NCBI RefSeq assembly: GCF_947498635.1 | Contig: NZ_CANMKV010000003.1 | Coordinates: forward strand, 1-64,000 | Origin: an uncultured Microbulbifer sp. | GTDB taxonomy: Bacteria > Pseudomonadota > Gammaproteobacteria > Pseudomonadales > Cellvibrionaceae | DNA length: 64,000 bases | Direction of reading: 5' to 3' | Part shown: positions 1-64,000 of the stretch, piece after piece | Layout: each line of letters begins with the position of its first letter | Numbering within the stretch: position 1 is the first letter of the stretch | The notes under the pieces: model-generated | Told to the model about the DNA's origin: nothing | Databases searched by the model: none | Seen by the model: the letters and a program-made list of their open reading frames with translations, nothing else | Position numbers and translations under genes: made by a program

Positions 1-239
1 GTGGAAGCTTACTAGCCTACAGCCAGCTGACCTCTCTCGCTATTGCCAAGTGTGTCGGTTGTTATGGGAATCTAGGCTCTTTAAGAAGCAGTAAATTATT
101 AAAGTAAGTTCTGCATATAAAAATCAATACACTGAAAGTTTGATATATTTTACCCATCCCTAAATAATTACATAAAATCGAACACATTTTATGTATTCGT
201 GCGTCGGCATATTCGCAGGTAAGAACTATCTTAACTGTG

Positions 240-507
240 ACTTCTGATCTTAGCTTTAATGCGAAAAAAAACGCCACTACTGCCATCAAAGTAGCTGCCC
301 AAAATTCCGCAAAAAGCTTTCCAAAACAAAGAAATGTCCCTTTCTCATTAGGACAGTCTCGCAAGTAATAAAAGTTAGGGGTGGTTATATCGCGCATAAA
401 TTCCAGTAGGATTTAGTAACGCTGCTCCAGATCGATACAGAATCCGAGTTTCAGGGCACGGTCGAACTGGATGGGGACCACCGAGCTGAATTGGCTGGAG
501 GTGCCTA
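240..507 (-). pseudogene. Decayed duplicate of the 3' end of the phosphatase-kinase gene
   Basis: Read on the minus strand, this stretch encodes a degraded copy of the last ~85 residues of the phosphatase-kinase at 1471-3243. The fragment SSQFSSVVPIQFDRALKLG matches ASQFNPVVPIWFDRALERG, both continue to IDLEQRY, and the copy then reads MRDITTPNFYYLRD against MRDLANPNPDYLRE and ends in a similar hydrophobic tail. By eye about 70% of bases agree. The copy has an in-frame TAA straight after IDLEQRY and no kinase core upstream, so it cannot make a working protein. It lies downstream of the two-gene cassette at 523-1269, so that cassette is flanked by a true and a decayed copy of the same 3' end. 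Confidence 0.8.
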
Positions 508-522
508 TGTTTTAAGCAGCGA

Positions 523-789
523 TTACGGTATCTCGTTATCCCAAACATCTGAGTACCCATTATTACCACAATGGATGTGCAAGGTTGTGTATATTCTTTC
601 CAGAATATACTCTAGATCTTTATCTTCAATTGTTTCGTCAACTATTTTCCAGTAGAACTTTGCCAAAGCCGCTGCTTCTAATTCGCTACTGACACCAGAC
701 TCAATGATATTTAGAATATTTGTGTCTCCAAACTCATTTGCATAATGAACTAAAAGTTCTTTCTCTTTTATGTTTCTAAATTCAATCAT
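523..789 (-). CDS. Small acidic protein, candidate immunity protein
   Basis: This 88-residue, acidic, probably mostly helical soluble protein has no signal peptide or membrane segment. I do not recognise the family. Its ATG overlaps the stop of the upstream toxin-like reading frame (ATGA), a coupling typical of toxin-immunity pairs. Size, acidity and position directly after a Tse2-like frame suggest an immunity protein; this is inference from context. Unlike its upstream neighbour it has an intact reading frame. Its base composition is AT-rich compared with the genes beyond 1471. Confidence 0.55.
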   Translation of the reverse strand: MIEFRNIKEKELLVHYANEFGDTNILNIIESGVSSELEAAALAKFYWKIVDETIEDKDLEYILERIYTTLHIHCGNNGYSDVWDNEIP

Positions 790-1269
790 AACGTATCCTG
801 TGCATCTCGAATTACAGACATTCTATCTGCGACCCACTCTAATTTTGAACGGAGTTCTGAAACAGTCATTTTTTTTGTGGCGGCAAGAAGGTAGTGGTGC
901 TTCTTTTTATCTGTTGGGTCTACGATGAACTCTAAACCTTCGGGAATATCAGCCTTTTCCAATACCCAATACCCAATATACATGAATTCTTTGTCCCGGA
1001 TTTCTTTTAGACTTCATCCGGTGGATACCCTTTAAGTGCTGCCAGTGGCCAGAAAATGAGAGCCCGTGCTCTGCTGAAGGGATAATCCAGTTGCCACACC
1101 CAGAGAAAACGTAATCGTCTCTTTGGATACCATTTACGACTTCCCGATTAGTGCTGTTTGGGTTGATATGCAGTGTTGGGTGCTCACCCTCGACAATTGG
1201 CCTTGCAAACCATTTGCTTAGCCTTTTGATCGAGTCCCTTAAGTCTTCCGTTGTTTTAAACTGCTCCAC
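786..1269 (-). pseudogene. Tse2-like toxin gene, frameshifted by a 7-bp tandem duplication
   Basis: Two overlapping minus-strand frames (949-1269, 786-983) make one protein if a single copy of a duplicated 7-bp unit is removed: the product then runs through VYWVLEKADIPEGLEF with no break and is 158 residues long. The restored C-terminal half has the spacing of Tse2-type ADP-ribosyltransferase toxins, with an aromatic-leucine strand, an IPEGL turn, an HHY segment and a KMTVSELRSKL helix. The family call is from motif pattern only and is uncertain. The start is a GTG at 1269 preceded by AAGGAAATAGA. As written, the first frame ends in GIGKG after the repeat and loses the conserved C-terminus, so the gene is probably dead, or off if the repeat can slip back. 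Confidence 0.5.
961..974. repeat. 7-bp tandem duplication (AATACCC x2)
   Basis: AATACCC occurs twice head to tail and is followed by a partial AAT (plus-strand reading). Loss of one copy fuses the two frames of the toxin-like gene. The direct repeat is short and could expand or contract by replication slippage, so the lesion may be reversible. Confidence 0.85.
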
Positions 1270-1470
1270 TCTATTTCCTTATATGACTCTAACAACTTCA
1301 AATATTTATATCTGATTAAAGTGCCCAGAGCTGACCATATGCCTGGCTCCATTTGCCCCAAGGCAAGACAAAGTTCATCCTTTCGGAAGGTTATAGGTTT
1401 TCAACCAAATGGCAACCAGAGATACTGAGCTGTTACTGATCTATCAAACCTCGCTTCTCAAAATGAGCCC

Positions 1471-3243
1471 TCAAGTGGCAGATGAAAACAACGCCGCCAC
1501 CGCCAACAAAGTAGCCACCCAAATCCCACAAAGAATCTTCCAAAATAAAGAGGCATCCCCTTTCTCAGTAGGATCTTCCCTTAGGTAATCCGGGTTGGGA
1601 TTGGCGAGGTCGCGCATAAACTCTGTAAGCGTGGAATAGCGCTGTTCCAGGTCGATACTGCATCCGCGCTCCAGGGCGCGGTCGAACCAGATGGGGACTA
1701 CTGGATTAAACTGACTGGCGCTGCGGTAGCGCAGGCGTTCGAAGTCGGCGTGGGAGCGGCAGCTTTCTATTTCCTCGCCGTAGGGCAGTTCGCCGGTAAA
1801 CATTTCGTAGGCAATAGTGGCGAGGGCATAGATATCGCCGCGAATACCGCTGTTATGCCCGAGGATATAGTGGGGGTCGGAGTAGCTGGCGGTGCCCAGC
1901 GCTTCCGGGTGCTCCAGAGGGCGGAAAATCTCGGCACTGCCGGCGACATAGACTGAGCCGAAGTCGATAATTTTCACCCGCCCGTCGCCGTCAATCATGA
2001 TATTGGCCGGGCGCAAATCCTGGTGAATGGTTTCCTGATCGTGGAAGGCCTGTAGGCCGGTGGCGATCTCCTTGATGATACGAAACGCCTCCGCCGGTTT
2101 GGGGAAGGGATTAACGGTGATCCACTGCTCCAGGGTGCTGCCCTGTACATACTCCATCAGGTAATAGAGCGCGGTGCGCGGGCGAGTCTGGCGGTGCAGG
2201 CGCACTACCTGGGGGCTGCGAATACGCAGGCCTATCCACTCTTCCTGAATAAAGCGGTCGATATAGTGGATATCGTCCTCGTAATTGACCGAGGGGGTTT
2301 TCATCACCAGGATTTCCCCGGTGGCACTGTCGCGCACCAGGTACAGCTGGCTGCGCTGGGAGGAGAACAGCTCCCGCTCCACCTGATAGCCATCCAATAC
2401 CATGCCCGGTTCCAATTCCGGCGGGAAGGGCAGGCGGGTAAGCTGGCGGCTGTAGTCGTCCAGGGTGGTTTGTGGCAGTGCCTGTACCTTTACCACTAAT
2501 GCGGAGAGGTTATCGTCACTGCCGTTTTCCTCGGCGAGGCGCACCAGGGTTTCCGCTGTTTCCTGTTCGCTAGTTTGTGTATCGGCCAGCAATTCGCGCA
2601 GCAAATCCTGTTGGATAAAGTCGTGCACGCCGTCGCTGGTAATCAGCAATACATCGTTATCGGCCAGGCTGAGCTGGCCGTAATCCACTTGCAGGCCGGT
2701 ATCCATGCCCAGTGCGCGGGACAGCATCTGCTGGTGGTGTGCCAGGGTAATACTGTGATCACGGGTCAGGCATTTAAGGGTATCGCCGCGCAGGTGGTAG
2801 ATGCGGCTATCGCCGATATGAAAGTAGTGGGCGGTGCGGGATTTAAAGACCAGGGCAGAGAAGGTGCAGAGGAAGCCCTTTTCCTGTTGGGGGAAGTCGT
2901 GGCTCTTGCGGTATAGCTTGCTGTTAATGGAGGCGAGGATTTTCTGTCCGGCGTGGGCCACAGACCAGGTATCCGGCACTTTGTAGTAGTCCCGCACAAA
3001 TTGTTCGGTGGCGGTGTGGCTGGCCTGGGCACCGGCTTCGGCGGAGCTGACGCCGTCTGCCAGCGCGGCGACTGCGCCCAGGTATTCCTGCAAATGTGGG
3101 CTTTCTGGCCAGTGATAGAGTGCGGCGTCTTCGTTCTGCGGTTTGATACCGGCACGGGTGCAGAGGCCGTGGCTCAATTGTGGTGCTTGGGCTTCAAGGT
3201 TGGCAGTATCTTCTGCTTGGAGCCCGGAATGGGTTTCGCTCAC
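1471..3243 (-). CDS. Bifunctional PP2C protein phosphatase / Ser-Thr protein kinase
   Basis: This 590-residue fusion has an N-terminal PP2C phosphatase (about 25-255) and a C-terminal Hanks-type kinase (about 275-550). The phosphatase shows NED near residue 38, ADG near 62, HIGDSR, TSDGV and SDDNLS, all metal-ligand motifs of the family. The kinase shows VMKTP (catalytic Lys), HQDLRPANIM (catalytic loop) and IIDFGSV (DFG); the glycine-rich loop is degenerate. A hydrophobic segment in the last 25 residues probably anchors it to the inner membrane. The start is GTG with GAGGAG upstream. Similar fusions are known beside nitrate transporters in marine gammaproteobacteria, and a narK-type gene lies immediately upstream on the same strand, so a role in nitrate uptake control is inferred. 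Its 3' end is duplicated at 240-507. Confidence 0.88.
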   Translation of the reverse strand: MSETHSGLQAEDTANLEAQAPQLSHGLCTRAGIKPQNEDAALYHWPESPHLQEYLGAVAALADGVSSAEAGAQASHTATEQFVRDYYKVPDTWSVAHAGQKILASINSKLYRKSHDFPQQEKGFLCTFSALVFKSRTAHYFHIGDSRIYHLRGDTLKCLTRDHSITLAHHQQMLSRALGMDTGLQVDYGQLSLADNDVLLITSDGVHDFIQQDLLRELLADTQTSEQETAETLVRLAEENGSDDNLSALVVKVQALPQTTLDDYSRQLTRLPFPPELEPGMVLDGYQVERELFSSQRSQLYLVRDSATGEILVMKTPSVNYEDDIHYIDRFIQEEWIGLRIRSPQVVRLHRQTRPRTALYYLMEYVQGSTLEQWITVNPFPKPAEAFRIIKEIATGLQAFHDQETIHQDLRPANIMIDGDGRVKIIDFGSVYVAGSAEIFRPLEHPEALGTASYSDPHYILGHNSGIRGDIYALATIAYEMFTGELPYGEEIESCRSHADFERLRYRSASQFNPVVPIWFDRALERGCSIDLEQRYSTLTEFMRDLANPNPDYLREDPTEKGDASLFWKILCGIWVATLLAVAALFSSAT

Positions 3244-3283
3244 AGCGCTCTCCTCTCTTCTATCGTCCCCTCTGGCAAACAGC

Positions 3284-3307
3284 GAAAAAGAGGGCCAGTG
3301 GCCCTCT
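3284..3307 (-). terminator. Rho-independent terminator after the nitrate transporter
   Basis: An 8-bp inverted repeat (AGAGGGCC/GGCCCTCT, 3-nt loop) is followed on the minus strand by a run of T. It lies between the transporter at 3340-4815 and the kinase gene, so the two are probably separate units or only linked by read-through. Confidence 0.75.
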
Positions 3308-3339
3308 ATTACGGGTGTTACTTGGTCAGTGCTATCCGA

Positions 3340-4815
3340 TCACTCCACGCTGATCAACTGCACGGTACCATCTGGCAGCACTTCGGCAATATTGCCTTTG
3401 GGCTCTTCCAGGAACAAGCAGGCGAAGAAGATCACCGCTGCGGCGCCACAGATAATCAGGAAGAACTGGCTGTAGCTGACATAAGACAAGGCGGTGAGGA
3501 AGGTTACCGCACCGACGTTGCCGTAAGCTCCGGCCATACCGGCGATCTGCCCGGTCATGCGGCGTTTTACCAGGGGCACGATGGCGAACACAGCACCTTC
3601 ACCGGCCTGCACAAAGAAAGAGCAGCACATGGTGGCAACTACCGCAGCGGGAATCCACCAGCTGCCGTCGATCTGGCTCAGTACAAAGTAACCCACGGCC
3701 AGGCCGCCAATCAGGAACATCAGGCTGCGGCGGCGTCCCAGTTTGTCGGAGAAGTAACCACCGGTTGGGCGGGCCACCAGGTTCATAAAGGCGAAGCCAG
3801 AGGCGAGCAGGCCGGCCTTCACCGGGCTCAAGCCATCAAAGGTTTCCAGGAAGAACAGGGGCAGCATAGAAACCACGGCCAGCTCTGAGCCGAAGGTAAC
3901 GAAGTAGGCCAGGTCCAGGATGGCTACCTGCTTGAAGTTGTATTTCTCCAGCTCGGGTACGCCTTCGCGCAGGTGCTCTTTGTTTACATTCCAGATCATA
4001 CGGGTTTGGAAAGCGAACAGTGCTACCAGCAGTCCCCACATCACGTAGGTGGCATTCTGGCTCAGCAGGGCTACGCCGCTGGGAGACAGTTTGTAAGCCA
4101 GCGCTGCCAGTGCCAGGTACATGGGCACATTCATCAGCAGGTAGAAATAGAAATCGCGCTTGCTGGTGACTTCCAGGCCGCCGCTCTTTTTGGGCTTGAA
4201 GTAGGTGGAACCCTTAGGCGTGTTGCGGGCAACACGGTAGTAGAGGATGCCGTACAGGCCGGCGATGATGCCGGTGAGGCCCAGGGCATAGCGCCAGCCG
4301 TCTTCACCGCCGAACAGCAGGGCGAGGGTGGGCAGGGTCATGGCACCGGCGGCAGAACCGAAATTCCCCCAGCCGCCGTAAATACCTTCCGCCAGGCCTA
4401 CCTGCTTGGCTGGGAACCATTCACCCACCATGCGGATACCAATCACAAAACCGGCACCGACAAAACCCAGCAGGAAGCGGAACAGGGCCAGGGATTCGTA
4501 GCTGTCTGCGGTGGCGAAGCCCAAACAGATTAAAGATGAGGTCATCAGCAGTCCGCTGTACACCAGGCGCGGCCCGAATTTATCCACCAGCATACCGATA
4601 ATGATACGCGCGGGGATGGTCAGTGCCACATTGAGGATTAACAGGGCTTTTACCTGTTGGCTGCTGAGGTCGAACGCTTCCTTGATAAAGACCATTAGCG
4701 GAGCATGGGAGAACCACACCACGAAAGTCAGGAAAAACGCAAACCAAGTAACGTGCAGCGTCTTTATTTTGGGATCGCCCCAATGAAATAAATTGAGGCC
4801 GCTGGATTGACTCAT
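3340..4815 (-). CDS. NarK/NasA-family MFS nitrate/nitrite transporter
   Basis: A 491-residue, 12-helix major facilitator of the nitrate/nitrite porter family. It would import nitrate or exchange nitrate and nitrite across the inner membrane. [10 protein letters not shown] and [12 protein letters not shown] in the fifth-helix region are the nitrate-porter signature, and [15 protein letters not shown] is the central MFS loop motif. I start it at the ATG at 4815 ([10 protein letters not shown]), which has GGAG at good spacing; the frame stays open for 40 more codons upstream without a better site. It sits between the phosphatase-kinase and a divergent second NarK-type gene, and is the first of three such carriers in 13 kb. 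Confidence 0.88.
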
Positions 4816-5232
4816 GACTATTTTCTCCGGCTTCTCAGAAATTTTTACAGGTGGATAGGGATATGGTCGATAGTATTTGAGCAGCGTCACAGGAAAAGTG
4901 CGCAAAGGGGGTAGTCCGTGGCGGAATCCACGCAATAGCAGCGTGAGTTAATCCTTTTGGATTAGCACTGTGTCAGGTGCGGTGCAGCCTCTAGAGCAAT
5001 GCTTACCCCATGGTGAGTAGAGGCAAGAAATTGTCTTATCAGGCATTGGTTTTTGGGAGTAATTGTCGGGCTAGGGGTTTTTAGGCATCTTGCAGGTAAG
5101 CGCCCGGATACGCTTTGGTAACTCGCCTCGGTGGCAATGTTTCTTCTGACCGAGCGGAAACTCAGAGGTCGCATTGTCCGCTTGAAGGGCAAAAAATTTA
5201 TCTGAATGTTGAACAAGTGGAGATAGCCTGTC
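4816..5232. other. Divergent intergenic region between two nitrate-transporter genes
   Basis: Both flanking transporter genes start outward from here, so it should hold both promoters. Small inverted repeats are visible: TAATCC-TTTT-GGATTA near 4951-4966, a CGTGG/CCACG stem with a six-base loop near 4917-4932 (in the leader of the minus-strand transporter), and CCTCTA...TAGAGG enclosing a second stem at 4988-5023. They may act in transcription control, but none fits a site I can name. An open frame on the minus strand across the region lacks any coding signature. Confidence 0.4.
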
Positions 5233-6534
5233 GTGCAATATACACAGCAACTTGCCGGGCGCGCACTGATGTTTGCCTCGGCCATGTTTGCCGCTAATTT
5301 TTCGGTATGGACGCTGTATGCCGTGCTTGGGGTGGAGATACGCGAGCAGCTGAATCTTTCCGCTACCGAGTACGGCATCTTACTCGCGGCGCCCATCCTG
5401 AGCGGGGCACTGTTGCGTTTCCCCGCGGGGCTGTTGGTGGAATACGTTTCGGCGAAAAAACTCATTCTTTTGCAAATGTTATTGCTGCTGCCGGTGTTAT
5501 TTCTGTTGCCCTATATCGACAGCTATGGAGCCCACCTGCTGGCCGGCCTGTGGCTGGGTGTTTCCGGTGTGGCCTTCGTGTTGGGGATTCGCTATATCAG
5601 CCCGTGGTTCGAAAGGAGGCAGCAGGGCACAGCGATGGGCATTTTTGGTGCAGGCAATGCCGGAGCCGCGATTACCCTGGCTTTGGCACCGGCTATCCAG
5701 AACTGGTTTGGGCGAGAATGGATTGGGCCGGTATACGGTTTCGGCATAGTACTTATGCTGGTGCTATTCGAATGTTTTGCACCGGAAGAAACCCGCTACA
5801 TGCGCAGCCGGGGCAAGGTGAATATTCATCACCATCTACGTCCACTGATGCAGATCAAGGTGTGGCGCTATGGACTCTATTACTATTTTGTTTTCGGCAG
5901 CTTTCTTGCACTTTTATTGTGGTTGCCCAATTACTACCTGGCGGTCTACGGAGTCAGTACGCCGGCGGCGATGGCACTGACGCTGCTGTTTGTGGCGCTA
6001 TCCAGTTCGCTGCGCGCCCTGGGTGGTTGGTTTGCGGATCGCTATGGTGCACGCACGGTAAATTGGAGTGTTTTCTGGACTTGCCTGGTATGCCTTTTTT
6101 TCCTCAGTTACCCCCCGACCAGTATGACGATTCACGGGGTGGAACGGGATGTGCATTTAAATATCGAGGTGGGTATTGAGCTGTTTACCCTGTTGTTATT
6201 GGTGATCGGTATTGCTCAGGGTTTTGGTCGCGCCTCTGTGTACAAAACGCTGCACGATAATTTTCCGGCACATATGGGTAGCGTCGGTGGTACTGTGGCC
6301 ACGATTGGTGCGTTGGGTGGTTTTACCCTGCCTGTGATGTTTGGAATCGCACAGGATTTGGTTGGTATTCACAGTGCGGCGTTTATGTTGCTCTACGGTG
6401 TGCTCGCAATTTGTATGTTGGCTATGTATTTGGCTATCCGGAGGGAAGGTTATCAACAGCGTTTGGCTTTCGCCCGTGAAAATAATTTTTTGCAGGAAGA
6501 AAGCACGGATTCTGTGGCCTTACCGGATAGGTAG
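5233..6534 (+). CDS. MFS nitrate/nitrite transporter, NarK/NasA family
   Basis: A 433-residue 12-helix MFS carrier. The nitrate-porter signature is present as GIFGAGNAGAAITL after ISPWFERRQQGTAMG, and GGWFADRYGAR is the central loop motif. The GTG at 5233 has GGAG about 10 bases upstream; an ATG at 5269 (MFASAMFAANF) is a credible alternative start. The protein is clearly diverged from the carriers at 3340-4815 and 14363-15976, so it may differ in substrate direction (nitrate import versus nitrite export). It is followed by a porin gene in the same direction, perhaps giving uptake across both membranes. Confidence 0.85.
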   Translation: MQYTQQLAGRALMFASAMFAANFSVWTLYAVLGVEIREQLNLSATEYGILLAAPILSGALLRFPAGLLVEYVSAKKLILLQMLLLLPVLFLLPYIDSYGAHLLAGLWLGVSGVAFVLGIRYISPWFERRQQGTAMGIFGAGNAGAAITLALAPAIQNWFGREWIGPVYGFGIVLMLVLFECFAPEETRYMRSRGKVNIHHHLRPLMQIKVWRYGLYYYFVFGSFLALLLWLPNYYLAVYGVSTPAAMALTLLFVALSSSLRALGGWFADRYGARTVNWSVFWTCLVCLFFLSYPPTSMTIHGVERDVHLNIEVGIELFTLLLLVIGIAQGFGRASVYKTLHDNFPAHMGSVGGTVATIGALGGFTLPVMFGIAQDLVGIHSAAFMLLYGVLAICMLAMYLAIRREGYQQRLAFARENNFLQEESTDSVALPDR

Positions 6535-6675
6535 TGCCCACTACCAAATTGGAATTACCTGTGGGTAAGACATGAGAGTCAGGAAGATTTCTGTCGGAAA
6601 AAAATGTGGTTTCAACCACACCTGAAAAATTGTAATTTGTCACTGTTAAATTTGTTGTTGCAAAGGAAAAGCGTA

Positions 6676-7899
6676 ATGACCATTTCCAAATTTTCCAAAC
6701 TGTTTGGTGCTTTACTGCTGGGGGCCTGCAGCACTGTTGCACTACAGGCTGCTGCGCAGGATGGTGAAAATGCCACACTTGCCGACGCGCTTAAATCCGG
6801 TGAGGTCGGATTGAATCTGCGTTATCGCGTGGAGATTGTCGACCAGGAAGATTATGACCAGGACGGCATTAATGGAGACGCAACCGCTTCTACGCTGAGA
6901 ACCCGCCTTAACTGGCGCAGCGGCAGCTACAACGGTTTTACCAGCTTTCTTGAGATGGATGATGTTACTTCCGTCGGCAACGATAATTACAACTCCACCG
7001 TAAATGGTAAAGACAATTACCCGGTAGTTGCCGATCCGGATGGTACCGAAGTTAACCAAGCTTATATCCGTTATAGCGGTGAAAATTCCGTAATTACCGC
7101 TGGCCGCCAGCGTATTAACCTGGACGGGCAACGCTTTGTCGGCGGCGTCGGCTGGAGACAGAACGAGCAGACTTACGATGGCGTACGCTACCAGTACGGC
7201 AGTGCTGACAGCCTGCAGTTGGACTACAGCTACGTGTACAACGTAAACCGCATTTTTGGTGAAGATAGCGCCGGTGCTGAATTTGAAGGCAATATCCAGC
7301 TATTCCATGCCAGCTACCCAGTGGCTGAAAACCACAAAGTCAGCGGTTTCGTTTACAACCTGGATTTAGAAAATTTCGTTGAAAATGCCAGCCGCACCTA
7401 TGGGGTAGATTACAAAGGGAATTTCGGACCGATAAACGCCAACCTGAGCTACGCACGTCAGGGGGATACCGGTGACAACACGCAAAACTACAGCGCCGAT
7501 TACTATCTGGCGGAAGTGGGCGCCGATCTGGGTCCGGTCACAGCAAAACTCGGTTACGAGGTACTGGGCTCCGATAACGATGTCGGTTTTAAAACCCCAC
7601 TGGCCACCCTGCACAAATTCCAGGGTTTTGCCGACCAATTCCTGTCAACACCTGACGACGGTGTCGAAGATCTGTATATCAGCGGTGCAATGAAAATTGC
7701 CGGTGGCAAGCTGAATATGGCCTATCACAATTTCGATGCGAATAAAGGTTCTGCAAATTATGGCCACGAGTGGAATGTCAGTTATGGGCACAAGCTCACT
7801 GAAGATATTTCTGCACTGGTGAAATACGCTTCCTACCAAGCCGACGACCACAGGCTGGATACCGATAAGTTCTGGCTGATGGTGACCGCCAATTTCTAA
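6676..7899 (+). CDS. Outer-membrane porin, alginate-export-like beta barrel
   Basis: A 407-residue outer-membrane barrel. A signal peptide (about 28 residues, ending ALQAAAQ) is followed by alternating aromatic/polar strands and a C-terminal TANF, the terminal Phe expected of a barrel. Segments such as LRTRLNWRSGSYNGF, AYIRYSGENSVITAGRQRI and YDGVRYQYG are typical of the alginate-export-like porin group, in which the actual solute varies. The ATG at 6676 with AAAGGAAAAG upstream is preferred to longer starts. The position directly after a nitrate carrier suggests anion entry, which is inference only. Confidence 0.8.
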   Translation: MTISKFSKLFGALLLGACSTVALQAAAQDGENATLADALKSGEVGLNLRYRVEIVDQEDYDQDGINGDATASTLRTRLNWRSGSYNGFTSFLEMDDVTSVGNDNYNSTVNGKDNYPVVADPDGTEVNQAYIRYSGENSVITAGRQRINLDGQRFVGGVGWRQNEQTYDGVRYQYGSADSLQLDYSYVYNVNRIFGEDSAGAEFEGNIQLFHASYPVAENHKVSGFVYNLDLENFVENASRTYGVDYKGNFGPINANLSYARQGDTGDNTQNYSADYYLAEVGADLGPVTAKLGYEVLGSDNDVGFKTPLATLHKFQGFADQFLSTPDDGVEDLYISGAMKIAGGKLNMAYHNFDANKGSANYGHEWNVSYGHKLTEDISALVKYASYQADDHRLDTDKFWLMVTANF

Positions 7900-7926
7900 A
7901 TTGGCTTTCATCACCCGATAGACAGA

Positions 7927-7948
7927 CCCCGGCTTAGGCCGGGGTTTT
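7927..7948 (+). terminator. Rho-independent terminator after the porin gene
   Basis: CCCCGGC-TTAG-GCCGGGG followed by TTTT lies 27 bases past the porin stop. Confidence 0.9.
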
Positions 7949-8170
7949 ACTCTGCAGCGGTCGGTTAATTTCTATAAAAAATTCTCCGGTTTTAGTCCGC
8001 TCTGCCCACAGAATTTCCGCTTTTTGCTAGGTTCCCACAAGGCGATCGGCATCACCAAGAGCACCGAGGGAGTACCACCTTTGACCCAAGCATAAATTAA
8101 CCAACTTGATACACTGACATCAGTTTAAACACCGAGTCCCGCTACCTAAACAGCGCAGTTTTTCTTAATC

Positions 8171-8250
8171 GCTGCAGGGTGCCGGGACCGTGGCCGTAAC
8201 GGCCACCAGGGTCTAACAGGAAACTGCGAGGCCTCCCGACATTGGAAAGG
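8171..8250 (+). promoter_or_regulatory. Molybdenum cofactor (Moco) riboswitch
   Basis: The leader just before moaA carries the conserved parts of the Moco RNA motif as I recall it from the E. coli moaA leader: a GGCCGTAACGGCC hairpin, then GGCCACCAGGG, a GGAAA segment, GCCTCCCGA, and finally TTGGAAAGGCG, which contains the ribosome-binding site. The outer stem can form between TGCCGGGA and TCCCGACA (one mismatch). Because the last element overlaps the Shine-Dalgarno sequence, cofactor binding would be expected to lower translation of moaA and the genes behind it. The 3' boundary is firmer than the 5' one. Confidence 0.82.
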
Positions 8251-8256
8251 CGTTTA

Positions 8257-9234
8257 ATGTTACAAGATAATTTTGGCCGCAGGTTTTACTACCTGCGCCT
8301 GTCCGTGACGGACATCTGCAATTACCGCTGCAACTACTGCCTTCCCGAGGGTATTGGCTGCGGTCGCTCCCTTGAGGGGGAAAATCCACTGTCAGTCGCT
8401 GAGGTGGGCACCCTAGTGCGTGCTTTCGCTTCTCTGGGCACAGAAAAGGTGCGCCTGACCGGCGGTGAGCCCTCCTTGCGCAAGGACCTGGTACCAATGC
8501 TCGAAGCGGTGCGTGCCAGCGACAAGATTCGTCGCCTGGCCATTACCACCAACGGCTATCGCCTGCCCAGCCAGATCGACGACTGGCACCGCGCTGGACT
8601 GGATCAGGTCAATGTCAGTATCGACAGTCTCGACCCAGCCCAATTCCACCATATCACCGGCCACGACCGCCTCGATAAAGCCCTTGCGGGATTGGACCGC
8701 GCCCTGGCGCTGGGTATCGATACCAAGGTCAACGCCGTGTTGATGCGCAAGTACAACCTGGCCGAACTGGATAACTTCCTCGCCTGGATTCGTGAGACCC
8801 CGGTGACTCTGCGTTTTATCGAATTAATGCGCACTGGCGACAACCGCGATTTTTTTGTCAGCAATCATGTGTCCGGTGACGATATTGAAACTCTGTTGTT
8901 GCGCGAGGGTTGGGAGCAAGTGATCCGCACCCGAGATGCCGGCCCGGCGCGGGAGTATTTCCACGCGGATTATGCCGGGCGCATCGGCCTGATCACCCCC
9001 TATGGCAAAGATTTTTGTGCGAGCTGCAACCGCCTGCGGATATCCGCCCAGGGCAAGCTGCATTTGTGTCTGTTTGCCGATCAGGGCTTCGATATGCGCG
9101 AAATAATTGCCGCCGGCGACAGCGAGGCCCTGACGGCGCATATCCGCGAGTTGATTGTCGATAAGACGGCCGGCCATCAGTTACACGAGGGGTTCACCGG
9201 TGCCACCCGCAACCTGGCAATGCTCGGGGGCTAG
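8257..9234 (+). CDS. moaA: GTP 3',8-cyclase, radical SAM enzyme of Moco synthesis
   Basis: MoaA opens molybdenum cofactor synthesis by converting GTP to 3',8-cyclo-dihydro-GTP. The 325-residue protein has the SAM-binding cluster motif CNYRCNYC near residue 20 and the C-terminal cluster CASCNRLRISAQGKLHLC, and ends in the Gly-Gly needed for activity. GTGGEPSLR-type radical SAM contacts are present as TGGEPSLRKD. The ATG at 8257 is preferred because it follows the riboswitch ribosome-binding site at normal spacing; an in-frame TTG five codons earlier lies inside that site. First gene of a tightly packed nine-gene Moco/molybdate series. Confidence 0.95.
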   Translation: MLQDNFGRRFYYLRLSVTDICNYRCNYCLPEGIGCGRSLEGENPLSVAEVGTLVRAFASLGTEKVRLTGGEPSLRKDLVPMLEAVRASDKIRRLAITTNGYRLPSQIDDWHRAGLDQVNVSIDSLDPAQFHHITGHDRLDKALAGLDRALALGIDTKVNAVLMRKYNLAELDNFLAWIRETPVTLRFIELMRTGDNRDFFVSNHVSGDDIETLLLREGWEQVIRTRDAGPAREYFHADYAGRIGLITPYGKDFCASCNRLRISAQGKLHLCLFADQGFDMREIIAAGDSEALTAHIRELIVDKTAGHQLHEGFTGATRNLAMLGG

Positions 9235-9238
9235 GGGT

Positions 9239-9838
9239 ATGGCCAAGGTGAATCCCAACGGATCGACCATCGGCGTGGTGCTCGCCGGTGGCCGCTCCAG
9301 CCGCATGGGCCGCGATAAGGCCCTGCTGGCACACCCTGAGCGAGGCAGCTTCCTGCAACATGCCGAGGGGCTTTTGCGGGCATTGCCTCTAACCCAAGTG
9401 GTGACCAGCGGTACACGTCCCGGCGGTATCGAAGATCTGGTACCGGAACAGGGGCCCTTGGGTGGACTCTATTCGGTGGTCCAAGCGACCGGTGCCGATG
9501 CCGCCTTGGTGATCCCGGTGGATATGCCATTACTGGGTCGGGACCTCCTCGCCGAATTATTGGCTGAGGGGCAGAGAAGCGGCCGTCCCTGTTATTTTGA
9601 CCACTTTTTTTTCCCGCTGTGGTTACCTCTCAACGCTAAGTGCCTGGATTATTTGCGCGGTGCTATCGAGGGCCGCAGGCGCAATTCCGTCGGCGCACTG
9701 CTGCGTCACCTGGAAGCCAACTCCATTCCTATAAAAAATGCTGGCGATTGGTCTCGCAACATCAATACGCCGGCGGATTATCTTGGCCTGACGATGCCGG
9801 ATAAAATATCCGAAAACCGTTTTTTAAGAGAACACTGA
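9239..9838 (+). CDS. mobA: Molybdenum cofactor guanylyltransferase
   Basis: MobA attaches GMP to Moco to give MGD, the form used by nitrate reductases of the DMSO-reductase family. The N-terminal nucleotide-binding motif GVVLAGGRSSRMGRDKALL is exact for the family, and DMPLLG provides the metal-binding Asp. At 199 residues the length is normal. The ATG at 9239 lies 4 bases after the moaA stop. The need for MGD fits an Nas/Nar-type nitrate reductase elsewhere in the genome. Confidence 0.93.
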   Translation: MAKVNPNGSTIGVVLAGGRSSRMGRDKALLAHPERGSFLQHAEGLLRALPLTQVVTSGTRPGGIEDLVPEQGPLGGLYSVVQATGADAALVIPVDMPLLGRDLLAELLAEGQRSGRPCYFDHFFFPLWLPLNAKCLDYLRGAIEGRRRNSVGALLRHLEANSIPIKNAGDWSRNINTPADYLGLTMPDKISENRFLREH

Positions 9839-9840
9839 CT

Positions 9841-10383
9841 ATGTCCGCACACGCCAGTAAAGAATTTGTACCGCTCAATATTGCGGTGCTTACCGTGTCC
9901 GATACGCGTAACGAGCAGACCGATACTTCCGGCCAGTATCTGGTGGAAGCCCTGACTTCTGCCGGTCACCAGCTGGCGGATAAACGCATTACCCCAGACG
10001 ATGTTTACCAGATGCGCGCGGTGGCCTCCGCCTGGATTGCCGACCCCAAAGTACAGGTAGTGTTGGTCACCGGCGGCACTGGCTTTACCGAGCGCGACTC
10101 CACCCCCGAGGCCCTGACGCCGCTGTTCGATAAAACCGTCGACGGCTTCGGCGAGCTGTTCCGCCATATTTCTTTAGGGGATATCGGCAGCTCCACGGTG
10201 CAGTCCCGCGCATTGGCTGGCCTCGCCAATCGCACCCTGGTGTGCTGCATGCCCGGCTCCACTGGTGCCTGCCGCACGGCCTGGGAGGGTATATTGCTCG
10301 AGCAGCTGGATGCCCGCCATAAGCCCTGTAACTTTATCCCCCATGTGCGCTTTACCAGCGCGCCCTGTGAGAGCCGGGGGTAA
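9841..10383 (+). CDS. moaB: Molybdenum cofactor biosynthesis protein MoaB
   Basis: A 180-residue MoaB/Mog-fold protein. TVSDTR, VLVTGGTGFTERDSTPEAL, GFGELFRHISL and PGSTGACRTAWEGIL follow the MoaB group closely. Family members bind molybdopterin and some adenylate it; E. coli MoaB itself seems non-essential, and no separate Mog is seen here, so this protein may do that step. It starts 2 bases after mobA and ends 3 bases before moaC, implying translational coupling. Confidence 0.92.
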   Translation: MSAHASKEFVPLNIAVLTVSDTRNEQTDTSGQYLVEALTSAGHQLADKRITPDDVYQMRAVASAWIADPKVQVVLVTGGTGFTERDSTPEALTPLFDKTVDGFGELFRHISLGDIGSSTVQSRALAGLANRTLVCCMPGSTGACRTAWEGILLEQLDARHKPCNFIPHVRFTSAPCESRG

Positions 10384-10386
10384 TCC

Positions 10387-10878
10387 GTGAGCCAGTTAAC
10401 CCACTTAAACCAGCGCGGCGAAGCCAGCATGGTGGATGTTACCGAGAAGGACATTACCGACCGCAGCGCCCTAGCAGAAAGCGGCATTCGCATGAGTGCG
10501 GAGGCTTTTGCACTGCTGAGCCAGGGCGCTCACAAGAAAGGCGACGTCTTATCTGTAGCTCGCATCGCCGGTATCCAGGCTGCGAAGAAAACCTCGGATT
10601 TAATTCCCCTGTGCCACCCACTGGCGCTGACCAAGGTCGCAGTGGATTTTGAATTACAGCCAGAAAAACACAGCGTGTATATCACCGCTTTCTGCCGCTT
10701 GGCTGGGCGCACCGGCGTAGAGATGGAAGCTTTAACCGCAGCCTCCATGGCGGCGCTAACCATTTACGATATGTGCAAAGCCGTGGACCCGGCGATGGAA
10801 ATCGGCCCCACTCGATTGTTGCAGAAAAGCGGCGGCAAGCGCGGCGACTGGCGCGGTGATGCGCCTGCAGGCGCTTGA
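10387..10878 (+). CDS. moaC: Cyclic pyranopterin monophosphate synthase
   Basis: MoaC rearranges the MoaA product into cPMP. The 163-residue protein has the family core: [45 protein letters not shown] and a terminal KSGGKRGDW. It uses a GTG start 3 bases after the moaB stop. Nothing is missing from the conserved active-site set. Confidence 0.95.
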
Positions 10879-10899
10879 GAATTTAAGAGGTAAAACGAG

Positions 10900-11145
10900 A
10901 TGGTAAAGGTTTTATTTTTTGCGCGCCTGCGCCAGCAATTGGGTACGGGCGAAATTTCACTGGCGGATTTTTCTGGCAGCCTCAGTGCTTTGCGTGAAGT
11001 CTTGTGTGAGCAACACCCGGATTGGAGCGCACACCTGCAGCGTGACGATATCCGTATGGCTCTGAATCAGGAGTTGGCGGAGTCCGAGGCGGTGGTAAAT
11101 GCCGGGGATGAAGTTGCATTTTTCCCGCCGGTCACCGGCGGCTAG
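10900..11145 (+). CDS. moaD: Molybdopterin synthase small subunit, sulfur carrier
   Basis: An 81-residue ubiquitin-like protein ending in Gly-Gly (PVTGG), the C-terminus that is thiocarboxylated to carry sulfur to the dithiolene. FARLRQQLG near the N-terminus is typical. AAGAGG-like sequence precedes the ATG. Its activating enzyme MoeB is not in the window. It pairs with MoaE encoded directly downstream. Confidence 0.93.
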   Translation: MVKVLFFARLRQQLGTGEISLADFSGSLSALREVLCEQHPDWSAHLQRDDIRMALNQELAESEAVVNAGDEVAFFPPVTGG

Positions 11146-11155
11146 AGGTGTCGGG

Positions 11156-11635
11156 ATGAAAGCTGTTGATCGTATCGAAGTGCGCGAAACACCGCTCGAT
11201 GTAGCCGCTGAATATTCGGCCCTGCAGGGCAACAGTGGCGATGGAGCCTGCACCCTGTTTGTAGGCACAGTGCGCGACTTCAATGCCGGCAGCGATGTCT
11301 GTGGCCTGGCCCTGGAGCACTATCCGGGTATGACCGAAAAAAGCCTGCAACGCATTACCTGCGATGCCCGCGACCGCTGGTCCCTGGGGCGTGTGACCAT
11401 CGTTCATCGGGTGGGGCCGATGCAGATCAACGATGAGATTGTGTTTGTGGGGGTTACCAGCCCCCATCGCCAAGCGGCATTTGCCGCCTGCCAGTACATT
11501 ATGGATCGGCTCAAGACCGAGGCGCCTTTCTGGAAGCGCGAAGCCGTTGCAGATCAAACCGGCAGTGCCGCTGAACGCTGGGTTGAAGCCCGCGAAAGCG
11601 ATGCTGCGGAGATGGAAAAGTGGTCCGCCGGCTGA
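11156..11635 (+). CDS. moaE: Molybdopterin synthase catalytic subunit
   Basis: MoaE inserts two sulfurs into cPMP using MoaD. The 159-residue protein carries TLFVGTVRDFNAG, LALEHYPGMTEKSL, HRVGPMQINDEIVFVGV and PFWKREA, the conserved MoaE set including the catalytic Lys region. The ATG at 11156 with AGAGGTG upstream is chosen; earlier in-frame starts lie inside moaD. Its last 16 bases overlap modA. Confidence 0.93.
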   Translation: MKAVDRIEVRETPLDVAAEYSALQGNSGDGACTLFVGTVRDFNAGSDVCGLALEHYPGMTEKSLQRITCDARDRWSLGRVTIVHRVGPMQINDEIVFVGVTSPHRQAAFAACQYIMDRLKTEAPFWKREAVADQTGSAAERWVEARESDAAEMEKWSAG

Positions 11636-12390
11636 CTCTGCTGCTATCCGCTTTACTGGTAGTGATTGCGCTGCCGGTAAAGGCCGAGCGCTGTGCCTTG
11701 CGAGTGGCGGTAGCAGCCAGCTTCCGCCCTGCGCTGGAGCAGGTGCTGCCGGAATTTGAGCGCAGTCACCACTGTTCGGTACAGCTCAGTAGTGGTAGTT
11801 CCGGTGTGCTCTACCAGCAAGTAGTACACCGCGCCCCCTTCGATTTATTCCTCTCCGCCGATCGCGAGCGCCCCGAGCTGCTGGAAAAGCGGGGCGGCGC
11901 GCTGGCCGACAGCCGCCACACCTACGCCTTGGGATTACTGGCGCTCTGGCACCCAGATTCCGAAGTGAATATCGAACAGTTATTACAAATCTGGCCGGAG
12001 AAAATTGTCCTCGCCGATCCCAAGGTTGCGCCCTTTGGTCGCGCCGCCCAGCAGGCCCTGCAAAGTCTGGGGATGTGGAGTAAGAAACAACTTCAGTTAG
12101 CCCGCGCCCACAATGCCGGACAAGCCTATTTAATGCTGGATTCTGGCAATGCCCGGGTGGGCTTTGTCGCAGCCAGCCAGATGCAAGCAGCGGGTCGGGA
12201 CAACTTTTGGTTGTTGCCGCAGCGCCTGTATAGGCCCATCGAACAGCAGCTGGTGATTCCCACTCAAAGTCGCCGACCTGAAAAAGCGAGGGCTCTCGCC
12301 GACTATTTGCGCTCAGCTGAAGTACAGGCGCAATTGCAGCAGTTGGGTTACGGGTTGTTACCGGCACAGTCCGGAGGAGGTGAGTTGTGA
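11620..12390 (+). CDS. modA: Molybdate ABC transporter, periplasmic binding protein
   Basis: A 256-residue secreted binding protein with a signal peptide (about 22 residues, ending PVKA). The mature start VAVAASFRPALEQVLPEFE, the segment LSSGSSGVLYQQ and APFDLFLSADRERP give the oxyanion-binding Ser residues of ModA. GNARVGFVAASQ is also family-typical. A GTG start overlaps moaE by 16 bases, so molybdate uptake is translationally coupled to cofactor synthesis. Confidence 0.92.
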   Translation: MVRRLTLLLSALLVVIALPVKAERCALRVAVAASFRPALEQVLPEFERSHHCSVQLSSGSSGVLYQQVVHRAPFDLFLSADRERPELLEKRGGALADSRHTYALGLLALWHPDSEVNIEQLLQIWPEKIVLADPKVAPFGRAAQQALQSLGMWSKKQLQLARAHNAGQAYLMLDSGNARVGFVAASQMQAAGRDNFWLLPQRLYRPIEQQLVIPTQSRRPEKARALADYLRSAEVQAQLQQLGYGLLPAQSGGGEL

Positions 12391-13109
12391 ATATCGCCGC
12401 TGCCGACTGGCAGGCCCTGTGGTTGACCCTGAAACTGGCCGGCTTAACCACTTTACTGCTGTTTATCATCGGCGTACCCCTGGCCTGGAAGTTGAGCCAG
12501 TGGCAGAGTCGCTGGCGTCACGGGGTTGAAGTTTTAATCACCCTGCCGCTGGTGCTGCCTCCCACGGTATTGGGCTTCTATCTGCTATTGCTGTTTTCTC
12601 CCAATTACGCCCCCGGCCAGTGGCTGTCACAACTGTTTGGCAGCCCTTTGGTTTTCTCTTTTACAGGCTTGGTTTTTGCCTCGGTACTTTATTCCCTACC
12701 GTTTATGGTACAACCGCTGCTAGCCGCCTTTAGTGCCAATGGCCAGCGCCTCACCCAGGCCGCTGCCGCGCTGGGTATCCCACCTTGGGCGGCGCTACTG
12801 AAAGTACTGTTACCGGCGAGTCGCGCCGCTATTGTGAGCGCCTGTGCACTGACTTTTGCCCACACCCTGGGAGAGTTCGGCGTTGTGCTGATGATCGGTG
12901 GCGCCATTCCCGGTGAGACCCAGGTAGTCTCGATTGCGCTGTTCCAGCATGTGGAGGCAATGGAGTACGGTGCCGCGCACCGATTGGCGCTGATGCTGAT
13001 GGGGATAACGACGGTTATGTTGTTAATGGCTCGATGGCTGGGACATTTACTGTCTCCACGGGGCTCACACAAAGAGGGGGTTAAGCCTGTGATGGGGGTG
13101 TTGGGTTAA
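12387..13109 (+). CDS. modB: Molybdate ABC transporter, permease
   Basis: A 240-residue inner-membrane permease with about five to six helices. LPLVLPPTVLGFYLLL near the N-terminus is a ModB hallmark, and the EAA-type cytoplasmic loop reads TQAAAALGIPPWAALLKVLLP. Its GTG start overlaps the modA stop by 4 bases and its stop overlaps modC by 1. Confidence 0.94.
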   Translation: MNIAAADWQALWLTLKLAGLTTLLLFIIGVPLAWKLSQWQSRWRHGVEVLITLPLVLPPTVLGFYLLLLFSPNYAPGQWLSQLFGSPLVFSFTGLVFASVLYSLPFMVQPLLAAFSANGQRLTQAAAALGIPPWAALLKVLLPASRAAIVSACALTFAHTLGEFGVVLMIGGAIPGETQVVSIALFQHVEAMEYGAAHRLALMLMGITTVMLLMARWLGHLLSPRGSHKEGVKPVMGVLG

Positions 13110-14227
13110 TGGACATTACTTTACCCCTGTTCGGCACTGCTACTACCACTTCTGGCTCTAGCGGACTTCACGTGGAAGGGTTGGTAACTTCGCTTAATAC
13201 AGCAACCCCCTGGCAATTGAGCTTGCCGGCTACAGGTGTTTTTGGACTTACCGGCCCTTCCGGTAGCGGTAAGAGCACACTGCTGGCGGCCCTGGCCGGC
13301 CTGCGCCGTTGCCGTGGCGATATCGCTTTTGCCAATACGGTCTGGCAGCGCGGGCGCCGCGCTCTGGCCACCCACAAAAGGGCTGCCTCTTTAGGCTTTC
13401 AGGACAGCCGCTTGTTTGCCGGGCAATCGGTGGCGGACAACCTGGCCCTGGCTCGTAAATACAGTCACAGGCCATTACCCGCTGAGGAGTGTGAGCAGCT
13501 GCTGAAGGCTTTTGGTATTGCTCCGCTTCTACACCAACCGGTAGAGCTGCTGTCCGGCGGTGAGGCGCAGCGGGTGGCCCTGCTGCGCCAACTTTTTCAC
13601 AATGCACCACTACAGCTGTTTGATGAGCCGCTCTCTGCGGTGGATCGCGCTCAGGTTCTGCGGAACTTATTGCCGACCCTGCGGGATTTCTGGGCCCGCT
13701 ACCCGGCGCTGGTGCTCTGGACCAGCCACGACTTCGATGAGGTTCAACTGTTGGCCCAGCGCTGCCTGTGGATGCAGTCTGCAGATTTATCGGCTCCGCT
13801 CCCTCTCTTCGAGGTTGCTAAGTACTTGGATTCTAAGGCTGTGGGCGATAGCTGCCGCAGTCGGATTGAGGCGCGAGTGGAATCTCTGCGTGGTGGCTTG
13901 CTCACCTTGGAATTGGGGGGCGTTTCCATCTATGCAGATAGAGTGGCCGGTGATTATCGCAAAGGCGATACCGCTGTTTTTTTATTGGAGGCTGGAGATA
14001 TCAGCCTCAGCGTAGAAAAACCGGGCCTGTCCAGTATTCTCAATTGCCTGCCGGTCACCCTGACCGGTAAAAAGCACCTTGCCGATGGCCGCACGCGCTT
14101 GCAACTCACGCTGACTGAGCAAGTGATTTACGCCGATATCTCCCAGCTCTCCTGTGAGCGTTTGCAACTGCGTGAGGGTTCTACCTACTTTGCCCAGTTT
14201 AAGGCAGGTAGCCCCGCCGGTTTATGA
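13109..14227 (+). CDS. modC: Molybdate ABC transporter, ATPase with C-terminal TOBE/Mop domain
   Basis: A 372-residue ATPase: Walker A GPSGSGKSTLL near residue 49, signature LSGGEAQRVALLRQ, Walker B LQLFDEPLSAVD and switch SHDFDE. Residues from about 290 match a TOBE/Mop molybdate-binding domain, as in ModC of E. coli. It is the last gene of the series that begins at moaA. Confidence 0.94.
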   Translation: MDITLPLFGTATTTSGSSGLHVEGLVTSLNTATPWQLSLPATGVFGLTGPSGSGKSTLLAALAGLRRCRGDIAFANTVWQRGRRALATHKRAASLGFQDSRLFAGQSVADNLALARKYSHRPLPAEECEQLLKAFGIAPLLHQPVELLSGGEAQRVALLRQLFHNAPLQLFDEPLSAVDRAQVLRNLLPTLRDFWARYPALVLWTSHDFDEVQLLAQRCLWMQSADLSAPLPLFEVAKYLDSKAVGDSCRSRIEARVESLRGGLLTLELGGVSIYADRVAGDYRKGDTAVFLLEAGDISLSVEKPGLSSILNCLPVTLTGKKHLADGRTRLQLTLTEQVIYADISQLSCERLQLREGSTYFAQFKAGSPAGL

Positions 14228-14303
14228 TGGTTTTTTCGATCCCGCAATAATCCCCCACGCCAAAGTACACGTGTAAAAAAGTTATAGAAGGTGCGTGTGT
14301 GCC

Positions 14304-14331
14304 ATAAAAAAGGGGAGGTAAAAACCTCCCC
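14304..14331 (-). terminator. Rho-independent terminator after the third nitrate carrier
   Basis: GGGGAGGT and ACCTCCCC around a 4-nt loop, followed on the minus strand by TTTTTT. It lies between the convergent modC and the carrier at 14363-15976. Confidence 0.88.
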
Positions 14332-14362
14332 GAAGCAACGGTGTCCTGTGAGTGAAAACGAA

Positions 14363-15976
14363 TTACGGGTTATAGAATTCGCCGTTTTTACGCAAGTAGA
14401 ACCAATAATTCACCACTAAACAGACCGCATAGAAGATGGCGATACCCGTCAGTGCGTATTCCGGAGTGGTGGCTTTGATCTGCTCACCGAAAACCTTGGG
14501 AATATAGAAGGCACCGTAGGCGGCGACCGCAGAAGTCCACCCCAATACCGGACCGGCCTGTTCCTTCGGAAATACCATGGCGATGGTGCGGAAGGTAGAG
14601 CCGTTGCCAATACCAGTAGCGGCAAACAGCAGCAGGAAGAGCAGGAAGAAGGGGAGGAAAAACTCTTCCGGGGCGGCCGAGGCGTAAGCGGCCTTCATGT
14701 AATACGCCACACCCAGGGCGCTACCCACCATGACGACCGCACAGATCTGGGTAACCAGCGCACCGCCGATACGGTCGGAAATCCAGCCACCGACTGGGCG
14801 AATCAGGGCGCCGATAAAGGGGCCCATCCAAGCGTACATCAGGGCACTGGGACCATTGCTGTTGATGGTGTCGTGGGTCATAACGCCATCCACCATCACG
14901 TGGCTGTAACCGAAGATGACCTTGATCGCTAGGGGGAAGGCGGCGGCGAAGCCGATAAAGCTGCCGAAGGTCATGGTGTAAATCACACTCATCACCCAGG
15001 TATGCTTGTTATTGAAGATGCGATATTGGCGCTGCAGACTGGTTCCGATCTCGCCGGGCAGCAACTTCAGACCAAATACGGTGGCGGTGATGACCAGTAC
15101 CAGCACGATCTCTTTGGGCACGCCCCAGCCAGAGCCGTTGGCGGCTTCGGGCAATAAAAGCCAGAGACCGACTACGGCCGTAATCAGGCCGATGCCCAGC
15201 ATTAAGGTCATCTTGATGACGGCGCCCAGGGTACTGCCCACATCCGGAGTAATTTCTTCGGTGCGCAGGTTGTTCATACCGAACCAGCCGATAAAGGCCA
15301 GCGGTATTAAAAACAACAGCCACACAAAACCGGCATTTTGAATCCAGGCCTCTGAGCCGGCGGGTACCTTACCAATCAGAGAGCCTGAGCTGCTTACGAG
15401 TGTCATGGGATCGCCGCCGACAGCACCGAAAGCACCAACGGTCATAAACAGCGGAACCAGAATCTGCATGGTGGTAACACCGAAATTACCCAGACCCGCA
15501 TTCAGACCCAGAGCTAAACCCTGCTTCTCCTTGGGAAAAAAGAAGCTGATATTGGACATGGAGGAGGCGAAGTTACCGCCGCCAATACCAGACAACAGTG
15601 CCAGCAGCTGGAAGACCCACAGTGGGGTTTCCTTGCTCTGCAGTGCGATACCGGTACCGAGGGCGGGGATCATCAATAATGCGGTGGTAAATACAATGGT
15701 GTTGCGACCACCGAACAGCCGGATAAAGAAACTACTGGGGATACGCAGAGTGGCCCCGGTAAGACCGGCGATGGCCATTAAAGTAAATAGGTCGGCTTTG
15801 GCAAAGGGAAAGCCGAGATTAAGCATTTGAACGGTAATGATGCCCCAGTAAAGCCACACGGCGAAGCCGCACAGTAAACTGGGAATGGATATCCACAAAT
15901 TGCGGTTTGCTATTTTCTTGCCCTTGGACTGCCAGAATTTGCTGTCCTCCGGGGCCCACTCGTAAATGTCAGACAC
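14363..15976 (-). CDS. narK: NarK-family nitrate/nitrite transporter
   Basis: A 537-residue MFS carrier of the respiratory NarK group (NarK/NarU type). The N-terminus IYEWAPEDSKFWQSKGKKIA, the segment FFFPKEKQGLALGLNAGLGN (helix 5 nitrate signature) and a second signature-like FPKEQAGPVLGWTSAVAAYG in helix 11 define it. I start it at the GTG at 15976 because AAGGAG lies 8 bases upstream; the GTG at 15985 would overlap that site. Probably a nitrate/nitrite antiporter. The narL-type gene is divergent, a common layout for nar control. Confidence 0.9.
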   Translation of the reverse strand: MSDIYEWAPEDSKFWQSKGKKIANRNLWISIPSLLCGFAVWLYWGIITVQMLNLGFPFAKADLFTLMAIAGLTGATLRIPSSFFIRLFGGRNTIVFTTALLMIPALGTGIALQSKETPLWVFQLLALLSGIGGGNFASSMSNISFFFPKEKQGLALGLNAGLGNFGVTTMQILVPLFMTVGAFGAVGGDPMTLVSSSGSLIGKVPAGSEAWIQNAGFVWLLFLIPLAFIGWFGMNNLRTEEITPDVGSTLGAVIKMTLMLGIGLITAVVGLWLLLPEAANGSGWGVPKEIVLVLVITATVFGLKLLPGEIGTSLQRQYRIFNNKHTWVMSVIYTMTFGSFIGFAAAFPLAIKVIFGYSHVMVDGVMTHDTINSNGPSALMYAWMGPFIGALIRPVGGWISDRIGGALVTQICAVVMVGSALGVAYYMKAAYASAAPEEFFLPFFLLFLLLFAATGIGNGSTFRTIAMVFPKEQAGPVLGWTSAVAAYGAFYIPKVFGEQIKATTPEYALTGIAIFYAVCLVVNYWFYLRKNGEFYNP

Positions 15977-16171
15977 GGCGGCCACTCCTTCTCGAAACGA
16001 TTCGTCCAGCCACTATGGGCCGGTGGATGAGCCTACTCAATTACCAACAGTAAGTAACCCCTTTGTGCTCGTCGAATGGCTACCTCTTTGGGAGTAAGCG
16101 CAGCCGCCGGACGCTATGGTAAAGTCACTGTTCAGATTTAAACCAATTTCACCAATGAAGCAGGATATCCA

Positions 16172-16837
16172 ATGACTTCTTCTGCCACGGTAATGATGGT
16201 CGATGACCACCCGCTGTTCCGCAAAGGTCTCAAGCAATTATTTGCCATGGAGCCCGGTTTGGAATTGGTGGCCGAGGCCAGTAGCGGCGAGGAAGCCCTG
16301 GAACTGGCCAAACAATATGAGCCAGACCTTATCCTGCTGGATTTGAATATGCGCGGTATGGATGGGCTGGATACCCTGCGTGCGATGCGTGCCGCCGATG
16401 TGGCCTCGCGTATCGTGATACTCACGGTTTCCGATAACAATGCCGACGTAGTGTCCTGCATTCGCGCCGGTGCCGATGGCTACCTGCTCAAGGATATGGA
16501 GCCCGAGGATATTCTCGACCAGGTGATCCAAGCCACCCACGGCAAGCTCGCCATCAGCCAACGCCTTACCGAGATCCTCGCCTCGGCCCTGCGCAAACCG
16601 GATAATTCTGGTGCGGATACCCTCTCCACGCTCACCAGTCGTGAATATCAGATCTTGCAATTGATCGCCGATGGCCTCAGTAACAAGTTAATCGCCCGTG
16701 AACTGGACATCAGTGATGCCACGGTAAAGGTTCACGTGAAACATTTACTGAAAAAGTTGGGCATGCGTTCCCGCGTGGAAGCTGCCGTGTGGATGGTCAA
16801 TCAAAAGCGCCCGGAATCGCAAAACCGAGGCCACTGA
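16172..16837 (+). CDS. narL: NarL-family response regulator
   Basis: A 221-residue two-domain regulator. The receiver (1-125) has VDDHPLFRKG, phospho-acceptor Asp in LILLDLNMRGMDGL and YLLKDMEPEDIL; the LuxR-type helix-turn-helix (about 155-215) has LTSREYQILQLIADGLSNKLIARELDISDATVKVHVKHLLKKL, close to NarL/NarP. Its divergence from a narK gene and position before moeA support nitrate/nitrite-responsive control. No NarX-type sensor is encoded in the window. Confidence 0.88.
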   Translation: MTSSATVMMVDDHPLFRKGLKQLFAMEPGLELVAEASSGEEALELAKQYEPDLILLDLNMRGMDGLDTLRAMRAADVASRIVILTVSDNNADVVSCIRAGADGYLLKDMEPEDILDQVIQATHGKLAISQRLTEILASALRKPDNSGADTLSTLTSREYQILQLIADGLSNKLIARELDISDATVKVHVKHLLKKLGMRSRVEAAVWMVNQKRPESQNRGH

Positions 16838-16883
16838 CGCGTTTCGCCCCACTGCAAAGGAATGAAGTAAGAGAAATATCCCT

Positions 16884-18128
16884 ATGCCCACCACCGATTG
16901 CTGTAGTCAGCCGGGCCTGATGCCCATAGAGAATGCCCGCGAAAAACTGTTGCAGGCGCTGAGCCCTGTTCATGGTACCGAGACCCTACCGCTGGTCCAG
17001 GCGGCCGGTCGAGTACTCGCCGAAGAGGTTTCGTCGAGTGTGAATCTGCCGCCTTGCGATAATTCCGCTATGGATGGCTACGCCCTGCGCTTTGAAGACC
17101 TGGCCAGTGGCCTGCCGCTGGAACTGATCGGTAAGTCTTTTGCGGGAGCGCCCTTCGACGGTGTGGTTAATCCGGGTACTTGCGTGCGCATTATGACGGG
17201 TGCCGCTCTCCCCGCCGGGGCCGATACCGTGGTGATGCAGGAAAATGTCGCTGCCCAGGACGAATCCATTCGTATTACCTGCGAAGTCCGTCCCGGCGAC
17301 CATATTCGCCGCTGTGGCGAGGATGTCCCTGAAGGCTCCATCCTATTGAAGGCCGGAGCGCGCATCAGTGTTGCCCATATCGCCCTGCTTGCCGCCGCCG
17401 GAGCCGGTACGGTTACCGTGTTGCGCAAACCGGTAATTGCGCTCTTCTCCACCGGCGACGAACTACGCCAGCCGGGTGAAGCTCTGGCAAAAGGGGATAT
17501 TTACGATAGCAATCGCATTGCTCTATTGGCGGCCCTCGCCCAAATGGATCTGCAAGTGTTGGACCTGGGTATTTTGCCGGACAGTAAACAGGCCATCACC
17601 GATGCCTTACGGCGCGCGGCCCAAGAGGCCGATGCCATTATTACCTCTGGTGGCGTCTCCGTCGGTGAGGCGGATTACACGCGGGAAGTGTTGGAAGAGC
17701 TGGGCGATATCGGTTTCTGGAAAGTGGCGATGAAGCCCGGCAAACCCTTCGCTTTCGGTTTCCTGCAAGGAACCCCATTCTTCGGTCTGCCGGGTAACCC
17801 GGTTTCTGCACTGGTGACGTTTTATCAGCTCGCCGTACCCGCCTTGCACGTCATGCAAGGCGATCAATGGAATGGCGGCCCGCATACATTGCAGGCCAAG
17901 CTGTTACAACCACTAAAGAAAAAGCCTGGCCGTACCGATTTCCAACGGGGTGTTTACCACACCGATGACAATGGCGTGCTGGTGGTAGAGCCGGTTGGCA
18001 CCCAGGGGAGTCACATTCTTACCGGCCTGGCTACGGCTAACTGCTTTATTGTTTTGGCGCAGGAGAGTGGCAGTGTGGAGGCTGGGGAGCAGGTAGTGAT
18101 TGAGCCGTTGGGGGTGCCGTTGGGGTAG
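16884..18128 (+). CDS. moeA: Molybdopterin molybdenumtransferase
   Basis: MoeA inserts molybdate into adenylylated molybdopterin. The 414-residue protein shows the family core: NLPPCDNSAMDGYALR, RIMTGAALPAGADTVVMQE, FSTGDEL, SGGVSVGEADYTREVL and GLPGNPVSALVTF. All domains are present at normal length. It lies 46 bases after narL in the same direction, separated from the moaA series by the narK-narL pair. Confidence 0.95.
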   Translation: MPTTDCCSQPGLMPIENAREKLLQALSPVHGTETLPLVQAAGRVLAEEVSSSVNLPPCDNSAMDGYALRFEDLASGLPLELIGKSFAGAPFDGVVNPGTCVRIMTGAALPAGADTVVMQENVAAQDESIRITCEVRPGDHIRRCGEDVPEGSILLKAGARISVAHIALLAAAGAGTVTVLRKPVIALFSTGDELRQPGEALAKGDIYDSNRIALLAALAQMDLQVLDLGILPDSKQAITDALRRAAQEADAIITSGGVSVGEADYTREVLEELGDIGFWKVAMKPGKPFAFGFLQGTPFFGLPGNPVSALVTFYQLAVPALHVMQGDQWNGGPHTLQAKLLQPLKKKPGRTDFQRGVYHTDDNGVLVVEPVGTQGSHILTGLATANCFIVLAQESGSVEAGEQVVIEPLGVPLG

Positions 18129-18152
18129 CCGCACTTTTCATGGTAAGGATTA

Positions 18153-18223
18153 GCTTCGCCCTTTGGGCTCGTTGCTCTGCGGCAGCTTTACTGCCTTCGG
18201 GTCGAACCCGAGTTCGAACGAAG
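18153..18223. repeat. Structured palindromic intergenic element
   Basis: GCTTCG at the left and CGAAGC at the right are complementary and enclose three further small hairpins (GCCC-TTT-GGGC, GGCAG-CTTTA-CTGCC, CGGGT-CGA-ACCCG). The layout resembles a REP-like or structured repeat between moeA and the tRNA gene. I cannot show from one window that it recurs in the genome. Confidence 0.4.
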
Positions 18224-18234
18224 CCTGGGAGTGA

Positions 18235-18276
18235 GCCATATACAAGAAAGCCCGCATAAGCGGGCTTTCTTGTATA
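18235..18276 (-). terminator. Terminator of tRNA-Arg, within a perfect 21-bp palindrome
   Basis: A perfect inverted repeat with 21-bp arms and a 4-base loop spans 18235-18280. On the minus strand it follows the tRNA and ends its core stem (GCCCGC/GCGGGC) with TTTCTTG, giving a terminator. The full palindrome includes the CCA and discriminator base of the tRNA, so a read-through transcript could pair over the CCA end. Confidence 0.8.
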
Positions 18277-18353
<77 letters not shown>

Positions 18354-18540
18354 ATTTGGCTATCTGTGCCAATGGGAGGCGGATTATACAGAAGGGGAGG
18401 GGCGTGCGAAAGGACTTATGGCGGGGTTACGTAAGCTTTGGCAGGGGGCGACGCAGTGCTTATAATGCGCGGCGTAGAAGTTTGCGGCAGTAAATCGATA
18501 GTCTACGGGCCATTTCACTTCGGTCCTTTGGGGGAATTGC

Positions 18541-18960
18541 ATGAAGAGTATTTTAGGTATTGTGGCGGTACTGGCCGTCAGTGCGGCTGCGGCAGTGGCC
18601 CAGCAGTCTGTGAATGAGGAAATTGCGGAGCGCATCGCTCCGGCGGGTGAAACCTGCATGAAAGGTGAGGAGTGCGCGGCGGCTGTAGCGGCGGCTCCGG
18701 AAGCCGCGAGCGGCGGTGCTCGCAGCGGTGAGGATATCTACAACAAGAGCTGTACCACTTGCCACGCGGCAGGTATCGCGAACGCACCCAAGTTTGGTGA
18801 TGCCGCTGCCTGGGCTCCGCGTATCGCTAAAGGTATGGATACTCTCTATACCAATGCCATCAATGGTATCAATGCCATGCCACCTAAGGGTCTGTGTATG
18901 GATTGCAGCGATGACGAAGTGAAGGCTGCCGTGAACTATATGGTAGACAATAGTAAGTAA
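18541..18960 (+). CDS. Cytochrome c5-type monohaem c cytochrome
   Basis: A 139-residue exported cytochrome. A signal peptide of about 20 residues (AVSAAAAVAQ) precedes an Ala-rich linker and a class I c domain: haem motif CTTCH near residue 77, axial Met in NAMPPKG, and the extra Cys pair in GLCMDCSDDE that is a cytochrome c5 trait. It likely carries electrons in the periplasm. Cytochrome c5 near rep is also the order I recall from Pseudomonas. Confidence 0.9.
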   Translation: MKSILGIVAVLAVSAAAAVAQQSVNEEIAERIAPAGETCMKGEECAAAVAAAPEAASGGARSGEDIYNKSCTTCHAAGIANAPKFGDAAAWAPRIAKGMDTLYTNAINGINAMPPKGLCMDCSDDEVKAAVNYMVDNSK

Positions 18961-18978
18961 GCCGTTTATTCGCTATCG

Positions 18979-19008
18979 AAAAGGCCGCTTATTGAGCGGC
19001 CTTTTTTT
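18979..19008 (+). terminator. Rho-independent terminator after cytochrome c5
   Basis: AAAAGGCCGCT and AGCGGCCTTTT form an 11-bp stem followed by further T residues. A near-identical hairpin recurs at 21370-21398. Confidence 0.92.
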
Positions 19009-19287
19009 GTTTCTCTCCTAAGCAAAACTCACCTTCCTCTTATCGGCTTTTTCTTTCGGTCATTTCCAGCTAACACCTGGACCTTCAAATAAGCTTATCG
19101 AATGTCGTATAAAGCAAAATGATATAATTTTTCTTAAATGACTATAAGAAAATTCAGTGTCAGATAGGCTGCAACAGTAACTGTAATAAGCCGTAATTAG
19201 GCGTTTAATCCCTACTAACGTAATAACTCTGTATTATCCGCGCCTGCCTGTAAGTTAGATGTATACAACAACACAAGGAAATTACGC
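19009..19287. other. AT-rich leader of the lipoprotein gene
   Basis: The stretch is clearly richer in A+T than the genes on either side and has no convincing reading frame. It should hold the promoter of the lipoprotein gene; several AT-rich hexamers could serve as -10 boxes, so I do not choose one. Confidence 0.35.
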
Positions 19288-21249
19288 ATGAAGCTGGGGA
19301 AATTCTTCTCTTTTGCTGCTCTATCGTTTGTATTGGCCGCTTGTAGCGGCGGAGGTGGGAGTGAGGGCGATAGCGCTAATGGCGAATTACCGGAAACTTC
19401 TGGTGGATCGCCGGAAACATCCGGAGGAAGTGGTTCACAGCAATCCCAGATCATTGTTCAAGGTCTAATTGGAGAAAAGGTTGACGGCGTTGCTTCAGTG
19501 AAAGTAAAGGTAGGTGACATTGATTACGATGCAATCGTTGATGGAAAAATTTTTTCTGCGAAAATTAAAAATACAATAAATGATGAATTAATCAGTGTAG
19601 TTGTCCGCTATCCCGCCACCGAAAAGCGTAAAGAAGTGATCCTCAAGTCTTATGTGGGGGATTTTTCACAGATTGCGGTGCGAGAGGATGAAGGCTCTGT
19701 TTCTGTTGATGAACTGCCAACACTTTATGTCAATGCTTTTTCTACTGCTACGGCTGCTTTTCTGGAAAAAGTGAATGAAGGCGAAATTACTACATCTACT
19801 GAATTATTAAGTGCGTCACAGGTTTTACCGCAGGAAATATTATTAGAGAGTGCTGTTGGACTTCGTTATATTATTGGCGGTGGTGAGTCATCGTTATTTT
19901 CGCATGAAAATACTTATGACTTTATTCAGGATTATCCCGTGGCTGCAAAAGTAGCGCTGGAGTTAAAAAATACATCTTCTTTAGATGTTAAAAAATATGA
20001 ACAAATTTTTGAGCAATTTGTGAATGATAAAGAGCAGGTTATACCTGTTGAGAATTACTCTGGAGAGGACTTGCTATTTGTTTCGGTAGATCCTGGTTTC
20101 GAGCGTATATATGGGTTTGCTATAAATCTAACCGGGGATGAGTCAGGTTCTGGGTATTTTGCTAATAAGAATTATTCTGACCAGTTAAATAATTCTGTGA
20201 GTTATACAAAAAATGACAATTTGATAACTTTGGAAATGTCTGGCTCAGATCGAGTAAATTTTTACTTTAGTGAGTGTTTGTTAGAAAGTGGTAATTCTGG
20301 AGCCAAGCTGAATAGTGTTCGGTTGAAAAAATATTACGATGCTGCATTTTATTCGGTATATAAAGTTGACTTTGATTATGCTTGTCGAAAGTCAGATGGA
20401 GGCGAAGTACCCGCTGATTCTTTTGTGGTGAGTAGTTTCGCTCAAGTGAATAGCAAGAGAACAGGGAGTTTAGAAGAGATATCGTCAGCTGCGTTTTCTA
20501 TTGCAGGCTTCAGAGATAGATCGGATGATGATAGCCTTTCAAGGGCCCGCTTCTGGGAACCGTCCATTATTGATCCAAATACAAAGGGCACAATTAACCA
20601 AAGATTTGATCATCGCTCTGGATATGTAGATGAAGGAGTGCTGTCGTTTAATGATGCTGGGAATTTGGTTATCGAAAGTAGTCGGGGGAGTAAAGTAGAG
20701 TATTATACTTTTGGTACCGACGGTGTTGCCATACGGACCCTTGGTATTTTGCGGCGGGCAGATGGCTCGCTGGCTTCGGTTGGAGGCCACTATGCTACGC
20801 CGGTTATGCGCAGTACGGAAATTCCTGTCGGTTCAGATATTTTCAATTACGCTGGAGTCTTCGATTTACTCGATCCGGAATTTCTCAATTATTATGAACA
20901 ATTTGGATTTAGGTACTATGCGGATGGTAGTGGTTATCAAGTGTATAAAGGGACAGACTACATAACTGAGGATGAATGGAGTCGTTTTGGTTGGTCTGAT
21001 ACAAATATTATGCGGGAACATCGATATTTTGTAGACCTTATTACTCATGAAACCTATAGTCGTTGTCCTGAAGGCAATATGACTTGTGTTGAGTGGCGTT
21101 ATCGAGAAGTTGAGCCACTATTTTTTGATGGTACCTTTTATTATTTTCGTGTTTATCAGGAAGTTGATAGTTGTAAATTGAATGGCACAGGCTCTTGTGT
21201 GGAGGCCTCGGGTTATATTGATCGCTGGGAGGCGTCTGCAATACAATAA
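19288..21249 (+). CDS. Large lipoprotein of unknown function
   Basis: A 653-residue predicted lipoprotein: signal sequence MKLGKFFSFAALSFVLAAC with lipobox LAAC, then a Gly/Ser/Glu-rich spacer with a repeated PETSGG unit (about 20-55) that would hold the body off the membrane. The rest is acidic and rich in Tyr, Asp and Ser, with no domain I recognise; four Cys near the C-terminus (CPEGNMTC, CKLNGTGSC) could form disulfides. It starts at the ATG after AAGGAA. Codon use is much more A/T-rich than neighbours, and the gene lies alone between two similar terminators, suggesting acquisition. Confidence 0.75.
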   Translation: MKLGKFFSFAALSFVLAACSGGGGSEGDSANGELPETSGGSPETSGGSGSQQSQIIVQGLIGEKVDGVASVKVKVGDIDYDAIVDGKIFSAKIKNTINDELISVVVRYPATEKRKEVILKSYVGDFSQIAVREDEGSVSVDELPTLYVNAFSTATAAFLEKVNEGEITTSTELLSASQVLPQEILLESAVGLRYIIGGGESSLFSHENTYDFIQDYPVAAKVALELKNTSSLDVKKYEQIFEQFVNDKEQVIPVENYSGEDLLFVSVDPGFERIYGFAINLTGDESGSGYFANKNYSDQLNNSVSYTKNDNLITLEMSGSDRVNFYFSECLLESGNSGAKLNSVRLKKYYDAAFYSVYKVDFDYACRKSDGGEVPADSFVVSSFAQVNSKRTGSLEEISSAAFSIAGFRDRSDDDSLSRARFWEPSIIDPNTKGTINQRFDHRSGYVDEGVLSFNDAGNLVIESSRGSKVEYYTFGTDGVAIRTLGILRRADGSLASVGGHYATPVMRSTEIPVGSDIFNYAGVFDLLDPEFLNYYEQFGFRYYADGSGYQVYKGTDYITEDEWSRFGWSDTNIMREHRYFVDLITHETYSRCPEGNMTCVEWRYREVEPLFFDGTFYYFRVYQEVDSCKLNGTGSCVEASGYIDRWEASAIQ

Positions 21250-21369
21250 TTTGTTAACGTTTCTAGCTGTTAAAGTCAAATGGCAGGCTTAGAGAAATTT
21301 ATACAAGTGTATGTAAGACATTGGTGGCAATATGAAATAGAGATTTCTAGCCAACTGATCATCTGAAGT

Positions 21370-21398
21370 AAAAAGGCCGCTCATTAAGCGGCCTTTTT
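21370..21398. terminator. Bidirectional terminator between the lipoprotein gene and rep
   Basis: AAAAAGGCCGCT and AGCGGCCTTTTT with a 5-6 base loop; A and T runs on either side let it serve both the plus-strand lipoprotein gene and the minus-strand rep gene. The stem is the same as that at 18979-19008. Confidence 0.88.
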
Positions 21399-21426
21399 GT
21401 AGAGTTGATTGAGTGGTCTAATTCCC

Positions 21427-23460
21427 CTAATCAAACATACTCAACAAAGACCCCAGAGTTTCCTCTCCCTTGGCCTGATTCTGCTCCGGCGTCGCCTTAC
21501 CAAATCCTTCTAACAACACATCCTCTTCCGGCAATTCGTCAATAAAGCGGCTGGGTGTGGTGTCCTGGGTTTCGCCGAACTGTTTGCGCTTGCCCGCCAG
21601 GGTCATGGTGAGGGTGCGTTGGGCGCGGGTAATGCCCACGTAGGTGAGGCGGCGCTCTTCTTCGATATTGTCGTCTTCAATACTGTTGCGGTGCGGCAGC
21701 AAGTTTTCTTCCATGCCGATCATAAATACGTGGGGGAACTCGAGGCCCTTGGCGGCGTGCAGGGTCATCAGGCTGACCTTATCGGTGGCTTCCTCTTCCT
21801 CCTGGCGCTCCAGCATATCTCGCAGGATCAGTTTGGAGATGGCCTGCTCCAGGCGAATGTCCTGCTCCAGCTCATCGTCGGTGCCCTCCATAATCTTGTT
21901 GAGGCTTTCCAGCAGCCAGTACACATTTTCCATACGCTTCTCGGCCACCTTTTCACTACTGGCGTTTTGCGAGAGCCAGCCGGCGTAGTCGATATCCTCC
22001 AGCATCTCACGCAAGGCGCCATTGGCGGTGGTATCACGACAGTTGCGCTGCACCCCTTCGAGCCACAGGGCAAAGCGATTCAGGCGCTCGTAGCCCTGCT
22101 CGTTGATGTGCTCCTTAAAGCCCAGCTCCGAGCAGGCTTTGAACATGGAGACCTCGCGGCCTTTGGCATAGTTGCCCAGAGCCTCCAGGCTGCTGGTGCC
22201 GATCTGGCGGCGTGGGGTGTTGATAATACGCAGGAAGGCATTGTCATCGTCAGGGTTTACCAGCAGGCGCAGATAGGCCATCACGTCCTTGATCTCGGCG
22301 CGGGCGAAGAAGGAGGTGCCTCCGGACATCTGGTAGGGAACCTGATGCTCTTGCAGCTTCATCTCAAGAAGGCGCGCCTGGTGGTTGCCGCGATAGAGCA
22401 CGGCAAAATCCATAAACTTGCAGCCGCGGCGGCTCTTTTGCAGGAAGACTTCGTTAGCAACCCGCTCCGCTTCCTCAGTTTCATTGGCCACCTTGAGCAC
22501 GCGAATCTCCTCACCCAGGCCGCGATCGGACCACAGCGCTTTATCGAAGTCGTGTGGGTTATGGGCGATCAGGTGGTTGGCTACTTTGAGGATGCGGCTG
22601 GTGGAACGATAGTTCTGCTCCAGCTTGATCAGGCGCAGGTTGGGGAAGTCGGTGTTGAGCGCACTCATATTCTCCGGGCGCGCACCGCGCCAGGCGTAGA
22701 TAGACTGGTCGTCGTCGCCCACCACGGTGAGGCCACCGCGTCCACCCACCAACAGTTTTACCAGCAGGTACTGGGAATTGTTGGTGTCCTGGTATTCATC
22801 CACCAGTAGGTAACGGATCTTTTTACGCCAGCGTTGCAGCAACTCCGGATCCTTGTCGAACAGCTGTACCGGCAGCAGGATCAGGTCGTCAAAGTCGACC
22901 GCATTGTAGGCTTTGAGGGCTACGCAGTAGCGGTCATAGGCGATGGCGATGGCCTGTTCACCAGGGCTCTGCGCCTGTTCCAGGGCGCGGCGCGGGGTGA
23001 GCATGTCGTTCTTCCAGTTGGAAATCTGGTTCTGCACCCGGTCGAGCAGGTCGGTATCCAGGTCGCCATCGCGCAGCATCAACTCCTTGATTAGGGCGCG
23101 GGCATCCTCGGCATCGAAGATGGAGAAGCCGGGTTTAAAGCCGGCGGCACGGTGCTCTTTGCGCAGGATGTTCAGACCCAGGTTGTGGAAGGTGGATACG
23201 GTGAGGCCGTGACTCGCCTTGGAGCGCTTGCCATCGGGGCCCGCCAGCAGTTTGCTCACCCGCTCTTTCATCTCCCGCGCGGCCTTATTGGTGAAAGTGA
23301 GGGCCGCGATATTGCGTGCGGCGTAGCCACACTGCTCGATCAGGTAGGCGATCTTGCGGGTGATCACGCTGGTCTTGCCGGAGCCGGCACCGGCCAGCAC
23401 CAGGCAGGGACCATCGACATACTTCACGGCTTCAGACTGGCGGGGGTTGAGCTGGGTCAT
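21427..23460 (-). CDS. rep: ATP-dependent DNA helicase Rep (SF1A, UvrD/Rep family)
   Basis: A 677-residue 3'-5' helicase that helps replication forks pass protein blocks. Walker A is AGAGSGKTSVI near residue 22 after the Q-motif LNPRQSEAV; Walker B/motif II is LLVDEYQDTN, motif III VGDDDQSIYAWRGA, motif IV EQNYRS, and motif V/VI region VSLMTLHAAKGLEF and EERRLTYVGITRAQ. The length equals E. coli Rep more than UvrD. The ATG at 23460 (MTQLNPRQ) is chosen because the Q-motif begins there; upstream in-frame codons are not conserved in character. Confidence 0.93.
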   Translation of the reverse strand: MTQLNPRQSEAVKYVDGPCLVLAGAGSGKTSVITRKIAYLIEQCGYAARNIAALTFTNKAAREMKERVSKLLAGPDGKRSKASHGLTVSTFHNLGLNILRKEHRAAGFKPGFSIFDAEDARALIKELMLRDGDLDTDLLDRVQNQISNWKNDMLTPRRALEQAQSPGEQAIAIAYDRYCVALKAYNAVDFDDLILLPVQLFDKDPELLQRWRKKIRYLLVDEYQDTNNSQYLLVKLLVGGRGGLTVVGDDDQSIYAWRGARPENMSALNTDFPNLRLIKLEQNYRSTSRILKVANHLIAHNPHDFDKALWSDRGLGEEIRVLKVANETEEAERVANEVFLQKSRRGCKFMDFAVLYRGNHQARLLEMKLQEHQVPYQMSGGTSFFARAEIKDVMAYLRLLVNPDDDNAFLRIINTPRRQIGTSSLEALGNYAKGREVSMFKACSELGFKEHINEQGYERLNRFALWLEGVQRNCRDTTANGALREMLEDIDYAGWLSQNASSEKVAEKRMENVYWLLESLNKIMEGTDDELEQDIRLEQAISKLILRDMLERQEEEEATDKVSLMTLHAAKGLEFPHVFMIGMEENLLPHRNSIEDDNIEEERRLTYVGITRAQRTLTMTLAGKRKQFGETQDTTPSRFIDELPEEDVLLEGFGKATPEQNQAKGEETLGSLLSMFD

Positions 23461-23613
23461 AGATGGGGTTGCATCTTTGCGTGACGAGAAAGCGGGGGAT
23501 TCTATCAGCCTTGACTCAAATCCTCCCAGCATCAGTGCGAACGCCCGGCCACAGATGTACTTTGCCGGTGGAATTGACTATAACTGCGCCTTATTCACTG
23601 AATCTTTCGTTCC

Positions 23614-23838
23614 ATGCAGCAACCCATCGCCGGCTATCACCTGGATGAAGAAGACCACTGGGTAGCCGAACTTGCCTGTGACCATTTCCAGCATGTGCGC
23701 CACAATCCGCCCTGGACCAGCAGGCCCTGGGTGATTACCGGAAAGGGGCGAGATTCCATGCTGGGCTATCCACTGAACTGCAAGAAGTGCGATGAGGGCG
23801 CGCCGCCCGACATAATCCGTAAGGCTGTACAACCATGA
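23614..23838 (+). CDS. DUF3565 family small protein
   Basis: A 74-residue protein matching the DUF3565 pattern: [27 protein letters not shown] and [20 protein letters not shown] with a CKKC pair that could bind metal. Function unknown. Its stop overlaps the ATG of the next gene (ATGA). Confidence 0.8.
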
Positions 23839-24287
23839 CAAAAATCTGGGTCGATGCCGATGCCTGCCCGGTAGTCATCAAGGAAATTCTGTTCCGCGCT
23901 GCCGAGCGCACCGCCACAGAAATGACCTTGGTGGCAAACCAATCGGTAAAGGTACCACCATCTCGCTATATACGTTCCCTACAGGTTACCGCCGGCTTCG
24001 ATGTGGCCGATAACGAAATCGTACAACGCTGCAATGCGGGAGATCTGATTATCACCAGTGATATCCCACTGGCGTCGGAAGTGATCGACAAAGGCGCCGA
24101 GGCCCTCAATCCACGGGGTGAGCGTTACACTAAAGCCAATATCCGCGCGCGCCTAAATATGCGGGATTTTATGGATACCCTGCGCTCCAGTGGTGTACAT
24201 ACTGGCGGCCCACCGGCACTGAACCAGGCGGACCGCAAAGCCTTTGCCGACCAGTTGGATCGGTGGCTAGCTAAGAGTCGCAAGTAA
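23835..24287 (+). CDS. YaiI/YqxD family (DUF188) PIN-like protein
   Basis: A 150-residue protein starting [16 protein letters not shown], with [32 protein letters not shown] and [13 protein letters not shown]. These match the DUF188/YaiI family, which has a PIN-like nuclease fold with conserved Asp residues; biochemical function is not settled. Coupled to the upstream DUF3565 gene by a 4-base overlap. Confidence 0.88.
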
Positions 24288-24304
24288 GTCTAAGGAGAAT
24301 TGCC

Positions 24305-24808
24305 GTGGAGAGTTTAAGCCTGAAGCCCATAGAGGAGTGGCAATTCCCAACATTGATGTCCTGGCTACCGGATAGAGAGCAGTGCCAACAGTGGGGCGGC
24401 CCTAAGTTCCGTTTCCCTTTGGAGAGGGCGTCTTTCCTTGAGGATTGCCGCTGGCCGGAGCTGCCCAGTTATACGCTTCAGGACAGCAGCGGCGATGCAC
24501 TGGCTTTCGGCCAGTATTATCAACACTTGGGACGATGCCATCTGAGCCGCTTAATTGTCACTCCGAATCATCGTGGGGCCGGAATAGGGCGAGCCCTGAT
24601 AATACGGCTTGCACAAACCGGTGCTAGAACTCTGGATGCAACCGAGTGCTCCCTATTTGTCCTGCGTACTAATTTTGCGGCACGCAATCTTTACGAGAAA
24701 TTGGGCTTTGTAGCGGCTGCATATCCAGGGCAACGTGAATGGCTGGAGCAGTGTGATTTTATGGTCGCACCGTCTAAAGTTTTCCTGCAGAAAGAAAAAA
24801 CGAAATAG
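24305..24808 (+). CDS. GNAT-family N-acetyltransferase
   Basis: A 167-residue acetyltransferase. The acetyl-CoA site is seen as LIVTPNHRGAGIGRALI (motif A, R-x-x-G-x-G/A), and LRTNFAARNLYEKLGF is motif B. The substrate cannot be read from the sequence. The GTG at 24305 follows TAAGGAGAATTGCC. A second, unrelated-looking GNAT gene follows after 10 bases. Confidence 0.82.
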   Translation: MESLSLKPIEEWQFPTLMSWLPDREQCQQWGGPKFRFPLERASFLEDCRWPELPSYTLQDSSGDALAFGQYYQHLGRCHLSRLIVTPNHRGAGIGRALIIRLAQTGARTLDATECSLFVLRTNFAARNLYEKLGFVAAAYPGQREWLEQCDFMVAPSKVFLQKEKTK

Positions 24809-24818
24809 TAATTTTCCA

Positions 24819-25388
24819 ATGCCTGAATTAATACAACCTATCACCGAACGTTTGCAATTGCGTCAGTGGCGTGAGGAAGATAAACCTGCATTTGCCGAAC
24901 TGAATGCCGATCCCAGGGTGATGGAGTTTTTTCCCGCACTGCTGACGCGACAGGAGAGTGATGCCGGTGTCGATCGCTGCAAGGTCCATATTGAAAAATA
25001 TGGCTGGGGTTTCTGGGCGTTGGCGCTTAGAGAAACTGGCAAATTTATCGGCTTTGTCGGTATCAAAAACGTGACCGATGACCTGCCCTTCGCCCCGGCG
25101 GTAGAGATTGGCTGGCGATTAGCGCACCCTTTTTGGGGTAAGGGATATGCCAGTGAAGCCGCGCGCGCATCCCTGGAAGTAGCATTTAATACCCTGCACC
25201 TCACGGAAGTGGTTTCCTTTACGTCTCTGCAAAATATTCGCTCCCAAAGGGTAATGGAACGCTTGGGTATGCGACGGGATTCTCTGGTCTTTGCACATCC
25301 ACAGGTCCCAGCGGAAAGCCCCCTTTTGCAACATTGTTTGTACCGAATAAGCGCGAATGCGTGGGAAAAGATGTGCGCTACTAAATAA
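24819..25388 (+). CDS. RimJ/RimL-type GNAT N-acetyltransferase
   Basis: A 189-residue protein of the RimJ/RimL-like GNAT subfamily: TERLQLRQWREEDKPAFAEL at the N-terminus, EIGWRLAHPFWGKGYASEAA as the acetyl-CoA loop and NIRSQRVMERLGM near the end. Members acetylate ribosomal protein N-termini or small molecules. The start is the ATG at 24819; the frame extends upstream into the previous gene without a start context. Confidence 0.83.
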   Translation: MPELIQPITERLQLRQWREEDKPAFAELNADPRVMEFFPALLTRQESDAGVDRCKVHIEKYGWGFWALALRETGKFIGFVGIKNVTDDLPFAPAVEIGWRLAHPFWGKGYASEAARASLEVAFNTLHLTEVVSFTSLQNIRSQRVMERLGMRRDSLVFAHPQVPAESPLLQHCLYRISANAWEKMCATK

Positions 25389-25546
25389 TTCCACAGCGGT
25401 AATTTGTATTTCGACAAGCCTGGGAACCATTGTATTTTGATGGGTTCGGAGATGGGGGCGGCTTTTCTCTGTCGCTCCTCTTTCCAAGACATCAATTAAC
25501 AATGTCCTCGTCATAGTCTTATGGCGGGGCGCAAGGAGTTCTCGCT

Positions 25547-26503
25547 ATGGAACGGTGGTTTTCTGCAAGGTCAGGCTTGGTTTCAGCGATCGGTTTGCTC
25601 TTAGTAAGTATTGCGATTCATAGTTCTGCTGAACCTATTCAGAAAGTCAGCAAGCGTCCGGATGGCTCATTGCTTCACTGGTCGGTAGAGAGACCATCGC
25701 GTAGCGGGCAGCAGGGTATGTTTCTGATCGCTCAGGGCTCGGGTTGTCTTCCGGCTATTAAAAATTCAACAATTCAGCAAGCCAAGGAAATAGCTCCGGG
25801 TTATGCCATATTGCTGGTGGAAAAATATGGCGTTAGCCATGCCGATAGCCCTACGGATCAATTTAAAGAATGCTCCCAGGATTACATAGCCAACCACACG
25901 GTTGAGCAGCGTGCGTTAGATGTAGTCCAGGTGGTTGATGAGTTACGGGGAGACGATTGGTGGAATGGCAAGCTGGTGCTTTTCGGTGGCTCCGAGGGTG
26001 GTGATCTGGTTGCCCGACTGGCGCCCAGATTGAATCCCGATGCCGCGGTGGTCTTTTCCAGTGGTCTGGGGGAATCATTTGCGAAAGTGCTAAAGAGCTT
26101 GGTTCCTCCCCATGTGGCTAAAGAGGTGGATGCCAAGCTCAACTTTGCCCGAGCCAACCCCAAAAGCGCAGAAGTTTGGGGCGGAAACTCTATGCGCTGG
26201 TGGGCCGATGTTGTCGATCGGGTGCCAGTCAATGATTTACTCAAGAGTCACTCCCCCGTTTTGTTAATCCAGGGCACAGAAGACAAGTCTTCACCGGTCA
26301 GTTCTGGTCGTGCGGCGCGTGATGCGTACACTTCAGCGGGGCGCTGTGAACTCACCTATTGGGAATATCCGGGCTACGACCACTATATGACGGATACCGA
26401 CGGTGTAAATCACCGGAATCAAGTATTTGAGCGTATAGCTGGGTGGTTGGCGATTACTGTCCGCGATGGAGCACCCGGGTGTACTCCAGATACCGCCGAA
26501 TAA
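25547..26503 (+). CDS. Secreted alpha/beta-hydrolase
   Basis: A 318-residue protein with an N-terminal hydrophobic signal (about 1-27, ending SSAEP). The nucleophile elbow is FGGSEGGDL (G-x-S-x-G), an acid may lie in QGTEDKSSPV, and the catalytic His is in GYDHYMTD. An oxyanion region IAQGSGC and CSQDY give two possible disulfides. The fold is that of dienelactone hydrolase/peptidase-like enzymes; the substrate is unknown. The B3 metallo-beta-lactamase gene follows after 31 bases in the same direction. Confidence 0.78.
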   Translation: MERWFSARSGLVSAIGLLLVSIAIHSSAEPIQKVSKRPDGSLLHWSVERPSRSGQQGMFLIAQGSGCLPAIKNSTIQQAKEIAPGYAILLVEKYGVSHADSPTDQFKECSQDYIANHTVEQRALDVVQVVDELRGDDWWNGKLVLFGGSEGGDLVARLAPRLNPDAAVVFSSGLGESFAKVLKSLVPPHVAKEVDAKLNFARANPKSAEVWGGNSMRWWADVVDRVPVNDLLKSHSPVLLIQGTEDKSSPVSSGRAARDAYTSAGRCELTYWEYPGYDHYMTDTDGVNHRNQVFERIAGWLAITVRDGAPGCTPDTAE

Positions 26504-26534
26504 TATACTTATTGGAATAATAAGAGAAAAATAG

Positions 26535-27419
26535 ATGGCCCTCACAGATAAAATAGCGGCTCTGGTGCTGGGAATATTTTCTAGTATTACCACTGCGGAG
26601 GATTTTTCGGTACTGCCGCAACTGGAAACCTATAAAGTGCCGGAGTCCTGGCGCCAGCCGGTAGCGCCTTTAAAGATTGCAGACAAAACATGGCAAATAG
26701 GTACTCAGGGAATTACCTCATTGCTATTAAAAACCAAAGAAGGCGCGATTCTAATAGATGGTGGCATGGAACAGAGTGCTGAACATTTATTGGAGAATAT
26801 GCGCGGGTTGGGAGTCGCACCCGCCGATTTGAAATTAATTTTGCACAGTCATGCCCACGCAGATCATATAGGCTCTTTAGCTGAGTTAAAGCGCGTTACT
26901 GGGGCTCAAATAGTGACAAATGCGGAATCTGCTGTATTGATGGCGCGCGGTGGCGCCAATGATATTCATTTTGCCGATAAAATTTTATATCCGTCCTTAA
27001 AGGCGGATCGTATCCTGCTTAATGGCGAGCAAGTTGTTCTCGGGGGTTTGCGCCTCCGCGTACACTTTATCCCAGGCCATACTCCAGGCAGTATGGCCTG
27101 GACCTGGGAGGATAGTGTTGAGGGTAAGGTCACTGATATTGCCTATGTGGATAGTCTTACGGCTCCGGGTTACCAGTTGATTGATAATCTTCGCTACCCC
27201 AATATCGTAGAAGATTTCCGTGCCAGTTATGCCCGTGTACGCGATTTACCCTGTGACTTACTACTGACCCCTCACGCAACTGCCAGTGGCTGGGAGTTTA
27301 AAGACACAGCTGCTCAGAAAACACCAGTGAGCTGTCGTCAATATGCCGAGAATGCGGAAGAAAAATTAAATCAACAGCTGGCGGCTGAAAAATTACGGTT
27401 AATTAGCAATTGGTATTAA
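26535..27419 (+). CDS. Subclass B3 metallo-beta-lactamase
   Basis: A 294-residue exported zinc hydrolase that would open beta-lactam rings in the periplasm. The signal peptide ends around SSITTAE. Zinc ligands are all visible: HAHADH (H116, H118, D120, H121), GHTPGSMAW (H196) and PHATASGW (H263) in class B numbering. The region DSLTAPGYQLIDNLRYPNI is typical of B3 enzymes and separates it from glyoxalase II-like relatives, which lack it. No integrase, cassette site or IS borders it closely, so it looks like a resident environmental gene. Actual antibiotic spectrum cannot be judged. Confidence 0.88.
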   Translation: MALTDKIAALVLGIFSSITTAEDFSVLPQLETYKVPESWRQPVAPLKIADKTWQIGTQGITSLLLKTKEGAILIDGGMEQSAEHLLENMRGLGVAPADLKLILHSHAHADHIGSLAELKRVTGAQIVTNAESAVLMARGGANDIHFADKILYPSLKADRILLNGEQVVLGGLRLRVHFIPGHTPGSMAWTWEDSVEGKVTDIAYVDSLTAPGYQLIDNLRYPNIVEDFRASYARVRDLPCDLLLTPHATASGWEFKDTAAQKTPVSCRQYAENAEEKLNQQLAAEKLRLISNWY

Positions 27420-27438
27420 CGGTATTGGCCTGGCTGAA

Positions 27439-27636
27439 TTACCAGCGGGCCAAAAACTGATGTACCTTTGGCACAAGATAAAAATACATTAAAGGTACCA
27501 GAATTGCAGTCATTATCAGGGCTTTGAAGCCGACTGCAATTTGTAGTCCCAGTGCCTGTATCGCCAGTAGTAATAGAGTGACAATTGGGTAGACCAGTGC
27601 CCATATACACAGGGCGTGCAGTATTGGTTTCTTCAT
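27439..27636 (-). CDS. Small two-helix membrane protein
   Basis: A 65-residue protein with two hydrophobic segments (about 5-30 and 38-58) and a basic C-terminus. I do not recognise the family. Its ATG overlaps the MarR stop (ATGA), so it is the last gene of a three-gene operon with an ABM monooxygenase-like protein and MarR. Confidence 0.6.
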   Translation of the reverse strand: MKKPILHALCIWALVYPIVTLLLLAIQALGLQIAVGFKALIMTAILVPLMYFYLVPKVHQFLARW

Positions 27637-28076
27637 TGTTTTAGATCCTTCATAAAACTGGATATTGTCTGGAAGTATCCTGGCAATATTTGCTTTAAAA
27701 ATTTCTTCCCGTCTTTACTGATAGCTACACATTTAGCCCGGGCATCACTGGAATCTGCTTCCATGGTAATAAGCCCATCCTCTAGCATACTTTTCAGGGT
27801 GCGTGTCATCACCGGCCGGGAAACATCGATACGCTCCGCAATCTCAGAAGCCAGTAAACTATCCCTTTCTGGCTCCCGGTCGATAACGATCATTACCAGG
27901 AAACGCAGCTGGGAAGTGCCGTGCTCGGTAAAATAGCTCTCAAGCAACCGAAGTAACAGGCTCGCATCTCGCATCATGGTCAGGGCATTCTGAACGGTGT
28001 TGGGGTCCTTTACAGAGAACGTCTTTGCGTACCCCGCGACCATCTGTTGTGTGGGTAACTCTTTAAGAAAAAACAT
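27633..28076 (-). CDS. MarR-family transcriptional regulator
   Basis: A 147-residue winged-helix regulator. RDSLLASEIAERIDVSRPVMTRTLKSMLEDGLITME is the DNA-binding helix-turn-helix plus wing start, followed by SDARAKCVAISKDGKKFL. It lies between an ABM-domain protein and a small membrane protein, and a strong palindrome lies upstream of the operon, as expected for autoregulation in response to a phenolic or oxidative signal. Confidence 0.85.
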   Translation of the reverse strand: MFFLKELPTQQMVAGYAKTFSVKDPNTVQNALTMMRDASLLLRLLESYFTEHGTSQLRFLVMIVIDREPERDSLLASEIAERIDVSRPVMTRTLKSMLEDGLITMEADSSDARAKCVAISKDGKKFLKQILPGYFQTISSFMKDLKQ

Positions 28077-28083
28077 AGGGGAG

Positions 28084-28371
28084 CTACACCAGTTTCTGTA
28101 ATTTGTTGACCTCTACAGGCCCTATTAGCCATTCTTTATAGGCTTCGAAGATCGGTGTGATATAGGGCATAGCATAATGCTTGTCGAGATCCTCCTGACT
28201 GCGCCACTCCTCGTATAAAAACAGGCGTTCCCCGTCCTCATGCACAGCAAACTGCAGGCATCCTTCTTCCTCCAACGTATGAGCCACTATGGATAGGATG
28301 GCCTGCTTGGCTTGCGTAATAAACTCCGCCTTAGGAGAAATCTTGGCAATTATGAATAGATGCTTGTTCAT
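28084..28371 (-). CDS. ABM-domain (YgiN-like) quinol monooxygenase-type protein
   Basis: A 95-residue antibiotic-biosynthesis-monooxygenase fold protein: IAKISPKAEFITQAKQAIL, then EEEGCLQFAVHEDGERLFLYEEWRSQEDLDKHYAMPYI, the conserved ABM core with the Trp and His. Relatives oxidise quinols or act in redox stress. The ATG at 28371 has GAGGG at good spacing. First gene of the operon with marR. Confidence 0.82.
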   Translation of the reverse strand: MNKHLFIIAKISPKAEFITQAKQAILSIVAHTLEEEGCLQFAVHEDGERLFLYEEWRSQEDLDKHYAMPYITPIFEAYKEWLIGPVEVNKLQKLV

Positions 28372-28396
28372 ACATAGTGCCCTCACATGAAAGTAA

Positions 28397-28424
28397 TTAT
28401 CATGATAACCATGTAAATGGTTAT
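28397..28424 (-). promoter_or_regulatory. Candidate MarR operator
   Basis: Two overlapping palindromes lie 26 bases upstream of the ABM start: TTATCATGATAA (perfect, 12 bp) and ATAACCAT-GTAA-ATGGTTAT (perfect 8-bp arms). Size and symmetry fit MarR dimer sites, and this is the only strong palindrome in front of the operon. Confidence 0.5.
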
Positions 28425-28862
28425 GTCAACTGATCGTCACGTCAATAATTTTAATAACTAATACTAATTAAGGCGGGAATTTTTAAGCAAGCTGGGTTTA
28501 TATAATACTCAAATTATCAGAAGGGAAATAGCAAGGGAAATCAAAAATGCAGTAGAGCCTCACTGTAGGATTAAGGCCAAATATCCATGTACGTGTAATC
28601 GGAAGCAAAATGGTCAATAAAGTGAGTTTATAATAATTTTGCGGATAACGACCAAAGCTTTTAATAAATTAGGTGAAAAATATGCCTTTCCAGATGAATC
28701 GAACTGCAAGAGATACTCGCAGAATTATAGGAAAAGTTATCTTTGGAGCAGGATCGGAGTTGTAATAGTATTGTTGGGTCTTAGTCTCGGATAATAAGTA
28801 CAATTGGTAAGGGAGGGCTTAGCTGAAAGAGTCAGCACCTCTCCCGACCAAGAGGAAGGTAA
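28425..28862. other. AT-rich region between the marR operon and the IS30 remnant
   Basis: I see no credible gene. The region is AT-rich and probably contains the worn left end of the IS30-type element, but I could not match an inverted repeat to the sequence past 29833. Confidence 0.35.
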
Positions 28863-29833
28863 TGATGAGCTACTGCCAACTGAGCGAGAACGAACGATAC
28901 CAGATTTACAGCCTAAGAAAAGCCGGGTGCTCTCAAAAAGCAATAGAAAAATTGTTAGAGTGGCATCCCTCGACGATCAGCCGAGAGCTACTAGGTAATA
29001 TAGGCTTGCGAGGATATCGCCCAGGGTAAGCACATAAGCTTGCAGAGCTAAGACACCAGCAAGCGTATAAGACAAAGAAAGTGGCTGATGGCGTGTGGCA
29101 AAAAATAGACACTTTAATTCGGAAAGAATTGAGCCCTCAACAGACGGCCAACTATTTAAAGAGACATACGGGTGTATCGTTACATCATGAGACGATCTGC
29201 CAACTATTTTATTTAGATCAAACAAATGGTGAAAACTTATACAAGCATCTTAGGGCTGCATCAAAGCCCTATCGCAAGTGCTACGGTGAGTATGATCGGC
29301 ACGAAAAGATCAGAAACAGAGTCAGCATAGATAAGCGGCCAGCGATTGTTGACCGAATGAATCGAATAGGTGACTGGGAAGGTGATACCGTTATAGGCAA
29401 GGGGCGAAGCGGAGGATTGCTGACTAAGGTCGAACGTAAGACGTTATTTTCTGTCATTATTGGTTTGACAGGAAAACGATCTGACTTGTTGGCAGAGGCA
29501 GCAATAAGCCATTTGGTGAGCTTCAAAGATAAAATCAAGAACATTACCATTCGACAATGGTCTAGTATTCTCTGGTTAAGAAACGATTGCAGAAGGCTTA
29601 GAAACCGATATTTATTTTGCCCACCCATATTCATCCTGGAAAAGAGGGGACAACGGAAAACTAATGGCATAATTCTACAGCACTTCTCAAAGGATACTGA
29701 CTTTAATAAAGTTACAGGCGAGCAGGTTCAATTTTTAATGGATCGCCTAAGTAGTGGACTTAGACCGAGCCGAAGTGGAAGGTCACCGAATGAGTTCTTT
29801 ATGAGAATGCAAGATAATCTACTTGTGAAATAA
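28863..29833 (+). pseudogene. IS30-family transposase, degenerate
   Basis: Joined across lesions the reading frames give an IS30-type DDE transposase. The start MSYCQLSENERYQIYSLRKA with HPSTISRE is the N-terminal helix-turn-helix; RIGDWEGDTVIGKG carries the first catalytic Asp; the end reads RSPNEFF. Defects: an in-frame TAA about 57 codons in (near 29026), a frameshift near 29548 just before the second Asp region (the sequence for FDNGLVFSG lies in another frame), another stop there, and a second frame change near 29670. It cannot encode an active transposase. It sits about 1.2 kb from the metabolite locus. Confidence 0.85.
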
Positions 29834-30175
29834 GGGAATTGTAGTTGTTAATTGAAGCCACGTTTTACATTTTCAGGTATTATATTAATTATATCCGAGA
29901 GACTGATTTTCTCAGTATTTGTCCATGCTACCTATCCATTTCGATTATTAAAACTGTACTAAGTACAGTTAAAGGTAAGTTTGCTAATTAGAATTAAATG
30001 AATATCTGTAAATGAAGAAGAGTTTTACTGCAGGTGTGTCTAGAAAAGGCAACTGTGTTAGCGCAGTTGCCTTTGAATGGAAGATGAGGCTGGCAGGTTG
30101 TTGCTGATTGGTAGAATTGTTTTTCTTAAACCTCATATAGGACGAATTTGGATGTCACCTAATTCCAACTTCTAG
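29834..30175. other. Intergenic region between IS30 remnant and LysR gene
   Basis: It contains the terminator hairpin at 30045-30074 and otherwise no credible gene or repeat. Sequence just past 29833 (GTTAATTGAAGCCACG) may be the right end of the IS. Confidence 0.35.
30045..30074 (-). terminator. Terminator downstream of the LysR gene
   Basis: AAAGGCAACTG and CAGTTGCCTTT pair perfectly around an 8-base loop and are followed on the minus strand by TTTTC. It lies about 100 bases past the LysR stop. Confidence 0.7.
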
Positions 30176-31048
30176 TTATGTATATTGGGAATTAATATAA
30201 GAAATAAGCCTTTGCACAGGACTATCGACAGAAATGTTGGGTGGCCATACAGCGTAGGCGGGTAGCGGTGGTAACTGCCACTCGGGTAAAATTTCTTCAA
30301 CACCGTCAGAAGAATTAAACAGAAACCTTGGAGGTGCAGCCAAGCCGAGTCCACACATTGCCATCCGATAGGATGCTTCGACGTTATCCACTATGGCGAC
30401 TGGGTTGTAACAGATCTTGAAATGGCCATGATCACGATGAATAAAAGTGCGGCTGCTTGGGCGCATAGTGAGACCGATCCAGGGAGCGTCCTGTAAATCT
30501 CGGGGGTGTTCGAAGAGACCATGGCGGCGCACGAAATCGGTACTGGCCACTAATACCCGATCCAACATAAAAATCTTACGTGCCTTTAGACCGCTATCGG
30601 GCATATCACCAAGACGGATTGCGAGGTCAATACCCTCACCAATGAGGTCGTTGTGAAGATCACTGCATAAGAGGTGTAGATGTAAATCAGGTTCCCGGGA
30701 GGCAAAGGATGAAATCTCGCTTACCAGCCGACTATTTATCAGAATAGCTGGAATGGCAACTCGTAACTTACTACCCCCACGCCTGCTGACATTCCTGTAA
30801 TCACGAAGATTATCAGAATATAGCTCCAATATTTTTTTCGCAACTCCGAAAATGGCTTTGCCATCTTGAGTCAGCGAAAGCTTACGCGTATTACGGTACA
30901 AGAGGGCAACGCCGAGGCTTTCTTCTAGCTTGGAAACATACTGGCTGGCACTGGATATTGACATATCCAGTGCATGCGCAGCAGAGCGGAATGATCCACC
31001 CTCAACTACTTTTGCGAATACGATTAAATAGCGTACATCCTTTAACAC
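30176..31048 (-). CDS. LysR-family regulator, divergent from the metabolite locus
   Basis: A 290-residue LysR-type regulator. The winged helix is VEGGSFRSAAHALDMSISSASQYVSKLEESLGVALLYRNTRKLSLT near the N-terminus; the effector domain has LRVAIPAILINSRLV, GEGIDLAIRLGDMPDSGLKARKI and GLGLAAPP, as in the CrgA/DmlR-like group. The GTG at 31048 with GGAG 8 bases upstream is chosen; 57 further codons upstream show no LysR character. Divergent orientation to DUF2000 and the genes behind it points to control of that locus. Confidence 0.85.
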   Translation of the reverse strand: MLKDVRYLIVFAKVVEGGSFRSAAHALDMSISSASQYVSKLEESLGVALLYRNTRKLSLTQDGKAIFGVAKKILELYSDNLRDYRNVSRRGGSKLRVAIPAILINSRLVSEISSFASREPDLHLHLLCSDLHNDLIGEGIDLAIRLGDMPDSGLKARKIFMLDRVLVASTDFVRRHGLFEHPRDLQDAPWIGLTMRPSSRTFIHRDHGHFKICYNPVAIVDNVEASYRMAMCGLGLAAPPRFLFNSSDGVEEILPEWQLPPLPAYAVWPPNISVDSPVQRLISYINSQYT

Positions 31049-31272
31049 GTATATAACTCCATTTATATGATTAGTCGATCTAAAATAAGTTGAAATAAGC
31101 GAAAAGTATATTTTAATTTTTTGTGGATAATCAATTAGGCGTTTTTGGGATAAAGTCATTAGATCGGTGAGCACTACCACAATATAAGAAAATTTTAAGA
31201 TAAGCATTACATTGTGCATGTGATCGAAAATGGTGCGTTAGGGCTTTCATTCAATTTGCTTTTCTTAACCGG

Positions 31273-31291
31273 CTAACATTTCTGTGGTTAG
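31273..31291 (+). promoter_or_regulatory. Candidate LysR-type operator
   Basis: CTAAC and GTTAG form an inverted repeat 9 bases apart, about 35 bases before the DUF2000 start, in the region between the divergent LysR and DUF2000 genes. Its symmetry is what a LysR dimer could read, but the arms are short. Confidence 0.3.
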
Positions 31292-31325
31292 TCAGTCAAT
31301 AGATTAGAGGCTGGAGGGCATTGTC

Positions 31326-31739
31326 ATGTCTGATAGAAAGTTTGTATTGATTTTAGATGAGAGTTTGCCACCTGGTGTTTTGGCGAATACAGCGGCCGTA
31401 CTGGCGATGAGCGTTGGCAAGTTGTGCCCGGAAATTGTTGGCAGGGATCTATTTGACAGTACTGGGAATGTACGACGTGGAATCACAACTATGGCTTTGC
31501 CGGCACTAAAAGGTAATGGTGAGTTATTGCGAGAACTGAGGATGAAGTTACAAGAATACGAGCCGGGCCTTATTGTGGTGGACCTTATCGGGGCTACTCG
31601 TACAACAAAATCCTATGAAGAGTACGCTGAGGTTCTCTCAGAAACACCAGAAGAAGAGCAGCAGTATATGGGCATTGCCTTGTACGGTGATAAAAAAATT
31701 GTAAATAAATTTAGCGGAAACTTACCTCTATTAAGGTAG
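31326..31739 (+). CDS. DUF2000 family protein
   Basis: A 137-residue protein matching DUF2000 (a peptidyl-tRNA hydrolase 2-like fold): KFVLILDESLPPGVLANTAAVLAMSVGKL near the start, PALKGNGELLRELR and a C-terminal YGDKKIVNKFSGNLPLLR. Biochemical role unknown. The ATG follows GGCTGGAGG. It is the first gene after the divergent LysR regulator and 51 bases before the iron oxidase gene; whether it belongs to the pathway or is a bystander is open. Confidence 0.82.
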   Translation: MSDRKFVLILDESLPPGVLANTAAVLAMSVGKLCPEIVGRDLFDSTGNVRRGITTMALPALKGNGELLRELRMKLQEYEPGLIVVDLIGATRTTKSYEEYAEVLSETPEEEQQYMGIALYGDKKIVNKFSGNLPLLR

Positions 31740-31790
31740 TTAACTTAATAAGTTGCGCTTGGTGATAGATCAATAAACAAGGAGAGTTCT

Positions 31791-32588
31791 GTGAAAACAT
31801 TAGATGTAGCTGAAGCCAGTACTGTTGGTAGTGACGTAGCAGATCGCGAGGTGAGGTACTTGATTCCTGAGAGCGTTTACGATTACGACCACCCGGAAGT
31901 TATTTACTGGACAAAATATTTCCAGGAAGAGGCGGCAAAACACAACGTATTTGTCAATATTAATGCCACTATAACAAGTAAACGTAGTATTACCGCGGCT
32001 GAAAGTATGGCTACCGCATGGTACGACTTCACTCGCTATGTTCCCGTATTTCTCTGCAAGGCGGTCGCTCTCACCACCGATCCGGAGCGCCAACACCACC
32101 TTATCCAGATCGCCTACGATGAACTCGGAGGAAGGGATAAGGATTTCATCCATTCCAACCTGTTCCTGGAAGCGATTAAGGATGCGGGAATCGAACTGAT
32201 CAGTGAATCTGCCGCCTCCATAAAGGAAGTGCTTTCCGGTCTGGACAGAACGCTGGTTGGCATCAAGAGCCAGTTTGGGATTGTCGGCCTGCTTCTCAGC
32301 TTCGAGATCATCGCAGAGGAAAACATCGAGACTTTGTTCAACTGCCTCTGCCATGACCAGAAGTGTGAAAGGCCGCTGTCAGACAGCCCCTTCTTCAAGA
32401 TCCACAGAGCGGACGAGACAGAGCATATCAGGCACTCGGTTGCCAACTATCTGCGTTTTTGCAAAACAGATACTCAGAAGCGCGAATTCAAGGAGTCCTT
32501 CGATGCCGGAATCGATTTCTGGCAGCGCTTTTGGGACCAGAATGCCCGCATCATCAATATGGAAACCGATCTGAGAGCGACAGCGTAA
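31791..32588 (+). CDS. Haem-oxygenase-like non-haem diiron oxidase (HDO superfamily)
   Basis: A 265-residue helical protein with the metal pattern of haem-oxygenase-like di-iron oxidases (iron-containing redox enzyme group). E111-x9-H121 lies in YDELGGRDKDFIHSN; E172 is in LSFEIIAE; H205, E209 (or D208) and H212 lie in FKIHRADETEHIRHS, giving H-x3-E-x2-H. The same spacing occurs in BesC/SznF-type enzymes, which cleave, desaturate or N-oxygenate amino acids. GTG start after AAGGAGAGTTCT. The first 240 bases are lower in G+C than the rest. The ATP-grasp ligase gene follows after 13 bases, so an amino-acid substrate is likely. Confidence 0.75.
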   Translation: MKTLDVAEASTVGSDVADREVRYLIPESVYDYDHPEVIYWTKYFQEEAAKHNVFVNINATITSKRSITAAESMATAWYDFTRYVPVFLCKAVALTTDPERQHHLIQIAYDELGGRDKDFIHSNLFLEAIKDAGIELISESAASIKEVLSGLDRTLVGIKSQFGIVGLLLSFEIIAEENIETLFNCLCHDQKCERPLSDSPFFKIHRADETEHIRHSVANYLRFCKTDTQKREFKESFDAGIDFWQRFWDQNARIINMETDLRATA

Positions 32589-32601
32589 GGGGGCAGCGCC
32601 G

Positions 32602-33837
32602 ATGACTACGGTCGTGTTTATTGAAACGAATTTCAGTGGCTTGGATGCCATCCTGTACTGCAAATCGAAGGGTTACAAGTCTGTGCTGGTGAGCGACAGC
32701 CACGAGCGCTTCAAGAAATGGTTCCCAAAATCCTGCATGTACAAACTGGATCAGGTGGATCAGCTGATTCAAGTTGGGAATTCAAACGACATCTCCGAGG
32801 TCAAGCAGGCGCTGCAGGACAACCTGGACCGGGTCGACGCCGTGCTCACGTTTGCGGAAATACGCACGGAGATGACGGCGCGACTCGCGCGAGATCTGGA
32901 GCTCAGGGGGCCGGACCCGGAATCGATCCGGATCGCACAGGACAAATACTGCTTCCGCGAGGTGTTGTCTGAAAAGGGCGCAGATGATGTCGGCTGTATC
33001 AAGGTGGATACGGCCGAACAGCTGGCTGCTGCAAAGAATGATATCGCCTATCCCTGCTTCATCAAGCCGGTTCAGGGGCACTCCAGTATCGGCGCCGTGG
33101 TTTGTCGGGGAGTGGATGACATGGAGGCCCTGGCCGGAAAACTCTCAGGCATCGATGAAGACTGGATTTCCAAGGCCTTTGTAGTCGAGGACTACCTGCA
33201 GGGAAAGCTGGTCAGTGTGGAAATCCTTACCCTCGGTGAAGGGGTCCATCAGGTCGTCGGCATCGCAGACCGGGACCTCATCAATGACTGTGTGGAGGTT
33301 GGTGCCTCTTTTCCCCTGCAGAACCCGTTGGCGGAACAGATCGAGAAGAAGGCCTGCGCCGCCCTGGATGCCATCGGCTATCACCACGGTCCCAGCCATG
33401 TAGAGATGATGATCACCGAGGCAGGCCCACACCTGGTGGAAATCAATACAAGGGTCGGCGGTAGCGGTCACTCCATTATGCAGGACCTGGCGACAGGTCG
33501 GTCGATTGTTGGCGACTGTGTGGAACTCTGCCTGGGCAACCTGGATGCCGGAGAACGTCTCTACGAACACCGGAAGGGCGCCGCCTGGAAGTGTCTGGTA
33601 TCCAGTGAGAGCGGTGTTCTCGAGGCGCTGCCAACGGAGGAGGAGATTGCCGAGTTGCCGGGTGTCGAGCACGTCTGGTTGCACAAGGGGGCCGGTGAAA
33701 AAATCGAAGCTGCGAGCTCCAACTATCACTGGATACTCCAGGTAATGTGCTCTGGTAAATATCAGGCGCAAGCCAAGAAAAATGCGGACAACGCGATTGG
33801 GCGGGCCGCAGAACTTACCCGTATCCGCAAGGCATAA
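32602..33837 (+). CDS. ATP-grasp ligase, L-amino-acid ligase type
   Basis: A 411-residue ATP-grasp enzyme that would activate a carboxylate as acyl phosphate and join it to an amine. The pre-ATP domain (1-105) starts TTVVFIETNFSGLDAILYC; ATP contacts include DKYCFREVL and PCFIKPVQGHSSIGAVV; Mg2+ ligands are in HVEMMITEAGPHLVEINTRVGG. A C-terminal extension of about 100 residues resembles the LAL_C2 domain of dipeptide ligases such as BacD and RizB. Neighbours (HDO, Fe/2OG oxygenase, peptide transporters) support a peptide product. Substrates cannot be read from sequence. Confidence 0.82.
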   Translation: MTTVVFIETNFSGLDAILYCKSKGYKSVLVSDSHERFKKWFPKSCMYKLDQVDQLIQVGNSNDISEVKQALQDNLDRVDAVLTFAEIRTEMTARLARDLELRGPDPESIRIAQDKYCFREVLSEKGADDVGCIKVDTAEQLAAAKNDIAYPCFIKPVQGHSSIGAVVCRGVDDMEALAGKLSGIDEDWISKAFVVEDYLQGKLVSVEILTLGEGVHQVVGIADRDLINDCVEVGASFPLQNPLAEQIEKKACAALDAIGYHHGPSHVEMMITEAGPHLVEINTRVGGSGHSIMQDLATGRSIVGDCVELCLGNLDAGERLYEHRKGAAWKCLVSSESGVLEALPTEEEIAELPGVEHVWLHKGAGEKIEAASSNYHWILQVMCSGKYQAQAKKNADNAIGRAAELTRIRKA

Positions 33838-33995
33838 GGCAGGTATCGCCCTGCCAGCCAGGCGGAGCTTTCTCCCAGGGGTGGGGCGGGTATCGTAGAT
33901 TCGGACAGCTTCGGTAATTGTCCGCATTGCAATCACGCATTTCGTATTTGAATGAGCCTCAGGGCTTTTTCTGTCCTATTTTGGTACAGATTATT

Positions 33996-35282
33996 ATGAG
34001 TACACTGAATGATGCCGCGGATTTCCGCGGAAGGCTGAACCTTGCCCTCGGTGCGGCTGCATTCACCATATCTTCGGCAGGGTCTGTGCTCTTGCACATT
34101 GTTCTCGCGCTTGCCATTTATGGTGAAACAGGGTCCGGTCTGGTTACCGCCATATTTGTTTCCCTGCAATGGCTGCCCGTATTTATCGTTATCCTGTACA
34201 GGAGCGATTGGGACTTTGGCATGGAGCCGCGCAAGCGCTGGTATCTTCTTGATATCACCAGCGCCCTACTGACACTGTTAATCATCCCGTTCGTCTGGGA
34301 GAGCAACTACATAGCAATTGTTCTCCTGCTGTTGCTGCGCGGCCTGTTTGACCATGTAAGCAGAATCACCAAAACAGTTATCGCGCCCTATATATTTCCC
34401 AGGGAAAAATTGAGCTATTACGCCTCGTTTATGCAGAGCGGTTACCATGTGGGGATTGCCGTGGCTGCAGTTGCAGGTGTGTTTTTGGTTTCGTCGGTAA
34501 GCCTGGAAATCGCCATTCTGTTCGATGCCGTAACCTTTCTAGTCTCTGCGGCCCTGGTCTATCTGATTCGCAATGTCAGCGAAGAGAAGTTCCCGGAATC
34601 TGGCAGAAGAAACCCAATTGGGCAGAGGTGTATCGATTATTTCTCTAGCCTTAAGGAAGATCCGAGGCTCTTCTTCTGCTGCATGCTACCGCCGCTGACA
34701 GCGGCCTTCTTTCAGGGCACCTACAGTGTGCTGCAGCCAATATACCCGGGCGAGCAGTTTGCGTTGGACTCATCGGCAGTGTCGGCGTCCTATGTAATGG
34801 CGAGTGTGGCGATAGTCCTGGGTTCTTCCGCTTTTGCGCTCTTCTGTAAGTATTCGAGAATCTTTGAGCGGGATTTCTCCGCCGTCATCCTGGTCGCTCT
34901 AATGGGGTCACTGCTTGCTTGCGGAAGTTATATGGCATCCGTTTACACCGGGTCGGTAGTCGCAAGCGCGATATTTTTCACTGTGATGGTGTTCCTGTTT
35001 GAGTTCGTATGGATGCTTGGATATAGCGGTATTGTCACGCTTTCACCGAAGAACCGCGTTGGATCAGTATTTGCGATTACTTTCGCCATAGGCTGTTTCC
35101 TGGGCAGTGTCACAGCGCTTGTGACCGGTGGCTTACTGGACCTGTTCAACAATAACTTTGTTTATACCGTCGGTATATTCATGGCCGTATACAGCCTGTT
35201 GATCCTGGCGAGTTACGCGCTTTACCGGCGATGGTCCTATTCCGTTGGCAGCGCACAGCTTTCCGGGGCTTCCGCAGGTTAG
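33996..35282 (+). CDS. MFS exporter
   Basis: A 428-residue, probably 12-helix MFS protein of the EntS/macrolide-efflux-like shape (ITSALLTLLIIPFVWES, LLLLRGLFDHVSR, VTFLVSAALVYLIRN). The most likely start is the ATG at 33996 (MSTLNDAADF), though upstream ribosome-binding sequence is weak and a start 78 bases earlier is possible. Placed between the ligase and the 2-oxoglutarate oxygenase, it probably exports the pathway product and so gives self-protection. Confidence 0.78.
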   Translation: MSTLNDAADFRGRLNLALGAAAFTISSAGSVLLHIVLALAIYGETGSGLVTAIFVSLQWLPVFIVILYRSDWDFGMEPRKRWYLLDITSALLTLLIIPFVWESNYIAIVLLLLLRGLFDHVSRITKTVIAPYIFPREKLSYYASFMQSGYHVGIAVAAVAGVFLVSSVSLEIAILFDAVTFLVSAALVYLIRNVSEEKFPESGRRNPIGQRCIDYFSSLKEDPRLFFCCMLPPLTAAFFQGTYSVLQPIYPGEQFALDSSAVSASYVMASVAIVLGSSAFALFCKYSRIFERDFSAVILVALMGSLLACGSYMASVYTGSVVASAIFFTVMVFLFEFVWMLGYSGIVTLSPKNRVGSVFAITFAIGCFLGSVTALVTGGLLDLFNNNFVYTVGIFMAVYSLLILASYALYRRWSYSVGSAQLSGASAG

Positions 35283-35311
35283 TGAGTAAGCAGAAAAAAA
35301 TGGAGTGGAAA

Positions 35312-36094
35312 ATGGGAAACTGGATATCTAGTGAGTTGCATGACCTGACGCCTGAAAATATGAATCTGCTGCTGGAGCAGAAGATTCCGGCTATCAGGGT
35401 AAAGGACTTTGTCGACCGGGAAACCTGTGATGTGGTCGCTTCGCGACTGCTGGAGATGCGCTTTGCCAACTATGACCATCTGAAAGACATTCCGGTCCAT
35501 CAGGTTGGCCTGTGCCACAACCAGTGGGCACATGATGATAAAAATGTTTACTTCGGGAAATGCCAGGAGGCCGGGGAAGTTATCGAGGAGATCTACAAGG
35601 GCCTGGATATAGACCCAGTACAGATGGTGATTCAGTCGATCCGGGACAATGCTGGGCGGGAGGCGTCCGTCTTCCATGAGGAAGGCTATGGTGACTACTT
35701 TGCCGGCGCCTTTCGCAGCTTCAAGGGGCATGGAAAGCTGCACGCGGACCATGCGCCCAGCCATATCAACGCGCCCTGGGCTGTTACGAAAATTAGCAAG
35801 CAGCTTACCTGGAATGTCTATTACTGTGCGGAGTCGAATTCCGGCGAGCTGGTCATCTACGACACCATTCACACAGCGGAAAACGACAAGATGAAAGTCG
35901 AGGGGGATTACTACTTCCCCTACGAAGTTCTGGAAAGGGAAGACTGCGTGAGAGTCATCCCGAAGGTGGGTGACCTCATTATTTTCAATACACAAAACTT
36001 CCATGAAATTCTCGGCACCCCGGAGGGGAACAGGATTTCGCAGACATCGTTTGTCGGTTTGCGCGAGGATGGCAGCCTCGGACTCTGGTCTTAG
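35312..36094 (+). CDS. Fe(II)/2-oxoglutarate-dependent oxygenase
   Basis: A 260-residue enzyme of the prolyl-hydroxylase-like Fe/2OG group. The iron triad is H-x-D in GKLHADHAP and a distal His in FNTQNFHEILG, with the 2OG-binding Arg in GNRISQTSF. The intact carboxylate Asp argues for a hydroxylase or desaturase, not a halogenase (which would have Ala/Gly). The ATG at 35312 has GGAG 6-7 bases upstream; an ATG 12 bases earlier is possible. It follows the MFS gene by 29 bases. Confidence 0.82.
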   Translation: MGNWISSELHDLTPENMNLLLEQKIPAIRVKDFVDRETCDVVASRLLEMRFANYDHLKDIPVHQVGLCHNQWAHDDKNVYFGKCQEAGEVIEEIYKGLDIDPVQMVIQSIRDNAGREASVFHEEGYGDYFAGAFRSFKGHGKLHADHAPSHINAPWAVTKISKQLTWNVYYCAESNSGELVIYDTIHTAENDKMKVEGDYYFPYEVLEREDCVRVIPKVGDLIIFNTQNFHEILGTPEGNRISQTSFVGLREDGSLGLWS

Positions 36095-36175
36095 GCGAGA
36101 GCATGGCAGAAATGGCATTGGCAACACCGTGTCATTCCTTAGGTTAAGTTAAGGACCAATACCTCGGTATAAATC

Positions 36176-37777
36176 ATGAAAAAAATATTCGCATTATTGA
36201 CGCTTTGTTCGGCAGCGGTGGTATCGATTCCAGCCTTTTCCGCGAGCAGCCTGGTTTACTGTTCCGAAGGCAGCCCTGAATCCTTCAACCCGCAGATCAC
36301 CCTGTCCGGAACGGCGAGAAACGCCACGGCGCCAACGCTGTACAACCGTTTGCTGGATTTCGAGCCCGGCACGACCAAGCTGGTCCCTTCGCTGGCAAAG
36401 CGCTGGGAAATCTCCCCCGATAACCGCAGCTACACCTTTGAGCTGCGCGATGATGTGTCCTTTCACCGTACCGCCTACTTCACGCCAAGCCGTACTATGA
36501 ATGCGGACGACGTGCTCTTCTCGTTCAACCGACAGCTGGACAAGGAACATCCATACCACCTGGTGGGCGGCGGCACCTATCAGTACTTCCAGGGTATGGG
36601 TATGGACAAGTTGATCACCAAGGTCGAGAAGCTGGGAGACTACAGGGTGAGAATCGAGCTGTCACAGCCCGAGGCTCCGTTTTTATCCAATCTTGCGATG
36701 CCGTTCATGTCCATTCTTTCCAAGGAGTACGGCGAGCAACTGCAGAGGGATAATCGCAAGGCAGACATCGATGTGCTGCCGGTGGGCACCGGGCCGTTTA
36801 AGTTCCGCCGTTACCTGAAAGGCACCAGCATCCGCTACAAGGCAAATGAGGCCTACTGGCAGGGGCGGCCGGCGATAGACAACCTGGTCTTCGCCATCAC
36901 CCCGGACCCCAGTGTGCGCTATATGAAACTGAAAAAGGGCGAGTGTGACCTGGTTGTCTACCCCTCTCCCAGTGACATTGCGCAGATCAAGTCGCAGTCT
37001 GGCATGGTGCTTGCGGAGGAGGACGGTCTCAATATCGGCTACCTGGCCATGAATACGGAAAAGCCTCCCTTCGACAATGTCCAGGTGCGCCGCGCCATTG
37101 CCCACGCACTCAACAAGCAGGCGTATATCAATGCCGTCTACCTCGGCAATGCGGAACCGGCGATCAACCCCTATCCGCCGAGTATGTGGTCCTATAACGA
37201 GGAGGTTGCACAGTACGAGTACGACCCGGCAAAAGCCAGGAAACTGCTTGAGCAAGCGGGCCACGCCGATGGCTTTAAAGTCACACTCTGGACCTTGCCT
37301 GTTAGCCGCCCCTACAACCCCAATGGCCGGAAAATGGGCGAAATGATGCAGCAGGACCTGGCTAGGATCGGTGTCGAGGTCGAGCTTGTCAGTTACGACT
37401 GGGGTACCTATCTGGACAAGGTCAAGCGCGGCGAGCACGATATGGTGCAGCTCGGCTGGGCCGGCGACAACGGCGATCCGGACAACTTCCTGTATACCCT
37501 GTTCAGCTGCGATTCGGTACAGCGCGGCTCGAATAACTCCCGCTACTGCCGGCCGGCGTTTGAATCCCTGATCAAGCAGGCGCGGCGCGAGAGCGACTTC
37601 GCCACTCGCGAGAAGCTGTACCGTGAAGCGCTGAGGGTATTCAGCGAAGACGTGCCGGTGATTCCGATCGCCCACTCGAAGGTCTTTCGCGCGCTGAGTC
37701 CGCGGGTTGAGGGCTACGTCATGGATCCCTTCGATGTGGACAACTTCTATCCCCTGTCCGTTTCGAGCAAGCGCTAG
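36176..37777 (+). CDS. DppA-type peptide-binding protein of an ABC importer
   Basis: A 533-residue periplasmic solute-binding protein of family 5. A signal peptide (1-22, ending PAFSA) precedes LVYCSEGSPESFNPQ; ADDVLFSFNRQLD, GTGPFKFRRYLKG and GDPDNFLYTLFSCDSVQRGSNNSRYC follow DppA closely, including the Cys pair that is disulfide-bonded in E. coli DppA. DppA-like proteins bind dipeptides, and some bind haem, nickel complexes or peptide antibiotics. It heads a five-gene transporter set embedded in the metabolite locus. Confidence 0.87.
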   Translation: MKKIFALLTLCSAAVVSIPAFSASSLVYCSEGSPESFNPQITLSGTARNATAPTLYNRLLDFEPGTTKLVPSLAKRWEISPDNRSYTFELRDDVSFHRTAYFTPSRTMNADDVLFSFNRQLDKEHPYHLVGGGTYQYFQGMGMDKLITKVEKLGDYRVRIELSQPEAPFLSNLAMPFMSILSKEYGEQLQRDNRKADIDVLPVGTGPFKFRRYLKGTSIRYKANEAYWQGRPAIDNLVFAITPDPSVRYMKLKKGECDLVVYPSPSDIAQIKSQSGMVLAEEDGLNIGYLAMNTEKPPFDNVQVRRAIAHALNKQAYINAVYLGNAEPAINPYPPSMWSYNEEVAQYEYDPAKARKLLEQAGHADGFKVTLWTLPVSRPYNPNGRKMGEMMQQDLARIGVEVELVSYDWGTYLDKVKRGEHDMVQLGWAGDNGDPDNFLYTLFSCDSVQRGSNNSRYCRPAFESLIKQARRESDFATREKLYREALRVFSEDVPVIPIAHSKVFRALSPRVEGYVMDPFDVDNFYPLSVSSKR

Positions 37778-37779
37778 CA

Positions 37780-38826
37780 GTGAACAGGCTTCGGACCATA
37801 GGGTTAAGGCGGCCGCTAGAGATGGCCACGACACTACTGGGGGTTACACTGCTGGCGTTCTTCCTGATTCGCGTGGCCCCAGGAGATCCCGTCCTGTTGT
37901 TGATCGGAGAGCGCGGATCAGACCCTGAACAATATCGTGAAATGGTCGTGCGCCTCGGTTTGGATAATTCGCTGATCGTACAGTATCTGCAATTCGTCGT
38001 CAGTGCGCTGCAGGGCGACCTCGGTGTTTCCGTAGTTTCCCAGCAGAGTGTTATCGGGGAGTTGCTAGCGCGCTGGCCAGCCACCATCGAACTGGGGGTC
38101 AGTGCGCTGCTGATCGCCTGCCTATTGGGAGTTCCCGCCGGTGTGATTGCGGCAGTCTATCGCAACAGTGTGGCGGATTTCCTAATTATGTCGGTTTCTA
38201 TATTCGGCTACTCGATACCGGTGTTCTGGTGGGGCCTTGTACTGATCATGTGTTTTTCGATTGGGCTGGACATCACGCCGGTGGCCGGGCGCATCGACAT
38301 CCTCTACGACATACCGCCAGTGACGGGCTTCATGCTGATGGACACGCTGGCACCACAGGTAGTGCAAGAATACGGATTTTCCGCCTTCGGCAGCGCGCTG
38401 GGGCACCTGGTCCTACCGGCCCTGACCATGGCCACGATACCGCTGGCCGTGTTTGCCAGGACTACGCGTTCGAGCATGCTCGAAGTGTTGTCGGAGGACT
38501 ATGTTCGAACCGCGCGCGCCAAGGGATTGAGTGAATTTAGGGTCATCTGGCGTCACGCTTTCCGCAATGCGCTGATTCCCATTGTTACAGTGGGCGGTGT
38601 GCTGTTTGTCACAACGGTGATCACTGGTGCCATCCTGACGGAAACCATCTTCGCCTGGCCCGGCGTTGGCCGCTATATCGTCAACAGTGTCTACGCACGC
38701 GACTACCCGGTAATCCAGGCCAGCATTCTGCTGATTGGCATTTTTGTGGTGCTGGTAAATGGGCTGATTGATTACCTCTACGGAGCGATTAACCCCGCAG
38801 TCGGGAGGAGGGACAGTGCAAGCTAG
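37780..38826 (+). CDS. DppB-type ABC importer permease
   Basis: A 348-residue permease with about six helices. LLAFFLIRVAPGDPVLLLIGERG is the usual N-terminal motif, and TARAKGLSEFRVIWRHAFRNALIPIVT is the EAA loop that docks to the ATPase. The GTG start lies 2 bases after the dppA-type stop. Length is typical of DppB. Confidence 0.9.
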   Translation: MNRLRTIGLRRPLEMATTLLGVTLLAFFLIRVAPGDPVLLLIGERGSDPEQYREMVVRLGLDNSLIVQYLQFVVSALQGDLGVSVVSQQSVIGELLARWPATIELGVSALLIACLLGVPAGVIAAVYRNSVADFLIMSVSIFGYSIPVFWWGLVLIMCFSIGLDITPVAGRIDILYDIPPVTGFMLMDTLAPQVVQEYGFSAFGSALGHLVLPALTMATIPLAVFARTTRSSMLEVLSEDYVRTARAKGLSEFRVIWRHAFRNALIPIVTVGGVLFVTTVITGAILTETIFAWPGVGRYIVNSVYARDYPVIQASILLIGIFVVLVNGLIDYLYGAINPAVGRRDSAS

Positions 38827-39667
38827 GATTGCAATTGGTTTTCGCCTGATGCCGGGCGGCTGGGGGAACATCGGCTTTCTTGTGCTGGTGTCCCTGCTGC
38901 TATTGGGGTTTATCGCCCCGCTGCTGCTGGATCTGTCGCCCTACCGGATCAGTGCCGAGCTGCTGGCGCCGCCGAGCTGGAATCCGCTATCGGTGCCGGT
39001 ACTGGGCACGGACGACCTGGGGCGGGACATGTTTGCGCGGCTCGTTTACGGCGCGCGCTGTTCTCTCGGCATCGGTTTTGTGGTGGTGGCGGTATCGCTG
39101 GTGATAGGTGTCGGGCTCGGGTTGCTGGCGGGCGTCTACGGCGGTTGGCTGGACGCCCTGATTATGCGGCTGGTGGACCTGCTAATGTGCCTGCCCAGTA
39201 TCCTGCTGGCCATTGTCATTGTCGCGGTGCTCGGTTCCGGGCTCGGCAACGCCATTGTCGCGGTGACCATTATAGGTATTCCGCGGTTTGTGCGCGTGGT
39301 TCGCTCGATGACCATCCAGGAAATGCAGAAGACCTATGTGATGGCGGCCTTTGCCAGCGGCAGCTCCCGCCTCCGGGTACTCTGGTCCGAGGTTCTGCCG
39401 AACTGTGTGCCGCCGGTGATAGTGCAGGCCGCCCTCGGTTTCAGCGATGCGATTCTGGAAATTGCCGCGCTCGGATTTCTCGGGCTGGGCGCCAAGCCCC
39501 CGGTGGCAGAGTGGGGCGCCATGCTCGCGGACGCGCGCCCGTTTATCGAGTCCCACCCCCTGCTGGTTGTGATGCCCGGGGCCTGCATCCTGCTTACGGT
39601 ACTGAGTTTCAACCTGGTGGGAGATGCGCTGCGCGACCGCCTCGATCCGAAGTTGGCAAGGCTATGA
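38816..39667 (+). CDS. DppC-type ABC importer permease
   Basis: A 283-residue permease. LLAPPSWNPLSVPVLGTDDLGRDMFARLVYGARCSL is the hallmark of DppC/OppC proteins, and the EAA loop reads YVMAAFASGSSRLRVLWSEVLPN. The GTG at 38816 has a strong GGAGGAGGG site and overlaps the preceding gene by 11 bases. Confidence 0.9.
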   Translation: MQARIAIGFRLMPGGWGNIGFLVLVSLLLLGFIAPLLLDLSPYRISAELLAPPSWNPLSVPVLGTDDLGRDMFARLVYGARCSLGIGFVVVAVSLVIGVGLGLLAGVYGGWLDALIMRLVDLLMCLPSILLAIVIVAVLGSGLGNAIVAVTIIGIPRFVRVVRSMTIQEMQKTYVMAAFASGSSRLRVLWSEVLPNCVPPVIVQAALGFSDAILEIAALGFLGLGAKPPVAEWGAMLADARPFIESHPLLVVMPGACILLTVLSFNLVGDALRDRLDPKLARL

Positions 39668-40614
39668 TTCTATCGGTCAAAAACCTGAGTATTGAAATCG
39701 ACGGGAAACCGGCGGTGCGCGGCCTGACATTTTACGTCGCGGCCGGAGAAGTTCTCGGGGTGGTCGGCGAATCCGGCTGTGGAAAAAGCATGGTCAACAT
39801 GGCCTTGATGGGACTGCTGCCGGACGGCGTGAACGCATCTGCCGAGCAAATGGAGGCTTGCAGCGTCGATCTGCTGCGGGCTGGGCCCCGCGACTGGCGG
39901 GCGCTACGCGGCGGCAAAATGGCAATGATATTCCAGAACCCCATGAGCGCTCTGAATCCTTGCCTGACGGTTGAGCGCCAGTTGAAGGAATCGGTGTTGC
40001 AAGCGCGCACCGGTATGAGCCGCGCTTCTGCGCGCGCCGAAGCATTGCGCCTGCTGGACCGGGTCGGAATCGCCCATGCCGGCGCGCGCCTGAAGAGCTA
40101 TCCGCACGAGCTGTCGGGTGGCATGGCGCAGCGGATCATGATCGCCATGGCGGTGGCCTCCGCGCCGCAGCTGATGATAGCGGACGAGCCGACCACCGCA
40201 CTTGATGTCACGGTCCAGGCGCAGATACTGCAGTTGCTAGAGGAAATCCGTCGGGATACCGGTATGGCCCTGATTCTGGTGTCCCACGATATCGGTGTTA
40301 TCGAGCAGTGTGCGCACCGGGTACAGGTGATGTATTCCGGGCAGATAGTGGAGAGTGGCGATGTTGGCGAGGTCATCGCCTCACCCTGCCACCCCTACAC
40401 CCGGGGCCTGGTGGCGGCCCAGCCCGGCCGCAGCGGCCTGCCACCCAAGAGCAGACTGACCACGATTGATGGCAGCGTGATACCGATTACCGAAGAGGTA
40501 GAGGGATGCCGCTTCCGGCTCCGTTGCAGCCGTACCGACCATCGCTGCGAGCAGCCACAGCGGATGCGGCGCGCGGCGGCGAATTCGTACAGGGAGAGCC
40601 GATGTCATTGGTAA
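39664..40614 (+). CDS. DppD-type ABC importer ATPase
   Basis: A 316-residue ATPase: Walker A GESGCGKSM, signature LSGGMAQRIMIAMA, Walker B LMIADEPTTALD, switch SHDIGV, and the C-terminal oligopeptide-transporter Cys cluster GCRFRLRCSRTDHRC seen in OppD/DppD. ATG overlaps the preceding stop by 4 bases. Energises uptake together with the next gene product. Confidence 0.92.
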   Translation: MILSVKNLSIEIDGKPAVRGLTFYVAAGEVLGVVGESGCGKSMVNMALMGLLPDGVNASAEQMEACSVDLLRAGPRDWRALRGGKMAMIFQNPMSALNPCLTVERQLKESVLQARTGMSRASARAEALRLLDRVGIAHAGARLKSYPHELSGGMAQRIMIAMAVASAPQLMIADEPTTALDVTVQAQILQLLEEIRRDTGMALILVSHDIGVIEQCAHRVQVMYSGQIVESGDVGEVIASPCHPYTRGLVAAQPGRSGLPPKSRLTTIDGSVIPITEEVEGCRFRLRCSRTDHRCEQPQRMRRAAANSYRESRCHW

Positions 40615-41462
40615 ATATGCCCGGCGCCGGGGCCAACGAAGTGGTGCTGCGCGTCGAAAACCTCTGCAAGGTGTTTCGCCTTCCGGGGGCTCACGGCCAG
40701 GCTTTTAAAGCGCTCAACCAACTCAATCTCGCCGTGACCCGCGGGCGTACCCTGGCGGTAGTGGGTGAGTCGGGCAGTGGCAAGAGCACCATGGCCCAGC
40801 TGGTGATGAAGTTACAGCGGCCGAGTGCCGGCCGGGTCAGCCTGCGCCTGGACAGCGGAATGCGCGATATCGCCGATCTGCCCGCGCGGGAGCTGTACCG
40901 CAAGATCCAAATGGTGTTCCAGGACCCCTACGCCTCGCTTAATCCACGCCAGAGAATCTGGCGCATAGTGTCGGCCCCGCTCTGCAACTACGAGCGCCTG
41001 AGCCGCGACGAGCGCCAGCAGCACGCGCTGCATTACCTACAACAGGTGGGGCTGGGGGAGGCGCAGTTGCATGCCTTTCCCCATATGCTGAGCGGCGGTC
41101 AGCGCCAAAGGGTGAATATTGCTCGCGCACTGGCCACGAAGCCGGAGATTCTGATACTGGATGAGCCGCTGTCTGCGCTGGATGTTTCGGTGCAGGCGCA
41201 GATCATCAATCTGCTGCTGGACCTGCAGCGGGACCTGGGTCTTACATACATTTTTATATCCCACGACCTGGCGGTGGTGCGCCACTTTGCGGACCAGGTG
41301 CTGGTGATGAAGTCCGGCGATATGGTCGAGTGGGGCGATGTGGACCAGGTGCTCGAAAATCCGGCCCACGTCTACACCCGGCAGCTGTTGCAGAGCGTGC
41401 CGGGCAGGTTGATCGATTTGCCGGTGCGAACACAATCGGCAAGTGTGGTGGCCGACGGTTGA
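40602..41462 (+). CDS. DppF-type ABC importer ATPase
   Basis: A 286-residue ATPase: Walker A GESGSGKSTMAQ, MVFQDPYASLNPRQ (family-typical Q loop), signature LSGGQRQRVNIARA and Walker B LILDEPLSALD. It lacks the C-terminal Cys cluster of the usual DppF, ending soon after the YTRQLLQSVP segment. The ATG at 40602 with AGGGAGAGCC upstream overlaps the previous gene by 13 bases. Confidence 0.9.
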   Translation: MSLVNMPGAGANEVVLRVENLCKVFRLPGAHGQAFKALNQLNLAVTRGRTLAVVGESGSGKSTMAQLVMKLQRPSAGRVSLRLDSGMRDIADLPARELYRKIQMVFQDPYASLNPRQRIWRIVSAPLCNYERLSRDERQQHALHYLQQVGLGEAQLHAFPHMLSGGQRQRVNIARALATKPEILILDEPLSALDVSVQAQIINLLLDLQRDLGLTYIFISHDLAVVRHFADQVLVMKSGDMVEWGDVDQVLENPAHVYTRQLLQSVPGRLIDLPVRTQSASVVADG

Positions 41463-41532
41463 TCGTTGCGGGATTGCCGGGAAGCGGGCAGTTCCGTTTG
41501 AAGGTCGGGTTAGGAATAGATCGGGGGGAAAC

Positions 41533-41829
41533 ATGGAAGCTGAGGCACTGTTAAGCGATCGTGAGGCAGAGGATGATCTCGTCCGCCTGCGGGTCACTAT
41601 CAACGGCCGCAGACACGAGGGAGAGGGAAGCAAGAAACTGACGATCCTTGAGAACATCGAAAAAATGAGGCTGCCAATTCGCAGCTCCTGCCGCAGGGGG
41701 CGCTGTGGGTCTTGCCGAGTCAGGGTGCTCTCTGGAGAGCTGCGTGATAACGGCGTTCGCCTCAATGAAGATGTACTGTCCTGTTCGTCTTATCTGGCTG
41801 GAGATGGGGACATCCTATTGCCTTACTGA
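41533..41829 (+). CDS. Plant-type 2Fe-2S ferredoxin
   Basis: A 98-residue ferredoxin. The cluster ligands are C-x4-C-x2-C in SSCRRGRCGSC with the fourth Cys in EDVLSCSSY, the plant-type arrangement. The start is the ATG at 41533 after a G-rich ribosome-binding sequence. It is the only small electron carrier in the locus; HDO enzymes need outside electrons, so it is a good candidate donor. That pairing is inference. No ferredoxin reductase gene is seen beside it. Confidence 0.85.
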   Translation: MEAEALLSDREAEDDLVRLRVTINGRRHEGEGSKKLTILENIEKMRLPIRSSCRRGRCGSCRVRVLSGELRDNGVRLNEDVLSCSSYLAGDGDILLPY

Positions 41830-41938
41830 ACACTTTTCTAAGGCTCTATTTTGTATGTGATATTTCGAAGGAGGCGTTTCTTTGTGACGCGACACTCCAT
41901 CATGTCCATATATTGTGAAACAAGAGGCATAAGATAAT

Positions 41939-42532
41939 ATGTCAGCGTTGATTGAAAGTATCCTTACAAGGAAGTCTCAGCCGGTCATCGATAATTATAT
42001 CGCGCTGTTAGATATCGAACGTATAGTCCAGTGTGCGCTCACTGCGCCCGATCACCGCGCATTGAAGCCCTGGCGATTTATTCTCTGCTCCAGGGAGGAT
42101 TGCGAAAAACTGATAAGGCGAGTGGAATTGGTAGCTCTGGCACAGGAAGCTAGTACCGCCTCTGTTGAGGAGGTCTCTGAGGCATTGCAGCGACTGTTTA
42201 CCACGGCGCCCCAGGTTATGATCTGTGTGCTGAATGTCGATCAAAGTGGTCGGGTGCCTAAAATCGAACAGGTACTATCCGCCGGCGCTGCTATCCAGAA
42301 TATGATTATAGCTGCGGAAGCAATGGGTCACAGTGGTTACTGGCGGACCGGCAAGCTGGCCTATAGTCCGCTTTTGATAGCGGCTCTGGGGCTGGAGGAA
42401 AATGCATTGATCTGCGGCCTGTTGTGTTTGGGACATTTACACAAGCGGTCGCCGCTGCAGGCCCCACAGCGCCCGGAGCTAGACCGTCATTTTTTTACTT
42501 TAGAGTCTCTTATGTGCGGTGAGTGTATCTAA
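41939..42532 (+). CDS. Nitroreductase-family (YdjA-like) flavoprotein
   Basis: A 197-residue flavin-dependent oxidoreductase of the small YdjA-like nitroreductase branch. ILTRKSQPVID, ALTAPDHRALKPWRFILC (FMN contacts) and SAGAAIQNMIIAAEAMGHSGYWRTG are family-typical. It would transfer electrons from NAD(P)H. It may reduce a pathway intermediate or the ferredoxin, but it may also be a bystander; it lies 109 bases after the ferredoxin gene, with lower G+C. Confidence 0.78.
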   Translation: MSALIESILTRKSQPVIDNYIALLDIERIVQCALTAPDHRALKPWRFILCSREDCEKLIRRVELVALAQEASTASVEEVSEALQRLFTTAPQVMICVLNVDQSGRVPKIEQVLSAGAAIQNMIIAAEAMGHSGYWRTGKLAYSPLLIAALGLEENALICGLLCLGHLHKRSPLQAPQRPELDRHFFTLESLMCGECI

Positions 42533-42636
42533 AAAATTATGGGTAGAATGACTAGCCGCCTAAAGGGGTATAGCTTGTGAGCTGGCCATAAATATGCCCT
42601 ACAGCCAGATAACCACAATAAATTCAGGAATTGGCT

Positions 42637-43236
42637 ATGTCACTTTTTTTTGCAATGTTCAGTTTTTCCCTAGTTATGTCGATTACGCCTGGGCCGGTTA
42701 ATATGGTCATAGTGTCCTCTGGAGTTAGCCACGGGTTTGGGCGTACTATGCCGTTTGTTTCTGGAGCAACTATTGGATTCACCCTATTATTGGCGGCTAT
42801 TGGTTTCGGCTTCTATCAGCTCTTGGAAGTTTATCCTTTGTTCCTCAAGTATTTGGCCCTGGTCGGCTCGGCCTATGTTATTTTCATTGGTTGCAAGATC
42901 GCACAAGCATCGGGGTCTATCGATATTTCTGAGAGGGCTAGGCCGCGTTTCCATGAGGGCTTTCTGTTACAGTGGCTTAACCCCAAAGCGTGGGTGGCTT
43001 GCGTATCTGGTGTCGCACTTTTTTCCAACCCAAATAGCCACGTCAGTCTGGTTACCTTCGTGTCGATTTATTTTCTAGTATGCTACTCATCGTTAGCAGT
43101 GTGGGCTCTGGTTGGGGATAGAGTACGGCTATTGCTAGGTACGGAATTGCGAGTACGTATTTTCAATATAGTTATGGGGAGTTTGTTGATTGGTTGTGCC
43201 CTATATTTGCTTTACCTACAATTCTTTGGCAGTTAG
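42637..43236 (+). CDS. LysE/RhtB-family amino-acid exporter
   Basis: A 199-residue inner-membrane protein with six hydrophobic segments. SITPGPVNMVIVSSGVSHGFGR is the LysE/RhtB signature, and LLQWLNPKAWVACVSGVALF is the second conserved block. Members export amino acids or derivatives. At the right edge of the accessory region, it may protect the cell from the modified amino acid; AT-rich composition suggests it could equally be a separate arrival. Confidence 0.8.
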   Translation: MSLFFAMFSFSLVMSITPGPVNMVIVSSGVSHGFGRTMPFVSGATIGFTLLLAAIGFGFYQLLEVYPLFLKYLALVGSAYVIFIGCKIAQASGSIDISERARPRFHEGFLLQWLNPKAWVACVSGVALFSNPNSHVSLVTFVSIYFLVCYSSLAVWALVGDRVRLLLGTELRVRIFNIVMGSLLIGCALYLLYLQFFGS

Positions 43237-43383
43237 CAATCACTGCGGATAGAAAACTAATAAAAAATGCGAAGGCCTGGATAACGCATTAGCGCCGAGT
43301 ATTTAAGTAGTTATAATTCAAAATTTATCTGGTACAAACTGGGGCAGGCCCTTACTAACGGTGAATGGCTTTAGCAATTCACC

Positions 43384-44880
43384 TTAGAGGGTGGGGATAG
43401 CGGCCTGGCGTCTGTCGAGATTGCGGTAGGCCAAAGCCTCGGCTATCTGCGCGGTGCCAATCTTTTCCAATTTGGCTAGGTCCGCGAGGGTGCGTGCCAC
43501 TTTGAGTACCCGGTGGTAGCTGCGTGCGGAGAGCCCTAGCTTTTCTGCGGATTGCCGTAGAAGAAGTTTTTCCCTGTCGCCTAGTACACAGTATTTCTCA
43601 AGTTCGACGCCTTTAAGCAGGCTATTGATTGTGCCCTGTCTTTGCATCTGTTGTTGCCGGGCGCCGCAGACTCTCTCTCTTACGCACTCGGATGATTCGC
43701 CGGCAGGCGTGTCCTGCAGTTGCACCGCGCTCATTGCGCCAACTTCCACCTGCATATCGATGCGGTCTAATAATGGTCCGGACAACTTGTTGCGATAGCG
43801 GTCTATCTGATCCGGTGTGCAGCGACAGCGTGGTTCTCCCAGATAGCCACAGGGGCAGGGGTTCATAGCGGCCACCAGTTGGAAGCGAGCGGGGAAGGTG
43901 ACCTGGGCGCGTGCGCGGGAAATGCGCACTTCGCCATTTTCTAAAGGCTCACGCAATATTTCCAGGGCGTGACGTGGAAACTCAGGCATCTCATCCAGGA
44001 ATAATACGCCGCGGTGGGCCAGCGAGATTTCTCCGGGGCGGGGGGTGCTGCCGCCGCCGACCAAGGCGGTCGGGGAGGCGCTGTGATGCGGGGCGCGGAA
44101 TGGCCTTTGACGCTGGTGGGGCAAACCGGCACTGGAGTAGACTGCGGCAACTTCTATCGATTCGCTGGTGGTTAGTGCCGGCAAGATGCCGGGCAGGCGG
44201 CTCGCCAGCATAGTCTTTCCCGTTCCCGGCGGGCCGTAAAATAACAGGTTGTGGCCACCCGCGGCAGCCACTTCTAGGGCGCGTCTCGCCTTGAGTTGAC
44301 CGCGCACATCTGCAAGGTCTGCACAGTAAGTGATCGCTTGCTCGGCCTGTTGTTCGGCGCGGGGCAGTTTTTCTCTGCCGTGCAATTCTGCGCATACCTC
44401 CAGTAGTGATCTGGCACTACCGACTTCGCTGCCGGCCAGTGCGGCCTCGCTGCCGTTCTCTCTGGGGACAACTAATTTACGCTTTGCAGCAGCGCTGGCG
44501 ATGGCTGCGGGAAGTGCACCACTGACTTGGCGCAGTGCACCGGTAAGTGCCAGTTCCCCAAGAAACTCATAGCGATCCAGAGGGCCAGTAGGAACCTGTC
44601 CAGAGGCCGTTAGTATGCCAATGGCGATAGCGAGATCGTAGCGCCCCCCCTCCTTGGGCAAGTCGGCGGGTGCGAGATTGACGGTGATACGGCGCTGGGG
44701 GAATTCAAAGTGGCTGTTGACCAGGGCGCTGCGCACCCTGTCGCGGCTCTCGCGGACGGCGGCCTCTGGCAGGCCGACGATATGAAAGGCAGGTAGCCCA
44801 TTGGCCAGGTGGGTCTCAACGGTGACCAGTGGGGCACTGACACCGAGTTGCGCGCGTGTATAGGTAACTGAAAGGCTCAC
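43384..44880 (-). CDS. YifB family Mg-chelatase-like AAA+ ATPase (ComM-like)
   Basis: A 498-residue protein with an N-terminal Lon-substrate-like domain (LGVSAPLVTVETHLANGLPAFHIVGLP), a chelatase-type AAA+ core (Walker A YGPPGTGKTML, Walker B GVLFLDEMPEF) and a C-terminal helical domain (SARSYHRVLKVARTLADL). ComM of this family promotes branch migration in natural transformation. GTG start after AAGGATGACAAT. Marks the return to core genome order. Confidence 0.92.
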   Translation of the reverse strand: MSLSVTYTRAQLGVSAPLVTVETHLANGLPAFHIVGLPEAAVRESRDRVRSALVNSHFEFPQRRITVNLAPADLPKEGGRYDLAIAIGILTASGQVPTGPLDRYEFLGELALTGALRQVSGALPAAIASAAAKRKLVVPRENGSEAALAGSEVGSARSLLEVCAELHGREKLPRAEQQAEQAITYCADLADVRGQLKARRALEVAAAGGHNLLFYGPPGTGKTMLASRLPGILPALTTSESIEVAAVYSSAGLPHQRQRPFRAPHHSASPTALVGGGSTPRPGEISLAHRGVLFLDEMPEFPRHALEILREPLENGEVRISRARAQVTFPARFQLVAAMNPCPCGYLGEPRCRCTPDQIDRYRNKLSGPLLDRIDMQVEVGAMSAVQLQDTPAGESSECVRERVCGARQQQMQRQGTINSLLKGVELEKYCVLGDREKLLLRQSAEKLGLSARSYHRVLKVARTLADLAKLEKIGTAQIAEALAYRNLDRRQAAIPTL

Positions 44881-44913
44881 ATTGTCATCCTTGATGTGGC
44901 GGCTTCAGGGCAA

Positions 44914-45156
44914 TTAGTCTTCGGACTTGCGCTCCCTTTGTGCGAGTGCCTGCTCGAGTATTTCCACCTTGTCCTCCAAACGTGCCAGCTTCTCCCTGGT
45001 GCGTCTGAGAATCTCCACCTGAGTGTCAAATTCTCGCTGGGAGACCAGGGGTAATTTGTCCAGGGACACCTCTAGTGCACTGCGCAGGTCGTTAGTGACC
45101 ACCGTGCCCTGTTGTTGCAGCTCTTTTAGCAGCTGTTGCAATTTGTCCGCAGCCAC
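44914..45156 (-). CDS. ubiK: UbiK family ubiquinone biosynthesis accessory factor
   Basis: An 80-residue protein of the BMFP/YqiC family: an amphipathic N-terminus (ADKLQQLLKELQQQG) and a C-terminal coiled coil (REFDTQVEILRRTREKLARLEDKVEILEQALA). UbiK helps ubiquinone synthesis under aerobic conditions. I prefer the GTG at 45156 because AAGGAG lies six bases upstream; a TTG at 45162 would overlap that site. It sits directly upstream of yifB on the same strand. Confidence 0.85.
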   Translation of the reverse strand: MAADKLQQLLKELQQQGTVVTNDLRSALEVSLDKLPLVSQREFDTQVEILRRTREKLARLEDKVEILEQALAQRERKSED

Positions 45157-45576
45157 GGGCAACTCCTTACTATAAAAATATTATCTATTGGCATCAGATT
45201 GTAACCCACCCCATTTGGTCGCAAAAGATAACTCTTTGTGCACTATTCTGATCTTTGCCTCTGCAGGGATTCCCCACTTCTGTGCATGTGAAGATAAATA
45301 GTTCCATCTTGGTGCGTGAGACATTACGGGTGCCTTGTTCGTATTTATTCCGGTTTTCTTACTCCTTAATAACGTATTGATTTTACTAAGTATTGCCGTT
45401 TTGGCATCAACCCTGCAGTGAAAGGGGAGGTGTGCCATTAACGATCACTGGGAGTCTGGGAAAGTAGCGGTTCACAAGACGCAAGAGACCCTCTGTCATA
45501 CCCGACAGTGCAGGACCGATTGCAGGCGGCGCCATAGCTCTTGAAATAAAGCCTATAGAAATTTAGGAGAAATAAG
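45157..45576. other. Upstream region of the torF-glnK-amtB module
   Basis: A 420-base gap with a candidate sigma-54 site at 45401-45417 and GGTGC-type sequences near 45310 that could be NtrC half-sites. The minus-strand open frame at 45181-45438 has no family signature or ribosome-binding site that I trust. Confidence 0.4.
45401..45417 (+). promoter_or_regulatory. Candidate sigma-54 (-24/-12) promoter
   Basis: TTGGCATCAACCCTGCA matches the consensus TTGGCACGNNNNTTGCA with the required GG-N10-GC spacing and three mismatches. It lies about 160 bases upstream of the torF start, on the right strand for a nitrogen-regulated torF-glnK-amtB transcript. Confidence 0.42.
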
Positions 45577-46715
<1,139 letters not shown>

Positions 46716-46769
46716 ATAAATCGTAAACCAATATAATTTTAAAAATATTCTGACCGAACGGAGAGAAAA

Positions 46770-48029
46770 ATGGAAAACCAGATATTTCAATTGCAATATG
46801 CAATTGATACCTTTTATTTCCTGATGTGCGGTGCGCTGGTGATGTGGATGGCTGCGGGTTTCGCCATGCTGGAAGCCGGTCTGGTGCGCTCTAAAAACAC
46901 CACAGAAATCCTTACAAAAAATGTTGCGCTGTTTGCCATCGCGAGCATTATGTATCTCTTCACCGGCTACGCCATTATGTACGATGGCAGCTGGATGTTA
47001 TCCGGTATCGAGGCATTTAGCCTTGACGGTGTCCTGGCAGATTCCAGCAAAAATGGTTTCGATGGTGATTCCGTATATTCTGGAGCCTCAGACTTTTTCT
47101 TCCAAGTGGTGTTTGTGGCCACCGCTATGTCTATTGTATCCGGTGCCGTGGCTGAGCGTATGAAGCTGTGGAGCTTCCTGGCATTTGCCGTTGTGCTCAC
47201 CGGTTTTATCTATCCGCTGGAAGGCTCTTGGACCTGGGGTGGCAAAGAAGTTTTCGGGCTGTATAACTTGGGTGATCTCGGTTTCTCTGACTTTGCCGGT
47301 TCCGGCATTGTGCATATGGCCGGTGCCGCCGCCGCCCTGGCGGGTGTGCTGCTGCTGGGTGCGCGTAAAGGTAAATACGGTAACAATGGCCAGGTTTATG
47401 CGATTCCCGGCGCCAACCTGCCACTGGCAACCCTCGGCACGTTTATCCTGTGGATGGGTTGGTTCGGTTTTAACGGCGGTTCAGTCTTGAAGTTGGGCGA
47501 TGCGGCCAGTGCGCATTCTGTGGCTATGGTGTTTGTGAATACCAATGCCGCTGCAGCCGGTGGTGCTATCGCCGCATTGGTCACCGCGCGTTTACTGTTT
47601 GGCAAAGCCGACCTCACTATGTTGTTAAATGGTGCCCTGGCCGGATTGGTGGCAATCACTGCTGAGCCCTCTACGCCCACCGCGCTGCAAGCTACGGTAT
47701 TTGGAATGTTTGCCGGCGTCCTGGTGGTCTTCTCCATCATCACTCTCGACAAACTCAAAATCGATGACCCGGTTGGTGCCATCTCCGTGCACGGAGTGGT
47801 CGGCTTGCTTGGCCTGCTGTTGGTGCCTCTTACCAATGAGGAATCCAGCCTTGTGGGTCAGTTGGTTGGTGCGCTGACAATCTTCCTCTGGGTTTTTGTA
47901 AGCTCCCTGGCGGTTTGGTATCTGCTTAAGCTGGTCACCGGTATCCGCGTCAGTGAGGACGAAGAGATGGAGGGTGTTGACTTGGCCGAGTGTGGAATGG
48001 AAGCTTACCCGGAATTTATGAGCAAGTAA
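46770..48029 (+). CDS. amtB: Ammonium transporter AmtB
   Basis: A 419-residue ammonium channel with about 11 helices. FFFQVVFVATAMSIVSGAVAERMKLWSF, DFAGSGIVHMAGAAAALAGVLLLGARKG (first pore His) and DDPVGAISVHGVVGLLGLLLV (second pore His) are the AmtB core. No long cleaved signal peptide is evident. It is flanked on both sides by PII genes. Confidence 0.95.
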   Translation: MENQIFQLQYAIDTFYFLMCGALVMWMAAGFAMLEAGLVRSKNTTEILTKNVALFAIASIMYLFTGYAIMYDGSWMLSGIEAFSLDGVLADSSKNGFDGDSVYSGASDFFFQVVFVATAMSIVSGAVAERMKLWSFLAFAVVLTGFIYPLEGSWTWGGKEVFGLYNLGDLGFSDFAGSGIVHMAGAAAALAGVLLLGARKGKYGNNGQVYAIPGANLPLATLGTFILWMGWFGFNGGSVLKLGDAASAHSVAMVFVNTNAAAAGGAIAALVTARLLFGKADLTMLLNGALAGLVAITAEPSTPTALQATVFGMFAGVLVVFSIITLDKLKIDDPVGAISVHGVVGLLGLLLVPLTNEESSLVGQLVGALTIFLWVFVSSLAVWYLLKLVTGIRVSEDEEMEGVDLAECGMEAYPEFMSK

Positions 48030-48075
48030 CCGCTCTGCAATGGCGCTGCCCCGCAAGGGGCGGTCGCTCGATTGA

Positions 48076-48453
<378 letters not shown>

Positions 48454-48500
48454 TCTTTACCCGAAAGCATTGGTGCCAATATATTTGATATCCATCGCGT

Positions 48501-48526
48501 GCTAAGGCCTCTTGAGGGGCCTTAGC
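48501..48526 (+). terminator. Terminator-like hairpin after the second PII gene
   Basis: GCTAAGGCC and GGCCTTAGC form a 9-10 bp stem. The T tract is short, so termination may be incomplete. Confidence 0.6.
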
Positions 48527-48827
48527 TTCCACCAGCCCTTATACTTTTCTTGCCCTTTGTTTCCTACGGGAAATGCCTAATCCCCGGCTGTCGCGGAACT
48601 CGCCATAACAAACCGCAATATTCCCTCGATTTCTATCCACAAAAAACTCTACTGGCTTCGGTGCCTGCTGCTGGCAGCCCAGATGGGAAGTGCCTATATA
48701 TTAATCGCCGCTTTTGATGCGGTAGGAGATTGCCACCCCGGTGGCTTTCAATTTCATTGACGCTGCGGGAAGGGGCGGCACAGAGGTACTCCCTCTGTAA
48801 CAGGAGTAAGGGTTACAGGGTTTTGCT
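48527..48827. other. Leader region of the sutA-like gene
   Basis: A gap of 301 bases with no gene. It holds a small GCCACC/GGTGGC hairpin near 48735 and a pyrimidine/purine-rich stretch before the start; I see no structured RNA family I can name. Confidence 0.35.
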
Positions 48828-49052
48828 ATGAAAGATGGTTATGAAGATCAGGGTAAGAACGCTCGCAGCAAGGACTCCGAGGAATTTGCCGAAGAGCGCT
48901 CTATCACCTCTCGCGAGCGTGCCAGGAGCCAACTGAGCACTGAAGTAGAGGAATTTCTCGCCAGTGGTGGGGCGATTAATGAAGTTGATCCAGAGATCAC
49001 TGCCGACCCCCCACGCAAGCCACAGCCTAAATACGGCAGCCGCCCTATTTAG
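48828..49052 (+). CDS. SutA-like RNA polymerase-associated regulator
   Basis: A 74-residue, highly charged protein with an acidic, disordered N-terminus and a conserved tail: TSRERARSQLSTEVEEFLASGGAINEVDP, then DPPRKPQPKYGSRPI. This fits SutA, a small RNA polymerase-binding factor that helps slow-growing Pseudomonas cells initiate transcription. The gene neighbourhood (amtB before, lysA-dapF after) is also where I recall sutA lying. Family call rests on the C-terminal motif. Confidence 0.7.
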   Translation: MKDGYEDQGKNARSKDSEEFAEERSITSRERARSQLSTEVEEFLASGGAINEVDPEITADPPRKPQPKYGSRPI

Positions 49053-49156
49053 TACTGTACAGAACTGTGCCGCCCCTGTTGTCAGGCTGGCGGCAAATTT
49101 TTCTTTGGGAACCTATACCTGTCCGTCGATGCGCACACAAAAGGCGCCGGCTGGTT

Positions 49157-49894
49157 TCAGCTATCCAGTAGTTTGGGTAATAAGCGTTCTAGTACCTCAC
49201 CGATGTAGGAAAGGAATAGAGTGCCTAGGCTGGATCGGTAATATTGTGGATCTGAGGAACCAACCGCGAGCATACCGAGCTGATTGCCGAGGGGAATGAT
49301 GGCTGCTGAAGCGACATCCTGCCAGTGGTTCCCAAAAAGATATTCTTTTTCACCAGGGCGTAAAACACCACATATCGGGCGCCCATTGCGCAGTATGGCG
49401 CCAATGGCGGTCTCCGCAGTGGAGAGCGTGCTGGTATGTACTTCGCCGAGGCTGCCGGCCGAACTCGGAAAGGGGCCGAACAGGGTCAGGCGAGTGAACT
49501 CCACGTTAAAGTGGTCACTAAAGCTTGTGTACAGCGCCGCAGCGGCTTCCCCCACTGTCTGTGCCTCCAGCAACGCCAGGAACAGACGGCGGCTGTTGAG
49601 AAACAACTGGTCGTTGTCGCGGGCGTTGTGTAGCAGCTGGTCGAGACGCTGGCGCATCTCGATATTGCGTTCGCGCAGCAGGTTGGTGTGGTGTGTCATC
49701 AGAGACACGGTCTTGCCGTTTTCCCGTGGCAGTTTGATGGTTTCGAGCAGGTCCATGCGCTCGATAAAAAAATCCGGATTCTGCATCAGATAGCGGGCCA
49801 CCTGGCGCGCGAGTAGTTTGTTATCGCGCTGGGTTTCCCTGTGGCTGCCGGCGACAATCTCTTCGCAATTGTGATTGGCGTCTGTGTGTTCCAT
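49157..49894 (-). CDS. DUF484 family (GAF-like) protein
   Basis: A 245-residue protein of DUF484: ARQVARYLMQNPDFFIERMDLLETIKLP, TVSLMTHHTNLLRERNIEMRQRL (helical linker) and a GAF-like C-terminal half ending IPLGNQLGMLAVGSSDPQYYRSSLGTLFLSYIGEVLERLLP. Function unknown; it normally lies between dapF and xerC. Here dapF is directly upstream, while xerC is not downstream. Confidence 0.88.
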   Translation of the reverse strand: MEHTDANHNCEEIVAGSHRETQRDNKLLARQVARYLMQNPDFFIERMDLLETIKLPRENGKTVSLMTHHTNLLRERNIEMRQRLDQLLHNARDNDQLFLNSRRLFLALLEAQTVGEAAAALYTSFSDHFNVEFTRLTLFGPFPSSAGSLGEVHTSTLSTAETAIGAILRNGRPICGVLRPGEKEYLFGNHWQDVASAAIIPLGNQLGMLAVGSSDPQYYRSSLGTLFLSYIGEVLERLLPKLLDS

Positions 49895-50018
49895 CTTGTT
49901 CTGTTCACATTGGCGCAGGTGCGCGGTGAATCTTTTGTTCCGTCGGTGAGAGACCCGGCGCCATTGAACGCGCTTGGACCTTTCAGAAGGGCAAAACGCT
50001 GCCCGCCCGCGAAATGGT

Positions 50019-50849
50019 TCAAATAATGATTTGCCCGTGGAAAACCGTCATGGCGGGCCCCGTCATAGTAACTGGCTGACCCGGCCCACTCCAGTGGATT
50101 GTCAGGGCGCCGCCGGGCAGGTGTATTTCTACCTGATTATCTACCAAGCCGCGCAGATGGGCATAGACCATGGCCGCGCAGGCGCCGGTACCACAGGCGA
50201 GGGTTTCTCCCACTCCGCGCTCGAACACCCGCAATTGTGCCTGACTGCGGGAGTCGATTTGCAGGAAGCCCACATTAACCTTCTGTGGAAAGCGTGGATG
50301 GGTCTCAATAGAGGATCCGATGCTTGTTACCGGTGCGGTCTGGACATCGTCGACCAAAAGTACAGCGTGGGGGTTGCCCATGGAGACGGCGCCAATGGTG
50401 TAAGTCTCGTCATGGACTTCCAGAGGATAGCTTTCGGCGCGGCGGTCGGCGCCAAAAGGGATTTGCTCCGGCTCTAAAACAGGGGCTCCCATATCCACAC
50501 TGACTTGGTCATTCTCGAGTACGTTGAGCTGCAACATGCCTGCAGCGGTTTCCACGTTGAGGCGTTTTTTACCGGTCAGGCGGCGCTCGCGCACGAAGCG
50601 GGCAAAACAGCGCGCGCCGTTGCCGCAGTTCTCTACCTCACCACCATCGGCGTTGAAGATTCGATACCGAAAGTCCGCGTCAGGTTCGCGCGGTGGCTCG
50701 ACAAGTAATACCTGATCGCAGCCGATACCAATACGGCGGTCGGCGATACGGCGAATTTTATCCGGGGACAATTTGAGCCTTTGGCTGATGCCATCGAGCA
50801 TTACAAAGTCATTGCCGAGCCCATGCATCTTGCTGAATTTAACGCGCAT
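50019..50849 (-). CDS. dapF: Diaminopimelate epimerase
   Basis: DapF converts LL- to meso-diaminopimelate, used for lysine and peptidoglycan. Both catalytic Cys are present ([13 protein letters not shown] and [13 protein letters not shown]), plus [14 protein letters not shown] at the start. 276 residues, normal length. Transcribed after lysA across a 154-base gap. Confidence 0.95.
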
Positions 50850-51003
50850 TCCATTTCTCTATAGATTTTTATGGAGTGGGCCATCCGAGGGTTGTACCCC
50901 GCTGTTGGCCCGGTCTGCAACCGAAGCAGATAGGTCAATCTGCGGACGGCAAGGTCCTTGTGTGGAGGTTAAATAGAACAGGCGCCAAGCCTCGCACAAA
51001 CAA

Positions 51004-52257
51004 TCAGACTTTTTCCGGCACCGGGGTCTCACCCCGAACTAGATCGTCGAAAGTTTCCCGGGTGCGCACCAAGTAGGTGTTCTCCCCATCCACCAGCACC
51101 TCCGCTGCGCGCGGGCGGCTATTGTAATTGGAGCTCATGGTGAAGCCGTAGGCGCCAACGGAGAGCATGGCCAGTAATTGTCCCTCGCGCAGGGTCAGAG
51201 CGCGATTTTTGCCGAGGAAATCGCCGGTTTCACAAACCGGTCCAACGATATCCCAAAGTGTGTCTTCGCCGTCGTCCGGTGTAACCGGAACTATATCCTG
51301 CCAGGCTTGATAAAGGGCCGGGCGCAGATTGTCATTCATGGCGGCATCGACAATGGCGAAGTTATGTCCTTCGGTGCGTTTTAGGTATTCAACACGCGTC
51401 AGGAGAACACCGCCATTGGCGGCGATGGAGCGGCCCGGCTCCAGTATTAGGCCGAGCGAACGCTCGCCGATGCGCTCCAGCACCGCTTTCAGGTAGTCCG
51501 CCACGACCGGCGGCTCTTCACCCCGGTAGCGCACACCGAGACCACCGCCGAGGTCGAGGTGTTCCAGCTGGATACCCTCGGCGTTCAAGGTATCCACCAA
51601 AGCTAACAATCGGTCCAGGGCATCGAGGAAAGGCGCCACTTCAGTGAGCTGGGAGCCGATATGACAATCCACACCAGTGATTCTTAAGTGTGGCGAGTTC
51701 GCCGCGTAGGAATAGACTTCCAGGGCGTTATCGATGGCGATACCGAATTTGTTTTCTTTGAGGCCGGTGGAAATATAGGGGTGGGTTTGTGCGTCCACAT
51801 CGGGATTGACCCGCAGGGAGATCGGGGCAACGGTCTCGCACTCTGCGGCCACACACTCGACACGGCGCATTTCCGCTTCGGATTCGATATTGAAACAGTG
51901 CACCCCAACTTCCAGGCCGCGGCGGATCTCCTCCGCCGTTTTACCCACGCCGGAGAATACGATGCGGGCGGGGTCTCCTCCGGCCAGCAGCACCCTCTCC
52001 AGTTCGCCAGCGGAGACGATGTCAAAGCCGGCGCCGAGCTGGGCCAGCAGGGACAGGATACCCAGATTGCTGTTGGCCTTGACCGCGTAACAGATCAGGC
52101 CCGGATGATCGCCGAGTGCCTCGGCATAGGCCCGATATTGGCGCTCAAAATGGGCGCGGCTGTACACGTAAGTGGGGGTTCCGAAGCGCTCGGCGACTTC
52201 TTCCAATGGCACCTGCTCCGCCCATAGGCTGCCTTGGCGATAGCTATATTCGCTCAT
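51004..52257 (-). CDS. lysA: Diaminopimelate decarboxylase
   Basis: LysA makes lysine from meso-DAP with PLP. The PLP Lys is in ICYAVKANSNLGIL; HIGSQL, EPGRSIAANGG and GPVCETGDFLG complete the fold type III active site. 417 residues. Its ATG overlaps the lptM stop by 4 bases. Confidence 0.95.
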   Translation of the reverse strand: MSEYSYRQGSLWAEQVPLEEVAERFGTPTYVYSRAHFERQYRAYAEALGDHPGLICYAVKANSNLGILSLLAQLGAGFDIVSAGELERVLLAGGDPARIVFSGVGKTAEEIRRGLEVGVHCFNIESEAEMRRVECVAAECETVAPISLRVNPDVDAQTHPYISTGLKENKFGIAIDNALEVYSYAANSPHLRITGVDCHIGSQLTEVAPFLDALDRLLALVDTLNAEGIQLEHLDLGGGLGVRYRGEEPPVVADYLKAVLERIGERSLGLILEPGRSIAANGGVLLTRVEYLKRTEGHNFAIVDAAMNDNLRPALYQAWQDIVPVTPDDGEDTLWDIVGPVCETGDFLGKNRALTLREGQLLAMLSVGAYGFTMSSNYNSRPRAAEVLVDGENTYLVRTRETFDDLVRGETPVPEKV

Positions 52258-52574
52258 TTCTCCGGTACTTGCTCCTCTGGGTAGCCCTCTTCCGGGTAGT
52301 CTTCTGGTTCTGAATAATCTGGTGGTTCTGAGTAATCCTGTGGCTCGGAATAACCCTCAGGTGCCACGACCTCTCCAACAGGTGCAAGCTCCGGCTCATC
52401 GGGTTCCACCGCGGTACTGCTGGTGGGCACTGTAGAAAGCGGGCCCGTGGTGATGCTCGGCGCGGGTTCGGCCGGCGCCTGGGGCAGGTACAGCGGCCCC
52501 TTCTGGCCGCAGCCCACCACTAGTGCTGTTGCACTGAGCAGGGCAAAAAAGGGAGGGAGCATTTTTTTCGGCAT
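52254..52574 (-). CDS. lptM: LPS-translocon maturation lipoprotein LptM (YifL-like)
   Basis: A 106-residue lipoprotein: signal sequence with lipobox LVVGC and then the LptM motif GQKGPLYLP, which promotes correct LptD disulfides. The C-terminal half is an acidic Pro/Ser/Tyr tail with degenerate repeats of YSEPxD (about 78-97), longer than in most LptM proteins. Overlaps lysA. Confidence 0.85.
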   Translation of the reverse strand: MPKKMLPPFFALLSATALVVGCGQKGPLYLPQAPAEPAPSITTGPLSTVPTSSTAVEPDEPELAPVGEVVAPEGYSEPQDYSEPPDYSEPEDYPEEGYPEEQVPEK

Positions 52575-52680
52575 GGGTGAAATCCTGCACTCGGGCTTTC
52601 AGAGCGGTGTTCGGCAAAAGGCTGATAGTATAGCGAGCCAATAGATCGAACACAGTAAACGGTAACAGAAGTAATAAAAG

Positions 52681-53007
52681 ATGAGCCAAACGGAATATGA
52701 AGCGGCTATTGAGCAAACCCTGATGGTGATTGAAGATGCCCTGGACGATTGCGACTGGGATATCGACTACGAGCGCAGCGGCGCCGTACTCACTTTGACC
52801 CTTGAGGACAATGGCAGTCAGGTGATCCTCTCACGTCAGTTAGCCAATAGCGAACTCTGGGTAGCGGCCAAATCCGGCGGTTACCATCTTTCTTTTACCG
52901 CGCCCGGCTGGAAATGCAGCACCACGGGAGAGGACCTGCCCACGCTGCTCGATCGGGTATTGAGTGAGCAGCAGGGTGAGCGGGTCAAGCTGGGACTGCC
53001 ACAATAA
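52681..53007 (+). CDS. cyaY: Frataxin-family iron donor CyaY
   Basis: A 108-residue frataxin homologue that regulates Fe-S assembly. The acidic iron-binding helix reads DALDDCDWDIDYERSGAVL, followed by LTLEDNGSQVILSRQLANSELWVAAKSGGYHL, typical of CyaY. Divergent from lptM-lysA, the usual arrangement. Confidence 0.92.
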   Translation: MSQTEYEAAIEQTLMVIEDALDDCDWDIDYERSGAVLTLTLEDNGSQVILSRQLANSELWVAAKSGGYHLSFTAPGWKCSTTGEDLPTLLDRVLSEQQGERVKLGLPQ

Positions 53008-53057
53008 CTCTATGTTGTTAGGGCGATCTCACCGGCCGATCTTCTCGGCAGCCCTTG

Positions 53058-53957
53058 ATGTCCTGGTGTAGGTCCGGAGCGTCGAATACCCCATTATCAG
53101 TGGAATCGCCGTTAGTGGCTGTGCCTGAGTCCTTTTTCCTCGATACCCGCGATGGCCTGCGTCTGCAGGGGCAGCGCTATTGCGCTGGCAGGGTGCGGGC
53201 AGTACTGTGCCTGGTTCACGGTTTAGGCGAACATCAGGGGCGCTACGGAGCGCTCGTACGAGCCCTGCAGGGAGCGGATCTTGGGGTGTACACCTTCGAT
53301 TTGCGAGGCCACGGCTTGTCGCAGGGGAGGCGCGGGCATATCCCAGGCCTCGAGTATGTGCTGGAGGATATCCAGGGGGTTTTGGCTCTGATCCACAGCG
53401 AGTGGCGGGGCCTCCCCCTATTTCTCTATGGGCATAGTATGGGCGGCAATTTTGCTCTGAATTATGTGCTGAGGAAGGGGGGCACGGGTTTGAACGGCCT
53501 GATTCTCAATGCGCTGGCCCTGCGCTTCTACCGGCCAATTCCCAAACTGGTCATTACTGCGATTGGCCTGCTCCGCAAATTCTACCCGGCTTTTCCTCTC
53601 AATAGTGGCGTAACACCGCAGCAACTCAGCCATCTCGGGGCGGTGGAGGATAACTACCGCCGCGATCCTCTCGTACATGGGGTCATCAGTGCGCAGATGC
53701 TGATTTCATGTTATCGCGCGGGCCTCTGGGCTCTTGGCCATGGTGGCGAATTGCGGCTGCCGACCTTGCTCCTGCAGGGGCAGTGCGATTCTCTGGTCTC
53801 TATCGAGGCCAACCGCGCGTTCGCCGCCAGTAACCCCACCTTTATTCACTGGCAGCTTCTGTCGCACAGTAAACATGAGGCCCACAACGATGTGGAGCGC
53901 GAGCGGGTATTCCACATCATTTGCCAGTGGATCGAGGGATGTTTGCAAGCGCATTAG
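53058..53957 (+). CDS. Alpha/beta-hydrolase, monoacylglycerol lipase/S33-like
   Basis: A 299-residue cytoplasmic hydrolase: LVHGLGEHQGRYGALVRAL, FDLRGHGLSQGRRGHI, nucleophile GHSMGGNFALNY, acid near QGQCDSLVSIEAN and catalytic His in SKHEAHND. The group includes monoacylglycerol and lysophospholipid lipases. The start is uncertain: the ATG at 53058 lacks a clear ribosome-binding site, and GTG at 53115 is possible. Confidence 0.85.
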   Translation: MSWCRSGASNTPLSVESPLVAVPESFFLDTRDGLRLQGQRYCAGRVRAVLCLVHGLGEHQGRYGALVRALQGADLGVYTFDLRGHGLSQGRRGHIPGLEYVLEDIQGVLALIHSEWRGLPLFLYGHSMGGNFALNYVLRKGGTGLNGLILNALALRFYRPIPKLVITAIGLLRKFYPAFPLNSGVTPQQLSHLGAVEDNYRRDPLVHGVISAQMLISCYRAGLWALGHGGELRLPTLLLQGQCDSLVSIEANRAFAASNPTFIHWQLLSHSKHEAHNDVERERVFHIICQWIEGCLQAH

Positions 53958-54006
53958 CCCGGTGATAAGGCGGCCGGCCGGGCTTCTCGGTGCGGTGTCA
54001 GTAGAT

Positions 54007-55431
54007 TCAAGCGCGCTGGGCTATCTGCTCCCGCGCCTGGATACAGGCGGCGCGTACCTGGTTTGGTGCGGCGCCACCGATATGATCGCGGGCGGCCACT
54101 GAGCCTTCTAGGGTGAGTACTTCAAAGACATCCTCGCCAATTTCAGAGGAGAATTGCTGTAATTGCTCCAGGCTCAGTTCGGACAGGTCTTTGTCCTGCT
54201 CAATGGCAAAGGATACCGACTGGCCGACGATCTCGTGGGCATCGCGGAAGGCGATGCCTTTGCGCACCAGGTAATCCGCCAGATCCGTGGCGGTGGAAAA
54301 GCCCTTGGCAGCCGCCGACAACATATTGTCCTTTTTCGCCTTGAGCGCCGGCACCATATCGGCAAAGGCGCGCAGGCAATCCAGGGCGGTGTCGGCGGCA
54401 TCGAACAATGGCTCTTTATCTTCCTGGTTGTCCTTGTTGTAGGCCAGCGGTTGGCTCTTCATCAGTGTGAGCAGGGCGATCAAATGGCCGTTGACGCGGC
54501 CGGTTTTACCGCGCACCAGCTCGGGCACGTCGGGGTTCTTTTTTTGCGGCATGATCGAGGAGCCGGTGCAGAAGCGATCCGGCAGGTCGATAAAATCAAA
54601 CTGGCTTGAAGCCCAGAGCACCAGTTCCTCACTGGCGCGGGACAGGTGGGTGAGCAGCAGGGCGGCGAAGGCACAAAACTCAATAGCGAAATCCCGGTCG
54701 CTCACAGAGTCCAGGGAATTTTCCGTGGGCGCGTCAAAACCCAGTAATTCCGCCGTGCGCTCGCGATCGATCGGGTAGCTGGTGCCGGCCAGGGCGGCGG
54801 CGCCCAGAGGTGAGCGGTTAACGCGCTTGCGGCAGTCCATCAGGCGCTCGTAATCCCTGGTGAGCATGGCGTTCCAAGCCAACAGGTGGTGACCAAAGGT
54901 GACCGGCTGTGCGCTCTGTAAGTGGGTGAAGCCGGGCATGATGGTATCGGCCTCGCGCTCCGCCAGCTGCACCAGGCCCGACTGCAGGCGAGTTAGTTCG
55001 GCGCCGATGCGGTCGATGCGAGCGCGCAACCACAGGCGAATATCGGTCGCCACTTGGTCGTTGCGGGAGCGGCCGGTGTGCAGTTTCTTGCCGGTGGCAC
55101 CGATGCGCTGGGTCAGACGCGCCTCGATATTCATGTGCACATCTTCCAATTGCACCGACCAGGGAAACTCTCCGTTTTGAATCTCTTCTGCGATCTCTTT
55201 CAGGCCGTCGGCGATTCTGTGATATTCGTCGGTGCTCAGTACGCCCACTTCCGACAGCATCTGTGCATGGGCGAGGGACCCCTGGATATCCTCTAATGCC
55301 ATGCGCTGATCGAAGTTAACTGAGGCGGTAAATCGCTCTACGAACGCATCGGTGGCTTCGCTGAATCGGCCACCCCAGAGTTTGGCGGCCGGGTTGCTGG
55401 TGGATTCAGTTGGGGCTTTGTCGTTGCTCAT
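54007..55431 (-). CDS. argH: Argininosuccinate lyase
   Basis: ArgH releases fumarate and arginine in the last step of arginine synthesis. The signature loop [12 protein letters not shown] is exact; [12 protein letters not shown] opens the protein and [13 protein letters not shown] follows. 474 residues. The ATG at 55431 after AGGAAAACC is chosen over an upstream in-frame codon. Next to algZ, as in Pseudomonas. Confidence 0.95.
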
Positions 55432-55520
55432 GGTTTTCCTGGCTGCAGTGAGGTGAAAGGCCGGGGAGCTTGGTGGTATCTTGCGCTTCACATTTAGGGA
55501 CAATCAAGAATAACAACTGC

Positions 55521-56678
55521 ATGTCACTACCCAGGCCGCCGGGCATTATATCGCAGAAAATTCGAAAATCTGACTCCAATAGCAAGGAATCTGCGCTTCC
55601 AGCGCAGCTGGCCTTCCTTCCCGACCTGTGCAGTGTTACGGCCCTGGCGGCGTTGGTGTTAATGGGGGAGCTATTGGCGCTGGTATTGGTACTCGCTTTG
55701 GATGGATTGCGAGAATTTAGCTGGCAGCGTTTGGGGCTGGTGTCCCTGGTGATCCAGTGGGTGATTTTGCCCTGCGCCGCTGTGTTGTGCCGATTGCGTC
55801 CCTATTTGGCGCAGCTGCCGCACAAATTTGCCGGTGCCATCAGTTTTATTGTTGTGCTGGTGGTGTTGGGAGTAGTGATGGGCATCCAGCGCTATCTGCG
55901 TGCCCTGTTATTGCAGAGCGGTTTCGATTGGTGGGGCCTGGCGAGCGATTGCCTGCTGGGGGCTATCTGCGCCGGGGTTGTATTGCGCTACGCCTATCTG
56001 CAACAGCAGCTGTACAACCAACAGCAGGCCGAGTTGGGAGCGCGTATTGAGGCACTGCAGTCGCGTATCCGCCCACATTTTCTATTTAATAGCATGAACA
56101 GTCTGGCCAGCCTGATCGCCGTGGACCCGCATCGCGCCGAGCGCCTGGTGGAGGATTTATGTGTGCTGTTTAGGGCCAGTCTCGCCGATTCAAAGCTGGT
56201 GCCCCTTCTGCAAGAGGTAAAGCTGGCGCAGCGCTACCTGGAAATCGAGGCGCTGCGCCTGGGGGAGCGTCTCAGGCAGCGTTGGCAGTTGGCGGGTTCA
56301 CTTGAGGAGATCTATGTACCCAGTATGTTGCTGCAGCCCCTGCTTGAGAATGCTGTGCTGCACGGCGTGGCACAACTGCGAGAAGGGGGGGAAATCACAG
56401 TGCGCCTCGCTGTTGAGGGTGGTGCTCTGAGAATTATTATCGATAATCCCCTGCCGCAGGAAAATGTGCGCCCCGGCAGGGAAAGTAATGGTATGGCCGT
56501 AGAGAATATCCGCCAGCGCCTCGCTGCCTATTACGGTGATCGCTTCAAATTTACCGCCTGTCGGGAGGCCGACCACTACCGGGTGGTCCTGCAGCTACCC
56601 TTATCTCCCCAGGAGCTGACCCAACGGCCAACACAAACGGCTGTGAATTCCAATAGACACACTGAGGTGATGGAGTGA
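55521..56678 (+). CDS. algZ: LytS-type sensor histidine kinase, AlgZ/FimS-like
   Basis: A 385-residue membrane sensor. Four hydrophobic segments (about 40-140) precede a LytS-type kinase domain with the phospho-acceptor His in RIRPHFLFNSMNSL and an ATP-binding LLQPLLENAVLHGV and NGMAVENIRQRL. The start is the ATG at 55521 (MSLPRPPG), though the upstream site is weak. The stop overlaps algR. Order argH-algZ-algR supports the name. Confidence 0.85.
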   Translation: MSLPRPPGIISQKIRKSDSNSKESALPAQLAFLPDLCSVTALAALVLMGELLALVLVLALDGLREFSWQRLGLVSLVIQWVILPCAAVLCRLRPYLAQLPHKFAGAISFIVVLVVLGVVMGIQRYLRALLLQSGFDWWGLASDCLLGAICAGVVLRYAYLQQQLYNQQQAELGARIEALQSRIRPHFLFNSMNSLASLIAVDPHRAERLVEDLCVLFRASLADSKLVPLLQEVKLAQRYLEIEALRLGERLRQRWQLAGSLEEIYVPSMLLQPLLENAVLHGVAQLREGGEITVRLAVEGGALRIIIDNPLPQENVRPGRESNGMAVENIRQRLAAYYGDRFKFTACREADHYRVVLQLPLSPQELTQRPTQTAVNSNRHTEVME

Positions 56679-57415
56679 CCCAGTTACGAGTTCTGATTGT
56701 CGACGATGAACCCCTAGCCCGCGCGCGACTGCAGCGGCAGTTGTCCTCGATCGATTATTGCACTCCGGTGGGTGAGGCCGCGGATAGCGATTCTGCGCTG
56801 CTGCAGGTACAGATATTGGATCCGGACCTGGTGTTGCTCGATATAGAAATGCCCGGAGGCAGTGGCCTGGAGCTGGCGCAACGACTCTCCGCCCGCGAGT
56901 GTCCGCCGGCAATTATTTTCTGCACCGCCCACGATGAGTTCGCCCTGCCGGCTTTCGCTACGGCGGCGATTGGCTACCTGCTAAAGCCAGTCAGTGTCGA
57001 ACAGCTGAGCCAGGCCCTGGCCAAAGTGCAGCGTCTCAACAAACCCCAGCAGAAGTTGGTGAATGGTGGCGGGGAGCCCTGTGGTCGCAGTCGTATTAAA
57101 GCGGTGAGCCGCATGGGCGTGGAATTACTGGAAGTGGATGCCATCCGCTGCCTGGTTGCCGATAGTAAATATGTGGTGGCCCACCACCTTGCTGGTGAGA
57201 CGATCCTGGACGAATCCCTAAAAGAGCTGGAAAGTGAATTCGGTGAGCGTTTTGTACGTGTACACCGTAGCGCTCTGGTAGCAGCGGAGCATATTATCGG
57301 GCTACGCAGGGATGGTGGTCATTACCGGATAGAGTTGGAGGGTGTGGCAGAAGCGCCGCTGGTAAGCCGGCGCATGCTGCCTTCCGTAAAAGCACTAATT
57401 ACAGAGATATGCTGA
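56675..57415 (+). CDS. algR: LytTR-domain response regulator, AlgR-like
   Basis: A 246-residue regulator: receiver with VDDEPLARARL and phospho-acceptor Asp in LVLLDIEMPGGSGLEL, then a LytTR DNA-binding domain (LVADSKYVVAHHLAGETILDESLKELE, RVHRSALVA). In Pseudomonas AlgR controls alginate and twitching. The GTG start overlaps the algZ stop by 4 bases. No hemC follows, unlike Pseudomonas. Confidence 0.88.
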   Translation: MTQLRVLIVDDEPLARARLQRQLSSIDYCTPVGEAADSDSALLQVQILDPDLVLLDIEMPGGSGLELAQRLSARECPPAIIFCTAHDEFALPAFATAAIGYLLKPVSVEQLSQALAKVQRLNKPQQKLVNGGGEPCGRSRIKAVSRMGVELLEVDAIRCLVADSKYVVAHHLAGETILDESLKELESEFGERFVRVHRSALVAAEHIIGLRRDGGHYRIELEGVAEAPLVSRRMLPSVKALITEIC

Positions 57416-57427
57416 GTATTCAGTTTT

Positions 57428-58027
57428 TTAACGCAGAAAAACAAACAGTACTGCAGCTACCATCAATAGGGCAAAGCTCACCCTGATCACTCTCGCCTGT
57501 TTTGGTTTGTGGAATAGTGGCCGTAGACTGCCACCCAGACATAGCCAGGTAAAATCCACCACGGCAGCGACTACTAAGCAGACCAACCCTGTGGCGACAT
57601 AGCTGAAACCACTCTCCTCAATAGGTAACAGAAACTGGGAAAAGATCGCTAAAAAAGCGGCATAGGCTTTTGGGTTGAGCAGATTAAAAATAAATCCATC
57701 CAGAAGGGATGGTGGTCGGGCAGCTGTCGATTGGCCTCGATCCAATACCGGGGCTGTGGCAATTTTGATGGCGATGTAACCAATATAAAGCGCGCCACAT
57801 ATCTGCACTGCCAAACGGGCCTCGGGCCAGGCAGAATACAGCGCCGCTACCCCGGCAGTGGCACCGACAATCGCTACGCACAGCCCGAGTAGAATACCAA
57901 CAAGAAAACCGGTGCTCTTTTTCACTCCAAAGGTCGCTCCCGAAGCTGCCAGTGCAAGTGGCGCAGGACCGGGAGAGCCGAGTAACAGACCCGTGGCTGC
58001 AATCAGGGAAAACAGTGCTTCAAACAT
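57428..58027 (-). CDS. LysE family amino-acid exporter
   Basis: A 199-residue six-helix exporter: LLGSPGPAPLALAASGATFGVKK is the LysE/RhtB signature and LLNPKAYAAFLAIFSQFLLP the second block. It is convergent with algR and separated from the SDR gene by 11 bases. Unrelated in position to the exporter at 42637. Confidence 0.82.
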   Translation of the reverse strand: MFEALFSLIAATGLLLGSPGPAPLALAASGATFGVKKSTGFLVGILLGLCVAIVGATAGVAALYSAWPEARLAVQICGALYIGYIAIKIATAPVLDRGQSTAARPPSLLDGFIFNLLNPKAYAAFLAIFSQFLLPIEESGFSYVATGLVCLVVAAVVDFTWLCLGGSLRPLFHKPKQARVIRVSFALLMVAAVLFVFLR

Positions 58028-58038
58028 AAATCTCTATC

Positions 58039-58794
58039 CTATTTCCCACCTGCAACATCAATAAATGAGCCGGTAGTGAATGCCGATTCATGACTCAGTA
58101 ACCGGGCTACTGCTGCAGCGGCCTCTTCTGGCTGATCGCCTCGGCCGAGGGGAATTGCCGATTTTAATCGCTCCACCCTGTCTGGCTCCCCGCCATCCTT
58201 ATGCATTTCTGTATAGATAAAATCTGGACGTACCCCATTTACCCGGATTCCCTCGTGGGCAAGCTCCTGGCTTAGGCCAATAGTCAGGGTGTCTACGGCC
58301 CCTTTACTCGCTGCGTAGTCAATATATTCGTTGGGTGCCCCCCAGCGGCTGGCGGCAGATGAGATATTGACAATGACTCCGCCACCGCCGCCATGTTTGG
58401 TCGACATTCTTTTTATAGCTTCGTGGCAGCAGAGAATCGTACCGGTGACATTTGTGCGAAGAACCTGGTTGATTCGCTCCGCCTCCATTGCCTCAACGCG
58501 CATTTGTGGTTTAAGGATTGCGGCATTGTTCACCAGATATTGCAGGGGGCCGAGTTGCCGATCTACTTCATTAAATAAATGCGTGATATCGGTTTCTGAG
58601 GAAATATCAGCGCGTACAGCGATCGCCTTATGACCTAAGGCTTTGAGTTCATTCAGCAGACTTTCGGCCGAGTCTTTTCTCTCCCGATAACTGATAGCGA
58701 TGTGGTATCCCTGCTGAGCAAGTAATCGCGCCGTTGCGACACCGATTCCACGGCTTCCGCCGGTGACTAGAGCAATATTATTTTTAACGGGCAC
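58039..58794 (-). CDS. Short-chain dehydrogenase/reductase
   Basis: A 251-residue classical SDR: NAD(P) motif TGGSRGIGVATARLL, NNAAILKP, catalytic Tyr-Lys in YIDYAASKGAV and SSAASRWG for the Ser. Looks like a glucose-dehydrogenase or FabG-like oxidoreductase with unknown substrate. Upstream of the LysE gene on the same strand. Confidence 0.86.
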   Translation of the reverse strand: MPVKNNIALVTGGSRGIGVATARLLAQQGYHIAISYRERKDSAESLLNELKALGHKAIAVRADISSETDITHLFNEVDRQLGPLQYLVNNAAILKPQMRVEAMEAERINQVLRTNVTGTILCCHEAIKRMSTKHGGGGGVIVNISSAASRWGAPNEYIDYAASKGAVDTLTIGLSQELAHEGIRVNGVRPDFIYTEMHKDGGEPDRVERLKSAIPLGRGDQPEEAAAAVARLLSHESAFTTGSFIDVAGGK

Positions 58795-58892
58795 TTTTTA
58801 ACTCCTGAAGGGGAAAACTATCGGGAACAGAGGGGATATATAGGGTTTTGCTGATGTTATTGAAGAATGGGGGTGTTTTTCGAAAAATGCGG

Positions 58893-58928
58893 AAGGGCAC
58901 TGGCAGCACTAGCGCTGCCAGTGCCCTT
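58893..58928 (-). terminator. Terminator after pilU
   Basis: A perfect 15-bp stem (AAGGGCACTGGCAGC with its complement) around a 6-base loop lies 25 bases past the pilU stop and is followed on the minus strand by CCGCATTTTT. Confidence 0.75.
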
Positions 58929-58952
58929 AAATGAGACTGGACTTAATGGGCT

Positions 58953-60104
58953 TTAATACAGCTGCGGCCCACCATCCCCGTACTCCGAATCGTTCTGCAA
59001 GCTCAACTCGCCGGCAGCGCTATTTAGGTATTCCGCATCGGACTCAGATTTGAGCTTGATCATCAGGCGCAGGTCGTTGGCGGAGTCGGCGTGGGCGAGG
59101 GCGTCCTCGTAAGTGATTTCGCCGCGATCGTAGAGTTCGTACAGGGCTTGATCGAAGGTCTGCATGCCCTGTTCGCCGGAGCGTTTCATCAGCTCCTTCA
59201 TCTGGTGAACCTGCCCTTTGCGCACCAGATCCGACATCAGTGGGGTGTTGATCATTACTTCCAGACAGGCGCGACGGCCATCGCCATCCGGTGTGGGTAC
59301 CAGCTGCTGGGCGACCATGGCCTTGAGGTTCAGCGACAGGTCCATAAACAGCTGTTGATGGCGGTCGGCTGGGAAGAAGTGAATGATACGGTCGATAGCC
59401 TGGTTGGCGTTGTTGGCGTGCAGAGTGCACAGACACAAATGGCCGGTTTCGGCAAAGGCGATGGCGTGTTCCATCGTTTCACGGGAGCGCACCTCACCGA
59501 TCAGAATCACGTCCGGTGCCTGGCGCAGGGTATTTTTCAGGGCGATCTCGAAGGAGTCGGTATCCAGGCCAACCTCGCGCTGAGTCACAATACAGCCGCG
59601 GTGCTGGTGGATAAATTCGATCGGGTCCTCGATAGTAATGATGTGGCCCTTGGTATTTTCGTTGCGGTGCCCAATCATAGATGCCAGCGAGGTGGACTTA
59701 CCGGTACCGGTAGCACCTACAAAAATAATCAGCCCGCGCTTGGTCATAGCCAGGTCTTTGAGCACATCCGGTAGGCCGAGGCCGTCGATGGTGGGAATTT
59801 TAGTTTCGATACGGCGCAATACCATGCCCACCAGGTTGCGCTGGAAAAAAGCGGATACCCGAAAGCGCCCGACATTGCGCACAGCTATGGCGAAGTTCAG
59901 TTCTTTTTTTTCAGCGAACTCGCGGCGCTGTTTCTCGTTCATGGTGCCCACCACCAGCTCGCGCGCCTTGTCCGGGCTGAGGGCCGTACTGCTGCAAGGC
60001 ACAACGCGGCCGTGCAATTTGATCGAAGGCGGTACGCCGGCGGTGATAAACAGATCCGAAGCGCCTTTCTCTACAACCAGCTGTAGAAGTCTTTCAATTT
60101 CCAT
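58953..60104 (-). CDS. pilU: Type IV pilus retraction ATPase PilU
   Basis: A 383-residue PilT-family ATPase that assists pilus retraction. Walker A is VGATGTGKSTSLASM; ITIEDPIEFIHQHRGC, REVGLDTDSFEIALKNTLRQAPDVILIGEVRSRETMEHA and the His box AETGHLCLCTLHANN are present. The C-terminal extension beyond 345 is PilU-like. It follows pilT by 64 bases. Confidence 0.93.
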   Translation of the reverse strand: MEIERLLQLVVEKGASDLFITAGVPPSIKLHGRVVPCSSTALSPDKARELVVGTMNEKQRREFAEKKELNFAIAVRNVGRFRVSAFFQRNLVGMVLRRIETKIPTIDGLGLPDVLKDLAMTKRGLIIFVGATGTGKSTSLASMIGHRNENTKGHIITIEDPIEFIHQHRGCIVTQREVGLDTDSFEIALKNTLRQAPDVILIGEVRSRETMEHAIAFAETGHLCLCTLHANNANQAIDRIIHFFPADRHQQLFMDLSLNLKAMVAQQLVPTPDGDGRRACLEVMINTPLMSDLVRKGQVHQMKELMKRSGEQGMQTFDQALYELYDRGEITYEDALAHADSANDLRLMIKLKSESDAEYLNSAAGELSLQNDSEYGDGGPQLY

Positions 60105-60168
60105 GGTGTTTACCGCGTATTATTTTTGACAGGGGTGGGCCCGCTTGTGAGCCCGCGAGCTGTGACGC

Positions 60169-61203
60169 TTAAAAATTATCCGGCATCTTGGCTTTTTCCC
60201 GCGCGACTTCGCGGCTGATGATACGTCGGGCGACCAGGTCTTCCAGGCACTGGTCCATGGTCTGCATGCCGACGCTGGCGCCGGTCTGGATGGCCGAGTA
60301 CATCTGCGCGATCTTGTCTTCGCGAATCAGGTTACGGATCGCCGGGGTACCGCGCATAATCTCGTGTGCGGCGATCCGGCCGCCGCCATTTTTCTTCATC
60401 AGGGTCTGGGAGACCACCGCCTGCAGGGATTCCGATAGCATGGAGCGCACCATCGCTTTCTCTTGTGCCGGGAATACGTCTACCACCCGGTCGATGGTCT
60501 TGGCGGCGGAGGTGGTGTGTAGGGTGCCGAATACCAAGTGACCGGTTTCCGCAGCGGTCAGTGCCAGGCGAATGGTCTCCAGATCGCGCATCTCACCCAC
60601 CAGGATAATATCCGGGTCTTCACGCAGAGCCGAGCGCAATGCCTCGGCAAAGCCATGGGTATCCCGATGCACCTCACGCTGGTTCACCAGGCATTTTTTT
60701 GATTCGTGTACGAATTCGATGGGGTCCTCAATGGTGAGGATATGCTCGTACTTGTTGTCGTTGATGTAGTCCATCATCGCGGCGAGGGTGGTGGACTTAC
60801 CGGAGCCGGTGGGCCCGGTTACCAGTACCAGGCCGCGCGGGGTATCGGAAATCTGCTTAAAGACCTGACCCATACCCAGGTCTTCCATGGTGAGCACCTT
60901 GGAGGGAATGGTCCGGAACACCGCACCGGCGCCGCGGTTGTGGTTGAAGGCATTGACACGAAAACGCGCCACACCGGGTACTTCGAAAGAGAAGTCGGTT
61001 TCGAGAAACTCTTCGTAATCCTTGCGCTGTTTGTCGTTCATGATCTCGTAGATCAGGCCGTGCACCTGCTTGTGTTCCATGGAGGGCAGGTTGATGCGGC
61101 GCACGTCGCCATCTACCCGGATCATGGGGGGGAGGCCGGCGGAAAGGTGCAAATCCGAGGCGTTTTGTTTGGCGCTGAAGGCGAGGAGTTCAGTGATATC
61201 CAT
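60169..61203 (-). CDS. pilT: Type IV pilus retraction ATPase PilT
   Basis: A 344-residue retraction motor. Walker A GPTGSGKSTTLAAMMDY, Asp box ITIEDPIEFVHESKKC, Walker B DIILVGEMRDLETI, His box AETGHLVFGTLHT, and the PilT-specific AIRNLIRE motif as TPAIRNLIREDKIAQM. First gene of pilT-pilU, divergent from yggS. Confidence 0.96.
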   Translation of the reverse strand: MDITELLAFSAKQNASDLHLSAGLPPMIRVDGDVRRINLPSMEHKQVHGLIYEIMNDKQRKDYEEFLETDFSFEVPGVARFRVNAFNHNRGAGAVFRTIPSKVLTMEDLGMGQVFKQISDTPRGLVLVTGPTGSGKSTTLAAMMDYINDNKYEHILTIEDPIEFVHESKKCLVNQREVHRDTHGFAEALRSALREDPDIILVGEMRDLETIRLALTAAETGHLVFGTLHTTSAAKTIDRVVDVFPAQEKAMVRSMLSESLQAVVSQTLMKKNGGGRIAAHEIMRGTPAIRNLIREDKIAQMYSAIQTGASVGMQTMDQCLEDLVARRIISREVAREKAKMPDNF

Positions 61204-61272
61204 ACTGCTACCTTATGGTTCTTGTTTGGGCTCAGGTAAAATCGCCGCTCATTTCGGTAAGGGCCTCAGTAT

Positions 61273-61977
61273 ATGCGCAAAGAGACAATCGTCGAAAACC
61301 TGAATGCAGTAGGTGAGCGGATTGTGACCTGCTGCAACAACTGCGATCGCGATCCCGCAGAAATCACCCTGCTGGCGGTTTCCAAAACTCGTCCCGCTGA
61401 GGATTTACGCAGCGCTTATACGGCCGGCCAGCGTCACTTCGGTGAAAACTATCTGCAGGAGGCCCTGGAAAAACAGGACGTGCTGAGCGATCTGGATATT
61501 CGCTGGCATTTTATCGGGCCGCTACAGTCGAATAAAAGCCGCGCGGTGGCAGAGCGATTTCAGTGGATACATACGGTGGACCGCCTAAAAATTGCCCAGC
61601 GCCTATCATCCCAGCGCCCGGATACCTTGGCTCCCCTCAATATTTGTTTGCAGGTGAATATCGATAATGAGCAGAGCAAGTCTGGCATAGCTCCACAAGA
61701 ATTGGAGGGGTTGGCGCGTGAAGTTGTACAATTGCCGGGGTTGCGCCTGCGGGGTCTGATGGCGATTCCTGCGGCGCGGCCGAATAGGCAGGCGCAGCGT
61801 AAACCTTTTATCGAACTGGCGCGACTGCTGCAGTCCCTGCGCGAGGCATTTCCTGAGGAGCAGTTGGATACTCTCTCTATGGGGATGTCTGCGGATATGG
61901 AGGCGGCTATTACCTGCGGTGCCACCATTGTGCGCATTGGCACAGATATTTTTGGCGTGCGCAATTACCCTGAGTGA
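61273..61977 (+). CDS. yggS: PLP homeostasis protein (YggS/PLPBP)
   Basis: A 234-residue PLP-binding protein that buffers pyridoxal phosphate. PLP Lys is in LLAVSKTRPAEDL; HFGENYLQEALEK, WHFIGPLQSNKSR, GLRLRGLMAIP and SMGMSADMEAAI complete the set. The usual neighbour proC is absent; pilT-pilU is divergent, as in pseudomonads. Confidence 0.94.
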   Translation: MRKETIVENLNAVGERIVTCCNNCDRDPAEITLLAVSKTRPAEDLRSAYTAGQRHFGENYLQEALEKQDVLSDLDIRWHFIGPLQSNKSRAVAERFQWIHTVDRLKIAQRLSSQRPDTLAPLNICLQVNIDNEQSKSGIAPQELEGLAREVVQLPGLRLRGLMAIPAARPNRQAQRKPFIELARLLQSLREAFPEEQLDTLSMGMSADMEAAITCGATIVRIGTDIFGVRNYPE

Positions 61978-62018
61978 AACGGTAGATCGTTGACCCGATG
62001 TTGATGGGGAAGGGATAA

Positions 62019-62306
62019 ATGAAACGGTCGGGGATTCTCGAGGTGATATTACTGGGATTGACGCTATGCGCGGTGATATCTCTTTCTATAGCGCACAGCT
62101 TGATGGTTACCTGGATAGCGCTGGAGTGGTTGGCTTTTCTCTGTGCGCTTTCTTTCGTGCTTCCCAAGGCATCTCTGATTACCAATTTTTTAAGCCGCAC
62201 GGTTTCCCAGGCGTTGTGGCCGGAGAGCCGCTACTGGCTTTGGGTACTGGCCATAGCTTTCAACCTGATTGCGATTGCAGAGACACTGAGACTCAAGCCG
62301 CTTTAG
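62019..62306 (+). CDS. Small membrane protein of unknown function
   Basis: A 95-residue protein with three hydrophobic segments (about 7-27, 30-48, 70-90). No family is recognised. The ATG follows AAGGGATAA; the gene lies 41 bases after yggS in the same direction. Confidence 0.5.
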   Translation: MKRSGILEVILLGLTLCAVISLSIAHSLMVTWIALEWLAFLCALSFVLPKASLITNFLSRTVSQALWPESRYWLWVLAIAFNLIAIAETLRLKPL

Positions 62307-62325
62307 TTTTACAGTCGCCGCGAGA

Positions 62326-62359
62326 AAATATAAACGGCCCGTGAGGACCGTTTATATTT
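62326..62359. terminator. Bidirectional terminator
   Basis: AAATATAAACGG and CCGTTTATATTT pair perfectly (12 bp) around a 10-base loop. It lies between convergent genes (62306 end, 62385 end) and can serve both. Confidence 0.82.
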
Positions 62360-62384
62360 GTTTGAAGTTAAGTAGCATTTCTTG

Positions 62385-64000
62385 CTACTGCGCAATTGAG
62401 GTCAGTTTTTCTTTCTGTGTTTCGCCGAGCAGGTGTTCGGCGAAAAAGAGTGCGGTCGCTTGGGTGAAGACATCGCTGTTTTCTTTCTTGCGATAACCGT
62501 GTCCCTCGTTCAATGCATTCATATACCAAACCCGGTTGCCGTTCTCACGCAAAGCCGCGACGATCTGTTCGGCTTCAGTGACAGGGACACGGGGATCGTT
62601 TTGCCCCTGAACCACAAACATGGGTACCTGGATGTCCTCGACATTGTTACTGGGGCTGATGTTCTCTAGAAAGGCGCGCATTTCTGGGTCGCGCTCATCG
62701 CCGTATTCCACCCGGCGCAGGTCGCGGCGATAGCTCTTGGTGTTGGTGAGAAAAGTCACAAAATTGGAGATGCCCACAATATCCACGGCCGCCTTAAGGC
62801 GGTCGGAATAGTGAACGCTGCTGGCCAGCACCATATAGCCGCCATAGCTGCCTCCGAACACCGCGACACGTTCAGCGTCCAAGTCTGGCTGGGTGGCAAT
62901 CCAGTCCAGTAAGGCCCCGATATCCTTCACCGAGTCCTCGCGTTTATAACCGTTATCCATGGCCAGATAGCTTTTGCCATAACCGGCCGAGCCGCGCACA
63001 TTTGGGGCGATCACCGCTGCCCCCAGCTTCTGCAGCCACAGCTGGTATTGGCTGGAAAACGTCGGGCGATATTGACCTTCGGGGCCACCGTGGATGGAAA
63101 TGATTACTGGAGCGGGCCCCTTGGTATTACGAGGTTTGTAGACAAAGGCGGGGATTTTGCGCGGCTCGTCCTCCACCTTGTCGAAAGTGGGGTAGTGCAC
63201 TAGTTCCGGCTCGATAAACTGCTCGGTATTCAGGCCTCCCACTTCGCTGAAGGTCCAGCGGTTGAGGTTGTTACTTGATAGTGGGCGCCGACCTAATGCC
63301 AACACAAAGGTGTCGGTTGGAGTTCTTGGGGTGTTCAGCGACATTGCCAGCTTGTCACCGCGGGGGTTGAACTGCATTCCACCGATGCCGCCGTTACTAC
63401 CAATAACCCCAATAGGCAGTGAATCCTCCCTGCGGTAGCGGTCGCTGCGTGGGTCGTAGAGATAAAGGGCCGATACCCCATTTTCGTTAGCCACGAAGGC
63501 GCCTCGTCGGCCGTCGTCACTGAGAGTAAAGTTGCTGATATCCCAGGGAATATCGGTAGTGATCACCTTTTCATCACCGCTGGCAAGGTCTTTGCGAATC
63601 AGGCGAGTGAACTCATTCCCCTTGTCGCTCACCAAAAATACAGAGCGGTCGTCGTAACTGAAGCCGGCAGGGAAGTTGCGCGAATCTTCTTCACCGTCTC
63701 CTGCGAGTAAAGTTACCTCACCGCTATCCAGATCCAGTAGGTGTACCTTGGATCGGGTAGAGGAAACGTATTGCAGGACCAGCAACTGGCTGCCGGACTG
63801 GGAGAAGCTAATCGGCCCCCACCAGCTGCCATCTTCCGACTTCAGGATCAGTCGGTCCGTTTTTTTATTGCCGACAAAGGTGGTCAGCCAGATGTCGTTG
63901 GCTCTGCCGTCGCGGCGGGTGCTCTGGTAGGCCAGTGCGGAGCCTTGCTTGTTCCAGGTGAGAACGCTGTTGCGGGACTTGCCGTCGCTGAGCCTCTCAC
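62385..64000 (-). CDS. S9 family prolyl oligopeptidase-like peptidase (5' end outside window)
   Basis: At least 538 residues, open to the right edge of the window. The N-terminal part has beta-propeller blades (RRDGRANDIWL, GEEDSRNFPAGFSYDDRSVFLVSDKGNE), and the C-terminal alpha/beta domain has the nucleophile VFGGSYGGYM, an acid in VVQGQNDPRVP and His in NEGHGYRKKE. SIHGGPEGQ supplies the oxyanion region. Most like acylaminoacyl-peptidase/dipeptidyl-peptidase S9C members. Signal peptide and start cannot be judged. Confidence 0.86.
   Translation of the reverse strand, partial: ERLSDGKSRNSVLTWNKQGSALAYQSTRRDGRANDIWLTTFVGNKKTDRLILKSEDGSWWGPISFSQSGSQLLVLQYVSSTRSKVHLLDLDSGEVTLLAGDGEEDSRNFPAGFSYDDRSVFLVSDKGNEFTRLIRKDLASGDEKVITTDIPWDISNFTLSDDGRRGAFVANENGVSALYLYDPRSDRYRREDSLPIGVIGSNGGIGGMQFNPRGDKLAMSLNTPRTPTDTFVLALGRRPLSSNNLNRWTFSEVGGLNTEQFIEPELVHYPTFDKVEDEPRKIPAFVYKPRNTKGPAPVIISIHGGPEGQYRPTFSSQYQLWLQKLGAAVIAPNVRGSAGYGKSYLAMDNGYKREDSVKDIGALLDWIATQPDLDAERVAVFGGSYGGYMVLASSVHYSDRLKAAVDIVGISNFVTFLTNTKSYRRDLRRVEYGDERDPEMRAFLENISPSNNVEDIQVPMFVVQGQNDPRVPVTEAEQIVAALRENGNRVWYMNALNEGHGYRKKENSDVFTQATALFFAEHLLGETQKEKLTSIAQ

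Follow-up and report, generated by a model that had tools for sequence, protein, structure and literature searches.

A Microbulbifer cassette with two non-haem iron enzymes, an amino-acid ligase and a Dpp-type importer: a candidate source of a small modified peptide

What might a bacterium make with two non-haem iron enzymes, a single amino-acid ligase and a dedicated peptide importer? The question is raised by a locus in a 64,000-nucleotide stretch of DNA from an uncultured Microbulbifer sp. (the window). An earlier note on this DNA had described a compact amino-acid or peptide metabolite locus built on these elements, and this description is well supported: all of the genes that it named were found, in the order given, by profile searches with Pfam- and NCBIfam-type models over the open reading frames (ORFs). 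The edges proposed there, 31326..42532, were too narrow, since a LysR-type regulator gene on one side (30176..31219 as an ORF, minus strand; PF00126 and PF03466) and a LysE-type amino-acid exporter gene on the other (42631..43236, plus strand; PF01810, E 5.5e-23) travel with the unit in Microbulbifer harenosus, M. halophilus and Algicola. The Microbulbifer cassette thus covers 30176-43236. The LysR gene is followed on the plus strand by genes for a DUF2000 protein, a haem-oxygenase-like di-iron oxidase (HDO), an ATP-grasp ligase, an MFS exporter, an Fe(II)/2-oxoglutarate (Fe/2OG) oxygenase, DppABCDF, a [2Fe-2S] ferredoxin, a nitroreductase and the LysE-type exporter. The LysE gene, the cassette's mobility and a possible role for the ferredoxin are additions to the earlier note.

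Is this gene set more than a chance neighbourhood? Co-occurrence elsewhere had been named beforehand as the test that could refute the proposal. An HDO scan over one genome per species (84,980 species), which relied on short peptide patterns that distant members would escape, found four further loci, in M. harenosus, M. halophilus, Azohydromonas caseinilytica and Algicola sagamiensis. The genes occur together in all four, so the proposal withstood this test, and the ten-gene core of HDO, ligase, MFS exporter, Fe/2OG enzyme, DppABCDF and ferredoxin is collinear in each. The locus in the distant genus Azohydromonas consists of this core and nothing else of the cassette. A DUF2000 gene and a LysE-type gene accompany the core in M. 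harenosus, M. halophilus and Algicola, and neither was found with the Azohydromonas locus. The nitroreductase gene is confined to the Microbulbifer loci (M. harenosus, M. halophilus and the window), with none at the Azohydromonas or Algicola loci at E 0.01. Profile searches were also run over samples of genomes. The HDO profile matched only its own genome among 369 genomes of the class (E 1e-8), and only the Azohydromonas genome among 120 of its relatives (E 0.001). The ligase profile matched only its own genome among 274 (E 1e-25), and the Fe/2OG profile matched its own and three distant genomes among 398 of the phylum (E 1e-8). Between the window and M. harenosus, dN/dS is 0.043-0.122 for the 13 genes tested, LysR lying outside the test, and these genes are under purifying selection.

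The cassette is an inserted unit, as its site is empty in two cluster-free relatives. Two of three cluster-free Microbulbifer stretches lack about 15 kb (28373..43402) at this site, and the third is rearranged there. Collinearity with the first two (G003 and G013) ends at 28372 and restarts at 43403, with 167 and 166 other bases, respectively, in between. The collinear core, the low dN/dS and the empty site together place the gene set beyond chance. From these sequence comparisons, the cassette appears to be self-contained and transferable. No target-site repeat of at least 10 bases is common to both insertion ends. Carriage on plasmids was considered and set aside, as the HDO matched none of 72,556 plasmid records at E 1e-5.

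What chemistry does the cassette suggest? The HDO (31791..32588, plus strand) belongs to the Haem_oxygenas_2 family (PF14518, E 1.3e-7, 32.0 bits against a cut-off of 28.9). By profile comparison its nearest named relative is BesC, remotely: the BesC model is matched by all five HDOs (best E 7.1e-6), with the window protein scoring 18.9 bits against an equivalog cut-off of 500, and BesC comes first in a profile search of the PDB (E 0.0084). MboA did not appear in the PDB results for this HDO. When a single sequence was searched against the PDB, an alpha-amylase fragment (3bh4, E 0.0079) ranked above BesC (E 0.024), a chance match over a short unrelated stretch. In the alignment, E111, H121, E176, E177, H205, D208, E209, H212 and H215 are invariant in five of five HDOs, and the enzyme plausibly keeps a 3-His/3-carboxylate metal-ligand set among these candidates. 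Counted from H121, the spacing of the candidate ligands is 55-29-4-3, against 54-29-4-5 from H89 in MboA (PMC13185094). The first two candidates lie 10 residues apart against 3 in MboA, and the members of the pairs E176/E177, D208/E209 and H212/H215 are indistinguishable by alignment. HDO reactions are described as diverse, with about a dozen enzymes validated, and the HDOs covered by the same review required no protein effector (PMC13108848). MboB is the exception.

The [2Fe-2S] ferredoxin (41533..41829, plus strand; PF00111, Fer2) is proposed, by analogy, as the electron donor of the HDO. Its best model, both in number of matches and in E-value, is YfaE (five of five members, best E 5.5e-11), and C53, C58, C61 and C84 are invariant. 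YfaE, which serves class I ribonucleotide reductase, is likewise a small [2Fe-2S] ferredoxin, and both proteins would serve a di-iron protein. The cassette ferredoxin differs in falling below the YfaE cut-off (35.0 bits against 75 in the window) and in having an HDO, not a ribonucleotide reductase, as its neighbour. A precedent for such a pairing is the mangotoxin (mbo) operon of Pseudomonas syringae. There, a short peptide is made by free-standing ATP-grasp ligases together with an HDO (MboA) that has a redox partner of its own, the Fe2S2 protein MboB (PMC13185094). HDO, [2Fe-2S] ferredoxin and ATP-grasp ligase genes are present in five of five loci here, the pairing of the first two being putative. 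However, MboB is described as a flavin/Fe2S2 reductase (PMC13185094), whereas the cassette carries a lone ferredoxin and no ferredoxin reductase in its ten-gene core. Mangotoxin also involves two ligases, a tripeptide and an arginine deiminase (MboE), and the account of MboA-E given there includes no Fe/2OG enzyme and describes no Dpp importer (PMC13185094).

The second iron enzyme (35300..36094, plus strand) falls in the WelO5 family of Fe/2OG oxygenases (PF22814, E 6.7e-13, 49.2 bits against a cut-off of 27), as do all five members. Its scores against named enzymes are far below their cut-offs, and its PDB profile match to WelO5 is not significant (E 0.12). H148, D150, H235 and R245 are invariant in all five enzymes and correspond to a 2-His-1-carboxylate site with an arginine. 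Halogenases of the WelO5/BesD type have been reported to lose the iron-binding carboxylate (PMC8407142). A halogenase reading was therefore rejected: the HxD motif is retained in five of five, halogenation is not expected, and the enzyme is predicted to be of the hydroxylase type. Its three distant relatives all adjoin genes of the aminoacyl-tRNA editing type, which would fit free amino acids as substrates.

The ligase (32602..33837, plus strand) carries both domains of an L-amino-acid ligase, ATP-grasp_4 (47.9 bits against 27) and LAL_C2 (39.3 against 29.4). The best match of its profile among solved structures is 3vot (BL00235, E 6.5e-19), followed by 30vh (E 3.5e-16). A single enzyme of this type would fit a dipeptide product.

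How close does this come to known pathways? In the beta-ethynylserine (bes) pathway, BesA is an ATP-grasp ligase, a likeness to the cassette ligase. The link to bes that had been drawn is somewhat closer than first put, with the HDO nearest BesC and a carrier-independent Fe/2OG enzyme of the WelO5 family alongside it, and both matches are remote. The cassette differs in its intact HxD and in the added Dpp importer and ferredoxin, and no PLP enzyme (BesB) was recognised in it. Nor was any NRPS or PKS gene. Mangotoxin stands for a known kind of cluster that combines an HDO with ATP-grasp ligases and has at least 25 types (PMC13185094). Literature searches turned up no description of this locus; the list of cluster types in PMC13185094 lay outside this comparison. 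The best reading is that the cassette encodes an orphan pathway of a known kind whose gene set has no description that we could find, and its candidate product is probably a small peptide.

The importer has five genes. DppA (36176..37777; NF043070, E 7.3e-199, 661.7 bits against 1005), DppB (37780..38826; NF008161, E 8.4e-109, 363.8 bits against 590), DppC (38849..39667, scanned as a longer ORF from 38768; NF008160, E 6e-83), DppD (39664..40614; ABC_tran and oligo_HPY; NF008246, E 1.1e-85) and DppF (40602..41462; NF008453, E 1.5e-86, model positions 8-267 of 334) are all encoded on the plus strand. In each case the best NCBIfam model is that of a dipeptide-transporter component, and the score lies below its equivalog cut-off. 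With the E. coli-type DppABCDF they share the five-gene set, dipeptide systems as nearest models and solved relatives, and the anchoring residues; they differ in the scores, in being fixed in a biosynthetic cassette and in a DppF some 60 residues short at its C-terminus against the family models. In five of five proteins DppA keeps R378 and D431, which align with R355 and D408 of E. coli DppA once a 28-residue signal offset is allowed for. The Arg and Asp that hold the ends of a dipeptide in the E. coli protein are therefore retained. D408 of E. coli DppA binds the dipeptide N-terminus, and a small number of changes lets DppA-type proteins bind glutathione or other ligands as well; the glutathione binders likewise use an Asp, so the Arg/Asp comparison leaves other peptides possible (PMC3295651).

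Could the importer instead recover a metal? Staphylopine is handled by an MFS exporter and an importer of the Opp/Dpp/Nik class. By analogy, the product might be a small metallophore that chelates a metal, leaves through the MFS protein and returns with its metal through the Dpp-type importer. Biosynthesis genes, one MFS exporter (33996..35282, plus strand; PF07690, MFS_1, E 3.7e-19; TIGR00900, E 3.3e-21, below cut-off) and one five-gene importer of this class do share one cassette, and HDOs also act in chalkophore synthesis (PMC13108848). However, dipeptide-transporter models give DppA, B, C and F their highest scores, with the models for staphylopine CntA/C/F and for nickel well behind. The CntF and CntD models likewise fall behind for DppD, and by eye no TonB-dependent receptor was recognised inside the cassette. 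This explanation is unlikely.

Alternatively, a modified dipeptide or amino acid may serve as a signal that leaves the cell, returns through Dpp and is recognised by the LysR protein facing the operon. The LysR gene adjoins DUF2000 and the core in four of five loci, the window included, and is divergent in the Microbulbifer loci. Its start is likely near 31051, as homologue alignments begin at ORF residues 40-58. Two intergenic blocks, possible regulator sites, are conserved in all three Microbulbifer loci: 20 bp at 31102..31121, between LysR and DUF2000, identical in each, and 19 bp at 31219..31237, upstream of DUF2000, with 18 of 19 positions invariant. Promoter-like sites (5 against a shuffle mean of 8.7) and terminator-like sites (13 against 11.7) show no excess over shuffled sequence. 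Against a signal, LysR and the operon share a strand in Algicola, and no such LysR gene was found near the Azohydromonas core, where the LysR hits were all weak, at 26-32% over about 97 residues. We regard a signalling role as improbable.

Least probable is a route in which Dpp brings in a foreign peptide, the iron enzymes alter it or render it harmless, and the products leave through the MFS and LysE proteins. In its favour, no DppA-type system besides this one was detected in three Microbulbifer genomes (no second DppA at E 0.001), and the two exporters come from different families. Against it, all five loci have an ATP-consuming amino-acid ligase in their core, which suits synthesis more than breakdown, and none of the cassette genes was recognised as encoding a peptidase.

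Two accessory genes stand beside these arguments. The DUF2000 protein (31326..31739, plus strand; PF09391, E 6.6e-37) has 2gax (Atu0240) as its nearest solved relative (E 1.2e-4), and we take its fold to be akin to peptidyl-tRNA hydrolase. Its own genome holds no PTH2 gene and none of the DUF2000 members matched PTH2; a peptidyl-tRNA-hydrolase-like editing function is offered as a lead. The nitroreductase (41939..42532, plus strand; PF00881) is YdjA-like (NF008088, E 2.6e-27, below cut-off).

The preferred explanation, to which we give about an even chance, is a mobile, self-contained cassette whose product, a small peptide with an oxidatively remodelled amino acid and most likely a dipeptide, is made, sent out and taken up again. 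The Fe/2OG enzyme would hydroxylate a free aliphatic or basic amino acid, and the BesC-related HDO would then desaturate or fragment the hydroxylated residue, with the ferredoxin reducing the di-iron centre between turnovers. The ligase would couple this residue with a second amino acid, the MFS protein would export the dipeptide and DppABCDF would re-import it. Where present, LysE may clear free amino acid and LysR may sense the product or a precursor. Alternatively, the peptide might be ligated first and then undergo both oxidative steps, as with MboA in the mangotoxin pathway. In favour of this explanation count the collinear core in four of four loci, the single ligase, R378 and D431 without a second DppA, the HDO ligand candidates, HxD in five of five, and the precedent of MboA and MboB, where ATP-grasp ligases accompany an HDO that has its own Fe2S2 partner (PMC13185094). 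Against it count active sites read by alignment only, the first-ligand spacing of 10 against 3, the remote HDO and Fe/2OG matches, the reductase nature of MboB beside a lone ferredoxin and a core that lacks a ferredoxin reductase, a DppA-type ligand range wider than dipeptides, and a producer that imports its own product without explanation. A bolder version is put forward tentatively, as possible but doubtful: one mobile cassette would yield a one-ligase dipeptide, tailored by the HDO and the Fe/2OG enzyme, that is exported and obligatorily re-imported through Dpp as a signal, metal carrier or recycled warhead, with the cassette-borne ferredoxin powering the HDO. To our knowledge, no ligase-made dipeptide with such a circuit of export and re-import has been described, and literature searches also showed none.

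Full reconstitution is realistic, as no NRPS or PKS was recognised and the minimal set has ten genes. Several questions thereby become testable. Does a small ferredoxin serve as the dedicated redox partner of an HDO? Is a single residue modified in turn by an HxD oxygenase of the WelO5 family and by an HDO? And for what reason would a producer keep an importer for what appears to be its own dipeptide?

The genes named in the earlier note were all recovered by open reading frames and family scans in the window, which comes from an assembly of 4.52 Mb. Two were added to the cassette: the LysR gene that faces the operon (ORF 30176-31219) and a LysE-type gene (42631-43236). The start codons of the MFS, Fe/2OG, DppC, DppF and ferredoxin genes are most likely ATGs inside the listed ORFs, and the C-terminus of DppF (40602-41462) is about 60 residues short of family models. 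A pattern scan of genome_contigs (84,980 species, one genome each) for the haem-oxygenase-like di-iron oxidase (HDO) gave 33 matches, four of which encode a relative. The order HDO, ligase, MFS, Fe/2OG, DppA, B, C, D, F, ferredoxin is kept in 4/4 loci. Local identity of these core proteins to the window is 81-93% in the loci of Microbulbifer harenosus and M. halophilus, 54-72% in Azohydromonas caseinilytica and 41-69% in Algicola sagamiensis (ferredoxin lowest). LysR and DUF2000 adjoin the core in three of the four loci, as does LysE in three; none of them was found with the Azohydromonas core (contig positions 1 to 34000; loci L007, L038, L039). The nitroreductase accompanies two of the four, both Microbulbifer. 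Among 96 relatives, three carry the HDO, the window's own genome counted, and no solitary HDO of this subfamily was seen in the scan, a pattern search that would miss more distant ones.

In two cluster-free Microbulbifer relatives, G003 and G013, collinearity with the window ends at 28372 and resumes at 43403, with 167 and 166 bases between, respectively; a third, G012, is rearranged at the site and uninformative there. The insert holds the cassette and, in its left part, a transposase-like ORF (29081-29833, in the region 28820-29840) that looks IS30-like by eye and may mark how the cassette arrived; Pfam at E 0.001 gave no match for it. The M. harenosus and M. halophilus cassettes are located elsewhere, adjoining a gene that resembles hutH by eye. 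Between the window and M. harenosus, dN/dS is 0.043-0.122 across 13 genes (dS nearly saturated for DUF2000 and LysE). To the left of the insert lies a metallo-beta-lactamase-superfamily protein (26535-27419; PF00753, E 6.3e-22), and to the right of the cassette lies comM. Matches to comM are split in two halves in two other Microbulbifer relatives, as though the gene had been interrupted by an inserted element: in G004 they fall on contigs C343 and C244, and in G016 they share a contig (C3:142346-143176 and C3:172970-173629) with about 30 kb between them. Elsewhere in the window, a stretch of about 119 bases (18146-18264) is a repeat of variable copy number: single here, it has four successive matches about 130 bases apart in G003 (L034:3489-3997) and matches three places in G013.

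The HDO matches PF14518 barely above cut-off. The only model matching 5/5 members is that of BesC, the HDO of the beta-ethynylserine pathway (best E 7.1e-6, window 8.1e-4); scores fall far below its cut-off, so the protein is a BesC relative at most. Residues E111, H121, E176/E177, H205, E209 and H212 are invariant; a di-iron site is likely. The candidate ligands are spaced 55-29-4-3 from the second onward, compared with 54-29-4-5 for H89, E143, H172, D176 and H181 of the mangotoxin enzyme MboA, whereas the first two are 10 apart rather than 3 (PMC13185094). The core ferredoxin has invariant cysteines C53, C58, C61 and C84 and matches the YfaE model in 5/5 (best E 5.5e-11; window protein 35.0 against 75 bits). 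By analogy with MboA, whose alkene-to-alkyne step is described as requiring its Fe2S2 partner MboB, with no substitution by chemical reductants (PMC13185094), it would donate electrons to the HDO. Against this, other HDOs studied needed no protein effector, according to PMC13108848, and the core has no ferredoxin reductase gene; the nitroreductase, seen in Microbulbifer loci only, is not part of the core.

The Fe/2OG enzyme matches PF22814 (WelO5) in 5/5 (best E 2.6e-15) and, weakly, the isoleucine dioxygenase HilA model (5/5, best E 8.8e-6); WelO5 also led a PDB profile search, not significantly (E 0.12). H148-x-D150, H235 and R245 are invariant. Since halogenases of this class usually replace the carboxylate by Ala or Gly (PMC8407142), the expected reaction is hydroxylation or desaturation. 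A search of 398 genomes gave three distant relatives beyond the cassette (at L014:7630-9074, L015:6188-7643 and L016:5298-8604), each adjoined by an aminoacyl-tRNA editing-type domain gene. Two of these genes have tRNA_SAD at 30.4 and 23.2 bits (cut-off 24, the second below it) and one has tRNA_edit (73.4 bits); that last locus also has an ATP-grasp gene at a distance of two genes. One of the three oxygenases matches 2OG-FeII_Oxy_3, with no WelO5 match at E 0.001. These three neighbourhoods hint, indirectly, at free hydroxy-amino acids as the products of such oxygenases, open to mischarging onto tRNA; DUF2000 in the cassette might be protective in a similar way.

The ligase profile is closest to the L-amino acid ligase BL00235 (E 6.5e-19), and a single ligase points to a dipeptide as the predicted product. 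DppA is closest to E. coli-type DppA (5f1q, 8z1y, 1dpp), with equivalents of R355 and D408 kept in 5/5. A search at E 0.001 found no further DppA in the three Microbulbifer genomes, and one additional, weaker match each in Azohydromonas and Algicola. The main rival reading is an opine-metallophore-like system; opine metallophore loci share the cassette's layout, though dipeptide models give the highest scores for the Dpp components.

Clusters with HDO and ATP-grasp genes are an established kind: PMC13185094 counts 1447 HDOs with an ATP-grasp ligase nearby and no fewer than 25 unique clusters, among which the cassette may already be included. With high confidence, the cassette is a real, selected unit of amino-acid or peptide metabolism. 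That hydroxylation comes first and cleavage or desaturation by the HDO second seems rather unlikely. That a dipeptide is made, exported and re-imported is an evenly balanced proposition, and recycling, metal recovery and signalling are candidate reasons for a producer to import it.
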